Assembly: GCA_027483445.1 (NCBI GenBank)
Contig: JAIXUS010000014.1
Span: 1-45,799, forward strand
Direction: 5' to 3'
DNA length: 45,799 nt
From: Bacteroidota bacterium
Lineage (GTDB): Bacteria; Bacteroidota; Bacteroidia; M30B66
In this document: one piece after another, positions 1-45,799 of the stretch
Numbering within the stretch: the stretch's first letter is position 1
Layout: every line of letters begins with the position of its first letter
Program-made: the position numbers and the translations under genes
Notes under the pieces: generated by a model
Databases searched by the model: none
The model's input: the letters and a program-made list of their open reading frames with translations, nothing else
What the model was told of the DNA's origin: nothing

Positions 1-245
1 AGGTCGGGACGAAGAGTGTCGGCATAATCCAGAAAGTACACGCCGGTACAGGTAGCTGTGTAGGCTTGTTCACAGGGCAAAAACTCAATCCTGTGTGAAT
101 CACCATCAATGGCAATATCATTTCCGTTCGCCCATTGGATGCGGTTGATGGCCCATGTGCCTTTCAACGTGTCGGCACTTTTCTGCTCCTTATAACACGA
201 ACTCAGAAGCGCGAGGCTGCAAAGAAGAGTTACTATTCCTTTCAT
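1..245 (-). CDS. Lipoprotein, N-terminal fragment (runs off window)
   Basis: The minus strand starts with ATG at 245 and stays open to the window edge, giving about 81 residues. The N-terminus is a short hydrophobic segment ending in LLSSC, a good signal peptidase II lipobox, so the protein is probably a lipid-anchored envelope protein. The mature part (DTLKGTWAINRIQW, then IEFLPC) resembles the start of small lipocalin-like lipoproteins common in Bacteroidota, but the fragment is too short to be sure. Its start lies four bases after the stop of the TonB-dependent receptor, so the two are almost certainly cotranscribed. This suggests a partner in receptor function. The C-terminus is outside the window. 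Confidence 0.7.
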   Translation of the reverse strand, partial: MKGIVTLLCSLALLSSCYKEQKSADTLKGTWAINRIQWANGNDIAIDGDSHRIEFLPCEQAYTATCTGVYFLDYADTLRPD

Positions 246-249
246 GGCA

Positions 250-2991
250 TTAAAGTGTAAAGGTAATTGAGCTCACCCAACGGCGACCCATTAAAAAGTT
301 GATGCTTGAAGACGCTGCATTAAAGGTAGCAGAGTTTCCGAATTGGTTGCTCTGTGCATCGGTGATGGCAAAGGAATCCAGAATATTCAACACACTGAGG
401 CGGAAATCGATTCGATACTTTTTAAGCTCGAGTCGATAGCCCATGTTCACATCGAGGATTCCATAATCTGGCATTCTCCACGACTGGCGCCCGATGTTAG
501 GACCCAAATTGTTGACCAGGTCGGTGACGATCAAACCATCGGGTGTATAGTTGGCGTAATTCTGGGCAAACCAAGTAAACTGTGGTTTGAAATAGAACCC
601 TTTGAATGGCATGTAGCGGAAGCTGGCTGCGTAGCTCTGTTGAGCAGCATCACCAACGCGTACTCCACGAGGGTCGAATCGAACGGTGTCGAGCGGATTT
701 CCATTGTCGTCGATGGCCGTTGCAGTTGCCACTGAATTCCAGCGCCAGTCGCCAATCGAAACCATCCCTTCGAATTCAAACTGCTTGCTTACTTTGTAAA
801 TGAAGTCGAACTCAATACCCATGTGCAATGCACCCATTCCGGTGGCGTTTGAGCTAACCGGCTCACCGTTGAGCGTGAACGATACCGAAGTTGGGCGGTT
901 CTTCCAGTTGGTGTAGTAACCGTTAATGTTACCCGCAAACTTTTTGCTGCGATAAGAGTAGCCCAATTCACCCGAGCGAATCAACTCGTTGTCGACCCTT
1001 TGAAAGGGCTGATTGTCGTTTCTGAAAACGAATTGCATCAATGGCGCGCGGTTGAGGTAACCAACGTTTGCAAAAATGTTCATCTTCTCAGTGAGGTTAT
1101 AGTTTACCCCTCCTTTCACTGTAAATCCTGTGAGCGACTTCCAATCGCTTTGGTTGGTCTGCAAACCTGCTGAGTTTCGGTCGTATGTGGTGCCTTGGTA
1201 ATTTATCACATCCGAATAACCAATCAGCAAAGTGGTGTCACCAACTTCAAGTTCGCGTTTTGCAAAATGGTTGTATTGCTTATAAAAACTGGTAGATGTA
1301 CTCACATTCAAGAAGGCACTCCAGTTTCCACCTTTATACTCGGCTAAGGCAAAAGCACCAGCCCAGCGAATTTTCCGTTCTATGTTTTGAATGATTGTAT
1401 CACCTTCGAAAACAGGAGTATTTCCGATAATATTCTGATTGGCAGAGCTAACCCACAAATCGGCCCCCATCAAATCGTGTACTCGGCTAAACACCTGTCC
1501 GTTGTAGGTCCGTAAATCAATACCTCCTGAAAAATCCCAACTGGAGTTTGGTTCATACCGAAAGGTACTCAAGCCCCCATACCACTGGTGCATGTTGTAG
1601 TTTTTGCGGATAAAGTTCGCAGCTCTTAGTTGTCCTTTGTATAAACTATCCGGCCCAAACCCCTGATAGGTGTTGAATTCTCCGGATGCGTTACCATCGT
1701 AAATCGACTGTAACGACTGTCTGCCGGTCGAATCAAGCGAAATTGTTGTATTGGGCTGAGTTCCACCTCCAATTCCATACGATGCATACAAGATGTTCGA
1801 CAAATAGAACTTAGGATTGATATTCACGAAATGCCTCAACGACACAACAGGCTTATGAAACTGGTTGATGTTTGAGTTAAAGATTTCGATTGGAGCCTCA
1901 GGATTGTTTCGTGTACGGCGTAAAAAGTTCCAACTCGGATTGTACCGGCGGCCGTATTCTATTTTCCCGGCTGTGTCGATGCCTAACGAAGCTGCATAAC
2001 GTTTACTGTATGAGTACACTGGCAAGTCTATACGAAAGTCGCGTTGAGCGCTGGTTTGCGGAGCACCAAAAGCAGAAAGCGTGAAAAGATGCTTGCCCAC
2101 GCTTTTCTCAACCTTGGCATAGTAAAAAAACATCTCCGAATTAAGCTGATCGACCCAACCCTGATTGTTACGGTAAGAAATCGCGCCACTGAAACCCCAG
2201 CCTTTTTTGAGTCGGCCTGAGTTGAACGACAATATCGTCCTCAAATTCATGTTGTTACCCAATTCCTGCTTTAAGGTGATTTGCCTTTTTTGCTCCATGC
2301 CAGTGGTGAGGATGTTCATCGTACCACCAATCGACGGAATGGCGAGCTTTGAAGCCCCAAGCCCACGCTGAACCTGAACACCGGAGGTAAGATTATCCAA
2401 ACCAAACCAGTTGGTCCAAAAAACCCTTCCGTTAAACATGTCGTTCATCGGAATGCCATCAATCAGCACCTGAACATTTTGCGAATTAAAGCCGCGGATG
2501 CTTACACGGGCATCACCATCACCACCACCTTGCTGAGTAGCATAAACTCCGGGTGTGGTGTTCAAAATCATGGGAAGGTCTTGCGACCCCAATTGCTCCT
2601 GAATCTTGATCGGTTCAATATTGCTAAAGGCAACAGGAGTTTCCCGGGCGATGGCAATGTCTGAAACTACTTCAACCTCATTCAAAACATTGCTTTCGAG
2701 GCTGAAGTCGATGGATAAAGCACCTCCTTTTACTTCTATGTTTTTCGACACGGTTTTATAGCCAACCGCCGAAGCCGCAAGTGTATATTTCCCTTCCTTT
2801 AAACTAATGCTGTAATTTCCATCAAGATCGGTGGTAGCCCCTTTCCCGGGGGCATAAATTACGGTGGCTCCAACAAGGCCTTCACCCGATTGCTTATCGG
2901 TAATTTTACCTTTAACTGTCTGCTGGGCCGTCAGTAAGGTTGATACGCTCAATAGAAGAATACTGAGGATATGCGTCAGTTTGATTTTCAT
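250..2991 (-). CDS. TonB-dependent receptor with carboxypeptidase-like N-terminal domain
   Basis: This is a 913-residue outer-membrane receptor that would import a ligand using TonB energy; the ligand cannot be read from the sequence. Residues 1-22 are a signal peptide ending in TAQQ. Residues 24-103 form a CarboxypepD_reg-like beta-sandwich (VKGKITDKQSGEGLVGATV, then TTDLDGNYSI), typical of Bacteroidota receptors. A plug domain follows at about 115-230 (LNTTPGVYATQQGGGDGDAR, SIRGFNSQNVQVLIDGIPM). The rest is beta-barrel with alternating aromatic strands, ending in VSSITFTL. There is no SusD-like partner next door, which argues against a classical SusC/SusD glycan system. Downstream, four bases away, is a lipoprotein gene; upstream is a T9SS lamin-tail protein on the same strand. 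Length and domain order are normal for the family. Confidence 0.95.
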   Translation of the reverse strand: MKIKLTHILSILLLSVSTLLTAQQTVKGKITDKQSGEGLVGATVIYAPGKGATTDLDGNYSISLKEGKYTLAASAVGYKTVSKNIEVKGGALSIDFSLESNVLNEVEVVSDIAIARETPVAFSNIEPIKIQEQLGSQDLPMILNTTPGVYATQQGGGDGDARVSIRGFNSQNVQVLIDGIPMNDMFNGRVFWTNWFGLDNLTSGVQVQRGLGASKLAIPSIGGTMNILTTGMEQKRQITLKQELGNNMNLRTILSFNSGRLKKGWGFSGAISYRNNQGWVDQLNSEMFFYYAKVEKSVGKHLFTLSAFGAPQTSAQRDFRIDLPVYSYSKRYAASLGIDTAGKIEYGRRYNPSWNFLRRTRNNPEAPIEIFNSNINQFHKPVVSLRHFVNINPKFYLSNILYASYGIGGGTQPNTTISLDSTGRQSLQSIYDGNASGEFNTYQGFGPDSLYKGQLRAANFIRKNYNMHQWYGGLSTFRYEPNSSWDFSGGIDLRTYNGQVFSRVHDLMGADLWVSSANQNIIGNTPVFEGDTIIQNIERKIRWAGAFALAEYKGGNWSAFLNVSTSTSFYKQYNHFAKRELEVGDTTLLIGYSDVINYQGTTYDRNSAGLQTNQSDWKSLTGFTVKGGVNYNLTEKMNIFANVGYLNRAPLMQFVFRNDNQPFQRVDNELIRSGELGYSYRSKKFAGNINGYYTNWKNRPTSVSFTLNGEPVSSNATGMGALHMGIEFDFIYKVSKQFEFEGMVSIGDWRWNSVATATAIDDNGNPLDTVRFDPRGVRVGDAAQQSYAASFRYMPFKGFYFKPQFTWFAQNYANYTPDGLIVTDLVNNLGPNIGRQSWRMPDYGILDVNMGYRLELKKYRIDFRLSVLNILDSFAITDAQSNQFGNSATFNAASSSINFLMGRRWVSSITFTL

Positions 2992-3015
2992 AGGTAAACT
3001 CTATGTCCTTTAGAC

Positions 3016-3050
3016 AAAGAGCCCCACTTCCGGGCAGAAGCGGGGTCTTT
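3016..3050 (-). terminator. Imperfect hairpin between lamin-tail gene and receptor
   Basis: An imperfect stem (CCCC/GGGG core with flanking AAAGA/TCTTT and CTTC/GAAG arms) lies between the two minus-strand genes. The T-run after it is weak. It may be a partial terminator or attenuator separating the lamin-tail gene from the receptor operon. Confidence 0.4.
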
Positions 3051-3081
3051 GGTTAAGCATCGTTTGTATCTGCCCAGAAAT

Positions 3082-4104
3082 TTAATGCTGAACGATGGCC
3101 TTCTTGATGGTCTGAAGTCCGGATTCAAACTTCAGGTGCACCAGATAGGTTCCGGCGGGTAAAAGGGCAGTTTCAATTTTTACTTCTTGCACTGGCGTGG
3201 ATGGCTTTGATTCCATCATGAGTTGTCCTGTAACTGAGTAGATGGCTACAGACTCCATTCGTAGCGCCGAACGCACTTGTACGTAATCATTGGAAGGATT
3301 CGGGAATACTTGCGATTTCTCGGCACTTTCCACGTCGTTAATTCCAACGATATTACAAACACATGAGTGAAAGCCAAGAGAATCAAACGTGTTTTCTGGG
3401 AGTGAATCCCACTGAACTGAAGGATTAAATGATTCCGGGGCTGGATTGGTGATTACCCCAACTTCCACATTCGGCTTGCGAACCAAAGTTTGGTCCTGAG
3501 TCCAATACTGCATAAAATAAGGACCCTGAACGCTGCTGTCGTAACCGGCCGGCATCGATGAAAAAGGCGGAATGGCTGTCCACGCTCCAGTTGGACTATT
3601 TGTCCCTTGGCTATTCACGGGTCTTTCACCAATACAACCGAAAATGTCAATTCTTACCCATGCGCCATCCACCAGTTTTTCAAGGGCAAGTGCATCATCA
3701 CCATTAAAGCACATAGTTCTAATGTTCCCTGGTTCCTGTCCACAACCGTTCGAAAAAAGCGTATCGGCTTTAGCGAGCAATAGCGGGTCTGCAGGAGCTG
3801 CTTGTCCCGTCCCGTTAGGATCAGTAAGGTTAACAACAATTACGTAGGCATCCTTAGGAGCAAGGGTAACATTTCCTGGCAAGGGTTGTGTTTGCACAGG
3901 GTCTACGATAATGCTTCCATTGTCGTATCGAACAAGCCTGTATCCTCCAAGGTTGATTGGGTTGTTACTCGCATTGTAAATTTCCAAACCTTTGTTATTC
4001 CCTGAACCCTCAACGTATTCCGAAATAAAAAGATCATTGCACTGCGCGTTCGCTTGTAATGCAAATGCCAACGTAGCGGCAGTCAACAGTAAAAAATTCT
4101 TCAT
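3082..4104 (-). CDS. Secreted lamin-tail-domain protein with T9SS type A sorting signal
   Basis: This 340-residue protein begins with a signal peptide (MKNFLLLTAATLAFALQANA). Residues 22-200 form a lamin tail domain: CNDLFISEYVEGSGNNKGLE, IYNASNNPINLGGYRLVRY and a conserved FNGDDALAL. Such domains are beta-sandwiches found on many secreted bacterial proteins, often beside nucleases or adhesins, and probably bind surfaces or partners. The C-terminal 75 residues (VFPNPSNDYVQV, then LPAGTYLVHL and KKAIVQH) are a type A T9SS sorting domain, so the protein should be exported and attached to, or released from, the cell surface. No catalytic domain is visible. It lies 90 bases upstream of the TonB-dependent receptor on the same strand. 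The function is not defined by the sequence. Confidence 0.9.
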   Translation of the reverse strand: MKNFLLLTAATLAFALQANAQCNDLFISEYVEGSGNNKGLEIYNASNNPINLGGYRLVRYDNGSIIVDPVQTQPLPGNVTLAPKDAYVIVVNLTDPNGTGQAAPADPLLLAKADTLFSNGCGQEPGNIRTMCFNGDDALALEKLVDGAWVRIDIFGCIGERPVNSQGTNSPTGAWTAIPPFSSMPAGYDSSVQGPYFMQYWTQDQTLVRKPNVEVGVITNPAPESFNPSVQWDSLPENTFDSLGFHSCVCNIVGINDVESAEKSQVFPNPSNDYVQVRSALRMESVAIYSVTGQLMMESKPSTPVQEVKIETALLPAGTYLVHLKFESGLQTIKKAIVQH

Positions 4105-4123
4105 AGTCGTTTTTTAACAGCCG

Positions 4124-4131
4124 CAAAATTA
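4124..4131 (-). promoter_or_regulatory. -7 element of the lamin-tail gene
   Basis: The minus strand reads TAATTTTG, an exact match to the Bacteroidota -7 consensus TAnnTTTG, about 19 bases before the start codon at 4104. No clear -33 TTG is seen at the usual spacing. Confidence 0.45.
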
Positions 4132-4193
4132 CTGTTTTCTTCTTTGACCCTAGCTTTAACCTTGCGTTAAGTTCAGTATTAACTTAGGTTGCA

Positions 4194-4223
4194 TTTGAGG
4201 CTTGGTTTTCCTTCCTATATTTG
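4194..4223 (+). promoter_or_regulatory. Promoter of the deoxyhypusine-synthase-like gene
   Basis: A -33 TTTG at 4194-4197 and an exact -7 element TATATTTG at 4216-4223 are separated by 18 bases, which fits the Bacteroidota housekeeping promoter. Transcription would start near 4229. This excludes the upstream ATG at 4202 and supports the start at 4244. Confidence 0.7.
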
Positions 4224-4243
4224 CCGCCGCTAAACGAAACCGC

Positions 4244-5218
4244 ATGAACAAGGGCCCGATTTCTCAATTTATGGAGACACATTACCTCCATTTCAACGCA
4301 GCTGCTATGGTTGATGCCGCTAAAGGCTATGAACAACACCTGCTCGAAGGAGGGAAAATGATGATCACCCTCGCCGGGGCAATGAGTACCGCAGAGTTGG
4401 GGAAATCTCTGGCCGAAATGATTCGCCAAGGCAAAGTCGATATCATCTCCTGCACAGGTGCCAACCTCGAAGAAGACATCATGAACCTTGTGGCACACAG
4501 CCATTACAAGCGTGTTCCCAATTACCGCGACTTAAGCCCACAAGATGAATGGGACTTGCTGGAGGATGGCTTCAATCGGGTTACCGATACCTGCATTCCT
4601 GAAGAGGAAGCCTTTCGTCGCATTCAAAAGCACATCCACAAACAGTGGAAAACCGCCCAAGACAATGGCGAGCGTTATTTCCCTCATGAATACATGTACA
4701 AAATGCTGCTTTCGGGCGAAATGGAGCAGTACTATGAAATCGACCCCCGCAATTCATGGATGATTGCCGCCGCAGAACGCAACTTGCCAATCGTAGTTCC
4801 AGGCTGGGAAGATTCTACCATGGGTAACATATTTGCTTCATACGTTATTAAAGGCGAACTTAATGCTTCCACCATGAAATCGGGCATCGAATACATGGTG
4901 TGGCTCTCCGAATGGTACCGGGCAAACTCAGCCGGTAAAGGCGTCGGCTTTTTCCAAATCGGTGGAGGCATCGCAGGAGATTTCCCTATTTGCGTTGTAC
5001 CCATGATGTATCAGGATTTGGAATGGCATGATGTTCCTTTCTGGGCTTATTTCTGTCAAATTTCCGATTCTACCACCAGTTACGGCTCATATTCAGGCGC
5101 TGTTCCGAACGAAAAAATTACGTGGGGAAAACTGGATAAAGAAACGCCTAAGTTCATCGTTGAGTCAGATGCCACAATTGTCGCCCCTCTTATCTTTGCC
5201 TGGATTTTAGGCTGGTAA
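4244..5218 (+). CDS. Deoxyhypusine synthase family protein lacking the catalytic lysine
   Basis: This 324-residue protein has the deoxyhypusine synthase fold, with the NAD-binding features of the family (MITLAGAMSTAELGKSLAEM, SCTGANLEED). Eukaryotic and archaeal members transfer the aminobutyl group of spermidine to a lysine of eIF5A. Bacteria have no eIF5A, so bacterial members must act on something else, for example in polyamine metabolism. In canonical enzymes a lysine follows the GGG turn and carries the intermediate. Here the sequence is FFQIGGGIAGDFPICVVPM, so Gly occupies that position. The C-terminal block (SDSTTSYGSYSGAVPNEKI, ATIVAPLIFAW) is otherwise well preserved. I chose ATG 4244 over 4202 because a promoter lies between them. 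The DAHP synthase gene follows after 24 bases, probably in one operon. Confidence 0.9.
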   Translation: MNKGPISQFMETHYLHFNAAAMVDAAKGYEQHLLEGGKMMITLAGAMSTAELGKSLAEMIRQGKVDIISCTGANLEEDIMNLVAHSHYKRVPNYRDLSPQDEWDLLEDGFNRVTDTCIPEEEAFRRIQKHIHKQWKTAQDNGERYFPHEYMYKMLLSGEMEQYYEIDPRNSWMIAAAERNLPIVVPGWEDSTMGNIFASYVIKGELNASTMKSGIEYMVWLSEWYRANSAGKGVGFFQIGGGIAGDFPICVVPMMYQDLEWHDVPFWAYFCQISDSTTSYGSYSGAVPNEKITWGKLDKETPKFIVESDATIVAPLIFAWILGW

Positions 5219-5242
5219 ACATCCAAGCCGGCCGCTTGTTTC

Positions 5243-6355
5243 ATGGGTGTGTCAACGCAAACTTCAGCAATCTGGCGAACGCTCTTTGAAACAACTCAGG
5301 GCAGGCCGACCTCGTTACGGCCAGCCACTATTTTTGGGCCATGCAGCGCCGAAAGTGAGGTACAGGTGCTTTCAACAGCTCAGGCTTTAGCCCTAAATTT
5401 CCCCAATAACATCTTCAGAGCCGGTGTGTGGAAACCCAGGTCTCGTCCGGGACATTTCGAAGGCGCCGGCGATGCTGCCTTAGGATGGCTCCAGCAAGTG
5501 CAAAAGCAATACGGTATGCCGGTTGCTACCGAGGTGGCCAATCCCATCCATGTAGAAAAGTGCCTAAAGGCCGGAATTGACGTAGTGTGGATCGGTGCTC
5601 GTACTACGGTCAATCCGTTTGCCGTGCAGGAAATTGCAGAGGCTCTGTCGGGCACCGGATTACCAGTTTTGGTTAAAAATCCCATCAACCCTGATTTACC
5701 CCTTTGGATTGGAGCGGTTGAACGCATACTGCGCACCTCCAAATCGCCGGTTGCAGCCATCCACCGCGGCTTCCATTCTCACGAGTCGAGCGTTTACCGA
5801 AACTCTCCACGTTGGGAGTTGGTCATCGATTTTATGTCGACCATGCCTGGAATCGCTGTGGTATGCGATGCCAGCCATATCAGTGGCGATCCGGTTCTGA
5901 TTCCTAAGGTGGCTCAGAAGGCCCTCGATTTGGATATGCACGGGCTCATGATTGAGACCCATCCCAATCCGCCGGAAGCCTTGAGCGACGCCCGCCAACA
6001 AATTACCCCCGATGCCTTACAAAAACTGATATCCACATTGGTTGTCAGGCAAGTCGATAGCGAAGACCATGACTTTCACCGCAAGCTTCTTGAACTGCGT
6101 TCGCGCGTTGATTCAACCGACGACGCACTGCTGCAGGCATTGGCTACTCGAATAAAGCTCATTCAGGAAATCGGCTCCTACAAAAAAGCGCATGATGTTA
6201 CCATTTTACAACTCAAGCGTTGGGAAGAAATTCTGCAACGGCAACAGCGGGCATCGGTTGAAGCCGGTATTGATGCCGAATTTGTGCGAAAACTATACAC
6301 GCTCATCCATGAGGAATCTATTCGAATCCAAACGGAAATACTGAATAAGTCCTGA
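5243..6355 (+). CDS. Bifunctional DAHP synthase / chorismate mutase (type II)
   Basis: This 370-residue fusion joins the first step of the shikimate pathway to the first step of Phe/Tyr synthesis. Residues about 25-265 are a KDO8P-type DAHP synthase barrel: FGPCSAESEVQVLSTAQAL, FRAGVWKPRSRPG, PVATEV, VWIGARTTVNPF, VLVKNPINPD, a metal-site IHRGF and IETHPNP. It would condense phosphoenolpyruvate with erythrose-4-phosphate. Residues about 278-366 are an AroQ-type helical chorismate mutase (LLELRSRVDSTDDALLQAL, ATRIKLIQEIGSYKKAHDV, IHEESIRIQ). This fusion order is standard in Bacteroidota, where chorismate mutase activity is thought to couple to feedback control of the synthase. It lies 24 bases downstream of the deoxyhypusine-synthase-like gene and 93 bases upstream of an amino acid permease. 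The length is normal. Confidence 0.93.
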   Translation: MGVSTQTSAIWRTLFETTQGRPTSLRPATIFGPCSAESEVQVLSTAQALALNFPNNIFRAGVWKPRSRPGHFEGAGDAALGWLQQVQKQYGMPVATEVANPIHVEKCLKAGIDVVWIGARTTVNPFAVQEIAEALSGTGLPVLVKNPINPDLPLWIGAVERILRTSKSPVAAIHRGFHSHESSVYRNSPRWELVIDFMSTMPGIAVVCDASHISGDPVLIPKVAQKALDLDMHGLMIETHPNPPEALSDARQQITPDALQKLISTLVVRQVDSEDHDFHRKLLELRSRVDSTDDALLQALATRIKLIQEIGSYKKAHDVTILQLKRWEEILQRQQRASVEAGIDAEFVRKLYTLIHEESIRIQTEILNKS

Positions 6356-6448
6356 TTTTTTTTGAATCGACATTAATCTTTGTCGGGAATACTTATTTTG
6401 GCGGTTTAAACGATACGCGGAGAAACGCTACTCCAAAGAAAACTGCCT

Positions 6449-7987
6449 ATGAAACTATTTACGAAGAAACCTCTGCAAGATGTACTCGCGCAGGCCGCCG
6501 AATCAGAGAAGGGTTTAAAGCGAACGCTCGGTGCCGGCAACCTTGTAGCCCTTGGTATTGGGGCTATTATTGGTGCGGGCTTGTTTGTTAGGACGGCCGC
6601 TGCGGCTGGACAAGCAGCAGGACCGGCTGTTACCATTTCCTTTATCATTGCGGCCATTGGCTGCGCCTTCGCCGGTTTATGCTATGCCGAGTTTGCCGCC
6701 ATGATTCCGATTGCAGGAAGTGCCTATGCCTACAGTTATGTAACGATGGGTGAGGTAATCGCATGGATTATTGGATGGGCCCTTATTATGGAGTATGCCT
6801 TAGGTGCGGCAACCGTTGGTATCGCCTGGAGCGAATACCTCAACAAACTACTCGATGGAGGTATACCCTATGAATGGTGCCATTCGCCCTTCGAGAGTTT
6901 CCGCGACTCTATGGGTGTAGTGCATCAGGGAATAATCAACGCACCGGCACTTGTCATTCTCTTTCTGATTACCCTTTTGCTCATTCGTGGTACACAGGAA
7001 AGTGCAATCGTTAATGCGATTATCGTATTTATCAAGGTTGGTATTGTGCTTTTGTTCATTGGGTTTGGATGGCAGTTTATTAACGATGCGAATCACACAC
7101 CATACTTGATTCCTGAGGGTACAGCTCCGGTTTTGGATGGCTCTGGCAAAACATTGGTGAGCTACGATGGTGTGTTTAAGTATGGCTGGGGAGGAGTTCT
7201 AGGAGGCGCTGCAATTGTATTCTTCGCTTTCATTGGTTTTGATGCGGTGAGTACGGCCGCGCAGGAAGCGAAAAATCCGAAGCGCGATATGCCCATCGGT
7301 ATTTTGGGCTCTCTGCTCATTTGTACGGTATTATACATTCTGTTTGGTCACGTATTAACAGGCGTGGCAAACTGGCAAGAATTTGCAGATCCCGAAAAGG
7401 GTCGCGAGGCTTCTGTAGCCTACGCTATCTCGCAATACATGGTAGGTTACGGTTGGCTTGCTACTGCTGTAACAGTGGCCATTTTGGCCGGCTTTTCTTC
7501 GGTGATATTGGTAATGTTAATGGGGCAAAGCCGGATTTTTTACACCATGAGCAACGATGGACTCATTCCAAAGGCATTCGGAGAGTTACACCCGAAGTTT
7601 AAAACGCCATACAAAGCCAACTGGATTTTGTTTGTGTTTGTTGGACTTTTTGCGGCATTTGTACCCGGGCATGTGGCCGGCGACTTAACCAGTTTTGGAA
7701 CGCTCTTCGCGTTCGTGCTGGTTTCTCTTGGGGTTTGGATCTTGCGCATGAGAAGCCCTGAGATTAAACGCCCTTTCAAAACGCCATTGGTGCCCATCAT
7801 TCCCATTTTAGGTGCCATTATTTGCACCGGTATGATTGTAGCGATAGATACCCGAACACTAAAATTTGCTGCCCTTTGGATGGTTATTGGTCTCGTAGTT
7901 TACTTCCTGTACAGCCGTAAGCACAGTAAGCTTCGAAATCCTTCAGATATTCTGCCTCACGCTTCCGACTTCGAAGCCAAGAAGTAA
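6449..7987 (+). CDS. APC superfamily amino acid permease (cationic amino acid transporter type)
   Basis: This 512-residue inner-membrane protein has about 12 to 14 hydrophobic segments. The conserved APC core starts with GAGNLVALGIGAIIGAGLFV, where the GIGAIIGAG loop binds the substrate amino group in this family. FIGFDAVSTAAQEAKNPKRD in the middle and the QSRIFYTMSNDGLIPKAFG loop are hallmarks of the cationic amino acid/YfnA-like branch. It would import amino acids by proton or sodium symport; the exact substrate is not readable. A near-match -7 element (TTATTTTG at 6393-6400) lies upstream, so it may have its own promoter despite following the DAHP synthase on the same strand. A hairpin terminator follows at 8009-8044. 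Confidence 0.93.
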   Translation: MKLFTKKPLQDVLAQAAESEKGLKRTLGAGNLVALGIGAIIGAGLFVRTAAAAGQAAGPAVTISFIIAAIGCAFAGLCYAEFAAMIPIAGSAYAYSYVTMGEVIAWIIGWALIMEYALGAATVGIAWSEYLNKLLDGGIPYEWCHSPFESFRDSMGVVHQGIINAPALVILFLITLLLIRGTQESAIVNAIIVFIKVGIVLLFIGFGWQFINDANHTPYLIPEGTAPVLDGSGKTLVSYDGVFKYGWGGVLGGAAIVFFAFIGFDAVSTAAQEAKNPKRDMPIGILGSLLICTVLYILFGHVLTGVANWQEFADPEKGREASVAYAISQYMVGYGWLATAVTVAILAGFSSVILVMLMGQSRIFYTMSNDGLIPKAFGELHPKFKTPYKANWILFVFVGLFAAFVPGHVAGDLTSFGTLFAFVLVSLGVWILRMRSPEIKRPFKTPLVPIIPILGAIICTGMIVAIDTRTLKFAALWMVIGLVVYFLYSRKHSKLRNPSDILPHASDFEAKK

Positions 7988-8008
7988 AGAGCATAATTGG
8001 AAGGCATG

Positions 8009-8044
8009 ATTGCCCTTGTTGACAAACCTGTCGGCAAGGGCAAT
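8009..8044 (+). terminator. Hairpin terminator after the permease
   Basis: ATTGCCCTTG (8009-8018) pairs perfectly with CAAGGGCAAT (8035-8044), with a 16-base loop and a short TTTT run after it. This is a plausible intrinsic terminator; the loop is long and the T-run short. Confidence 0.6.
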
Positions 8045-8073
8045 TTTGGTTTAACCGCATCGAAGTTTTATCG

Positions 8074-8286
8074 GGGGCCTGCAGAGAAATTCAGAAATCC
8101 AGAAGATGCTAGCCGTGGGAAAAGAAGTAGATGCTGCATTTCTGGCTAACGAAGTGTTGAGCTTTGCACATTCAAAAGTGCATGGAATTTTTAAAGCCAA
8201 ACTAAAAACCTCGCACCAAGTACGAATGAATCTGGGCTTAATGTGTATTGAGTAAACCTATTGACTGTTTTTCAGTGAATCTTATG
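8074..8286 (+). mobile_element. Decayed copy of the MITE-like element found at 45311-45566
   Basis: This stretch aligns with the reverse complement of the element at the end of the window. The block at 8127-8152 (GATGCTGCATTTCTGGCTAA and onward) differs from its counterpart by about one or two bases in 28. Homology continues to the right end (CTATTGACTGTTTTTCAGT against CTATTGAGTGCTTTTCAGT). The left end (GGGGGCCTGCAGAGAAATTC) matches the other copy's TAGGGCTTACTGAAAAAGTC only loosely. About 40 bases of the interior are missing, so this copy has lost its inverted repeats. A 49-codon frame (8107-8256) reads DAAFLANE and VHG..KA.LKT, residues shared with the other copy, so it may derive from coding sequence. 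I treat it as a relic, not a gene. The rest, to 8487, is AT-rich leader with nothing else clear. Confidence 0.6.
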
Positions 8287-8502
8287 TAAGAAACCCGCTT
8301 GTATTGTAATTTAATTGTTACTTTTGACTCGGATTAAGGTTCTTTTCCAACTTATGTTTCGAAATACTTGTGCGATTGTGAATTTTAAAATTCTCACAAT
8401 CATCTACTTGGTTTTTCTTTTGTGAATAACTTCTTACATGTGAAACTTTATTCGAAATTTGTGGTATCAGAACACATCTAACAAACAGTGAAACTCATTT
8501 AC

Positions 8503-10329
8503 ATGATGAATATCAACTCAATTAAATGCGCCGCTATCACAGCATTAGTGGCGCTTGGTGTGAATAGCGCTTCTGCTCAATCGGAAGGTTGCTATGGTGC
8601 AAGTGTATTTCAGGTTAGTCAGGGTTTGACCAAAATCAACACGCCTGTTAACACTGAACGTTCGAATCCAGAAAATGCCTTAGGTGCTCCCAACGGTCAG
8701 AATCCTCCAATTTTCGCGAGCGAACAGTTTTTCTTTTCACTCGGTTTTGGTGGTTCAATTGTAATTCAGTTTGAACAGCCAATCGCCAATGGCGAAGGAG
8801 CTGACATCCGTATTTGGGAGTCTTCTGCCAGTTCAAATCAAGAGAAAGCTACCGTTCTTGTTTCTCAAAATGGTATCAACTTTATCGAGGTAGGTCAAAT
8901 TCAGCAAACCGGAGAGGTTGATTTCGGTGATGTATTTAGCGATTACATCAACTTCGTGAAAATTCAGGATAGCTCTAACCCAAACAGCTTTGGTAACAGT
9001 CAAATTTCAGACGGTTACGATGTCGACGCTGTGGAGTGTTTACATGGTGCTTTCCTGATTCCTAATCCAAATGCCTGCTACGCTGATTCAGTGGTTTCTT
9101 TCAATCAGCGCAAGCAAAACGATGGTTCAATCATCAGCGAAGCGCGCAGCAATCCGGATAAAGCACTCGGAGCTCCACAAGACAATGACACAGAAAACTT
9201 CGTGTCGCTTGGATTTGGTGGTGACATTACTCTTCGCTTTGCTTCACCAATCAAAAATGGAGAAGGCGCCGATGTTCGCGTAATCGAAACCACCTTTGGC
9301 TCAATGAGCAACAACTGCAACCGTTACCCTGAAACCATTCGTGTATTTGCCTCACAAGACAATTGCAACTGGGTTTGGTTAGGCGACGATTGTCAGGATG
9401 CTGACTTTGACCTCGGTTCATTGGGCTGGGCGCAGTACATTAAATTGGTAGACATTTCAAATGTAAATGCGCCATATCAGGGAACACCGATTGCCGATGC
9501 ATACGACGTAGACGCTGTAATGTGTTTGAATGGATTCGAAGAAAACCCAGTACCAGCAGTGATTACTGAAGGTGCTTCTGAAGTAATCGGCTATACTGAA
9601 GGTCCTCGTAGAAATGGAACCGAGATTGCGGATTCACGCACCCATCCAACAAATGCTCTTGGTGTACCTCAAGGTACTGACGTAGTGAACTTTGTATCAT
9701 TAGGTTTCGGTGGTCAGCTGATTTTGAAGTTCCCTTATGTAATTTTCGACAATCCACTCACTCCAGATCTTCAAGTGGTTGAAACAACATTCGGAGGCCT
9801 TACCTGCACGCAGTACCCTGAAACTGCCGATATCGAAGGCTCTTTAGATGGTGAAAACTGGGTTTACTTGGGCACTATCTGCTTAGATGACGTGATTGAT
9901 ATTACTTCTGCCGGAGTAATTCAATACATTCGAATTACTGACCGTACTCCCGCAACATCTTTCAATGGTTCTGCTGATGGATACGATGTTGACGGTGTGG
10001 TAGTGATCAATCAAGAGTGTGGTGGAGCTACTCCTGCCCGTGTTGGCGATAACACCAATACTCCTGATGAGGTAATCAGCATGGAGCTTTTCCCTAACCC
10101 TGCTAAAGAATCTGCTACTTTGGTGTTAACCACAGGCAGCGACGATAGCAACATCATGATTACCGTAAACAACTATTTGGGTCAGTCTGTGATGACCGAC
10201 AGACTCAATGTGACATCATCTTCAGTAATCAACCACACGTTGAGCTTGGACGGCCTGAAGCCAGGTATCTATTTCGTAACAGTGGAGTCGAACTCAACTC
10301 GCGAAATCATTAAATTGGTAAAGAACTAA
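8503..10329 (+). CDS. T9SS-exported surface protein with three SLGFGG/DGYDVD domains (paralogue 1)
   Basis: This 608-residue secreted protein starts with a signal peptide (INSIKCAAITALVALGVNSA, cut near SAQS). It has three copies of one domain of about 150 residues: residues 30-182, 192-344 and 362-506. Each has NALGAP or NALGVP, then SLGFGG, then NGEGAD or similar, ET or ES, CNRYPE or CTQYPE, a DG..WV.LG strand, and ends in DGYDVD or DAYDVD. The pattern suggests a lectin- or discoidin-like beta-sandwich, with the Asp-rich end loop possibly binding calcium; this is inference. The C-terminal 90 residues (MELFPNPAKESATLVL, GLKPGIYFVTVE, IIKLVKN) are a T9SS type A sorting domain. The start could also be GTG 8488 or ATG 8506. 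It opens a five-gene paralogous cluster and ends at a strong terminator. Confidence 0.9.
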   Translation: MMNINSIKCAAITALVALGVNSASAQSEGCYGASVFQVSQGLTKINTPVNTERSNPENALGAPNGQNPPIFASEQFFFSLGFGGSIVIQFEQPIANGEGADIRIWESSASSNQEKATVLVSQNGINFIEVGQIQQTGEVDFGDVFSDYINFVKIQDSSNPNSFGNSQISDGYDVDAVECLHGAFLIPNPNACYADSVVSFNQRKQNDGSIISEARSNPDKALGAPQDNDTENFVSLGFGGDITLRFASPIKNGEGADVRVIETTFGSMSNNCNRYPETIRVFASQDNCNWVWLGDDCQDADFDLGSLGWAQYIKLVDISNVNAPYQGTPIADAYDVDAVMCLNGFEENPVPAVITEGASEVIGYTEGPRRNGTEIADSRTHPTNALGVPQGTDVVNFVSLGFGGQLILKFPYVIFDNPLTPDLQVVETTFGGLTCTQYPETADIEGSLDGENWVYLGTICLDDVIDITSAGVIQYIRITDRTPATSFNGSADGYDVDGVVVINQECGGATPARVGDNTNTPDEVISMELFPNPAKESATLVLTTGSDDSNIMITVNNYLGQSVMTDRLNVTSSSVINHTLSLDGLKPGIYFVTVESNSTREIIKLVKN

Positions 10330-10352
10330 AACGTTCCTAATACCTCTTGAAA

Positions 10353-10388
10353 AAGGGGGCTGGTCAACTGACCGGCCCCCTTTGCTTT
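10353..10388 (+). terminator. Strong intrinsic terminator
   Basis: AAGGGGGC..GGTC pairs with GACC..GCCCCCTT around an AACT loop, followed by GCTTTTT. It ends transcription of the first cluster gene. Confidence 0.85.
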
Positions 10389-10678
10389 TTACCGGTTTAT
10401 TTGAAAGCATTGGCCATCACGCCATAAAGCCCTCTTTTCTGATTTTATAGAACCTAGATGTTCTTTCATTTTTGTGTTCATGCGCCTTGATGTATACCTG
10501 CTTTGAAAAGCAACGCAGTTTTGCCAGATAGCCTCTGATTGTGGCATTTTAAATTCAATTCATGAGTCATTGCTTAAAAATGTGCTTATTAATGACGGGA
10601 ACGAAGTTGTTTTCTTTGCTTCACTTTTCATGGTAATAATGTAATAAACTCATTACTAATGAATAACATAAATTTATC
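10389..10678. other. AT-rich intergenic region, no gene seen
   Basis: No open frame of note or RNA gene is visible here. The only structure is a small inverted repeat, AGAAC (10449-10453) with GTTCT (10460-10464). The last 100 bases become very AT-rich as they approach the promoter of the second cluster gene. Confidence 0.5.
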
Positions 10679-10707
10679 TTGTTTTTTTAAATAAAATCTT
10701 ACATTTG
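10679..10707 (+). promoter_or_regulatory. Promoter of cluster gene 2
   Basis: TTG at 10679-10681 and the exact -7 element TACATTTG at 10700-10707 are 18 bases apart, matching the Bacteroidota consensus. The predicted leader to ATG 10761 is about 45 bases. Confidence 0.7.
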
Positions 10708-10760
10708 TAACCTCGATCAAAAAAACGCGTAATACCGAAAACCTAACCAATGCATCGAAT

Positions 10761-12953
10761 ATGAAAAAAACCAACCCTTTCAAATTAGCCTCCTTAGCGC
10801 TCTTTGCAGCGCTGAATTTGGCTAACGCTAATGTGCATGCATCAGGCTCAGTTTCTGTACTGAGTACCCAAGATGAGGTAGCTCCTGCAAACTACCTAAA
10901 TCTGACATCAATGTGCTCGAACAATCCCGCTGAGACACGTCGCTGGAGAGTTCGCAATCAAACCTCAGCGCCGATTAACTACACTTGGGACGTTTACGGA
11001 ACCAACCAGAGCGGCTCTGGTGTGGCTCAGCCAGGCGATAGTTTTTTTGAAACCATCACCGTTCCAGGAAGTCCAAACACAACCCGCATCTTTTGGGTTG
11101 TTGGTACTGCTACTTATTCAAAAGTGAAAGCTTCTGGTGGAGCTCAGTGTCAGGATACTCCTGTTATTCCTCCATGTGGCACCAACCTCATTGTGAATGG
11201 TGGATTTGAAGCCGGAAACTCAGGCTTTACCTCAGGATATACTTTCAAAGTTGACCTTCCAAACGTGAACAATGAAATGATTCCTGAAAACACTTATGGA
11301 GTAGATGACAACATCAACACCTACCATCCTTCTATGTCAGGAACCGGCCGTTCAGGTAACTTCCTCATGGTAAACGGAAATACACAATCTTTAAAAACAG
11401 TTTGGTCTCAAAGTGTGAATGTTATCGCAGGGAAACAATACCAAGTTTCTGCCTGGGTTCAAAACCTTTTCCCTTCCGCACCAGCTGTTCTACGATTCAA
11501 TGTAGCGGGAAATCAAATTGGAACTTTCAGCGCCACCGGAGTTGCTGCATGGCAGGAATTTTCTGCTACTTTTCTGGCTACTACCAATGGTCCGGTAGAC
11601 TTTACCATTGTTAATTCAAACCTTACCAAAATTGGGAATGACTTCGGAATTGATGACATTTCTTTCAGTGAGATTTGCCCTCAGCTTCCTAATACTTGTT
11701 ATGCGGAAATTGTTGTCGATTTCAACCAGAAGAAGCAGAATGACGGATCAACCATTTCAACTGAGCGTAGCGACCCTTCTAAAGCCATAGGCGAACCGCA
11801 AGACAACGACACTGAAAACTTTGTTTCGCTTGGTTTTGGTGGCGATATTACCTTGAAATTCGGCAGCCCAATTAAGAATGGCGAAGGTGCTGACCTCCGT
11901 GTTATTGAAACAACCTTTGGCTCAATGAGCAACAATTGCAACCGTTACCCTGAAACCATCCGTGCATTCGCTTCTCAAGATGGATGTAACTGGGTTTACC
12001 TTGGAGAAGATTGTCAGGATGCAGATTTTGACCTCGGTTCATTAGCTTGGGCTCAGTTTGTGAAACTGGTTGATGCTTCTGATGTAGGAGCTCCTTACCA
12101 AGGAACGCCAATTGCAGACGCTTACGACGTTGATGCTGTAATGTGCCTCAATGGTTACGAAGAAAACCCAGTGCCTGCAGAAGTAACTGAAGGTGCTTCT
12201 GAAGTAATCGGCTACACTGAAGGTCCTCGTAGAAATGGAACTGAGATTGCGGATTCACGAACCCAACCAACAAATGCACTTGGTGTACCACAGGGAACTG
12301 ACGTTGTTAATTTCGTATCTCTCGGTTTTGGTGGATCTATTGTATTGAAGTTCCCTTACGTGATTTTCGACAATCCTAACGCCACAGATCTCGATATCGT
12401 TGAGACCTCTTTCGGAAACCCATCATGTGACGCTTACCCTGAAAGAGCCCTTGTAGAAGGCTCATTGGATGGAGAGAACTGGATCTACCTTGCCGACATT
12501 TGTCTCGATGAGGAAGTTGACATCACTTCTGCTGGTGTGATCCAATACATCCGCATTACAGATCGTTCAGCTGCAAGCTCATTCGGAGGTTCTGCCGATG
12601 GTTTCGATGTTGACGGTGTAGTAGTGATTAACAAAGAATGTGGCACAGGCGAAGTTGAGCGTCGCATTGGCGATAACATCACAACGGCTAACGAAGTGGC
12701 CGGCATTGAAGTGTATCCTAATCCTTTCGATGCAATTACTAACGTAGTAATTTCTACAGGCGATCAAGACAACTTCGCAGTAATCACTGTAAGCAACTAT
12801 CTTGGTCAAGCCATCAGCGCAGAGCGCGTTAATGTTGCTGCCTCATCAGTAATTACACACACCTTAAACCTCGATGCAGTGAAAAGCGGTATCTACTTTA
12901 TTGCGGTAGAAACCAATTCTACTCGCGAAGTGGTTAAAGTGGTGAAGAACTAA
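10761..12953 (+). CDS. T9SS-exported surface protein: NTT module, CBM-like module and two SLGFGG domains (paralogue 2)
   Basis: This 730-residue protein has a signal peptide (residues 1-28, ending VHASG). Residues 45-132 form a module also present in the next gene: LTSMCSNNPAETRRWRVRN, PGDSFFETITV, NTTRIFW, VKASGGAQC. Residues 146-310 look like a carbohydrate-binding-module or DUF642-like jelly roll (LIVNGGFEAGNSGF, WSQSVNVIAGKQYQVSAWVQ, GIDDISF). Two copies of the cluster's domain follow, at 313-466 and 484-628, the second ending ADGFDVDGVVVIN. The C-terminal T9SS type A domain is at about 655-730 (IEVYPNPFDAITNV, VKVVKN). The two repeated domains are very close in DNA sequence to domains 2 and 3 of the gene upstream, which points to recent tandem duplication. 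A carbohydrate- or surface-binding adhesin role is inferred. Confidence 0.9.
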   Translation: MKKTNPFKLASLALFAALNLANANVHASGSVSVLSTQDEVAPANYLNLTSMCSNNPAETRRWRVRNQTSAPINYTWDVYGTNQSGSGVAQPGDSFFETITVPGSPNTTRIFWVVGTATYSKVKASGGAQCQDTPVIPPCGTNLIVNGGFEAGNSGFTSGYTFKVDLPNVNNEMIPENTYGVDDNINTYHPSMSGTGRSGNFLMVNGNTQSLKTVWSQSVNVIAGKQYQVSAWVQNLFPSAPAVLRFNVAGNQIGTFSATGVAAWQEFSATFLATTNGPVDFTIVNSNLTKIGNDFGIDDISFSEICPQLPNTCYAEIVVDFNQKKQNDGSTISTERSDPSKAIGEPQDNDTENFVSLGFGGDITLKFGSPIKNGEGADLRVIETTFGSMSNNCNRYPETIRAFASQDGCNWVYLGEDCQDADFDLGSLAWAQFVKLVDASDVGAPYQGTPIADAYDVDAVMCLNGYEENPVPAEVTEGASEVIGYTEGPRRNGTEIADSRTQPTNALGVPQGTDVVNFVSLGFGGSIVLKFPYVIFDNPNATDLDIVETSFGNPSCDAYPERALVEGSLDGENWIYLADICLDEEVDITSAGVIQYIRITDRSAASSFGGSADGFDVDGVVVINKECGTGEVERRIGDNITTANEVAGIEVYPNPFDAITNVVISTGDQDNFAVITVSNYLGQAISAERVNVAASSVITHTLNLDAVKSGIYFIAVETNSTREVVKVVKN

Positions 12954-12972
12954 TCCAATACGTTTCAGTATC

Positions 12973-13007
12973 AAGCGGACTCTCAATGGAGAGTCCGCTT
13001 TTTTTTT
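12973..13007 (+). terminator. Strong intrinsic terminator
   Basis: AAGCGGACTCTC (12973-12984) pairs perfectly with GAGAGTCCGCTT (12989-13000), followed by a run of at least seven further T. Confidence 0.92.
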
Positions 13008-13108
13008 GCCTAAACTTACATTACTGATTGCCGCTTAGTGGGTCTCTTAAGGCTCATCTGCATGTATTTCGACATTTTAAAATCGGGTTATTCTGACTTA
13101 TTCTTACA

Positions 13109-13174
13109 CCGCATTGCCCTGATGCGGCGAAACCAAGTTCTTTTCTTTTCGTCTGAGGATATGCTGCGAATTGC
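13109..13174 (+). promoter_or_regulatory. Two small hairpins upstream of cluster gene 3
   Basis: CCGCAT (13109-13114) pairs with ATGCGG (13122-13127), and CTGC pairs with GCAG near 13162-13174. They sit just before ATG 13197, where no TAnnTTTG box is found. They could be leader structures or chance; no known riboswitch is recognised. Confidence 0.25.
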
Positions 13175-13196
13175 AGTGTAACGGATCAAATCAGGC

Positions 13197-14900
13197 ATGA
13201 AAAAGAAACTTTCCTTAAACGTTAGGACATCCCTAAAAACAGCACTTCGCCAACGTCTCCTTATTGGATCGGCTGGGTTACTTCTCATCGCAGTAGTAGC
13301 TGGAATGGTCTATTTCAACTTTTTCACTGCCGGCGATTCACGGGCCAGTCAATATGAAGACGGAGTGATTGTCCAAGACCTGCTTCTCACCAGTGTTTGT
13401 TCTGAAAACCCTCAGGTAAGTCGACGTTGGAGAATCAGAAATCCCAATGAATTTGATGTTCCAGTGGAGTGGGATTTGTACCCCTTTATTCAAACCGGTT
13501 TGCTGATTGCGCATCCTGGTGATAATTTTTTCTACACCAATGCCATCAATGGAGCAAATACGACACGGATTCGTTGGCAAGATGAGAATCAAGACTGGCA
13601 ACAACAAGTTAAAGCTTCTTCGGGTCAGTCTTGCGGAAATGGTGGAGGTTGCTTTGCCGCTCAGGTAATTAGTTACACGCCCACAAAGCGAAACGATGGA
13701 TCGAACATTCCTGAAGAACGCAGAAATGCCAGCAAAGCGATTGGAGCACCTGAGAACGACGAATCATCTAATTTCGTGTCGCTTGGGTTTGGTGGTGAGC
13801 TTGTTGTGAAATTTGCTCAGCCAATTGCAAATGGTCAGGGTGATGACTTTAAAGTGGTAGAGAGTACCTTTTCTAACCTGAATTGCAGTCGTTATCCTGA
13901 AAAGGTTCAAGCGTATGCTTCGCAGGATGGCTGCCATTTCGTGTATTTAGGTGAACGTTGTCAGGACGCTCAGTTTGATCTCGGTTCCTTGAGTTGGGCT
14001 CAGTTCATCAAGCTCAGAGATGTGAGTCCTTTTACTCATCCCTTTGGAAACGCAGTGGCCGATGGATACGATGTCGATGGCATTGTTTGCCTGAATGGTT
14101 TGGCTCAAAATCCGGGTGATGATGGGCTTGTGGCCGGCAGTGCGCAAGAGGTGGTATCCTACACACAGGGCACTCGGAAAAATGGTTCTCCTATTCATTC
14201 GTCGCGTACCAATCCTGAAAACGCCTTGGGTGTGCCGCAAAACGACGACATGGGAATTAACTTTACTACGCTAGGCTTTATGGGTTCTATGGTGCTGAAG
14301 TTCGATTATGCAGTGTTCAACAGACCGGGTAATGATCTTCAAGTAATTGAAACATCTTTTGGCCAGCAAACCTGTCAAGGTTATCCAGAAACGGCTTATT
14401 TTGAGGGTTCTCTGGATGGCAATACCTGGTTTCATATTAACGAGATTTGTTTAGATGGATCGCTTGATTTGGGCGATGAAATCTATGCCATTCATTACTT
14501 AAGAATCACAGACAGGTCGGCAGCAACGTTGTTCCCAAATTCGGCCGATGGTTACGATGTCGACGGAGTTACAGTACTCGGTTATGGATGCCCGCAGGAG
14601 AGTCGCATCATGCCATTCGACAGAAATGATGTGCCTGATGAGGTAGCAGAGGCCATCATTTCACCCAACCCATTTAAAGATCAGTTTCAAATTCAATATG
14701 AGAGTGGATCTGTGGCCGAAAAAGTCAATGTTTCGGTGTACAACTATGTAGGTCAACTCGTTCAGCGCGATCAGTTTAGTGTTCCGGCAGCTTCAAAAGT
14801 GGCTCATCCAATTGCCGCCGATCGATTGCCGAAAGGCGTTTATGTTGTCAACCTTGAGTCGGCTGGTTTAACGCAAAGTCTGAAAGTGATAAAAAACTAA
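13197..14900 (+). CDS. T9SS-exported surface protein with NTT module and two SLGFGG domains (paralogue 3)
   Basis: This 567-residue protein starts with a long, basic n-region (MKKKLSLNVRTSLKTALRQR) followed by a hydrophobic segment at residues 21-43, so it is a long signal peptide or signal anchor. Residues 60-148 match the N-terminal module of the preceding protein (LTSVCSENPQVSRRWRIRNP, PGDNFFYTNAINGANTTRI, VKASSGQSC). Two copies of the cluster's domain follow: about 152-305 (ASKAIGAPEN, SLGFGG, CSRYPE, DGYDVDGIVCL) and 319-465 (NALGVPQN, TLGFMG, CQGYPE, DGYDVDGVTVL). The C-terminus (ISPNPFKDQFQIQY, LPKGVYVVNLES, LKVIKN) is a T9SS type A domain. It lacks the jelly-roll module of paralogue 2. 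A surface adhesin or binding role is inferred. Confidence 0.9.
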   Translation: MKKKLSLNVRTSLKTALRQRLLIGSAGLLLIAVVAGMVYFNFFTAGDSRASQYEDGVIVQDLLLTSVCSENPQVSRRWRIRNPNEFDVPVEWDLYPFIQTGLLIAHPGDNFFYTNAINGANTTRIRWQDENQDWQQQVKASSGQSCGNGGGCFAAQVISYTPTKRNDGSNIPEERRNASKAIGAPENDESSNFVSLGFGGELVVKFAQPIANGQGDDFKVVESTFSNLNCSRYPEKVQAYASQDGCHFVYLGERCQDAQFDLGSLSWAQFIKLRDVSPFTHPFGNAVADGYDVDGIVCLNGLAQNPGDDGLVAGSAQEVVSYTQGTRKNGSPIHSSRTNPENALGVPQNDDMGINFTTLGFMGSMVLKFDYAVFNRPGNDLQVIETSFGQQTCQGYPETAYFEGSLDGNTWFHINEICLDGSLDLGDEIYAIHYLRITDRSAATLFPNSADGYDVDGVTVLGYGCPQESRIMPFDRNDVPDEVAEAIISPNPFKDQFQIQYESGSVAEKVNVSVYNYVGQLVQRDQFSVPAASKVAHPIAADRLPKGVYVVNLESAGLTQSLKVIKN

Positions 14901-14922
14901 TATATCTTACGTCTCACTTTAT

Positions 14923-14949
14923 AGCCCGGTCACTCCGGGCTTTTTTTTT
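14923..14949 (+). terminator. Strong intrinsic terminator
   Basis: AGCCCGG (14923-14929) pairs with CCGGGCT (14935-14941) around TCACT, followed by nine T. Confidence 0.88.
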
Positions 14950-14953
14950 GGCT

Positions 14954-14982
14954 TGAAATTCTTTCAGTTTGCAATACTTTTG
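14954..14982 (+). promoter_or_regulatory. Promoter of cluster gene 4
   Basis: TTG at 14954-14956 and the exact -7 element TACTTTTG at 14975-14982 are 18 bases apart. The ATG at 14953 falls within this promoter, so the real start must be ATG 15016. Confidence 0.7.
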
Positions 14983-15015
14983 GGTTTTAACCCTAACCCT
15001 AATCACATCACAAAC

Positions 15016-16404
15016 ATGAAACAAACTTACTTTGGTTCCAGCGTAGTCGCTTTGATGCTGGGATGTCTTGTTTTTCAGCCACTTAAGACAGAGGCGCAAA
15101 GCAATAATTGTGGAATTACCATTGCGTCCGTAGAGAGCTTTCTGCCTGGGAAACGCCGCGATGGGTCTTTGATTCCCGGACAATTTTTGAATACTCAGAA
15201 TGTTATTGGCGCTCCTCAGAATTCTGATGCCGGAGCTTTGAATTATGTGTCTTTGGGATTTAACGGTGAGATTACCGTTAAACTAAGCGGTAAAATTTCT
15301 AACGGTGAAGGCGCTGATTTTCGTCTCGTTGAAACAACCACCAATCCAATTATAAATACCTGCAACCGTTACCCTGAGCGTGTTGAGGTTTTTGGCTCAC
15401 AGGATGGATGTAACTTCGTTTGTCTCGGGATTATCTGTCAAGATGCGAATATCGATCTTGCTGGCAGCGGCCTAGAGTGGATTGAGTATGTAAAGCTTCA
15501 CGATGTAAGCCCTGTTCTGAACCCTTTCAATAATGATACAGAGGCCAATGGATACGATTTAGACGGAATTACCTGCTTGTCGGGGGCTGCTCAAAATCCA
15601 ACTCCGAATACTACATTCTTGGCCGGCTATCCCCGGAATTTTATGGATTACATGCCTGCCAATCCTACTACTATTCCTCTTTCACGGAGAAATCCGGTGA
15701 ATGCAACCGGAGCTCCTCAGAACAACAATGGAACGCCAATCACCTTTGTTTCATTGGGCTTTAACGGAGAAATTACCTTAGTATTCGATTATGTGGTGTT
15801 CGATAAAGAAGGTCCAGATTTGTTTGTAACAGAAACTTCCGGTTCTACCAATTACCCTGAAAGAGCTGAGTTGTATGGTTCAACGTGTGGGTCGAACTGG
15901 GTGTTGTTGAATAACACTGAAGATGGAAATGTATTAACTCAAGACGGCTGGGTTGATTTCTCTGGTTCCATTTATGCCTTGAAATACCTCCGCATTATCG
16001 ATCGCAGTCGTCGCAGTCAGTTTACCGGTGCAGCCGATGGATACGATGTTGACGGAGTAACGGTGATTAATGGAAGCCAATGCACTCCTGGAACTTCGAT
16101 CAGCGCTGCCCGCCTTGATGATGGTCTTAGCCAGGTGCCTGATGAAGCGGGTAGAGTGGAAGTGTTTCCAAACCCTTTCCATGGATTAACACAACTGCAA
16201 CTAACCGCTGGTTCTGCCGATGAGGTATTTGAATTGAACCTTAACAGCATTACCGGACAGCGTATTTCTTCTGAGCGTGTATCTATTGCTGCCGGAGAGA
16301 GTCTTCAACGTTCCATTGATTTGAGTGCTTTTACAAAAGGAATTTACATACTTGAATTGAGAGGCACTTACGGAGTTGAAACGCTAAAGCTGATCAATCA
16401 GTAA
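15016..16404 (+). CDS. T9SS-exported surface protein with two SLGF(N)G domains (paralogue 4)
   Basis: This 462-residue protein starts at ATG 15016, just downstream of a consensus promoter. The signal peptide (MKQTYFGSSVVALMLGCLVF) ends near TEAQS. Domain copy 1 covers residues 32-196 (NVIGAPQNS, SLGFNGEITV, NGEGADFRLVETT, CNRYPERV, NGYDLDGITCL). Copy 2 covers 210-350 (NATGAPQNN, SLGFNGEI, NYPERAELYGS, DGYDVDGVTVIN). Both copies have SLGFNG where the other paralogues mostly have SLGFGG, so they diverged together. The T9SS type A domain is at about 375-462 (VEVFPNPFHGLTQLQL, FTKGIYILELRG, LKLINQ). The ligand is unknown. It is probably an exported binding protein like its neighbours. Confidence 0.9.
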   Translation: MKQTYFGSSVVALMLGCLVFQPLKTEAQSNNCGITIASVESFLPGKRRDGSLIPGQFLNTQNVIGAPQNSDAGALNYVSLGFNGEITVKLSGKISNGEGADFRLVETTTNPIINTCNRYPERVEVFGSQDGCNFVCLGIICQDANIDLAGSGLEWIEYVKLHDVSPVLNPFNNDTEANGYDLDGITCLSGAAQNPTPNTTFLAGYPRNFMDYMPANPTTIPLSRRNPVNATGAPQNNNGTPITFVSLGFNGEITLVFDYVVFDKEGPDLFVTETSGSTNYPERAELYGSTCGSNWVLLNNTEDGNVLTQDGWVDFSGSIYALKYLRIIDRSRRSQFTGAADGYDVDGVTVINGSQCTPGTSISAARLDDGLSQVPDEAGRVEVFPNPFHGLTQLQLTAGSADEVFELNLNSITGQRISSERVSIAAGESLQRSIDLSAFTKGIYILELRGTYGVETLKLINQ

Positions 16405-16425
16405 TCGGAAATCAAATCTGCTTTT

Positions 16426-16456
16426 TGGGGTCGTCTTCTTCTGGAGGGCGGCCCCA
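16426..16456 (+). terminator. Probable terminator
   Basis: TGGGGTCG and CGGCCCCA can pair around a loop of about 15 bases, followed by TTTTATTT. The stem contains a mismatch, so this is less certain than the other cluster terminators. Confidence 0.45.
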
Positions 16457-16615
16457 TTTTATTTAAATTAGGTTGAATTCTTTTGTGCTCTATTAAATTT
16501 AGATGTTAAAAATAATATGTAGATGCAAAATGAATAATAAATATAATAATTAAATTATTGATGTGTATTTTGGGGATTATTCACTACATGTGTATAAAAA
16601 ACAGGGTCTAACCCC

Positions 16616-16646
16616 TTGTAAGATTCAAATGGGTTTTATACGTTTA
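16616..16646 (+). promoter_or_regulatory. Probable promoter of cluster gene 5
   Basis: TTG at 16616-16618 and TACGTTTA at 16639-16646 (one mismatch to TAnnTTTG) are 20 bases apart, upstream of ATG 16673. Confidence 0.45.
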
Positions 16647-16672
16647 CCATGATTTAACCTAATAATTCTTAC

Positions 16673-18160
16673 ATGAAAACCTTGACTCATTACCTGCCAA
16701 TTGCTTTGGCGGCTGCATGTCTCACCCTGAGTGCATCGGAGACCATAGCACAACCAATCTACCCACAAACGGTGGTAAATTACAGCCCAGGCCCTACAGC
16801 CGATTTTTTGGGAAGTATTCCAGATCAGCGCGACGATGAAACCAACGCCATTGGTGTTCCTGCCGATAGCGACATCGATAGCGGCGAGCAGAATGGAAAC
16901 AGCCTTTCTGTAAATTTCACCTCATTGGGGTTTGGTGGTAGCATCACCTTAATGTTTGACCAGCCTTTTGGTCGCGGAGAAGGCACTGACTTAGAAATTA
17001 TCGAGACTTCCTACAACACGCCTTCTTGTGAATCATGGCAAGAGTTTGCCGATGTTTACATTTCACAAGATGGTTGTTCTTGGATTCAGGTTGCCGACAA
17101 TCAGTGTCAAAACTTTGGCGTTGAGCTTCCTGATGCAATGCCTTGGGCTTTGTTTGTACGCATCGTTGACGCTTCTCCTGCCGATGCGTTTTCTCCGAAT
17201 GCTGATGGATACGACGTGGATGGTGTACGCGCCAATTACATTTCTAATGTAGCCCTAATCACTGATCTAACTGCACCACGTTGGGCTAACGGATGGAGCA
17301 ATTTCATTCAAGGTTCCATTAAAGGCAACAACAATCTGCCAGCTTTGAACCGCCGCAATCCAGACAAAGCTGTTGGGTCTACTTCAGGAAGTGATGCTGC
17401 TCAGTCGCCCTTGTTCGTTTCGTTGGGCTTTGACCGTGCTTCTACAACCGATGTTACGGAAGGCCAAATTACTCTTGAGTTTACCTACACAATCGTAGAT
17501 CGCACAGGTGCTGATCTTGAAGTGTTTGAAACCACTTTTGGCGATAACTCTACTCGTCCGTGCACCAACTACCCTGAGATTGCAGAGTTTTGGGGCTCTA
17601 ACGACGGGGTAAACTTCACTTTGTTGGCGGCCGATCCTTCTTCAAATGAGCCTGATGATGCGTCTTTGGGCGGTTCAGGTCGTTTGTGCCGCGATGGTAA
17701 GCTGGATATCAGCGGAATGCCCGGTGGAACTTTACGTTTCCTTCGCATCATCGATAAATCAATTCGTACCTCAAATCGTTTCCCTGGCTCTGCCGATGGT
17801 TATGATGTGGATGCTGTTTTCGGATATGGTTGTGATGCTGAGAGCAATGGCGGGAAATACGCCTTTGTAGATCAGAACAATTATCCTGACGAAGATCCTT
17901 CTGTATTCATGATGGGTATGTTCCCTAACCCAACTAACGATGTAATCAATTTGAACATTGAGACCTCAACAATCGACCAGACTTACTTTGTGCGTTTGTT
18001 CGACATTACCGGTCGCGTTGTACACCAGGAAAATGTGTTTGGTGCAGCAAACAATAGCATTAACACTGTAATTTCAGTGGCTCACCTTCCAGCAGGCGTT
18101 TACACGCTTTCTGTTGATGCCAATGGTTACAAGCAAGTTGATAAGTTGATCAAGAATTAA
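16673..18160 (+). CDS. T9SS-exported surface protein with two SLGFGG-type domains (paralogue 5)
   Basis: This 495-residue protein has a signal peptide (MKTLTHYLPIALAAACLTLS, ending near TIAQP). Domain copy 1 is at residues 32-195 (NAIGVPADSD, SLGFGGSITLMF, GRGEGTDLEIIETS, DGYDVDGVRANY). Copy 2 is at 195-388 (DKAVGSTSGSD, SLGFDRA, ADLEVFETTFGD, CTNYPEIAEFWGS, DGYDVDAVFGYGC). Copy 2 is longer than those of the other paralogues because of insertions after SLGF and before the last strand. The C-terminal T9SS type A domain is at about 415-495 (MGMFPNPTNDVINLNI, LPAGVYTLSVDANG, DKLIKN). It is the last and most divergent member of the cluster. It is followed by a terminator pair that also serves the convergent response regulator gene. 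Confidence 0.9.
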   Translation: MKTLTHYLPIALAAACLTLSASETIAQPIYPQTVVNYSPGPTADFLGSIPDQRDDETNAIGVPADSDIDSGEQNGNSLSVNFTSLGFGGSITLMFDQPFGRGEGTDLEIIETSYNTPSCESWQEFADVYISQDGCSWIQVADNQCQNFGVELPDAMPWALFVRIVDASPADAFSPNADGYDVDGVRANYISNVALITDLTAPRWANGWSNFIQGSIKGNNNLPALNRRNPDKAVGSTSGSDAAQSPLFVSLGFDRASTTDVTEGQITLEFTYTIVDRTGADLEVFETTFGDNSTRPCTNYPEIAEFWGSNDGVNFTLLAADPSSNEPDDASLGGSGRLCRDGKLDISGMPGGTLRFLRIIDKSIRTSNRFPGSADGYDVDAVFGYGCDAESNGGKYAFVDQNNYPDEDPSVFMMGMFPNPTNDVINLNIETSTIDQTYFVRLFDITGRVVHQENVFGAANNSINTVISVAHLPAGVYTLSVDANGYKQVDKLIKN

Positions 18161-18182
18161 AGATTGCTCAATTTGTGATGGG

Positions 18183-18211
18183 AAAGCCGGTTGCACTTGC
18201 ACCGGCTTTTT
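18183..18211 (+). terminator. Intrinsic terminator, plus strand
   Basis: AAAGCCGGT (18183-18191) pairs with ACCGGCTTT (18201-18209) and is followed by T residues. It ends the surface-protein cluster. Confidence 0.8.
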
Positions 18212-18218
18212 TAATGGA

Positions 18219-18253
18219 AAAAGCCCGCGAGATCTATCTATCTGCGGGCTTTT
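18219..18253 (-). terminator. Intrinsic terminator for the response regulator gene
   Basis: AAAAGCCCGC (18219-18228) pairs with GCGGGCTTTT (18244-18253). On the minus strand the stem is followed by a T-rich tail, so it suits the convergent gene ending at 18278. Confidence 0.75.
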
Positions 18254-18277
18254 GTATTCTGTTTCACAACCAAATCT

Positions 18278-18733
18278 CTAAGACTGGCTGGGGAAGTTTT
18301 TCACTTTAAAATCTTTCTCTTTCTTGGCCCCTTTTGCGGGAACTTTCTCTGTATGGCTATCGCCAAAAATCTTTTTTAGAAGGCCTCTCACTTCGTCGAA
18401 AGCCGTACCGTCTTTAACAATAAAGTCGGTAGCTCCCATTTTAAAAGCCGATATTGCCACATTAGGACCCATACCGGAGAGGAAAATTACGTGAATGTCA
18501 GGGTCTAAAGCCTTGATGTGTTGAAGCACTTCAAGGCCCGACATGCCCGGAAGCTGGTGGTCTAAAATTACCACACGAGGCTTGTGCTCTTTGAGGGCTT
18601 CAATGGCTGTTTCGCCGGAGAAGAAAACCTTGATGCCATCGTAATAGTTGGATTCAAGGTCGTAGTTAATCAGATTGGCAAAGAAGGGCTCATCCTCAAC
18701 AATAAAAATCTGGGTATCGGAGCGCTTTTTCAT
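18278..18733 (-). CDS. Single-domain response regulator (REC only)
   Basis: This 151-residue protein is a CheY-like receiver domain. It shows the acidic pair in FIVEDEPFF, the phosphoacceptor Asp in VVILDHQLPGMSGLEVL, the Ser of FLSGMG and the conserved Lys in GATDFIVKDG. Residues about 122-151 are a basic, Lys-rich tail (KVPAKGAKKEKDFKVKNF) with no output domain. It would therefore act by protein contact or as a phosphorelay intermediate, not as a standard transcription factor. I chose ATG 18733 because the receiver starts nine residues after it; the open frame extends further upstream to 18847 without recognisable domain. No sensor kinase gene lies nearby. It converges with the surface-protein cluster, but no functional link can be shown. 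Confidence 0.9.
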   Translation of the reverse strand: MKKRSDTQIFIVEDEPFFANLINYDLESNYYDGIKVFFSGETAIEALKEHKPRVVILDHQLPGMSGLEVLQHIKALDPDIHVIFLSGMGPNVAISAFKMGATDFIVKDGTAFDEVRGLLKKIFGDSHTEKVPAKGAKKEKDFKVKNFPSQS

Positions 18734-19029
18734 AGGGTTAGGTTGCTTATGATGCTGATTGGCAATTGTTTTATCGGGACTTTTTGAATACGGTTTTGGG
18801 TAGATTATAGTTTCTGTAAAATACAGGAAGTTTTTCTCGTCCGACAAACCATAAGCCTTGAAATTTCAGGCTGATTCGTTCGACTTTAGGGTTTAATTTA
18901 TTGTATACTAAACTATTCATTATGAGTTCTCTAAATCAGTTGAATAGAGGGTGGCTTCGCATCGAATTTAAACTTTTTCTTACATCGGATGTGTTTTGAT
19001 GTTGAAGCAAATGTTCTCATTACTCAATT
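18734..19029. other. Intergenic region, nothing clear
   Basis: This 296-base stretch lies between two minus-strand genes. It holds no convincing open frame, RNA gene or consensus promoter. It contains one TCTTACA (18978-18984), the motif also seen near the cluster genes. Confidence 0.4.
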
Positions 19030-19878
19030 TTACTGGGCTCCACCTGTTTTCAAGTGATCGTGGAAAAGCCTGGCAACTTCGGCTGCAATCAAAGCCCTGA
19101 GGTGATCCTGGTCAAAATGTGTTGTGTATTCAATTTTAATGAACCAATTATTCGCATCAGCACCCAAGTTGCACTTTAATACTTTATTAAACCGGCTCCG
19201 GAGCTTGATGAATTGCTGTAGTTCGCTCAATAGATTTGACGGATTTTCGGGAATCGTCTTTAGCATAAACTGTAGTTCCTGAACGTATTCCCCTTCACCC
19301 AGGTTGCGAATACTTTTCTGAAGCACGCTACTGTTGGGTACTTTGATAAATTCGTCTTTGCGTGGCAGCTCGAGTGTGAAAAAGAAAGTCCCAATTCGGG
19401 TAACCAAACCCATATCGTCGCCGATGCGAATAAAATCGCCCATTTGAAAGGGTTTTTTATTGAGGATGACAAACCAGGCCAAAAACGAAAGCAGCAGGTC
19501 GCGGATGGCGAAGGCCAGGCCAGTGGTTATCAAACCGACGAATAGGGTGATATTGCCAAGAGACAAACCGGCTCTCCAAAAGGTGATGATAAAGGCGATG
19601 GTGTAAAGCGAAACCGCGTAAAGCTTGGAAATGATAATTCGTTGCTCGACCTCCATTTCTTTTTCGAACATCGACCAAACCTTGTCGCCGGTGAGCCTTA
19701 GAATAACGGTTGTGATCAGCAGTGAAATCACAAAAGTGAGGAGGATTTCTATTGAGCGCAGTATCACCGGATCGATGGGTAGAATCTGCTTGCGAATGCC
19801 GAGGTAAATCAGTTCAACCACAATTAAAATTGCGGAAAGCAGGAAGATTCTTCGGTAAAGTCGTTTGCTTAAGGCCAT
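19030..19878 (-). CDS. MscS-family mechanosensitive ion channel
   Basis: This 282-residue inner-membrane protein belongs to the small-conductance mechanosensitive channel family, which releases solutes on osmotic downshock. There are hydrophobic segments at about residues 10-28, 40-65, 85-105 and 108-140. The pore helix and beta domain follow: ITTGLAFAIRDLLLSFLAWF, KPFQMGDFIRIGDDMGLV, FTLELPRKDEFIKVPNSSVL. The C-terminal part (residues 190-282) is the cytoplasmic alpha/beta vestibule. The length matches short MscS proteins such as E. coli MscS (286 residues). An exact -7 element, TACTTTTG, lies only five bases before the start codon, so the mRNA may be leaderless. It is divergent from mdh. 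Confidence 0.9.
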   Translation of the reverse strand: MALSKRLYRRIFLLSAILIVVELIYLGIRKQILPIDPVILRSIEILLTFVISLLITTVILRLTGDKVWSMFEKEMEVEQRIIISKLYAVSLYTIAFIITFWRAGLSLGNITLFVGLITTGLAFAIRDLLLSFLAWFVILNKKPFQMGDFIRIGDDMGLVTRIGTFFFTLELPRKDEFIKVPNSSVLQKSIRNLGEGEYVQELQFMLKTIPENPSNLLSELQQFIKLRSRFNKVLKCNLGADANNWFIKIEYTTHFDQDHLRALIAAEVARLFHDHLKTGGAQ

Positions 19879-19883
19879 CGTTG

Positions 19884-19891
19884 CAAAAGTA
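19884..19891 (-). promoter_or_regulatory. -7 element of the MscS gene
   Basis: The minus strand reads TACTTTTG, an exact TAnnTTTG, ending five bases before ATG 19878. No -33 TTG is found at 17-23 bases. If used, the transcript would start at or near the A of the start codon. Confidence 0.4.
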
Positions 19892-19970
19892 ATTGTTCGA
19901 CATCAAGAGAATGGACTCTTTTTTCTAATAATTTAGCGGCGCTTTAAGCGTAAATTCAAACGGGAAAACC

Positions 19971-20915
19971 ATGAAAATCACAGTAATCGGAGCCGGCAAC
20001 GTTGGGGCTACCTGCGCCAATGTTATCGCAGAAAAAGAATTGGCCAATCAGGTTGTTTTAATCGACATTAAAGAGGGGCTTTCAGAAGGAAAGTCGCTCG
20101 ATATGTGGCAAACAGCGCCCATAAACCTTTATGATTCAAGAATTGTTGGGTACACCAACGACTACTCACATACAGCCGGTTCGGATGTGGTGGTAATTAC
20201 TTCGGGCTTGCCACGTAAACCCGGAATGAGCCGTGATGACTTAATTGCGACAAATGCCGGGATTGTTAAATCGGTTACGGAAAACGTAGTTAAGTACTCT
20301 CCGGATGCTAAAATTATCGTGGTTTCGAATCCACTAGACGTGATGACTTACGTGGCTTATCTGACTGCGAAGGTTGATTCGCGCAAGGTGTTTGGTATGG
20401 CCGGTATTCTCGATACTGCGCGTTACCGTGCTTTCCTGGCTGAGGCATTAAATGTTTCTCCCAAAGACATTCAGGCTATGCTGTTGGGCGGCCACGGCGA
20501 TACCATGGTTCCACTACCGCGTTACACTACTGTTTCAGGTATTCCGGTTACCGAGCTTATTGATGCGGATAAACTTGATGCCATCATTGAGCGCACCAAG
20601 AAGGGCGGTGGAGAGCTGGTGAACCTTATGGGTACCTCGGCATGGTACGCTCCGGGTGCTGCTGCAGCCCAAATGGTAGAAGCCATTGTACGCGATCAGA
20701 AACGTATTTTCCCTTGTTGCGCTTTGCTTAACGGGGAGTATGGCTTGCATAACATTTATCTGGGCGTGCCTGCTAAACTGGGTAAGGATGGCATTGAGGA
20801 AATTATTGAGCTTAAGCTGAATGAAGATGAGATGCAACTGGTTAAAGACAGTGCCGCTGCGGTAAAAGAAGTGATGGATGTTTACGACAACATGGTAAAA
20901 TCGGCCGCTGTGTAA
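19971..20915 (+). CDS. mdh: Malate dehydrogenase
   Basis: This 314-residue enzyme interconverts malate and oxaloacetate with NAD in the TCA cycle. The Rossmann motif is at residues 7-12 (GAGNVG). Substrate and catalytic motifs follow: SGLPRKPGMSRDDL with the mobile-loop arginines, VVSNPLDVMTYVAY, GMAGILDTARYRAFLAEAL with the catalytic Asp and substrate Arg, and MLLGGHGDTMVPLPRYTTV with the catalytic His. The GMAG.LD pattern and the 87RKPGM loop place it in the lactate-dehydrogenase-like malate dehydrogenase type common in Bacteroidota. It is monocistronic: MscS is divergent and a terminator follows 26 bases after the stop. The length is normal. Confidence 0.97.
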   Translation: MKITVIGAGNVGATCANVIAEKELANQVVLIDIKEGLSEGKSLDMWQTAPINLYDSRIVGYTNDYSHTAGSDVVVITSGLPRKPGMSRDDLIATNAGIVKSVTENVVKYSPDAKIIVVSNPLDVMTYVAYLTAKVDSRKVFGMAGILDTARYRAFLAEALNVSPKDIQAMLLGGHGDTMVPLPRYTTVSGIPVTELIDADKLDAIIERTKKGGGELVNLMGTSAWYAPGAAAAQMVEAIVRDQKRIFPCCALLNGEYGLHNIYLGVPAKLGKDGIEEIIELKLNEDEMQLVKDSAAAVKEVMDVYDNMVKSAAV

Positions 20916-20940
20916 GCGATACGCGAAGATAATTTTGAAT

Positions 20941-20965
20941 AAGGGGGCGAAGAGTCCCCTTTTTT
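20941..20965 (+). terminator. Intrinsic terminator after mdh
   Basis: AAGGGG pairs with CCCCTT around a loop of nine bases, followed by TTTTTTG. Confidence 0.82.
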
Positions 20966-20989
20966 GTTGCTTGGTGTTGATGAGTTTTC

Positions 20990-21290
20990 ATAGGCTGAGA
21001 CTTAGTTTGGGGCTTGATGGTTTTTGCGCCAGCGGGTGCAGCGGATACCCCGCAAAACAGAGTGAGTGTGGGAGTGAGAACGAGAACGAGAGGGAAGAGC
21101 TTAAGTAAGCGTGAACGGAAAAGTGGGCGAAGGCGGCTCTGTTTTGAGGAGTATGAGCGAAACACGCGGTGCCCTGAACGCGGAGTTTGGTCTGAGGAAG
21201 AGGCAAACAGGGCAGGCGCCCCAGAAAAAATCAATCAACTGTTGCGGAAGGGTGAAGGTCGCGGGACGGTTTGTTTGAGCGTGAAAAATA
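20990..21290. repeat. GC-richer, non-coding repeat-like element
   Basis: This stretch differs in composition from its surroundings (rich in GAG, GCG and CGC runs) and has no believable protein. AACAGGGCAGGCGCCC at 21206-21221 recurs exactly, on the other strand, at 45161-45176 after the giant PKD gene. In both places the element also has GGGATCC-like or GGGGTATCC and CGCT-rich pieces. I recall similar GC-rich interspersed sequences between genes in many Bacteroidota genomes, so a dispersed intergenic repeat family is likely. The exact ends are unclear. Confidence 0.4.
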
Positions 21291-21303
21291 TCGGTATGGA
21301 TGG

Positions 21304-21334
21304 TTGATTATCAGAATTTTTTCCTATAATTTTA
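21304..21334 (+). promoter_or_regulatory. Probable promoter of the DUF427 gene
   Basis: TTG at 21304-21306 and TAATTTTA at 21327-21334 (one mismatch to TAnnTTTG) are 20 bases apart, 18 bases before ATG 21352. Confidence 0.45.
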
Positions 21335-21351
21335 GAGGAAATTAAATCCCC

Positions 21352-21636
21352 ATGGCAAAAGCAATCTGGAACGGTACTGTGATCGCGGAAAGCAATCAGG
21401 TACTGCAGCTAGGCGGCAAGACGTACTTTCCCCACCCTTCGGTACGGTCTTCCTTTTTTCACGAAAGCGATGCGCACAGTGTTTGTCCGATTAATGGGAA
21501 AGCCAATTATTATCATCTCGAAGTGAACGGTAAAAAGAAGTTAAATGCGGCGCATTATTTTCCCAACCCCAACCCCAAGGCGCGTAAGTTGCAGAATCTC
21601 ATTAGTTTCGATGACGATGTGCAAATCACCGAATGA
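21352..21636 (+). CDS. DUF427 domain protein
   Basis: This 94-residue protein is a single DUF427 domain, a small beta-barrel widespread in bacteria and fungi with no firmly established function. The family pattern is visible: AIWNGTVIAESNQVLQLGGK, YFPHPSVRSSFF, the conserved S..HSVCPINGKANYY block with its Cys, AAHYFPNPNPKA and LISFDDDV at the end. It is cytosolic, having neither signal peptide nor membrane segment. A near-consensus promoter sits just upstream, and the DUF5686 gene starts 52 bases downstream with its own -7 element. The length is normal for single-domain members. Confidence 0.9.
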   Translation: MAKAIWNGTVIAESNQVLQLGGKTYFPHPSVRSSFFHESDAHSVCPINGKANYYHLEVNGKKKLNAAHYFPNPNPKARKLQNLISFDDDVQITE

Positions 21637-21665
21637 AGTTTCGGGCATAGTGTAACAAATCGGGC

Positions 21666-21673
21666 TACTTTTG
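21666..21673 (+). promoter_or_regulatory. -7 element of the DUF5686 gene
   Basis: TACTTTTG matches TAnnTTTG exactly. The TTG codon at 21671 lies inside it, so translation should start at ATG 21689. No clear -33 element is seen. Confidence 0.45.
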
Positions 21674-21688
21674 CTTCCCAGGGTCCGG

Positions 21689-24211
21689 ATGCAAAAAATC
21701 GTTTTTCTTTTTCTCTTTTTCCTCACCGTTGCGGGGCGGGCTCAGGTTGTGCAGGGATTTATTACCGATGCTGGTCAGCAACCGCTTCCTTTTGTGAGTG
21801 TGTATTTGAAGAGTACGACATTCGGCACAACCTCGAACCAAAAGGGATTTTATCGGCTTCAGCTCAAGCCCGGTTCGTATACGTTGAGCTTTAGCATGGT
21901 TGGTTTTCAAAAAAAGGAGTTTCCGATTACTGTCAGGTCGGGACAAACGATCGACTTGTCGGTGAGCATGTCGGAGTCGACCGAGCTGCGGGCTTTGGAG
22001 ATTTATTCCGACAAGCGCGACATTGCCCGTGAGGTTGTTCAACAAGCCAGAGAGCAGCGGCGAAAGTACCAGGAACGGATGTCGAGATTGCGTTTTACTT
22101 CGTACAGCAAATCGTCGTTGGAGAAGGATGCTAAACCCGACAGTAGCAGACTTTCAGACAGCTTGAGTGTGAAAGATGAGCTTAACGATCATCTTCGGCG
22201 CGAGAGTATGAATTTGATTGAGTCGGTATCGAATCTCTATATTGATGGTAATCAGGTAAATGAGTATATTCAGGCTTTTCGCGATTATGCCGATACACGA
22301 CCGGTAAGTGAAGTGGCGATTGTGCGTAATGAGCAGTTTGGCGAGTATGATATTGCCCCCAAGCAGTATGTGGATGTAAATCCTTACCTGTTGAGTAGCA
22401 CCAAGGGTTTTACAGAATTCGACTTTTATGCCAGCACACTTGATTTGCCTCAGCTTTGCGAAAAGCCTTTGCTTTCGCCATTGGGTGTTGGTTCGGCTTT
22501 GAATTACCGATATGAATGGGAGTCGACCTTTTATGAAAACAATCGAAAGGTCTATCAGATTCGCGTTGAGCCTGTGTTTCCGGGAGAGGCTCTTTTTCGG
22601 GGTACTTTGTTTATTGAAGACAGCAGCTTTGCACTTACAGCAGTTGATTTAGAAATCAATCCTTCGGTACTTTTCTTTCACCGCGATTTTCGAATTCAAC
22701 AGAACTACCGTGAGCATGAGCCTGGTGTTTATCTGCCTTATCGCAGAGAGTTTATTTACACAATTAAGGATGGGAAGGAGCTGATTCACGGCAACACCGC
22801 TGTGAGTCTTTCCGGTTTTGAGTTAAATCCAATGCAATTGCAAGGGGTTTCGAAAGATGAAGTACAAACCTACGATGATGAGGCTTTTGACCGCGATTCG
22901 AGCTATTGGGAAGCATTTAGAACCTTTAAGATGAAAGACAATGAACTGGCTTTCATTCACAAAACCGACTCGTTGCGTCGCCGATATTCCGACCCGGAGT
23001 ACCTGGCCGAAAAGGACTCGGCCTTTAACCGCATTACTTTTTGGGATGTTACCCTGAGTGGTATGGCCTTTAGAAATCGCAAGAAAGATTATACCTTGTT
23101 TATCAATCCATTGATTGCCCAAATGGTGTTTTATGGAATCGGAGGTTACCGACATCGGCTGGGTGGCACATTTAATAAAGGATTCGGTAATGGTCAAAGC
23201 CTAGAACTTGAAGGAGATATTGACTATGGTTTTGCCAACCGCGATGTGCGGGGAAAAATGGGTGTTGGGTACACTTACATTCCCAAGAAGTTTGTTCGAA
23301 CCTTTGTGCGGTTTGGCGATTTCTACGACATGATAAACACTTATGCCTCACTGGGATCTTTATTCAGCCGCAGTAATTTTGTGAGGGCTCAAACATTTAG
23401 TATCGCGCAGCGGATGGAGATTGTGAATGGCTTGTTTGCAGAGCTAAGCTATGAGTTCTCCGATCAGCATCCGATCAATGATTTGAAGCAAGATACCTGG
23501 AGTGCTGCCTTGTTTGGTGATGTAAATGAGCCTATAGATTTTCAGCGGTATACCAAGAGTGAGTTTCGTATTGACCTCAAGTATCGTCCGAAGCAGAAGT
23601 ACATCATTAAGCGAAACCGAAAGATTATTTTGGGTTCCAAGTATCCTGAGTTTAATTTGGTGTATCGCAAGGGTGTTCCCGGTTTATTGGGCAGTGAAGT
23701 GAATTTCGATTATATCGAGTTGGGCGCCACGCAGCGTCGGGAGATTGGTCGTTGGGGCGAGATGAATTGGTCGGTACTTGCCGGAACGTTTTTTAATCAA
23801 AAAAGCCTACGTGTATTGGAACACCGTTTTTTCAGGGGTTCCGATCGGTTTTTCTTCTCCGATCCACTGAGATCGTTTCAATTGCTGGGGCCAACACTTT
23901 CAACCTCCAATGCCTTTTTGAGGGCGAACTACATTCATCAGTTTAACGGTTTGTTCCTCAGTAAAATACCATTAATTCGACATTTAAAGTTGACCGAAGC
24001 CGCCGGCATGGGCACCTTGATTGTTCCGGAGAAGAATTTTCGTCATGCCGAGGTTTTCTTTGGATTGCAGAAGGCTATTCGCATTCGCAAGCAGCTTTTT
24101 CGGATAGGACTTTATGCTGTTACAGCCGACAGTTCGCTCAACAAAGCAATTTTTACCTGGAAAATCGGCTTTAACTTTTACAATAGCTTCACCCGCTCTT
24201 GGTCGTTTTAG
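21689..24211 (+). CDS. DUF5686 / carboxypeptidase-like regulatory domain outer-membrane protein
   Basis: This 840-residue protein has a signal peptide (MQKIVFLFLFFLTVAGRAQ). Residues 20-105 form a CarboxypepD_reg-like domain (VVQGFITDAGQQPLPFVSV, TTSNQKGFYRLQLKPGSY). The remaining 730 residues match the DUF5686 family: IAREVVQQAREQRRKYQERM, the YDEEAFDRDSSYWE-like region YDDEAFDRDSSYWEAFR, and the C-terminal strands with alternating hydrophobics (IGFNFYNSFTRSWSF). The C-terminal half is probably an outer-membrane beta-barrel ending in Phe, as in other barrel proteins. The family is common in Bacteroidota, but its function is undefined; a role in surface assembly or import is only inferred. 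ATG 21689 is preferred over TTG 21671, which lies in the -7 box. Confidence 0.92.
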   Translation: MQKIVFLFLFFLTVAGRAQVVQGFITDAGQQPLPFVSVYLKSTTFGTTSNQKGFYRLQLKPGSYTLSFSMVGFQKKEFPITVRSGQTIDLSVSMSESTELRALEIYSDKRDIAREVVQQAREQRRKYQERMSRLRFTSYSKSSLEKDAKPDSSRLSDSLSVKDELNDHLRRESMNLIESVSNLYIDGNQVNEYIQAFRDYADTRPVSEVAIVRNEQFGEYDIAPKQYVDVNPYLLSSTKGFTEFDFYASTLDLPQLCEKPLLSPLGVGSALNYRYEWESTFYENNRKVYQIRVEPVFPGEALFRGTLFIEDSSFALTAVDLEINPSVLFFHRDFRIQQNYREHEPGVYLPYRREFIYTIKDGKELIHGNTAVSLSGFELNPMQLQGVSKDEVQTYDDEAFDRDSSYWEAFRTFKMKDNELAFIHKTDSLRRRYSDPEYLAEKDSAFNRITFWDVTLSGMAFRNRKKDYTLFINPLIAQMVFYGIGGYRHRLGGTFNKGFGNGQSLELEGDIDYGFANRDVRGKMGVGYTYIPKKFVRTFVRFGDFYDMINTYASLGSLFSRSNFVRAQTFSIAQRMEIVNGLFAELSYEFSDQHPINDLKQDTWSAALFGDVNEPIDFQRYTKSEFRIDLKYRPKQKYIIKRNRKIILGSKYPEFNLVYRKGVPGLLGSEVNFDYIELGATQRREIGRWGEMNWSVLAGTFFNQKSLRVLEHRFFRGSDRFFFSDPLRSFQLLGPTLSTSNAFLRANYIHQFNGLFLSKIPLIRHLKLTEAAGMGTLIVPEKNFRHAEVFFGLQKAIRIRKQLFRIGLYAVTADSSLNKAIFTWKIGFNFYNSFTRSWSF

Positions 24212-24229
24212 CAATTTTGGGGTTTGAAT

Positions 24230-24264
24230 AGCCCAGTCGGAAAGTGAATTTATGGTATTGGGCT
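24230..24264. terminator. Weak bidirectional terminator candidate
   Basis: AGCCCA (24230-24235) can pair with TGGGCT (24259-24264) between convergent genes. The loop is long (23 bases) and there is no strong T-run, so the call is tentative. Confidence 0.3.
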
Positions 24265-24301
24265 CGGATTTATTGGATGGGCGAAAATAATCTTCGCACT
24301 T

Positions 24302-24922
24302 TTAATCTTCCAAATCGATTTCTCCTGCACCTTGGCGGATGAGTTCCGGGAAATCGCCGCTGCAGTCGATCACTGTCGAGGGCACTAATGCTCCATACCC
24401 ACCATCAACTACAGCATCGACCAAATCGCGGTATCGTTCGTGAATAAGCTCTGGGTCTGTGGTATATTCCATTACCTCATCTTCGTCGTGTACCGAGGAG
24501 CTAATTATTGGCTGGCCCAGTTCTCTGACAATTGCGCGGCAAATGTTATTGTCGGGAATGCGCACTCCGACTGTTCTTTTGTTGTTTTTAAACAGTTTGG
24601 GTACGCTGTTATTGGCGTTCAGAATGAAGGTGTACGGTCCGGGCAGGCAGCTTTTCATGAGTTTAAACACGCGCGTGTCTACAGGTCTGCAATAGGCAGT
24701 AGTACTCGCGAGTTCGTCGAATACAAATGAGAAGTCGGCCTTTTCGGGCTTGATGCCTTTGAGTTGTGCAACACGTTCGACTGCTTTGCTTTTAGTGATG
24801 TCGCAGCCAAAAGCATACACCCCGTCGGTTGGATAAATAATCACGGCGCCATCCCGAAGCAGGTCAACTACCTTACGAATTTGCCTTGGATCGGGTGTTT
24901 CGGGATGGATTCGAATGACCAT
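24302..24922 (-). CDS. Sua5/YciO/YrdC family protein (YciO-like)
   Basis: This 206-residue protein has the YrdC fold that binds ATP and RNA. Relatives TsaC/Sua5 make threonylcarbamoyl-AMP for the t6A modification of tRNA. Family motifs are IIYPTDGVYAFGCDI, QLKGIKPEKADFSFV, CLPGPYTFIL, VGVRIPDN and STVIDCSG. The spacing and the PEKADFSF segment look more like the YciO branch than classical TsaC, so its part in t6A synthesis is uncertain. Its ATG overlaps the stop of the upstream aldolase by one base (TAATG arrangement), so the two are probably translationally coupled. The length is normal for single-domain members, with no C-terminal Sua5 domain. Confidence 0.92.
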   Translation of the reverse strand: MVIRIHPETPDPRQIRKVVDLLRDGAVIIYPTDGVYAFGCDITKSKAVERVAQLKGIKPEKADFSFVFDELASTTAYCRPVDTRVFKLMKSCLPGPYTFILNANNSVPKLFKNNKRTVGVRIPDNNICRAIVRELGQPIISSSVHDEDEVMEYTTDPELIHERYRDLVDAVVDGGYGALVPSTVIDCSGDFPELIRQGAGEIDLED

Positions 24923-25578
24923 TAGCCGTTTAATTTCCGGTAATCGGAGAGGAATTTCTCCAGGCCAATATCGGTGAGTGGATGTTTGAGCAAGTCGGTA
25001 ATTACGTTGAGCGGACAGGTAGCAACGTCGGCCCCGATTTCAGCGCATTCCATCAAGTGCATGGTGTGTCGAATGGAAGCTGCGAGGATTTCAGTTTCGT
25101 AGCCGTAGTTGTCGTAGATCGTTCTAATTTTTCCAATTAGCTCTACGCCGTATGAGCTTACATCGTCGAGTCGTCCGAGGAACGGCGAAACGTATGTGGC
25201 ACCTGCTTTTGCGGCCAATAATGCTTGTCCAGCCGAAAATACCAAGGTGCAGTTGGTGCGGATTCCCTTGTTGCTGAAGTATTTAATGGCTTTGATTCCA
25301 TCGCGTATCATGGGCACTTTCACCACAATTTGAGAGTGCAATGAGGCCAAATTTTCGCCTTCACGGATGATGCCTTCCAAATCGGTTGCGATTACTTCTG
25401 CACTCACATCACCTTCTACAATATTGCAGATGTCGATGTAGTGCTGCATGATACGATCGGTTCCACTAATGCCCTCTTTGGCCATAAGGCTAGGGTTGGT
25501 GGTTACGCCGTCGAGCACGCCGAGGTCTTGTGCTTCGCGGATTTGGTCGAGGTTGGCAGTATCGATGAAGAATTTCAT
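24922..25578 (-). CDS. fsa: Transaldolase / fructose-6-phosphate aldolase family
   Basis: This 218-residue protein is a short, class I TIM-barrel aldolase. Motifs are [56 protein letters not shown] with the Schiff-base Lys in the KVP segment, [27 protein letters not shown] and [10 protein letters not shown]. It either moves dihydroxyacetone units in the pentose phosphate pathway (transaldolase) or cleaves fructose-6-phosphate; the two activities are hard to separate by sequence. I chose ATG 25578 because the family always starts at MKFFIDTA and a -7 box lies between this codon and the further upstream ATG. It is coupled to the YciO-like gene downstream and divergent from the SUI1 gene. Confidence 0.92.
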
Positions 25579-25596
25579 GGGAAAGGATTCAGGCCG

Positions 25597-25604
25597 CAAA
25601 AGTA
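25597..25604 (-). promoter_or_regulatory. -7 element of the aldolase gene
   Basis: The minus strand reads TACTTTTG, an exact TAnnTTTG, 18 bases before ATG 25578. No clear -33 TTG is seen. Confidence 0.45.
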
Positions 25605-25648
25605 GCAAAAGGAAAGGCTTGGGCCGTCGAATAAGCGCAATGATTCGG

Positions 25649-25656
25649 TAATTTTG
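25649..25656 (+). promoter_or_regulatory. -7 element of the SUI1 gene
   Basis: TAATTTTG matches TAnnTTTG exactly and ends four bases before ATG 25661, so a leaderless transcript is possible. No good -33 is seen at the usual spacing. Confidence 0.4.
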
Positions 25657-25660
25657 GTCC

Positions 25661-26002
25661 ATGAGCAAAGCCAAAAACCGCATTAATGTGGTGTATTCAA
25701 CGAATCCTGACTTTCAATTCGAAACGGAAAGCAACGAAGAGCCTGAAACCCTTCCGACCAAGTTACAGTCATTAAAAGTGATGCTCGATAAGAAGGCCAG
25801 AGCCGGCAAGCAGGTTACGCTGGTTACCGGATTCATTGGGTCTTCGTCGGATTTAGAGGCTTTGGGCAAACAGCTCAAAAATTTGTGTGGCTCAGGTGGT
25901 AGTGTGAAGGATGGCGAAATCCTCATTCAGGGCGACCATCGCGAAAAGGTATTGTTATGGCTGCAGAAGAACGGATATGGGGCGAAGCGGGTAGGGGGTT
26001 GA
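25661..26002 (+). CDS. SUI1/YciH-type translation initiation factor homologue
   Basis: This 113-residue protein is a single SUI1 domain, homologous to eukaryotic eIF1 and to bacterial YciH. Conserved positions are the basic loop region ([17 protein letters not shown]), the [20 protein letters not shown] segment and the helix ending in [16 protein letters not shown]. The eukaryotic factor controls start-codon choice; YciH has been linked to translation control during stress, though its bacterial role is less settled. It is cytosolic and divergent from the aldolase gene across 82 bases. A -7 box four bases upstream suggests a very short or absent leader. A repeat array begins directly at its stop codon. 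Confidence 0.9.
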
Positions 26003-26411
26003 GACCTCTCTCTCTTATCTCTCTCCGCGGGAGACCTCTCTCTCCTGTCTCTTTCCGCGGGAGAGAGACGACACTTCACGGTACAACGTGGTTTTTAAAT
26101 AAAAGGAAGATATCATCAATAACTGAGAATCGCTCTCACACTACACTCTCGCTCTGAATTTACCTCTCTCTCCTGTCTCTCTCCGCGGGAGAGAGATGAT
26201 ACTTCACGGTACAACGTGGTTTTTAAATAAAAGGAAGATATCATCAATAACTGAGAATCGCTCTCACACTGCACTCTCGCTCTGACCTTCAGCGGGAGAG
26301 ACGACACTTTACGGTCAGACGGGGTTTTTTAATAAAAGGAAGATATCATCAATAACTGAGAATCGCTCTCACACTGCACTCTCAATCTGACCTTCAGCGG
26401 GAGAGAGAAGG
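26001..26411. repeat. Tandem repeat array, units of about 105-128 bp with hairpin cores
   Basis: Three units are visible. Each carries CTCTCTCC-GCG-GGAGAGAG-type hairpin arms, then ACTTCACGGTACAACGTGGT or a variant, then GGAAGATATCATCAATAACT, then GAATCGCTCTCACACT. The second unit follows the first by 128 bases; the third follows by 105 because it lacks the CTCTCTCCTGTCTC arm. Part of a fourth unit ends near 26411. The repeats are adjacent, with no unique spacers, so this is not CRISPR. The array abuts the SUI1 stop codon, and its first hairpins may end that transcript. Confidence 0.92.
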
Positions 26412-26734
26412 GGCTGAACTGTAAAACGTAGTTTGGGTGAAAAAGGCGCAATTTCAATTTCAGCCTCAGGTGTGTTGGTGGCTTCCTTTGTGGCAATTTG
26501 CAGAAATTAAATTTTGTGTGTCACACAGAAATCGTTTGAGCATTTGTCACAAAGAACGAATTGAAGGGCATTTGTGATGCCACTTTCAAAATAGAACGGA
26601 GTGTTTCAATGGAGGGAGGCGGAAATACAATTCCTGCCGAACGAGTAATGATCAACGGTGTGGATCGCTTTTATTCTTTACTCTTTCTTGGAGTTTTGAA
26701 TTTAGCCCGATTGGCTGAGCTTCCCAGGCTCACT
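26412..26734. other. Intergenic region, no gene seen
   Basis: No convincing gene, RNA or promoter is visible between the repeat array and the end of bshA. A short open frame at 26561-26743 has no recognisable content. Confidence 0.5.
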
Positions 26735-27868
26735 TTAGTTTAATGCAATACCTGTGACTTTGGAATACAGGGCTTCGTATTGTGGAAGCACGTTGGCGAA
26801 GTGGAATTGTTCGGCTCTTTTTCTGGCTTGAGCCGAAAACTGAGCGAGTCGCGATTCATCGCTGAGCAGATGGATGGCATTGGCGGCCATATTGTCGATA
26901 TCGCCCACATGACTTAAATACCCCGAATAGCCTTGTTGGTTTACTTCGGGAATGCCACCGGTGTCGGTCGAAATTACGGGTACTCCACTGGCCATCGCCT
27001 CCAGCGCTGAAAGGCCGAAGCTCTCCGACTCGGAGGTGAGCAGAAACAAATCGCTCATGCACAGGATACGCTCTATAGCCTTGGTTTTTCCTACGAAAAT
27101 CACATCTTGAATTACACCCAGTTCGCGCGCTAGATTTTCTACCATCGTACGGTCTGGGCCATCACCGGCAAGAAGCAATTTGCTAGGAATACTTTTTCTC
27201 ACCTTTTCAAAAACGCGAACAACATCGGCAATTCGTTTAACGGGACGAAAGTTTGAAATGTGCGTGATTACCTTCTCTCCGTTCGGAGAATACATGTTTT
27301 TGTAACATTTGTCGGAAGGCCTTTGGTAATTCTCCAGGTCGATAAAGTTGGGAATGACGTGAATATCGCGATTGACATCAAAATAACGCAAGGTGTCTTC
27401 CCTCAAACTGTTCGAAACGGCGGTTACTCCATCGCTTTCGTTAATTGCAAACTCAATTACCGGTTTGTATGATGGATCGCGCCCTACCAGCGTAATATCG
27501 GTTCCGTGTAGTGTGGTGATATACGGTACATTACGTCCTCTGGCCTTTAGAATCTCTCGGGCCATAAATGCAGCCGAAGCATGAGGAATGGCATAATGCA
27601 CATGCAACAAGTCGAGTTGCTGATGCATGGCTACATCAACCAGTTTGGAGGTTAGCGAAATTTCATACGGAAGGTATTCGAAAAGCGGGTAATTGGCTAC
27701 CGGCACCTCATGATAGAATAGGTTTCCGGAAAAGCCTTCCAACCGAAAAGGTTGGCTGTATGAAATAAAGTGAACCTGGTGGCCTTTTTCAGACAGGGCA
27801 ATGCCAAGTTCTGTTGCCACTACACCGCTTCCTCCAAAGGTTGGATAACAAACAATTCCAATTTTCAT
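26735..27868 (-). CDS. bshA: N-acetyl-alpha-D-glucosaminyl L-malate synthase (bacillithiol)
   Basis: This 377-residue GT4-family glycosyltransferase joins UDP-GlcNAc to L-malate, the first step of bacillithiol synthesis. The BshA signature is clear: MKIGIVCYPTFGGSGVVATE, HQVHFISYSQPFRL, LLHVHYAIPHASAAFMAR, TTLHGTDITLVGRDPSYKPV. The C-terminal nucleotide-sugar site is SESESFGLSALEAMASGVPV with the GT-B E.x7.E pattern, followed by STDTGGIPEV. The enzyme is cytosolic. Its ATG overlaps the stop of the upstream retropepsin-like gene by four bases (ATGA), so expression is coupled. The partners BshB and BshC are not in this window. The length is normal. Confidence 0.95.
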   Translation of the reverse strand: MKIGIVCYPTFGGSGVVATELGIALSEKGHQVHFISYSQPFRLEGFSGNLFYHEVPVANYPLFEYLPYEISLTSKLVDVAMHQQLDLLHVHYAIPHASAAFMAREILKARGRNVPYITTLHGTDITLVGRDPSYKPVIEFAINESDGVTAVSNSLREDTLRYFDVNRDIHVIPNFIDLENYQRPSDKCYKNMYSPNGEKVITHISNFRPVKRIADVVRVFEKVRKSIPSKLLLAGDGPDRTMVENLARELGVIQDVIFVGKTKAIERILCMSDLFLLTSESESFGLSALEAMASGVPVISTDTGGIPEVNQQGYSGYLSHVGDIDNMAANAIHLLSDESRLAQFSAQARKRAEQFHFANVLPQYEALYSKVTGIALN

Positions 27869-28296
27869 ACAGTATCTTCCAGCAGGTAAAGTACGGCATT
27901 TCGATAATCTATCAGGGCTCCGGCCTTCATTAATAAGTCGCTTCCTAAAACTCCATGTATGGCTTTGTGCCCCAGCTTGTTGTAGGTTGCATTTACATGA
28001 CTTAGGTCAAGTACCACCACTTCGGGCTTCATAAATCGGTATCCACCCAGCTGTATCGAAGGCAAGGTGAGGCTAAACCCGGGATAATCGCTGGTTCCGA
28101 GTCCGGTTGTCTTAGCCTCCATGGGCTTCGGGTGCAACGATGGAAAGCGCTCACGCAGTAAGGTGTAATCCAACACGGTTCGCGAGGCTCCGGTATCGAG
28201 GATTAATCGCAGTTTTTTACGGTACAGAAATGCCTCAACCATAATATGTACGCCTTCATCGTCGATTTGAATAATGTTGAATGGAATACTAATCAT
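27865..28296 (-). CDS. Retropepsin-like aspartic protease domain protein
   Basis: This 143-residue protein has one aspartic protease domain of the retropepsin-like type: LRLILDTGASRTVLDY holds the catalytic DTG, and HGVLGSDLLMKAGALIDYRN matches the second conserved block. Such domains act as dimers, each supplying one Asp. It has no signal peptide, so it is probably cytosolic. I chose ATG 28296 because the further upstream frame begins with TTG and the family usually starts with a strand like ISIPFNIIQ. A 7/8 match to the -7 box (TAGATTTT) lies just upstream. It overlaps bshA by four bases, which is unusual company for a protease. Whether it processes a bacillithiol enzyme is speculation. Confidence 0.85.
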   Translation of the reverse strand: MISIPFNIIQIDDEGVHIMVEAFLYRKKLRLILDTGASRTVLDYTLLRERFPSLHPKPMEAKTTGLGTSDYPGFSLTLPSIQLGGYRFMKPEVVVLDLSHVNATYNKLGHKAIHGVLGSDLLMKAGALIDYRNAVLYLLEDTV

Positions 28297-28381
28297 ACTT
28301 TCTGGCAATTCCCGAAAATCTAAGACTGTTGTAGCGCCTGTGGCCAAGTTGTATCGAAAACCTTAAAGTGCGCCGGATTAA

Positions 28382-29671
28382 TCACGATTGCGCCTTTTTT
28401 TCTGATGAGCCGGAGGTATCAGGCTTTCTGCTCTTATTTCTCCAGGTCTTTCGTTTTCCTTGGCGGTTATGGCTTTTATCATTACGGCTAGCGCCTTGAT
28501 GACTTCCTTCAGCGCGTCGGTCGGTACTTACATAACTGGGGCCTGTTGGCAATCCTTCAGGTAGCTCAAGTTTGGGTATCTCCTTTTCGATGAGCTTTTC
28601 GATTCGCTGAAAACGCCGAATATCGTTGGCATTGATTAGGGTAACGGCTTCGCCGGTGGTTTCGGCGCGTGCTGTACGTCCGATGCGGTGCACATAGTCT
28701 TCGGGGTCGCCGGGAACATCGTAGTTTACCACCAGTTCAATGCCTTGTACATCAATTCCTCTTGAAACCACGTCGGTAGCCACAAGAATGGTGGTTTTTC
28801 TATTTCTAAAGTTGAGCAGCACCTCTTCGCGCTGTTGTTGTTCAATGTCTGAGTGAATGGCTCCAACATTTAGCTTCATGCGCCTCAGTTCGCGTTCAAC
28901 TTCCTTCACCTTTTGCTTGGTACCGGCAAAGAGTATGGCACTTTTGAGGTCGGGCTTGCTGAAAATAGTCTTGAGCAGGCTGAGCTTTTGAGGGTCGTGC
29001 ACCATGTAGGCCGACTGTTGAATGCCCTCAGCAGGTTTTGAAATGGAAATATTCAGCTGAACAGGCTCCTTCAGGAGCTTCAAGGCCAGTTGCCGGATTT
29101 TAGGCGGCATGGTGGCTGAGAAGAACAGTGTTTGTCGACTTTCGGGTAAAAAGGTAAGAATACGCTGGATGTCATCAATAAAACCCATGTCGAGCATGCG
29201 GTCAACCTCATCCAAAACCAAATGTCGCAGGTGCTTCATGTTGGCAAAGCCCATGTTAAGCAGGCTGAGCAACTTACCGGGCGTAGCCACAACGATTTCG
29301 GTGCCTTGCTGGAGGGCTTTCTTCTGCACCTCAAACTCTTTTCCGTCGCCACCGCCATACACCGCAATGTTGCTGAAGGGAAGAAAATAAGAAAAGCCTT
29401 CAAGTTGTTGATCAATTTGCAGCCCCAGTTCACGGGTAGGCACAATAATCAGCGTATCGATATGACTGGGCTTGTCGCGCAGACATTTTTCAAGAATAGG
29501 GAGTAAGAAGGCCGCAGTTTTTCCGGTACCGGTTTGGGCGGAGGCTATAATGTCTTTTCCGGCAAGAATTTCCGGAATGGCCATTTGTTGAATGGGAGTA
29601 GGCTCCCTAAAGTTCATGGCTTCGAGTCCGGCCATCAGGTCGTCGGAAAAGCCGAATTGTTCAAATCCCAT
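28382..29671 (-). CDS. DEAD-box RNA helicase, RhlE-like (motif II is DEVD)
   Basis: This 429-residue helicase unwinds RNA using ATP, probably in ribosome assembly or RNA decay. Motifs in order are: Q motif (FREPTPIQQMAIPEIL), I (AQTGTGKTAAF), Ia (PTRELGLQI), Ib (TPGKLL), II (VLDEVDRMLDMGF), III (FFSATMP), IV (AILFAGTKQKV), V (ATDVVSRGIDVQG) and VI (YVHRIGRTARAE). Motif II reads DEVD, not DEAD, which changes the third residue but keeps the metal-binding acids. The C-terminal 60 residues are a basic, low-complexity tail (RQGKRKTWRNKSRK), as in RhlE proteins that bind RNA or ribosomes. Its start overlaps the previous gene's end by 11 bases. Confidence 0.95.
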   Translation of the reverse strand: MGFEQFGFSDDLMAGLEAMNFREPTPIQQMAIPEILAGKDIIASAQTGTGKTAAFLLPILEKCLRDKPSHIDTLIIVPTRELGLQIDQQLEGFSYFLPFSNIAVYGGGDGKEFEVQKKALQQGTEIVVATPGKLLSLLNMGFANMKHLRHLVLDEVDRMLDMGFIDDIQRILTFLPESRQTLFFSATMPPKIRQLALKLLKEPVQLNISISKPAEGIQQSAYMVHDPQKLSLLKTIFSKPDLKSAILFAGTKQKVKEVERELRRMKLNVGAIHSDIEQQQREEVLLNFRNRKTTILVATDVVSRGIDVQGIELVVNYDVPGDPEDYVHRIGRTARAETTGEAVTLINANDIRRFQRIEKLIEKEIPKLELPEGLPTGPSYVSTDRRAEGSHQGASRNDKSHNRQGKRKTWRNKSRKPDTSGSSEKKAQS

Positions 29672-31115
29672 GATTGAAGTTTTTGGTCAGGTTGTCGCGC
29701 ACTTCCGGCAAGCAAGGGTATCCAAAGAGGCAGTTCGATTTTATCAATTCCGAAACCCGTTCAGGCACCCATTGTTCCCAGTCTTTTTCGCCCAGCTGAA
29801 TTTGCTGCTGAAGCTCATCCATATTGATGTGGAGCAATTCGAGGCGGGCGTTGCGAATGTCTTCTACTTTGTCGTTGTCTTTGAGATACTGAAACAAACC
29901 GCGGTACTGAGCAGGAATATCGATTGTTTCTAAAGTGATGGTATTGCCGGAATCGCGGCGCAATGCCGGGTAAGCGTAGGCTTTGGCATTGGTTCCGAAA
30001 AGCATACTAAAGCCTTCGAGTAAGCCTCCACGAAGGCTGGTAAACTCCGAACTGTCGAAAAGTCGCTCAATGTTTCGCACCGAAAGCACAAAGCCAATTT
30101 TTTGATTTCGTGTAGCTTTCGAGAGGTAAGGAACGAGATACCAGTAGTCTAAGAAATTGGTAATCATCACTGTGTGCCCCAAGGCCATCAGCACGCGTGC
30201 GCGATCGAGAAAATCTTCGTCGTTGATGTTCCCGTTCAGGTCAATCAAGGCATTGAGCGATAACTCAGCTATACTCAGGAGGTTTTCGGCTTTATCGCCC
30301 AATTCTTCCCTGAAATCATCGGTAGCCTTGAGCAGCATGTCTTCATGAACCCTGGTGAAAGGCCTGAATCGACCCGAGACCACCAATGCGTTTTTCTTGT
30401 ACAGGGCTTCGGAGGGTTGTAAAACTGAGCCGTCGGGACCGAACATGGCGGCCTTTGTGAGCCCATTTTTTACCAGTTTAAGGGCGTAGAGCAGGTTTTG
30501 GTCATCGCTGATGCCCTCGCCTTTGAAGCGAATCAGGTCGATTTCTACTGTTCCGGGAACAATAGAGTCGAGCAGCGAGGAAATGAGCGTTTCAGGCTTA
30601 TCGAAGAAGTAAAAGCAGGCGTACAGCAGGTTTACCCCAATAATTCCGATGGCTCGCTGTTGCCAGGAGGCTTCCGTATCGTGCATTACAATGTGGATGA
30701 CACATTCGATCGGCTCCGATTTTGGGCTTCGTTGGAAGCGAACGCCTAACCAGCCGTGGGCTTGATTGGTTTTATGGAAATTGGTGGTTTCAACGGTGTT
30801 CGAGAATGCGAAAAAGCAGGTTTTCTCCTCTCTGAATGAGAGCCGCTTGCCTAGCAGTCCGTACTCCTTTTCGAGCATGCGTACCAGGCGCTCTTCGCAG
30901 ACGTAGCGGCTCGTTTCGCCGTAAATGGCGTCGGAAAACGACATGTCGTAGGCCGACATTGTTTTGGCTACTGTACCTGAAGCTCCTCCGGCTTTAAAGA
31001 AATGGGCCGCTGTTTCCTGGCCGGCTCCGATTTCCGCAAAGGAGCCATAAAGTTGGGTGTCGAGATTTATTTTAAGGGCTTTTTCTTTGGCTGAAAGCCT
31101 GCGCGAATCGTTCAT
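29661..31115 (-). CDS. Conserved protein of unknown function with GRFRPFTRVH motif
   Basis: I recognise this 484-residue protein as a conserved family seen in Bacteroidota and Cyanobacteria, but not its function. Database entries for the family are often labelled as TonB-dependent receptor or nucleotidyltransferase, and neither fits well: there is no signal peptide or barrel. The N-terminus is typical (INLDTQLYGSFAEIGAGQET, GGASGTVAKTMSAYDMSFSD). A motif in the middle, VSGRFRPFTRVHEDMLLKA, faintly resembles the GRFQPFHxGH site of nucleotidyltransferases but lacks the HxGH core. A second block (VMITNFLDYWYLVPYLSKAT) is followed by a mixed C-terminus ending in CLFGYPCLPEVRDNL. It heads an apparent operon with the RhlE-like helicase, overlapping it by 11 bases. 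Confidence 0.8.
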   Translation of the reverse strand: MNDSRRLSAKEKALKINLDTQLYGSFAEIGAGQETAAHFFKAGGASGTVAKTMSAYDMSFSDAIYGETSRYVCEERLVRMLEKEYGLLGKRLSFREEKTCFFAFSNTVETTNFHKTNQAHGWLGVRFQRSPKSEPIECVIHIVMHDTEASWQQRAIGIIGVNLLYACFYFFDKPETLISSLLDSIVPGTVEIDLIRFKGEGISDDQNLLYALKLVKNGLTKAAMFGPDGSVLQPSEALYKKNALVVSGRFRPFTRVHEDMLLKATDDFREELGDKAENLLSIAELSLNALIDLNGNINDEDFLDRARVLMALGHTVMITNFLDYWYLVPYLSKATRNQKIGFVLSVRNIERLFDSSEFTSLRGGLLEGFSMLFGTNAKAYAYPALRRDSGNTITLETIDIPAQYRGLFQYLKDNDKVEDIRNARLELLHINMDELQQQIQLGEKDWEQWVPERVSELIKSNCLFGYPCLPEVRDNLTKNFNHGI

Positions 31116-31140
31116 TCTGATGTTTCCTGCTGGAATGCTG

Positions 31141-31170
31141 CAAAGATAGTGTAATGAGTCAAGCCTTCAA
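31141..31170 (-). promoter_or_regulatory. Promoter of the unknown-protein/helicase operon
   Basis: On the minus strand TTG (31170-31168) and the exact -7 element TATCTTTG (31148-31141) are 19 bases apart, and the start codon follows at 31115. It sits between the GH13 gene and this operon, so the operon has its own promoter. Confidence 0.68.
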
Positions 31171-31229
31171 CGCCGCAGTTTGACTGAGCATTGAACCAAC
31201 ATTGTGGACATTTTATGAGTATTGAGGCC

Positions 31230-34200
31230 TTATTGTTTTATCCACTTCCCGTTGTGTGTTCCGTCTTTTGTAATGAACGAATAGGTGTAAAGGCCTGGGG
31301 CCAATTGCCCTATCGGGATGACTTGCTGAGTCTCAATTGTAGTTTCCAATACACAAGCGCCCTGCAAGTTAAACAAGCGTAAATGAGCGGTTTCTGTGAG
31401 CCCAACTACCTGAAGAATGTCTTTTGAAGGGTTTGGAAACAGCACAATCGCCGGCTTTTGCTTAGGATTTTGTATGGTGATGGCCAACTGGTTCCGAAGG
31501 AAAAAGTCTTGATTCGAAGCAATGAAACCGTTTTCGAGGAGTCCGGGAGTGCCGGTTCCTTTTACCGATCCGTTTGCATTTCTGAATACAGCAGCAATCC
31601 AGAAGGGATGCTCTTCGGGAGTGAGGTTGTAATAGGTGGCTGGAGTGAGGGTTATTTGCCACAGTCCGGTTTCGCCCTGAACGGCTGTCATGCGCCCAAT
31701 ACCGTCGTCTTGCCCCCAGTTACCTGTGGTGTTTTGCCAACCGGTGGTTTGGGGGTTGGGTGTGTCTACCACGCCTGCACTGCTGTGCATATAAACCGAG
31801 TTTACGCCCAGTAGTTCTCCGTTGCCTCGTTTGGCATTAAAGGTAATGGTGATTTCATCGTCGGCGTTAAACGCCGGAGGAACGATGGTTACAAATGGCA
31901 ATGCAGATTCGACCTTAAACTCAATGATGCTGTTTCTGAATCCATGGCCAAAGTTGCTGTTGGAGGCATCACGGAAATACATGCCCAGCTTGTAGGCTTC
32001 GAGGGTTTCGTTGAGGTTGTAGTACTGATCAGGAGTAAGTGTAATTTCCCAAATGTCTTCAGAAACCTCGGTCATCAGCCCGATGTCATCCGCGCTTAGC
32101 GTACCAACTGTAACATCCCATGCGGTAGAATTGAAAGAATCGGTAATGGCGCCAGAGTGGAAGTAAACCGAGTCGGCACCAACCAATCCATTGCTCCCGT
32201 TTTTCCAGGCTTTTGTGGCATCAAATCGAACGGTAATTTCGTCGAATTGCGTGAATGGGTATGGTGTAATTGTTACTGGATTCTCGAAGGTTTCGACCAC
32301 AAATGGCATTCCCTCAGAGATGCGGATGCTGGTGAAAATATGCCATTCGCCGGGCAGCAAGCTGATGGCTTGGGTGGGATTGCTTACCGCGATCGAATCG
32401 CCCGAAAAGTAGTTGTACCAAGTGCCCGATTGTGGAAATGCCGGATCGAGGTTTTCGGGGTTCATGCCAAAATTCCCGACAACGACGAGGTCGATGCCCG
32501 TGGTGTTGAAGGAAAGGCGGCGAGTATTTCCGGTGATTTTATGGTTTGTTGTGGCGGCATTGAGATTGCCGGGGCCAATGGTGTTTCTCACATCGAAGAT
32601 ACCTTGGTACGCCGAATAAATGTGCTGACGCAGGGAGTCGTTGTAGTACTGCAGCGAGTTTTCGCCCCATGGATAAGGCTTACGCCCGGTTCGGCCATTG
32701 AAATTGATGTCGATGTCGTAGCCGAGTTCGTCGAACTGCCAAAGCATTTTGGGTCCCGGGAAAAGAAAGGTGAACGCGGCGGCCATCTTCATTCTTTCCT
32801 TAGTAATAAGAGGGTTTCGCACGTTGTAGGTGCCGTTGTTTAAGCCTTCGTTGAGGGTATGGTAGGGCAGGCGCTGTTCGTCGTGCGAATTAAAATACGA
32901 AACATGTGTAGTGGCGCTCATGCCTGAGAATGTTCCGGTGCCGTAACCATTTGCGGCCGGGACATATTCATAACTGCGGTTTCTCCACATCTTCATTCCA
33001 TTGGCAGCGAGGGCCGACTCTTCGCTGGCGGTTCCCCAATGCTCAAGAATGATGTAGGCATCCGGATGCACGACGCGAAGCTGATTCACCATGCGGTTAA
33101 TGATGTTAATTCTCGATTGATCGAACCCGTCGATGCTTCCGCCCGGCGCATTGTTGGTGAAGCCTTTGGTGAAGTCGAAACGATAGCCATCGAAGTGATA
33201 TTCGCTCATCCAGTAGCGGTTTACACTATCGACAAAGTTCTGGGTGTGGGTGCTTTCGTGGTTGAAATCGTAACCCCACGAATAAGGCCCAACATGATCA
33301 ACGTTAAACCAAGGATTGTTTGCTGCAGGTTTGTTGGTGGCATTGTTGAAGTACATTCTCAACATTGGGTTTGGGCCCCAGGCGTGGTTGAGAACAATGT
33401 CGAGAATCACCGGGAAGCCCTTGGCATGGCAGCTGTCGATGAACCGTTTGAGCTCATTTTTAGTGCCGTAGTATTTATCGGGCGCGAAGAAATAGGTGGG
33501 ATTGTAACCCCATGAATCATTGCCGTCGAATTCATTGATAGGCATCAGTTCGATGGCATCTACACCTAGTTTTTTGAGGTAATCCAACGTATCGATCAGT
33601 TCGGCATAACGGTGTGAGGCGATAAAGTCGCGGATGTGTAGTTCGTAAATCACAAGGTGCTCGAGCGAAGGCCGTTGCCAGTTGGCTTCATTGGCCGACC
33701 ATTGATATGGTGTTTGTGCGGTTTGCAGCACGGCTGCGATGCCATTAGCCTGGTTGCTGTAGGGAGGCAGATTGGGAAATACCGATTCTTCGATGAAGGA
33801 GTCATTCCAAGGGTCGGCGATTTGTTCGGCATAAGGGTCGCCGATTTTCACTGTTCCATCGACCCAATATTGGAAAACGTATTGCTGCTGAGGCGTGAGG
33901 TTATTGAGTTCGAGCCAAAACAATTCTCCATCGGGAGTTTTCTTCATTTGGTAGTTGGCGTCGGGAGTCCAATTGTTGAAATCGCCAATCACATAAACGA
34001 AGTTCTTTCCCGGAGCTTCAAGCACGAGTGTAGCTTTGGTTTGGTCGTTTGGATGGTAGTTGATGCCTTTTCTCATCCCCGCGGGCAGCGGGGCAACAGC
34101 CGTATTGGAGGTAAGCAGAATGTTATGATTTTTTTCCAAAACCACATTTTCGCCATTGATTACGGCAGTAATTCGAATGCCGAGGTTGACCGTTTGTGTG

Positions 34201-34859
34201 GGGCTGAAGGTGTGCGAAATGGTTGAGGCATTGTTTACGCTATTTACCTCGGTGAAGCCGGAGCCCTGGTTAAGCCAGATTTTGAGGTTGCTGGCCACTG
34301 AAGAGGCATTTGCCTGAATGTTGATGGTTTGGCCGGGACCGACGAAGGTTTCAGGGGCCGTTGGCGCGATAAATACGAGGTAATTGGGGACGTTGAGGTT
34401 CAGGTAGATATCGCCGTTTGCGGTTACATTTCCCCATGGGTATGCACCTGAGGGCATGGTGGCTTTAGCGGTGCCATCGGCATTGCGAAATACAGCTGCA
34501 ATTCTAAAGACGTTGGTGCCCTGGTCGGCGTTGAAGTATTCTCTGATAGATGGACTGAAGGTGATTTGCCATTTGTTGGGTTGGCCGGGAACGGGCGTCA
34601 TGGCTCCAACACCATCGTCTTGGCCCCAGTTTCCGATTACGTTCGACCATGTGGTTCCTGTGGGGCTGTTGGTAACGATGCCGTGGTGAAGATAAACCTG
34701 ATCAGCACCTTCAAGCTGACCGCTTCCCTCGCTGGCGTCGAAGATGAGGGTGGCGGGCATATTGGGGCTAACCACCGCCGGAGAAAGCGCGACCATTTGG
34801 GCTTGCAGGCCTAAGCTACTCAGTAAAATGGCGAGGAAGAGGTGAATTGTTTTCATCAT
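31230..34859 (-). CDS. Secreted GH13 alpha-amylase-family enzyme with three repeated beta domains and T9SS signal
   Basis: This 1209-residue enzyme should cleave or rearrange alpha-glucans outside the cell. It has a signal peptide (MKTIHLFLAILLSSLGLQAQ). A beta-domain repeat occurs at residues about 22-150, 866-980 and 991-1106; the first and third share GNWGQDDG and AAVFRNA. A CBM48-like domain is at 265-375 (VYVIGDFNNWTPDANY). The GH13 barrel spans about 400-840: LVIYELHIRDF, ELMPINEFDGNDSWGYNPTY, ILDIVLNHAWG, the nucleophile Asp in FDGYRFDFTKGF (about 560), the acid/base Glu in YIILEHWG (about 606) and the Asp in YFNSHDEQR (about 659). The C-terminal T9SS type A domain (VLFPNPSKDILQVV, LAPGLYTYSF) starts near 1138. 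No SusCD pair or other starch genes lie nearby. Confidence 0.95.
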   Translation of the reverse strand: MMKTIHLFLAILLSSLGLQAQMVALSPAVVSPNMPATLIFDASEGSGQLEGADQVYLHHGIVTNSPTGTTWSNVIGNWGQDDGVGAMTPVPGQPNKWQITFSPSIREYFNADQGTNVFRIAAVFRNADGTAKATMPSGAYPWGNVTANGDIYLNLNVPNYLVFIAPTAPETFVGPGQTINIQANASSVASNLKIWLNQGSGFTEVNSVNNASTISHTFSPTQTVNLGIRITAVINGENVVLEKNHNILLTSNTAVAPLPAGMRKGINYHPNDQTKATLVLEAPGKNFVYVIGDFNNWTPDANYQMKKTPDGELFWLELNNLTPQQQYVFQYWVDGTVKIGDPYAEQIADPWNDSFIEESVFPNLPPYSNQANGIAAVLQTAQTPYQWSANEANWQRPSLEHLVIYELHIRDFIASHRYAELIDTLDYLKKLGVDAIELMPINEFDGNDSWGYNPTYFFAPDKYYGTKNELKRFIDSCHAKGFPVILDIVLNHAWGPNPMLRMYFNNATNKPAANNPWFNVDHVGPYSWGYDFNHESTHTQNFVDSVNRYWMSEYHFDGYRFDFTKGFTNNAPGGSIDGFDQSRINIINRMVNQLRVVHPDAYIILEHWGTASEESALAANGMKMWRNRSYEYVPAANGYGTGTFSGMSATTHVSYFNSHDEQRLPYHTLNEGLNNGTYNVRNPLITKERMKMAAAFTFLFPGPKMLWQFDELGYDIDINFNGRTGRKPYPWGENSLQYYNDSLRQHIYSAYQGIFDVRNTIGPGNLNAATTNHKITGNTRRLSFNTTGIDLVVVGNFGMNPENLDPAFPQSGTWYNYFSGDSIAVSNPTQAISLLPGEWHIFTSIRISEGMPFVVETFENPVTITPYPFTQFDEITVRFDATKAWKNGSNGLVGADSVYFHSGAITDSFNSTAWDVTVGTLSADDIGLMTEVSEDIWEITLTPDQYYNLNETLEAYKLGMYFRDASNSNFGHGFRNSIIEFKVESALPFVTIVPPAFNADDEITITFNAKRGNGELLGVNSVYMHSSAGVVDTPNPQTTGWQNTTGNWGQDDGIGRMTAVQGETGLWQITLTPATYYNLTPEEHPFWIAAVFRNANGSVKGTGTPGLLENGFIASNQDFFLRNQLAITIQNPKQKPAIVLFPNPSKDILQVVGLTETAHLRLFNLQGACVLETTIETQQVIPIGQLAPGLYTYSFITKDGTHNGKWIKQ

Positions 34860-34964
34860 CAGGCAAATAGAATGTCTTGGTGTAAAATTGACACCGAAGA
34901 TAGGGTTTAATCTAATTCACCTTATGACTTAGCATTAAGGTATGATTAAAAGTGGCTAGAGCAT

Positions 34965-35000
34965 GAAAACAAAAAACCCTGAAGTGGGATCTTCAGGGTT
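34965..35000 (-). terminator. Intrinsic terminator of the tRNA-Lys gene
   Basis: AACCCTGAAG (34975-34984) pairs perfectly with CTTCAGGGTT (34991-35000) around TGGGAT. On the minus strand the stem is followed by TTTTTTGTTTT. Confidence 0.88.
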
Positions 35001-35002
35001 TG

Positions 35003-35075
35003 TGATTCCGCTGGGATTCGAACCCAGGGCCACTACATTAAAAGTGTAATGCTCTACCAGCTGAGCTACGGAATC
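35003..35075 (-). tRNA. tRNA-Lys (anticodon UUU)
   Basis: The minus strand gives a complete 73-base cloverleaf without CCA. The acceptor stem is GATTCCG paired with CGGAATC. The D stem is GCTC with GAGC, the anticodon stem is TTACA with TGTAG, and the anticodon loop CTTTTAA gives anticodon TTT. The T stem is CTGGG with CCCAG around TTCGAAT. The discriminator base is A. CCA is not encoded. An intrinsic terminator follows. Confidence 0.97.
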
Positions 35076-35149
35076 GTGCTTTTTGTGAAAGCGGGTGCAA
35101 ATATAGCCTGATTTCTATTTCTCCGAAAAAATGAATGAAAAAAAGTGAA

Positions 35150-36364
35150 TTAATTTATGCCGCCCTCTTCTGTATTCTGATTATCAGTAGATTGTTTTTT
35201 GCCTCCAACGATTGGATGTCGTTCAAACGGAATGTCATCGCGGAAAAAGAGTCGGTAGGTTGTTAGTTTCCGATGAAGTTGGGTACCTAAATTTTCGATA
35301 ACCTTTAGCATTCTGGGGTTAAAGTCGCCAATCCAGGTGAGAATGGTATCGTGATAGCGCCCCATGGGTACGACCACTTCGCCACAGTATTTGATCATTG
35401 CCCCTTCCACACCTCGGCCTTGGAATTCGCGGGAAACGCCGAACACAATGCCTAACATGGTGTGGCGTTTGGCGGTTTTTAATTTCCAAAAGAACTTGAG
35501 TTTTCCCCACCAGTTCATGTTTCCGTTTACATGACGGAAAAATTCGTTGAGTTCTGGTATTGAAAGGTAGAACCCGATAGGTTTCTCGTTCATAAAGGCG
35601 AAGATGAGAATATCGGGGTCCATGATAACTTTCATGGATTTGATGATGTTTCTGGCCTGCTCAATACGCATGGCTTTGAATCCGGCGAAGCCTCCCCAGG
35701 CGGAGTTGTAGACTTCTAGAAAATACTGAGCAATGGTTTCATGCGACACTCCGCGCATTCCGCGGACGCTAAAACCGGGGTCGAGTGAAATGATGTTTGA
35801 TTTTTTCACGAAAATTTCCTGAGCCGGTATGTGAAGATCTCTCCAAAACACGAGCTGGTCAAAGTAATTTCTGAACCCGAAGCTATCGAAAAACGGCTGG
35901 TAATATGCCGGGTTATAGTTCATCCCATAACTGGGCATTGCGGTGAAGTTTTCAACGAGCAATCCCCAGAACTGGTCACGTTCGCCAAAGTTAATGGGGC
36001 CATCCATGCCATCCATGCCTTTGGCCAAGAGCCAGTCTTTGGAAGCATTCATCAATTTGTGGGCGGCCACTTGGTTGTTGATGCATTCAAAGAAGCCCAT
36101 TCCGCCAACCTTGTGTTTCCCCGATTGCACAGTTTTGGGGTTGATGAAGGCGGCCACCCGACCAATGGGTTTTTCGTTTTCATAAAGCACCCAACGGATG
36201 GCTTCAGCGCCGAGACGATAAAGTTTGTTTCGCTTTGTATCGAACACTTTTTCAACGTCTTGCCGGATTGCCGGGATGTAATTATTGTCGTTCTGGTAAA
36301 TCACTTTCGGGAGCTCAAAAAAGTCATTTTCCGTTTTTTTATCGTTTACTTCCCGTAACACCAT
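35150..36364 (-). CDS. GNAT-like acyltransferase family protein, function unknown
   Basis: This 404-residue cytosolic protein looks like a large GNAT-fold N-acetyltransferase, of a type related to YghO. The N-terminal half has FFELPKVIYQNDNNYIPAIR, GRVAAFINPKT, MGFFECINN and the block GMDGMDGPINFGERDQFWGL, followed by MPSYGMNYNPAYYQPFFDSF. The C-terminal half has a strand-rich core (ILIFAFMNEKPIGFYLSIPE) and an acetyl-CoA-site-like segment (FGVSREFQGRGVEGAMIKYC). The substrate is unknown. I chose ATG 36364 because the frame upstream overlaps the divergent SDR gene and its promoter, and VLREVNDKK is a natural N-terminus. It is divergent from the SDR gene by only 34 bases. Confidence 0.75.
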   Translation of the reverse strand: MVLREVNDKKTENDFFELPKVIYQNDNNYIPAIRQDVEKVFDTKRNKLYRLGAEAIRWVLYENEKPIGRVAAFINPKTVQSGKHKVGGMGFFECINNQVAAHKLMNASKDWLLAKGMDGMDGPINFGERDQFWGLLVENFTAMPSYGMNYNPAYYQPFFDSFGFRNYFDQLVFWRDLHIPAQEIFVKKSNIISLDPGFSVRGMRGVSHETIAQYFLEVYNSAWGGFAGFKAMRIEQARNIIKSMKVIMDPDILIFAFMNEKPIGFYLSIPELNEFFRHVNGNMNWWGKLKFFWKLKTAKRHTMLGIVFGVSREFQGRGVEGAMIKYCGEVVVPMGRYHDTILTWIGDFNPRMLKVIENLGTQLHRKLTTYRLFFRDDIPFERHPIVGGKKQSTDNQNTEEGGIN

Positions 36365-36373
36365 ATCAAAGGC

Positions 36374-36381
36374 TATTTTTG
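36374..36381 (+). promoter_or_regulatory. -7 element of the SDR gene
   Basis: TATTTTTG matches TAnnTTTG exactly and ends 17 bases before ATG 36399. It abuts a mirrored element on the other strand. Confidence 0.5.
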
Positions 36382-36382
36382 C

Positions 36383-36390
36383 CAAAAATA
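36383..36390 (-). promoter_or_regulatory. -7 element of the GNAT-like gene
   Basis: The minus strand reads TATTTTTG, an exact TAnnTTTG, 18 bases before ATG 36364. It faces the plus-strand element with one base between them. Confidence 0.5.
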
Positions 36391-36398
36391 CAGAAACG

Positions 36399-37208
36399 AT
36401 GAAGCCGGACGATGTAGTCGTGATTACGGGAGCATCTTCGGGTATCGGACTCGAGTTGGCCAAGGTGTTTTTCCGCGCAGGCTACAGGCTTTGTTTAGCG
36501 GCTCGTTCGTCGGAAAAGCTGCAGGCTATACAGCATGATCTTGATCCAACAGGGCAAAGAGTTATTGTTCGCGTGACAGATGTGAGTATCGAACAAGATT
36601 GCCGATTACTGATTGAACGTGCACTTGAGGCTTTCGGGCGAATTGATGTGCTGGTTAACAATGCCGGAGTTACCATGCGTGCTTTGTTCAAAGACGTAGA
36701 GTTGAAGGTGCTCAAACATATTATGGACGTAAACTTTTGGGGAGCAGTGTACTGTACTCATTACGCCATGCCGACCTTGCTCAAAACCCAAGGCTCGGTT
36801 GTGGGCATTTCTTCAGTAGCAGGTTATAAAGGCTTGCCTACACGTTCGGGTTATTCAGCTTCGAAATTTGCTTTGGAAGGTTTTATGGAAACGCTTCGCA
36901 TCGAGAATCTCAAAACTGGTGTTCATGTTCTGATCGCACGCCCCGGCTTTACGGCTACAAACATCCGTAACACCATGATGGATGCTAAAGGTGAGTCGCA
37001 AGGCACCTCGCATAAGGATGAGCAGAAGTCGCTCACACCGACCGAAGTTGCTGAAGGGATTTTTAAGGCCATCCAACAGAGAAAAGCCTATTTGCTCATG
37101 TCGAGAACGGCAAAACTGGTTTTTTGGCTGAATAAGTTCTTTTCCGGATGGGTTGACCGTCAGATGTACAAGCACGTCGCAGCAGAAAAAGACAGTACGT
37201 TGCAATAA
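36399..37208 (+). CDS. Short-chain dehydrogenase/reductase
   Basis: This 269-residue protein is a classical SDR oxidoreductase using NAD(P)H. The cofactor motif TGASSGIGLELAKVF is at residues 10-24, and the Ser/Arg positions after strand 2 suggest NADP (LAARSSEKL). The structural NNAG motif (VLVNNAGVTMRALF) is near residue 90. The catalytic triad is Ser in VGISSVAG and Tyr and Lys in SGYSASKFAL. The C-terminus is moderately long with no membrane segment. The substrate is unknown; many relatives act on lipids or keto groups. The gene is divergent from the GNAT-like gene across 34 bases, so the two could be coordinately or competitively expressed. A terminator lies 155 bases downstream. Confidence 0.93.
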   Translation: MKPDDVVVITGASSGIGLELAKVFFRAGYRLCLAARSSEKLQAIQHDLDPTGQRVIVRVTDVSIEQDCRLLIERALEAFGRIDVLVNNAGVTMRALFKDVELKVLKHIMDVNFWGAVYCTHYAMPTLLKTQGSVVGISSVAGYKGLPTRSGYSASKFALEGFMETLRIENLKTGVHVLIARPGFTATNIRNTMMDAKGESQGTSHKDEQKSLTPTEVAEGIFKAIQQRKAYLLMSRTAKLVFWLNKFFSGWVDRQMYKHVAAEKDSTLQ

Positions 37209-37303
37209 GCTGATTATCTTTTGTTTTCGATTTTTGTCGAGTTTGCCGACATGAAAATTTTTCAAATTCGAAACATCATGCCTCATTTTGTAGTATACTT
37301 GTT

Positions 37304-37392
37304 TGGTTCGGAACTGAGAGCCCCGAACCACCTTTTCATGTTTATTGTGGTTTTATGTTGACCAATAAGAGCGGATTCGTCCGCTCTTATTG
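37304..37392 (+). ncRNA. Candidate structured RNA or 3' UTR with three hairpins
   Basis: TGGTTCGG (37304-37311) pairs with CCGAACCA (37323-37330). CCAC near 37328 may alternatively pair with GTGG near 37347. A UUCG-capped terminator follows at 37363-37392. The stretch is non-coding and starts about 95 bases after the SDR stop. It could be a small RNA or just the SDR 3' end; no consensus promoter was found upstream. Confidence 0.25.
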
Positions 37393-37397
37393 TTTTT
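37363..37397 (+). terminator. Very strong terminator with UUCG tetraloop
   Basis: CAATAAGAGCGGA (37363-37375) pairs perfectly over 13 bases with TCCGCTCTTATTG (37380-37392), capped by TTCG and followed by TTTTT. Confidence 0.93.
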
Positions 37398-37790
37398 ACC
37401 TTTCAAGTTTCATGTGCTCAGCATAAATTGTGGTCGATGGCTTCCTTTGGCCTGAAGCTCGCCTGTTTAAGTCAGATCCACTCAGTTTTATCCTTCTCCG
37501 GCAAATCGATTTCCCCGGCTCCTTGAGCACTTCATTCAGCGCATTTGTTTCGAGCTGTACATATCAAAGATTGCGGTGTCACTCGGACTGGTATAGATCA
37601 AGTGAGGCAATTGCCAATTTGCAGAATTCCCGTGTTTCTGTGCATTTAAATTCTGTGCGGAATTTATTTATCTATCAGTAAATGAGGATTATATGTACTT
37701 TGGATTTCTCGCTTCCCTGAAAATCTTACAGATGTAATACCGTGGGGCTTCCCTGTAGTCACTTGCCATTCCGGCTTGCGTAAGGAGATA
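37398..37790. other. Long leader region of the giant PKD gene, no other gene seen
   Basis: About 390 bases hold no recognisable gene. An imperfect -7 element, TACTTTGG at 37696-37703 (7 of 8), and a TCTTACA at 37724-37730 may mark the promoter of the PKD gene. The leader would then be about 90 bases long. Confidence 0.4.
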
Positions 37791-37795
37791 GGAGG
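37791..37795 (+). promoter_or_regulatory. Shine-Dalgarno-like ribosome binding site
   Basis: GGAGG lies seven bases before ATG 37803. Bacteroidota genes seldom use such a site, and none is obvious at the other starts in this window, so it decides the start here and may signal strong translation. Confidence 0.5.
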
Positions 37796-37802
37796 AAAGC
37801 GT

Positions 37803-40800
37803 ATGCTAACACGACTACTAAAGGAAAAGACGTTGAACAGGCTAATTTTATTGATGTTTGCCCTGATTTTTGGAGGGTATGGTTTGCAGGCTCAAACGCC
37901 TACATTAACCATCAACCCATCGGGAAATATGTCGGTTTGCCCGGGATCGCAGGTTACTGTGAATGCAAGTTTAGCCAATGCCTTTGCCGGAACAACTTCC
38001 TACACGGTAGGCGATATTCCGTTTTCTCCGTACACTCTTTTGGCCGGCACACAATTAACCATGCCCGATGACACGGTTTTGGGGCCTTTTCCGATCGGAT
38101 TTCAATTTTGCTTCTTCGGAAACACCTACACTCAGTTTTATGTAGGTTCGAATGGCTGGATAGGTTTTTCACCGGGGATGACACGCGCATTCACGGCCAA
38201 CTCTATTCCTTCCACAAACATGTTCGTTCCGCGCAACTGTATTATGGGTCCATGGATGGATTTCAATCCAGGAATTGCAGGAGGGCCTTACATTCGCTAT
38301 CAAACTCAGGGCATTGCCCCTTTTCGCAGGCTGGTTGTTCAGTGGACGAATGTGCCCCTTTACCAGTGTATTGCTTTAAGGGCAAATTTCCAAATTGTGA
38401 TATTTGAAAGTACCAATGTTATTGAGCATTACATTACAAACAAGCCTACTTGTATGGCTTGGGCAGGCGGAACAGCTACACAGGGCCTGCACAATTTGGC
38501 CGGAAATGCAGCCGTAGCAGTGCCGGGGCGCAATGCAGCCGTATGGACAGCCACCAACGACGGGAAAAGGTTTACGCCTAACGGTCCGCCGAGCTTTACC
38601 ATAAATTGGACTGCCAACGGCGTTCCGATTGGAACTGGAAATTCTACAACTACCACCATCAATGGTCCGGGGAACACCCGAATTATTGGGCGGGCCAACT
38701 TTCAATGCAGCAACCTCATTTTATATGATACGCTGGATGTATCGCTGGGCGGTGCGGTGAGCGCTGCTTTCTCGGTGCCTTCACCGGTATGTGCAGGCCA
38801 ACCGGCCAGCTTTACCTATACAGGTGGTGCGGCGGGAACAGGCAGCTGGACATTTGGCTCCGGTACGCCATCTTCGGTTACGGGCTTGGGCACCCAAAGC
38901 GCTACCTGGGCAGCACCAGGAACGTATCCGGTAACGCTTACCGTAACGCCATCCGCCGTAGGCTGCTCGCCGGGAACCCTTACTCAAAACGTGGTTGTAA
39001 CCGCTCCACCGACCTCAACATTTACCGTTCCTGCGACACCTTGCGTGGGTACCAATTCCACACTGACTTACACGGGAAGTGCCCCGGTGGGTGCTACTTA
39101 CAGTTGGAATTTTGGAGCGGGCGCCACTCCGGCCACAGCTTCAACGGCAGGGCCGCATACTGTGAGCTGGTCAACAGCCGGGGCTAAGACCATTACGCTT
39201 ACGGTAACATCAGGCACCTGTAGCTCTACCACAACACAAAACATTACCGTAAATGCGGCACCTGTGGCTACATTCTCGATGAATCCAGCAAGTGTATGCG
39301 TGGGTGCGAATGGCACTGCTACATTTACAGGCAGCGCTGCAGTGGGATCGACTTACGCCTGGAACTTCGGGGCGGGTGCTTCTCCGCTCACTGCGACCGG
39401 TGTTGGGCCACATACTGTAACCTGGGGAACGGCCGGAACAAAAACCATTTCATTAACGGTGAACTCCGGATCGTGCTCTGCTTCGGCAACACAAAACATT
39501 ACTGTGAATGCTGCTCCGGTAGCGAGTTTTAGTCTACCGGCGAGTATTTGCGAAGGCTCTACAGCCTCGATTTCCTTCACCGGAACAGCAGCAGCTCCGC
39601 CAACCGCCACCTACACCTGGAATGTGGGAGGAGGTTCGCCTGCACCCGGTAATGTGCAAGGGCCATTTTCGGTAAGCTGGCCCACGCCGGGTAGTAAGTC
39701 TGTGAGCCTAACGGTAAGCCAGGGCGGCTGCACTTCAGCCTCAGTTACCCAAAATATCATGGTAAATCCTCGCCCGGTTGTAAGCATAAGTGCTTCGGCC
39801 GCATCGATTTGTGCAGGGCAGAGTACCACACTTTCGGTATCTGGAACTCCTCCGGCCGTGGGCTCAACGTATGCCTGGAATTTTGGTGCCGGAGCCACGC
39901 CAGCCACCAGTACCTCGGCCGGCCCGGTATCGGTTAGCTATGCAACAGCAGGCACCTTCACGCCATCGTTAACCGTTACAACGGCTGGCTGCACTTCTTT
40001 GCCGGCCACTGCTTCGGTAAGTGTACAAGCCCCTCCAACAGTATCAATCTCAGCTCCCGCCAATGGTTGTACCGGCGCCCCGGCAACGATCTCGGCCAGT
40101 GGAACCTTCGCTTTGGGCTCAAGCTTTAGCTGGAACTTTGCCGGCGGTACAGTGGTTTCGGGCTCTGGTGCAGGACCGTATAGTGTGCAATGGGCTACGC
40201 CGGGCGCGAAAAGCATCAGTGTGAGTGTTCAAAGCGGAGCTTGCACGGTGAGTGCCAATACAAGTGTAACCATCGCCAATGGTCCAACTGCGGCTATAAG
40301 CGCACCGGCAACGCTCTGTGCCAATCAAAATGCGACCATTAGTTTTGCCGGTTCGGCCTCAGCGGGCGCCTCGTATTCTTGGAATTTCGGGATGAATGCG
40401 AGTCCAGCAACAGCAAGTACGGCAGGGCCTCACAGCATCAGCTACACGAGTCCGGGTTCAAAAACGATAACGCTCACCGTAACCGACGGTTCTTGTCCGG
40501 CGGCAACGGCCAGCCATACCATTCTTGTTAGTCCGGGTTATACCGCAACCTTTAGTGTGCCTGCTTCCGTTTGCGTAAACGGAACAGGTTCGGTGAGTTA
40601 CACCGGAAATGCGCCTCCCGGCTCAACATTTAGTTGGAATTTTGGGGCTGGAGCAACACCAGCCACGGCCAATACTGCCGGCCCACATAGCGTTAGCTGG
40701 AGTACAGCCGGATCGGCAAATGTGAGTTTAAGCGTAACAACGGCGGGCTGTACGGCCGGACCTGTTACTCAGGCTGTGTCGGTTCAGGCATTACCAACCA

Positions 40801-43800
40801 GCACCTTTAACGTGCCGGCAACCGCTTGTACGGGCTCTCCGGTGAATATAGCCTACACCGGAAACGCTAGCGCCGGAGCCAGCTACACCTGGAACTGGGG
40901 CTCTGGAGCCACGCCGGCAACCTCAACGGGACAGGGCCCGCATTCGGTAAGTTGGAGTACACCCGGAGTAAAGAATGTTAGTCTTTCGGTAGTTCAAGCA
41001 GGATGCACCAGTGTGCTCAATACGCAAAGTATTACCGTATCTGCGCCGCCTACAGCAACGTTTACTTTGCCTTCGAGCACTTGTTTAGGCACTGCCACTG
41101 CAGCAGTTTACACCGGTAACGCAACAGGCGGGGCAACTTATGCGTGGAATTTTGGTTCCGGCGCTTCGCCTGCAACGGCTACAGGTGTTGGTCCACACAA
41201 CCCGGTTTGGTCTACATCGGGCAATAAAACAGTTAGTCTGGTGGTGAGCCAGAACGGATGCAGTTCAGCCCCAATAACACAGAATATTGTCGTCAACAGC
41301 GCTCCAACAGCCAGCTTCACACTGTCTAATCCTGGTTGTGTTGGAGAGCCTGTAAACGTTGTTTACACCGGTAATGCTGGAGCGGGGGCAACATTTAGCT
41401 GGGTTTATCCAGGTGCCAGTTTGGTATCAGGTTCGGGTCCGGGGCCAATTCAGCTCAGCTGGCCATCGGCGGGTAGCCAAACGGTGAGCTTGAGTGTTTC
41501 AGAAAATGGATGCACCTCATTGGTGCAAACAAACAGTACGCTCATTGAGGCTGCACCGGTTTTTTCGGTATCGGCACCTACATACACCGGACTTAACATG
41601 TCGACCACAATTAGCTACACCGGGCCTTCGTTGCCAGGGGCTACGTATAGCTGGAATTTCGACGGTGGAACGGTAGTTTCGGGCAGCGGTTCGGGGCCTT
41701 ATCAAGTGAGTTGGAATACGAACGGGGTAAAAAATATTTCCTGTTCGGTGAGTTTTGGGGCTTGTTTACCGGTTACAGAAACCGCTACTACGGAGGTCAT
41801 CAGCGCAGCAACCGCTTCATTTACAACAGAATCACCGGTATGTGTAAGTTCTTCAAGTACAATTACGTTTACTGGAATTGCTCTATCGGGTGCAACCTTT
41901 AATTGGAATTTTGGTGGCGGTACAGTGGTTTCGGGTAGTGGCTCCGGGCCTTACGAGGTGGTTTGGGCGAGTGCGGGGCTAAAAACGATAAGCCTCGAAG
42001 TTGTTCAGTTTGGCATCGGTTCAGGCACGATTCAGCAAACGGTGATGGTTTATGCCATCCCAACGGCAAGCTTTAGCCTTCCGGCTTTTGTATGTGAAGA
42101 TGATGCTGCACAAATTAACTACACCGGAACGGGCAGCCCTGCAGCGAACCTGAGTTGGAACTTTGGAGGCGGATTGCCATCCGGCGCTGCCGGCCAAAAC
42201 AATCAGGTTACCTACTCAACACCGGGGAATGCCACAGTTTCGCTTACAGTTTCGGAAAATGGTTGTAGCTCGCTGCCGATTTCACAAACGTTGGAAGTGC
42301 GACCACGACCTACGGCGAGTTTTACTTTGCCATCGCAAGCTTGCGTAAATGAGCCGGTAAGCGTTGTATTTACCGGTGTTGCAGGATCGTCGGCTACATT
42401 TAACTGGGATTTTGGAAATGCTACTCTTTTAAGTGGAAGTGGTCCGGGGCCTATTACTTTTTCTTGGCCTGACGCCGGACTTCAAACGATTACCTTGGGC
42501 GTTTCAGAAAATCAGTGCGGCTCCACTGCAGTGAGTCAAAACATTACGATTAATCCCATTCCTGTTGCCTCGTTTACAGTGCTTGGCAACCAATGTGCAG
42601 GCGACACGGTGTTTGTGGAATTTACCGGTACTGCCAGCGCTTCGGCCGTGTATACCTGGGATTTTGATGGCGCTACTGTTCTTTCGGGAACGGCTGGCGG
42701 TCCTTATTTACTGGCCTTTTCTCAGGCTGGAAGCTACAATATTGGCTTGAGCATCAACGATCAAGGGTGTTTGGCCGTGGCAAGTGATGTTGCATATACG
42801 GCAGATGCAGCGCCGGTTGTGAGTTTTTCCATGGCCGATAGCACTTTTGTAGGGCTTACTGAACCCGTACTTTTTACAGGACAAACCAGCGATTCGGCCA
42901 GTTTTTCTTGGATCTATGCAGGAGCTACTCATCAGAGTGGGGCAGGGCCTGGTCCGTTGAATCTGATTTGGCCCAATGCAGGAATCTATACGGTTTCGTT
43001 GCAGGTTCAAAATGGCGGTTGTGTTGTGGATGGCATTCCGCAAACCATTGTAGTTCAGAACCTTCCTGATGTAAACTTCTCGCTGAGCGCCGATACTGCC
43101 TGCGCGGCTACGGCGGTGTTTGTGTCATTGAGTGGAGCTCCCGTGGCGGGTGCTACCTACACCTGGGATTTTGACGGTGCTCTGGTAACTTCGGGTAGTG
43201 GGGCAGGGCCTTACCAGCTCGAGTGGCCTGGCGCCGGACAGCATACAGTAAGCGTAAGTTACACACTTGGAGGCCTGAGCAGCGGAGTGGCTCAACAGAA
43301 TATTTGGATTATTGAAATTCCTGAGTCTTCCTTCAGTATGGTGGAAGAAGTCTGTGCCGGAGAGGAAATCGAGGTTTTTTACACTGCGAATACTGGTATG
43401 AATGCCCAATTCCAGTGGGACTTTGAAAATGGCATAGTGGTTTCGGGCGAAAATACCGGAAACACTACAGTTCGTTGGGACACAGCCGGCGTGTATTTCA
43501 TTAGTTTGAGCGTTGCCGATGCCATGTGCATTTCGGCCCCAACGGTGCAACCTATCATTGTGAAGGCCGTTCCGGTAGCTTCGTTTGTTGTCGATTCGAT
43601 GGTTTGCGAAAAATCATTTGCAAGCGTCGTGTTTAATGGAGACGCAAGCGCCAATGCCATCTATACCTGGAATTTCGGAAGCGGCACCTTGGTAAGCGGT
43701 TCAGGCGCCGGCCCGCTTGAGGTTCGATTCGATGAGCCGGGTTTGTCGGCATTAAGTCTTTCAGTAAGTCAAAGTGGTTGTACATCAGCCCTTTTCTCCG

Positions 43801-45104
43801 ACACGGTAGTCATCAGGGCTTTGCCCGCTGTAGACGCTGGCGCAGGGCACCTGATGTGTTCGGGCGACTCGGTTCAGCTCAATGGATTGGCGCAGGCCGG
43901 ATACACGTATTCGTGGTTCCCCGAGAGCGGTTTAAGCAGCAGTTCCATTTCGAGTCCATTCCTAAGCTTGTCGAGTTTACACGATTTTGTTGAGACCTAC
44001 ATTTACAGGCTTACTGTAAACGATGGGTATTGCTCGGCCAGCGATTCGGTTGAGGTGAATCTGGCCCCACGACCAACAGCATTCTTTAGTCTTCCTCCAG
44101 CCCAATGTTTCGAAGGCAACAGCTTCGATTTTACAGCCGACGGTAGCTTTAATCCGGCTGAGGCCAGCATTACGTGGAATTTTGGTCCACACGGCTACTC
44201 GCACAACCCTTCTGAGGCCACTCAGCAAGACATTTCTTTCGATGTTCCCGGCCGTCATGCGGTTGAGCTCCAGATTTCTCAATTTGGATGTGTATCTGAG
44301 CCATTCATTGATTCTGTTCTGGTAAATGCACACCCAACGGCGCGTTTTTCGGGAGAAGATGTGAAAGGCTGTATGCCGCTCACCGCTTCGCTTGATGCAT
44401 CAGAGTCGGAAGGGCCGGGTTTGAGTTATTTCTGGAATTTTGGCGATGGACAGGTTGGCACCGGACAAATGCCTCAGCACACGTATACGCAGTCGGGGTA
44501 TTTAGCCGTACATCTTACTGTTGTAGATGCCAACGGCTGTTCGGCAGAGCTCAACCGTCCGAATTTTGTGCAGGTGCTCGAGCAACCCATCGCCGGATTC
44601 AGGGCAAAGCCCGAAGTGGTTTTCATTGGTACCGATTATTTGGAGCTCACCAATCTTTCTCAACATGCTCAGTTCAGTTATTTTGTGATTGCAGGTGATA
44701 CCATTTTTGGAAGCACCAATTCATACAGCTTTACTGAGCCCGGCGAGTACGAGGTTACCCAGGTAGTGGTAAATGGTGTGGGCTGCACTGATCAAATGAC
44801 CATTACTGTGAGGGCGGAATTTGGTACCGAATACTACATTCCAACAGCCTTTACGCCAAACAACGATGGTCATAACGATGTATTTAAGGTTGTTGGTTCC
44901 GATGTGCGCGATTTCAGTCTAATCATTTTCGATCGTTGGGGACATGAAGTGTTCAGCTCTAACGATATTGAAAAGTCTTGGGATGGCTTTACAACCGACC
45001 GCAATCAGCCAATGCCCGAAGGCGTATACATTTATCGGCTCGAGATGCGTAACAAGCAAAACCGCGACATCATCGAAAACGGCTCGATCACACTCATCCG
45101 TTAG
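37803..45104 (+). CDS. Giant PKD-repeat surface protein with gliding-motility-type (T9SS type B) C-terminus
   Basis: This 2433-residue exported protein probably forms a long stalk on the cell surface for adhesion, gliding or matrix contact. The signal peptide is at residues 1-33 (LILLMFALIFGGYGLQAQ). Residues 35-315 form an N-terminal beta-rich domain (FPIGFQFCFFGNTYTQFYVG, NGWIGFS, GPWMDFNPG) typical of such proteins. Twenty PKD-like units of about 84 residues run from 320 to about 2004, mostly with two conserved Cys, Y[ST]WNFG and SGSG.GP or TAGPH segments. A Cys-containing module and three further PKD domains follow, one with WNFGDG. The last 90 residues (YIPTAFTPNNDGHNDVFKVV, IFDRWGHEVFSS, GVYIYRLEM) are a CHU_C-type T9SS type B domain. 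ATG 37803 is chosen because of the adjacent GGAGG. Confidence 0.95.
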   Translation: MLTRLLKEKTLNRLILLMFALIFGGYGLQAQTPTLTINPSGNMSVCPGSQVTVNASLANAFAGTTSYTVGDIPFSPYTLLAGTQLTMPDDTVLGPFPIGFQFCFFGNTYTQFYVGSNGWIGFSPGMTRAFTANSIPSTNMFVPRNCIMGPWMDFNPGIAGGPYIRYQTQGIAPFRRLVVQWTNVPLYQCIALRANFQIVIFESTNVIEHYITNKPTCMAWAGGTATQGLHNLAGNAAVAVPGRNAAVWTATNDGKRFTPNGPPSFTINWTANGVPIGTGNSTTTTINGPGNTRIIGRANFQCSNLILYDTLDVSLGGAVSAAFSVPSPVCAGQPASFTYTGGAAGTGSWTFGSGTPSSVTGLGTQSATWAAPGTYPVTLTVTPSAVGCSPGTLTQNVVVTAPPTSTFTVPATPCVGTNSTLTYTGSAPVGATYSWNFGAGATPATASTAGPHTVSWSTAGAKTITLTVTSGTCSSTTTQNITVNAAPVATFSMNPASVCVGANGTATFTGSAAVGSTYAWNFGAGASPLTATGVGPHTVTWGTAGTKTISLTVNSGSCSASATQNITVNAAPVASFSLPASICEGSTASISFTGTAAAPPTATYTWNVGGGSPAPGNVQGPFSVSWPTPGSKSVSLTVSQGGCTSASVTQNIMVNPRPVVSISASAASICAGQSTTLSVSGTPPAVGSTYAWNFGAGATPATSTSAGPVSVSYATAGTFTPSLTVTTAGCTSLPATASVSVQAPPTVSISAPANGCTGAPATISASGTFALGSSFSWNFAGGTVVSGSGAGPYSVQWATPGAKSISVSVQSGACTVSANTSVTIANGPTAAISAPATLCANQNATISFAGSASAGASYSWNFGMNASPATASTAGPHSISYTSPGSKTITLTVTDGSCPAATASHTILVSPGYTATFSVPASVCVNGTGSVSYTGNAPPGSTFSWNFGAGATPATANTAGPHSVSWSTAGSANVSLSVTTAGCTAGPVTQAVSVQALPTSTFNVPATACTGSPVNIAYTGNASAGASYTWNWGSGATPATSTGQGPHSVSWSTPGVKNVSLSVVQAGCTSVLNTQSITVSAPPTATFTLPSSTCLGTATAAVYTGNATGGATYAWNFGSGASPATATGVGPHNPVWSTSGNKTVSLVVSQNGCSSAPITQNIVVNSAPTASFTLSNPGCVGEPVNVVYTGNAGAGATFSWVYPGASLVSGSGPGPIQLSWPSAGSQTVSLSVSENGCTSLVQTNSTLIEAAPVFSVSAPTYTGLNMSTTISYTGPSLPGATYSWNFDGGTVVSGSGSGPYQVSWNTNGVKNISCSVSFGACLPVTETATTEVISAATASFTTESPVCVSSSSTITFTGIALSGATFNWNFGGGTVVSGSGSGPYEVVWASAGLKTISLEVVQFGIGSGTIQQTVMVYAIPTASFSLPAFVCEDDAAQINYTGTGSPAANLSWNFGGGLPSGAAGQNNQVTYSTPGNATVSLTVSENGCSSLPISQTLEVRPRPTASFTLPSQACVNEPVSVVFTGVAGSSATFNWDFGNATLLSGSGPGPITFSWPDAGLQTITLGVSENQCGSTAVSQNITINPIPVASFTVLGNQCAGDTVFVEFTGTASASAVYTWDFDGATVLSGTAGGPYLLAFSQAGSYNIGLSINDQGCLAVASDVAYTADAAPVVSFSMADSTFVGLTEPVLFTGQTSDSASFSWIYAGATHQSGAGPGPLNLIWPNAGIYTVSLQVQNGGCVVDGIPQTIVVQNLPDVNFSLSADTACAATAVFVSLSGAPVAGATYTWDFDGALVTSGSGAGPYQLEWPGAGQHTVSVSYTLGGLSSGVAQQNIWIIEIPESSFSMVEEVCAGEEIEVFYTANTGMNAQFQWDFENGIVVSGENTGNTTVRWDTAGVYFISLSVADAMCISAPTVQPIIVKAVPVASFVVDSMVCEKSFASVVFNGDASANAIYTWNFGSGTLVSGSGAGPLEVRFDEPGLSALSLSVSQSGCTSALFSDTVVIRALPAVDAGAGHLMCSGDSVQLNGLAQAGYTYSWFPESGLSSSSISSPFLSLSSLHDFVETYIYRLTVNDGYCSASDSVEVNLAPRPTAFFSLPPAQCFEGNSFDFTADGSFNPAEASITWNFGPHGYSHNPSEATQQDISFDVPGRHAVELQISQFGCVSEPFIDSVLVNAHPTARFSGEDVKGCMPLTASLDASESEGPGLSYFWNFGDGQVGTGQMPQHTYTQSGYLAVHLTVVDANGCSAELNRPNFVQVLEQPIAGFRAKPEVVFIGTDYLELTNLSQHAQFSYFVIAGDTIFGSTNSYSFTEPGEYEVTQVVVNGVGCTDQMTITVRAEFGTEYYIPTAFTPNNDGHNDVFKVVGSDVRDFSLIIFDRWGHEVFSSNDIEKSWDGFTTDRNQPMPEGVYIYRLEMRNKQNRDIIENGSITLIR
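38762..43815 (+). repeat. Twenty tandem PKD-like coding units (about 252 bp each)
   Basis: Units begin with a proline-ended linker and a pattern such as ASFSLPASICEG. The N-terminal units are alike (YSWNFGAGATPATASTAGPH recurs nearly intact in units 2, 5, 7 and 8). Units from about 41550 onward are more divergent and use SGSGxGP instead of TAGPH. The array is in frame throughout with no frameshift. It is inside the giant surface-protein gene. Confidence 0.85.
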
Positions 45105-45160
45105 CCCGAAGTTTCGAATCTTTTTCGTGAAAAAGGGTAACCCTCTGTCTTTGTTGTTTT

Positions 45161-45260
45161 GGGCGCCTGCCCTGTTGAGGTACCGTTTGGCTTAAGCTTT
45201 TTGTTTCGGGCATCCTGCTTTTCGCCTTTAGCCGCCAATCGCTCCGCGCTCGCGGGCTGC
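45161..45260. repeat. GC-rich intergenic repeat element sharing a 16-bp core with 21206-21221
   Basis: GGGCGCCTGCCCTGTT (45161-45176) is the exact reverse complement of 21206-21221. Further GC-rich pieces follow (CGGGCATCC, GCTCCGCGCTCGCGGGCT). It follows the PKD gene directly, so it may form the 3' end of its transcript. No protein is encoded. Confidence 0.38.
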
Positions 45261-45310
45261 CGGCTTCAATCAGTGGCGCATACTTTTCCTTTTTCTGGGG
45301 GATTTAAGCC

Positions 45311-45566
45311 TAGTTAGGGCTTACTGAAAAGCACTCAATAGTTTATTTGATAACGCTTTAGCCTCTGTTTGAATTAGAACTAATGCAAGAGTTTTTAGTC
45401 GAGCTTTTGAAAAACCATGCACCCTTAAATTCATGAAGTTCAATTTTTCGTTAGCCAGATATGCAGCATCTGCTTCGTTGCCCGCGGCTCGCAGTATTCA
45501 ATATACAGCTTCGCCTAGTCGCCTCGCATCTGCTGCATTTCTGACTTTTTCAGTAAGCCCTAGTTA
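45311..45566 (-). mobile_element. MITE-like element with terminal inverted repeats
   Basis: The left end reads TAGTTAGGGCTTACTGAAAA (45311-45330). The right end, reverse-complemented, reads TAACTAGGGCTTACTGAAAA (45566-45547), giving 20-base inverted repeats with two mismatches and a 16-base perfect core. The element is about 256 bases, too short for a transposase, and no target duplication is obvious. On the minus strand a frame reads DAAYLANE, LRVHGFSKARLKT and ends in LLSAFQ at the end of the repeat. A decayed relative lies at 8074-8286 in the opposite orientation. It would be mobilised in trans by a transposase not present here. Confidence 0.75.
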
Positions 45567-45632
45567 TGCATAAAAAATCTATGCATGGCGAAGTTGTGAT
45601 TTTCTGAGGCCGGATTTCTCGTTTGTCGTGCT

Positions 45633-45799
45633 GAACCGCCGTTTGGGGGCTCTTAAAGCTGAAAAATCGACGGTTTGCTTCCGTCCAGAATTTATTACCG
45701 TCGGATTATGCCTCCCTTCGGTCGGCATGAACCGCCGTTTTGGGGCTCTTAAAGCTGAAAAATCGACGGTTTGCTTCCGTCCAGAATTTATTACCGTCG
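45633..45799. repeat. Tandem 96-bp repeat continuing past the window
   Basis: Copy 1 starts at 45633 and copy 2 at 45729. The 71 visible bases of copy 2 match copy 1 at 70 positions. Each carries AACCGCCGTTT, CTTAAAGCTG, then CGACGGT and ACCGTCG, which can form a hairpin. The array reaches the window edge, so its copy number is unknown. It is not CRISPR, as the units are adjacent with only a 25-base link between conserved blocks that is not a distinct spacer. Confidence 0.93.

Follow-up and report, generated by a model that had tools for sequence, protein, structure and literature searches.

Why a bacterium encodes the same surface domain again and again, and what such a domain binds, is the question raised by a row of five neighboring open reading frames (g1-g5) at positions 8503-18160 of the + strand of a 45,799-nt contig from a Bacteroidota bacterium (the window, i.e., the whole stretch of DNA analyzed; Table 1). 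The original prediction described five consecutive genes sharing one domain in 3, 2, 2, 2, and 2 copies, and this arrangement was confirmed by alignment as well as by leave-one-out profiles. The domain comprises ~155 residues, and pairwise identity among the 11 aligned window copies ranges from 28 to 82%, with G41, L54, G55, F56, G58, D76, E81, E94, S101, D134, D149, and D151 being invariant. Each copy was recovered by its leave-one-out profile with E 2e-32 to 6e-67, thus, the domain is shared far beyond chance. The proposed motif core stands except for its closing DGYDVD, which is replaced by NGYDLD in the first copy of g4, and the count of eleven holds for the five genes but not for the whole genome, in which a total of ~23 copies was found. 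The g4 reading frame is open from TTG 14953; ATG 15016 is the preferred start because a promoter match occupies positions 14953-14982.

Export by the type IX secretion system (T9SS), likewise predicted, is supported: the C-terminal sorting domains of all five proteins (Por_Secre_tail; PF18962 and TIGR04183) exceeded the cut-off of both models, and the sortase PorU is encoded in the same genome (NF033707, 1326 bits). The additional modules were found as described, an RRWR module in g2 and g3 and a jelly-roll module in g2. No fold relative of the RRWR module was identified, and when Foldseek was run with the full-length model of g2, all matches were mixed, multi-domain, and of low TM score. Coronavirus spike chains appearing in a phmmer search of g2 against the PDB (E 0.06) were dismissed as chance matches. 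PHROGs and PADLOC searches gave no matches; therefore, a phage or defence role of the cluster was dropped.

Table 1. Predicted features of the five-gene cluster (positions are those of the window).
Feature	Position	Strand	Remarks
Promoter motif upstream of g1	8299..8326	+	Bacteroidota-type
g1	8503..10329	+	608-aa T9SS surface protein, three BtuH-fold domain copies; start ATG 8503
g1 domain copy 1	8581..9066	+	type C
g1 domain copy 2	9049..9552	+	type A
g1 domain copy 3	9541..10032	+	type B
g1 T9SS type A C-terminal sorting domain	10087..10317	+	PF18962, E 9e-10
Terminator after g1	10352..10383	+	14-pair stem, T tract
Promoter motif upstream of g2	10679..10707	+	Bacteroidota-type
g2	10761..12953	+	730-aa T9SS surface protein: RRWR module, jelly-roll module, two domain copies
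g2 RRWR...VKAS module	10896..11129	+	residues 46-123, predicted 7-stranded beta domain
g2 jelly-roll module	11172..11684	+	residues 138-308; closest folds CBM4/CBM16/CBM61, Z up to 13.9
g2 domain copy 1	11670..12173	+	type A
g2 domain copy 2	12162..12653	+	type B; used for AlphaFold2 model
g2 T9SS sorting domain	12711..12941	+	fold matches mirolase CTD 8QB1, Z 11.9
Terminator after g2	12973..13000	+	12-pair stem, T8
g3	13197..14900	+	567-aa T9SS surface protein: RRWR module, two domain copies
g3 domain copy 1	13623..14117	+	type A
g3 domain copy 2	14112..14603	+	type B
Terminator after g3	14923..14941	+	7-pair stem, T8
Promoter motif upstream of g4	14953..14982	+	Bacteroidota-type, right behind g3 terminator
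g4	15016..16404	+	462-aa T9SS surface protein, two domain copies
g4 domain copy 1	15094..15603	+	type A; closing motif NGYDLD
g4 domain copy 2	15595..16092	+	type B
Terminator after g4	16426..16456	+	14-pair stem
g5	16673..18160	+	495-aa T9SS surface protein, two domain copies
g5 domain copy 1	16766..17260	+	
g5 domain copy 2	17264..17851	+	

No Pfam or NCBIfam model reached its cut-off over the repeated domain; PF00754 (F5/8 type C) gave marginal matches only (E 6e-5; best 23.6 bits, below the Pfam gathering score of 28.2), and PF14717 (DUF4465) did not match the window domain. The AlphaFold2 model (pLDDT 91.9) shows a galactose-binding-like beta-sandwich with a conserved acidic cluster, in agreement with the lectin-like fold that had been suspected. 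Its top structural match is 7BIZ, the B12-binding domain of BtuH2 (VIA-align Z 11.8, 138 residues, 23% identity), followed by 8BLW, the BtuH domain of BtuG1 (Z 11.2), and by CBM32/F5-8C discoidin chains at Z about 9-11, so that the lead of the two BtuH structures is slight and amounts to a tie within about 1 Z. Foldseek against viral structures yielded generic discoidin-like matches.

Sequence profiles support a shared ancestry of the window domain with the BtuH-type proteins of cobalamin-uptake loci. An HMM built solely from single-copy relatives, mostly from B12-uptake loci, detected 11 of the 11 window copies (E 4e-6 to 8e-15), while shuffled sequences scored at most 8.9 bits, and hhalign of the window domain against the same B12-locus alignment returned 99.6%. 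The best PDB profile match, the H domain of 8BLW, was weak for the window domain (E 0.016-0.034); the B12-locus profile matched it with E 0.002. BtuB- and/or BtuG-like genes adjoin 22 of the 27 single-copy relatives; for 11 of them, the flanking DNA read (roughly 6 kb to either side) contains a cobalamin riboswitch. L098 and L102, two single copies linked to OmpA, were left out because of a low B12-locus profile score and missing B12 neighbors. In the genome under study, the one cobalamin riboswitch (C46:91840) heads an operon of BtuB, DUF4465, BtuH-like, and DUF5074 genes; a search across the window found none. The designation "uncharacterized" applies only in part, as the BtuH B12-binding domain, a homolog, is a characterized one.

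The binding site itself appears to differ. Asn399 of BtuH2 touches the B12 phosphate (PMC8941943), and Gln333, Asn399, and Phe401 were located in the 7BIZ letters exactly where that study puts them. The position of Asn399 holds Asn in 27 of 27 single-copy relatives and in 0 of 132 domains of the multiplied type, which carry Thr, Ser, Val, Ala, or Ile instead; this latter set is not a blind sample because it was gathered by the motif AD[GA]YDVD. The Asn is also found in L139, L140, and L149, three single copies without B12 neighbors in the stretch read. In addition, the multiplied form lacks an insertion of 20-50 residues, its loop before the closing motif being shorter, while the position of Phe401 is often kept (F/Y) and the acidic residues stay conserved. 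The alignment with 7BIZ stops ahead of the corrin-ring contacts of BtuH2 (His476, Tyr510, Trp511, and Trp577). Loss of the Asn and of the insertion is expected to lower B12 binding, which is not proof of its absence. With the Asn never present and the insertion missing, the five proteins have the appearance of a BtuH-fold set repurposed for binding at the surface. The multiplied domains might still capture cobamides, forming an oversized surface array for B12 scavenging that feeds the BtuB of the riboswitch-headed operon; homology and fold kinship with BtuH, the residence of most single-copy relatives in B12 loci, and the retained acidic residues would fit. We nevertheless consider such an array quite improbable, given the replacement of Asn399 in 132 of 132 domains together with the missing insertion, the position of the only cobalamin riboswitch at another locus, and ~23 copies of diverged A and B types, which are ill-suited to a single small ligand.

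Comparison across genomes addressed the proposal that the five genes form a variable adhesin repertoire, either expressed singly or shuffled among strains. Separate expression is indicated by strong hairpin-plus-T terminators behind g1 to g4 and by promoter motifs ahead of g1, g2, and g4, these being three of the five + strand matches of the window to the Bacteroidota-type pattern TTG-N17-23-TAnnTTTG; judged from these signals, the five genes are probably expressed separately. A scan for E. coli-type promoters found fewer sites than in shuffled sequences and was discarded. Furthermore, gene content is mildly variable, g2 and g4 being absent from some related genomes, and g1/g2 domains group inside genus subgroups. 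Against a variable repertoire, the cluster keeps its flanking genes and gene order throughout one Bacteroidota family, g3, g4, and g5 represent one-to-one orthologous clades, orthologs of one species pair show a dN/dS of 0.02-0.06, indicative of strong purifying selection, and no inverted repeats of at least 25 nt occur in 7900-18300. A recent duplication behind g1 and g2 was rejected despite this grouping of their domains, as dS between the two genes approaches saturation in each of the two genomes that were compared. This part of the original prediction is thereby already largely refuted, and we assign it only a very small probability.

A copy number of about 23 per genome is found family-wide, and some long relatives bear Ig, HYR, and DUF11 modules. 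Such numbers, the tandem A-B architecture, the T9SS tails, and the strong purifying selection could also be reconciled with a structural coat or matrix, in which tandem sandwiches self-assemble in an S-layer- or matrix-like manner and bind no outside ligand. Yet no S-layer protein homology was found and the nearest folds are ligand-binding modules, leaving a purely structural role unlikely. We favor, with a probability of roughly 0.6, repurposed BtuH-fold T9SS surface binders that constitute a fixed set and whose ligand is an extracellular polymer rather than free B12. The five genes would encode T9SS type A cell-surface ligand-binding proteins made of galactose-binding-like sandwich domains homologous to BtuH. 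Of this picture, the computations show common ancestry with BtuH-type proteins, the retention of a BtuH-type relative in the riboswitch-headed B12 operon, and the multiplication, throughout the family, of a sister form to ~23 copies per genome; this form lacks the phosphate-contacting Asn and the loop insertion but has kept the acidic residues. By analogy with BtuH2, these acidic residues may hold a structural Ca2+. The A-B pair, joined by C in g1, could act as a short row of binding heads that the T9SS tail anchors to the cell and that presumably attach to an extracellular polymer, most likely a glycan of a host cell, a particle, or the own matrix. As surface binders, the products would form a set that does not phase-vary. 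The CBM4/16/61-like module of g2 and the CBM32-like fold neighbors hint at a glycan role, which is a guess because the fold common to CBM32, discoidin, and BtuH is also used to bind proteins, DNA, and lipids.

On a broader scale, we tentatively propose, at somewhat less than even odds, a new BtuH-sister family of surface modules occurring in Bacteroidota, Patescibacteria, Acidobacteriota, and Solirubrobacterales. In this family, a vitamin scaffold would have been converted to another ligand class, e.g., glycans, and would have radiated in one Bacteroidota family into a major set of surface proteins with about 20 domains in each genome. The findings tie a surface domain that is heavily multiplied yet unannotated to the B12-capture fold already known. 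They also supply a diagnostic residue: where the presumed B12 binders have Asn behind a conserved Glu, the multiplied kind has Thr/Ser. Both the route from a nutrient-capture domain to a general surface-binding module and the question of what freshwater-type Bacteroidota bind with it become testable, and dozens of proteins in each genome that count as "hypothetical T9SS proteins" could be given a name in annotation.

In comparison with known systems, the closest counterparts are BtuH2 and the H domain of BtuG1, B12-binding surface lipoproteins of Bacteroides (PMC8941943, PMC10404256). They have in common with the window domain the beta-sandwich, the core SLG-GG...DF/DL...E...S-DG with conserved acidic residues, and the cell-surface location, which is predicted for the window proteins. 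In contrast, the Bacteroides proteins use a lipoprotein anchor instead of a T9SS tail, whereas the window proteins have two to three tandem copies and neither a riboswitch nor BtuB adjoining their genes. DUF4465/BtuJ, a surface B12-binding jelly-roll family (PMC13398666), has one member in the B12 operon of the same genome; the window domain represents a separate family. F5/8 type C and CBM32 domains possess the same general sandwich fold, with all PF00754 matches of the window domain staying under the gathering score, and the CBM4/16/61 modules resemble in fold the jelly-roll module, which within the window is found in g2 only.

Five consecutive reading frames (g1 to g5) encode proteins that share one domain, in three copies in g1 and in two copies in each of g2 to g5, as the original prediction had stated; the 11 aligned copies share 12 invariant columns, and leave-one-out profiles recovered every copy by the other ten (E <1e-31). 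The predicted T9SS export was likewise supported, with a type A sorting domain closing all five proteins, each over the curated cut-off, the PorU sortase being encoded in the genome and the modeled g2 tail resembling the mirolase CTD. The terminators predicted after four genes are all real in form (stems of 12-14 pairs after g1, g2, and g4, seven pairs after g3). Own promoter boxes, noted earlier for most genes, were found for g1, g2, and g4, which are preceded by three of the five plus-strand occurrences of the Bacteroidota promoter motif in the window.

Pfam and NCBIfam searches returned no model over its cut-off for the domain; F5/8 type C, under gathering, was closest. An AlphaFold2 model based on 132 aligned rows (window domains and relatives) showed a confident beta-sandwich (pLDDT 91.9), for which VIA-align ranked BtuH2 (7BIZ) first at Z 11.8, ahead of the BtuG1 H domain (8BLW) at Z 11.2. 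Since CBM32-type modules trail by only about 1 Z, fold ranking alone does not separate the two types. A PDB sequence profile search also ranked 8BLW first, as a weak match (E 0.016-0.034). In Bacteroides thetaiotaomicron, BtuH2 binds B12 at the cell surface and holds a conserved, probably structural Ca2+ (PMC8941943), and BtuG1 has a BtuH domain fused to it (PMC10404256).

Among 395 sampled Bacteroidota genomes, 45, not counting the own one, contained single weak matches. A BtuB-like TonB receptor and/or BtuG-like propeller adjoins the gene at 22 of 27 such loci read, and at 11 of the 27 the sequence read, roughly 6 kb per side, includes a cobalamin riboswitch. Neighbors were identified through BLAST or family-profile matches, most of which fall under equivalog cut-offs. 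The only cobalamin riboswitch of the own genome heads an operon encoding a TonB receptor, a DUF4465 protein, a BtuH-like protein whose T9SS tail is weak, and a DUF5074 propeller; DUF4465 is a B12-binding family as well (PMC13398666). A profile built from this BtuH-like protein and five such relatives from the phylum sample recovered all 11 window copies (E 4e-6 to 8e-15), reaching 8.9 bits at most on 550 shuffles, and hhalign gave 99.6% against the alignment of the B12-locus relatives.

Continued B12 capture by the window domains is a rival but less likely reading. Named B12 contacts of BtuH2 include Gln333, Asn399, and Phe401 (PMC8941943), which the 7BIZ sequence fits exactly under one constant offset. 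Asn399 aligns with the Asn following a conserved Glu; it is kept in 27/27 single-copy relatives with the motif located, but in 0/132 domains of the multiplied, window-like type, where Thr, Ser, Val, Ala, or Ile is found instead. The E94-D149 span comprises 76-111 residues in the single-copy relatives; in the multiplied type, which retains the conserved acids, it is 53-80 residues long (median 58). Because of the absent Asn399 equivalent and the shortened stretch, we infer from sequence that the window domains are modules of BtuH fold whose B12 site has been altered or lost.

On the best reading, the genes would be transcribed separately, and each would encode a surface binder in which two or three sandwich heads, presumably stabilized by Ca2+, are strung together and anchored at the cell exterior through the T9SS tail. 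The heads would bind some extracellular polymer, with a glycan the likeliest candidate, as hinted by a CBM4/16/61-like module in g2 and the CBM32-like structural neighbors; alternatively, the proteins could serve as matrix or coat. The variable adhesin repertoire originally proposed was not upheld. In relatives, the cluster flanks are constant (w3082, w4202, w5243, and permease on one side; response regulator, MscS, and w19971 on the other) and the orthologues keep their order, with g2 or g4 absent from some genomes. The domain tree separates types A, B, and C; g3, g4, and g5 each form supported orthologous clades, and g1 and g2 domains group within genus subgroups. Together with dN/dS values of 0.02-0.06 against the related genome G004, this fits a conserved, fixed gene set.

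The own genome holds about 23 copies across 11 genes plus the riboswitch-operon relative. Eight of nine relatives of the same family carry 13-26 copies; the ninth, an incomplete genome, has 2, and counts elsewhere in the class are 0-2 per genome. Outside Bacteroidota, similar domains occur in single or double copies. In Patescibacteria records (L078, L082, L086-L089, L091-L093, L095), the domain mostly occurs once per protein; the proteins span 340-1800 residues, and one includes an fn3 domain. The RRWR...VKAS module, present in g2 and g3, matched no known family; records from Cyclobacteriaceae and Flammeovirgaceae (L081, L085) also combine it with the domain. The 1203-aa protein on C62 of the own genome combines three domain copies with a DUF11-like region and, read by eye, a von Willebrand A-like stretch (VIFVLDESGSID); its gene adjoins a reading frame of >2,800 residues bearing the g2 jelly-roll module.

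Coordinates of the domain genes and further features
Feature	Source	Position	Remark
g1-g5	window	8503-18160	plus strand
RRWR...VKAS module, g2	window	10896-11129	
RRWR...VKAS module, g3	window	about 13380-13634	
2442-aa protein	window	37776-45104	at least 8 PKD domains; CHU_C (type B) T9SS tail
Cobalamin riboswitch	C46	91840	
B12-uptake operon	L111 (C46:89000-101500)	2841-8666	complete
1203-aa protein	L112 (C62)	1826-5434	T9SS
Paralogue	L115 (C37)	4286-5212	in-frame TGA at start; possible pseudogene or assembly error

In a full-text search of incomplete coverage, and thus as weak evidence, nothing paired BtuH-like domains with T9SS, and the BtuH papers found concerned only Bacteroides B12 capture. 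In the B12-uptake operon of the own genome, both the DUF4465 and BtuH-like proteins carry T9SS-type tails; B12 capture by such proteins rather than by lipoproteins seems to merit its own study.
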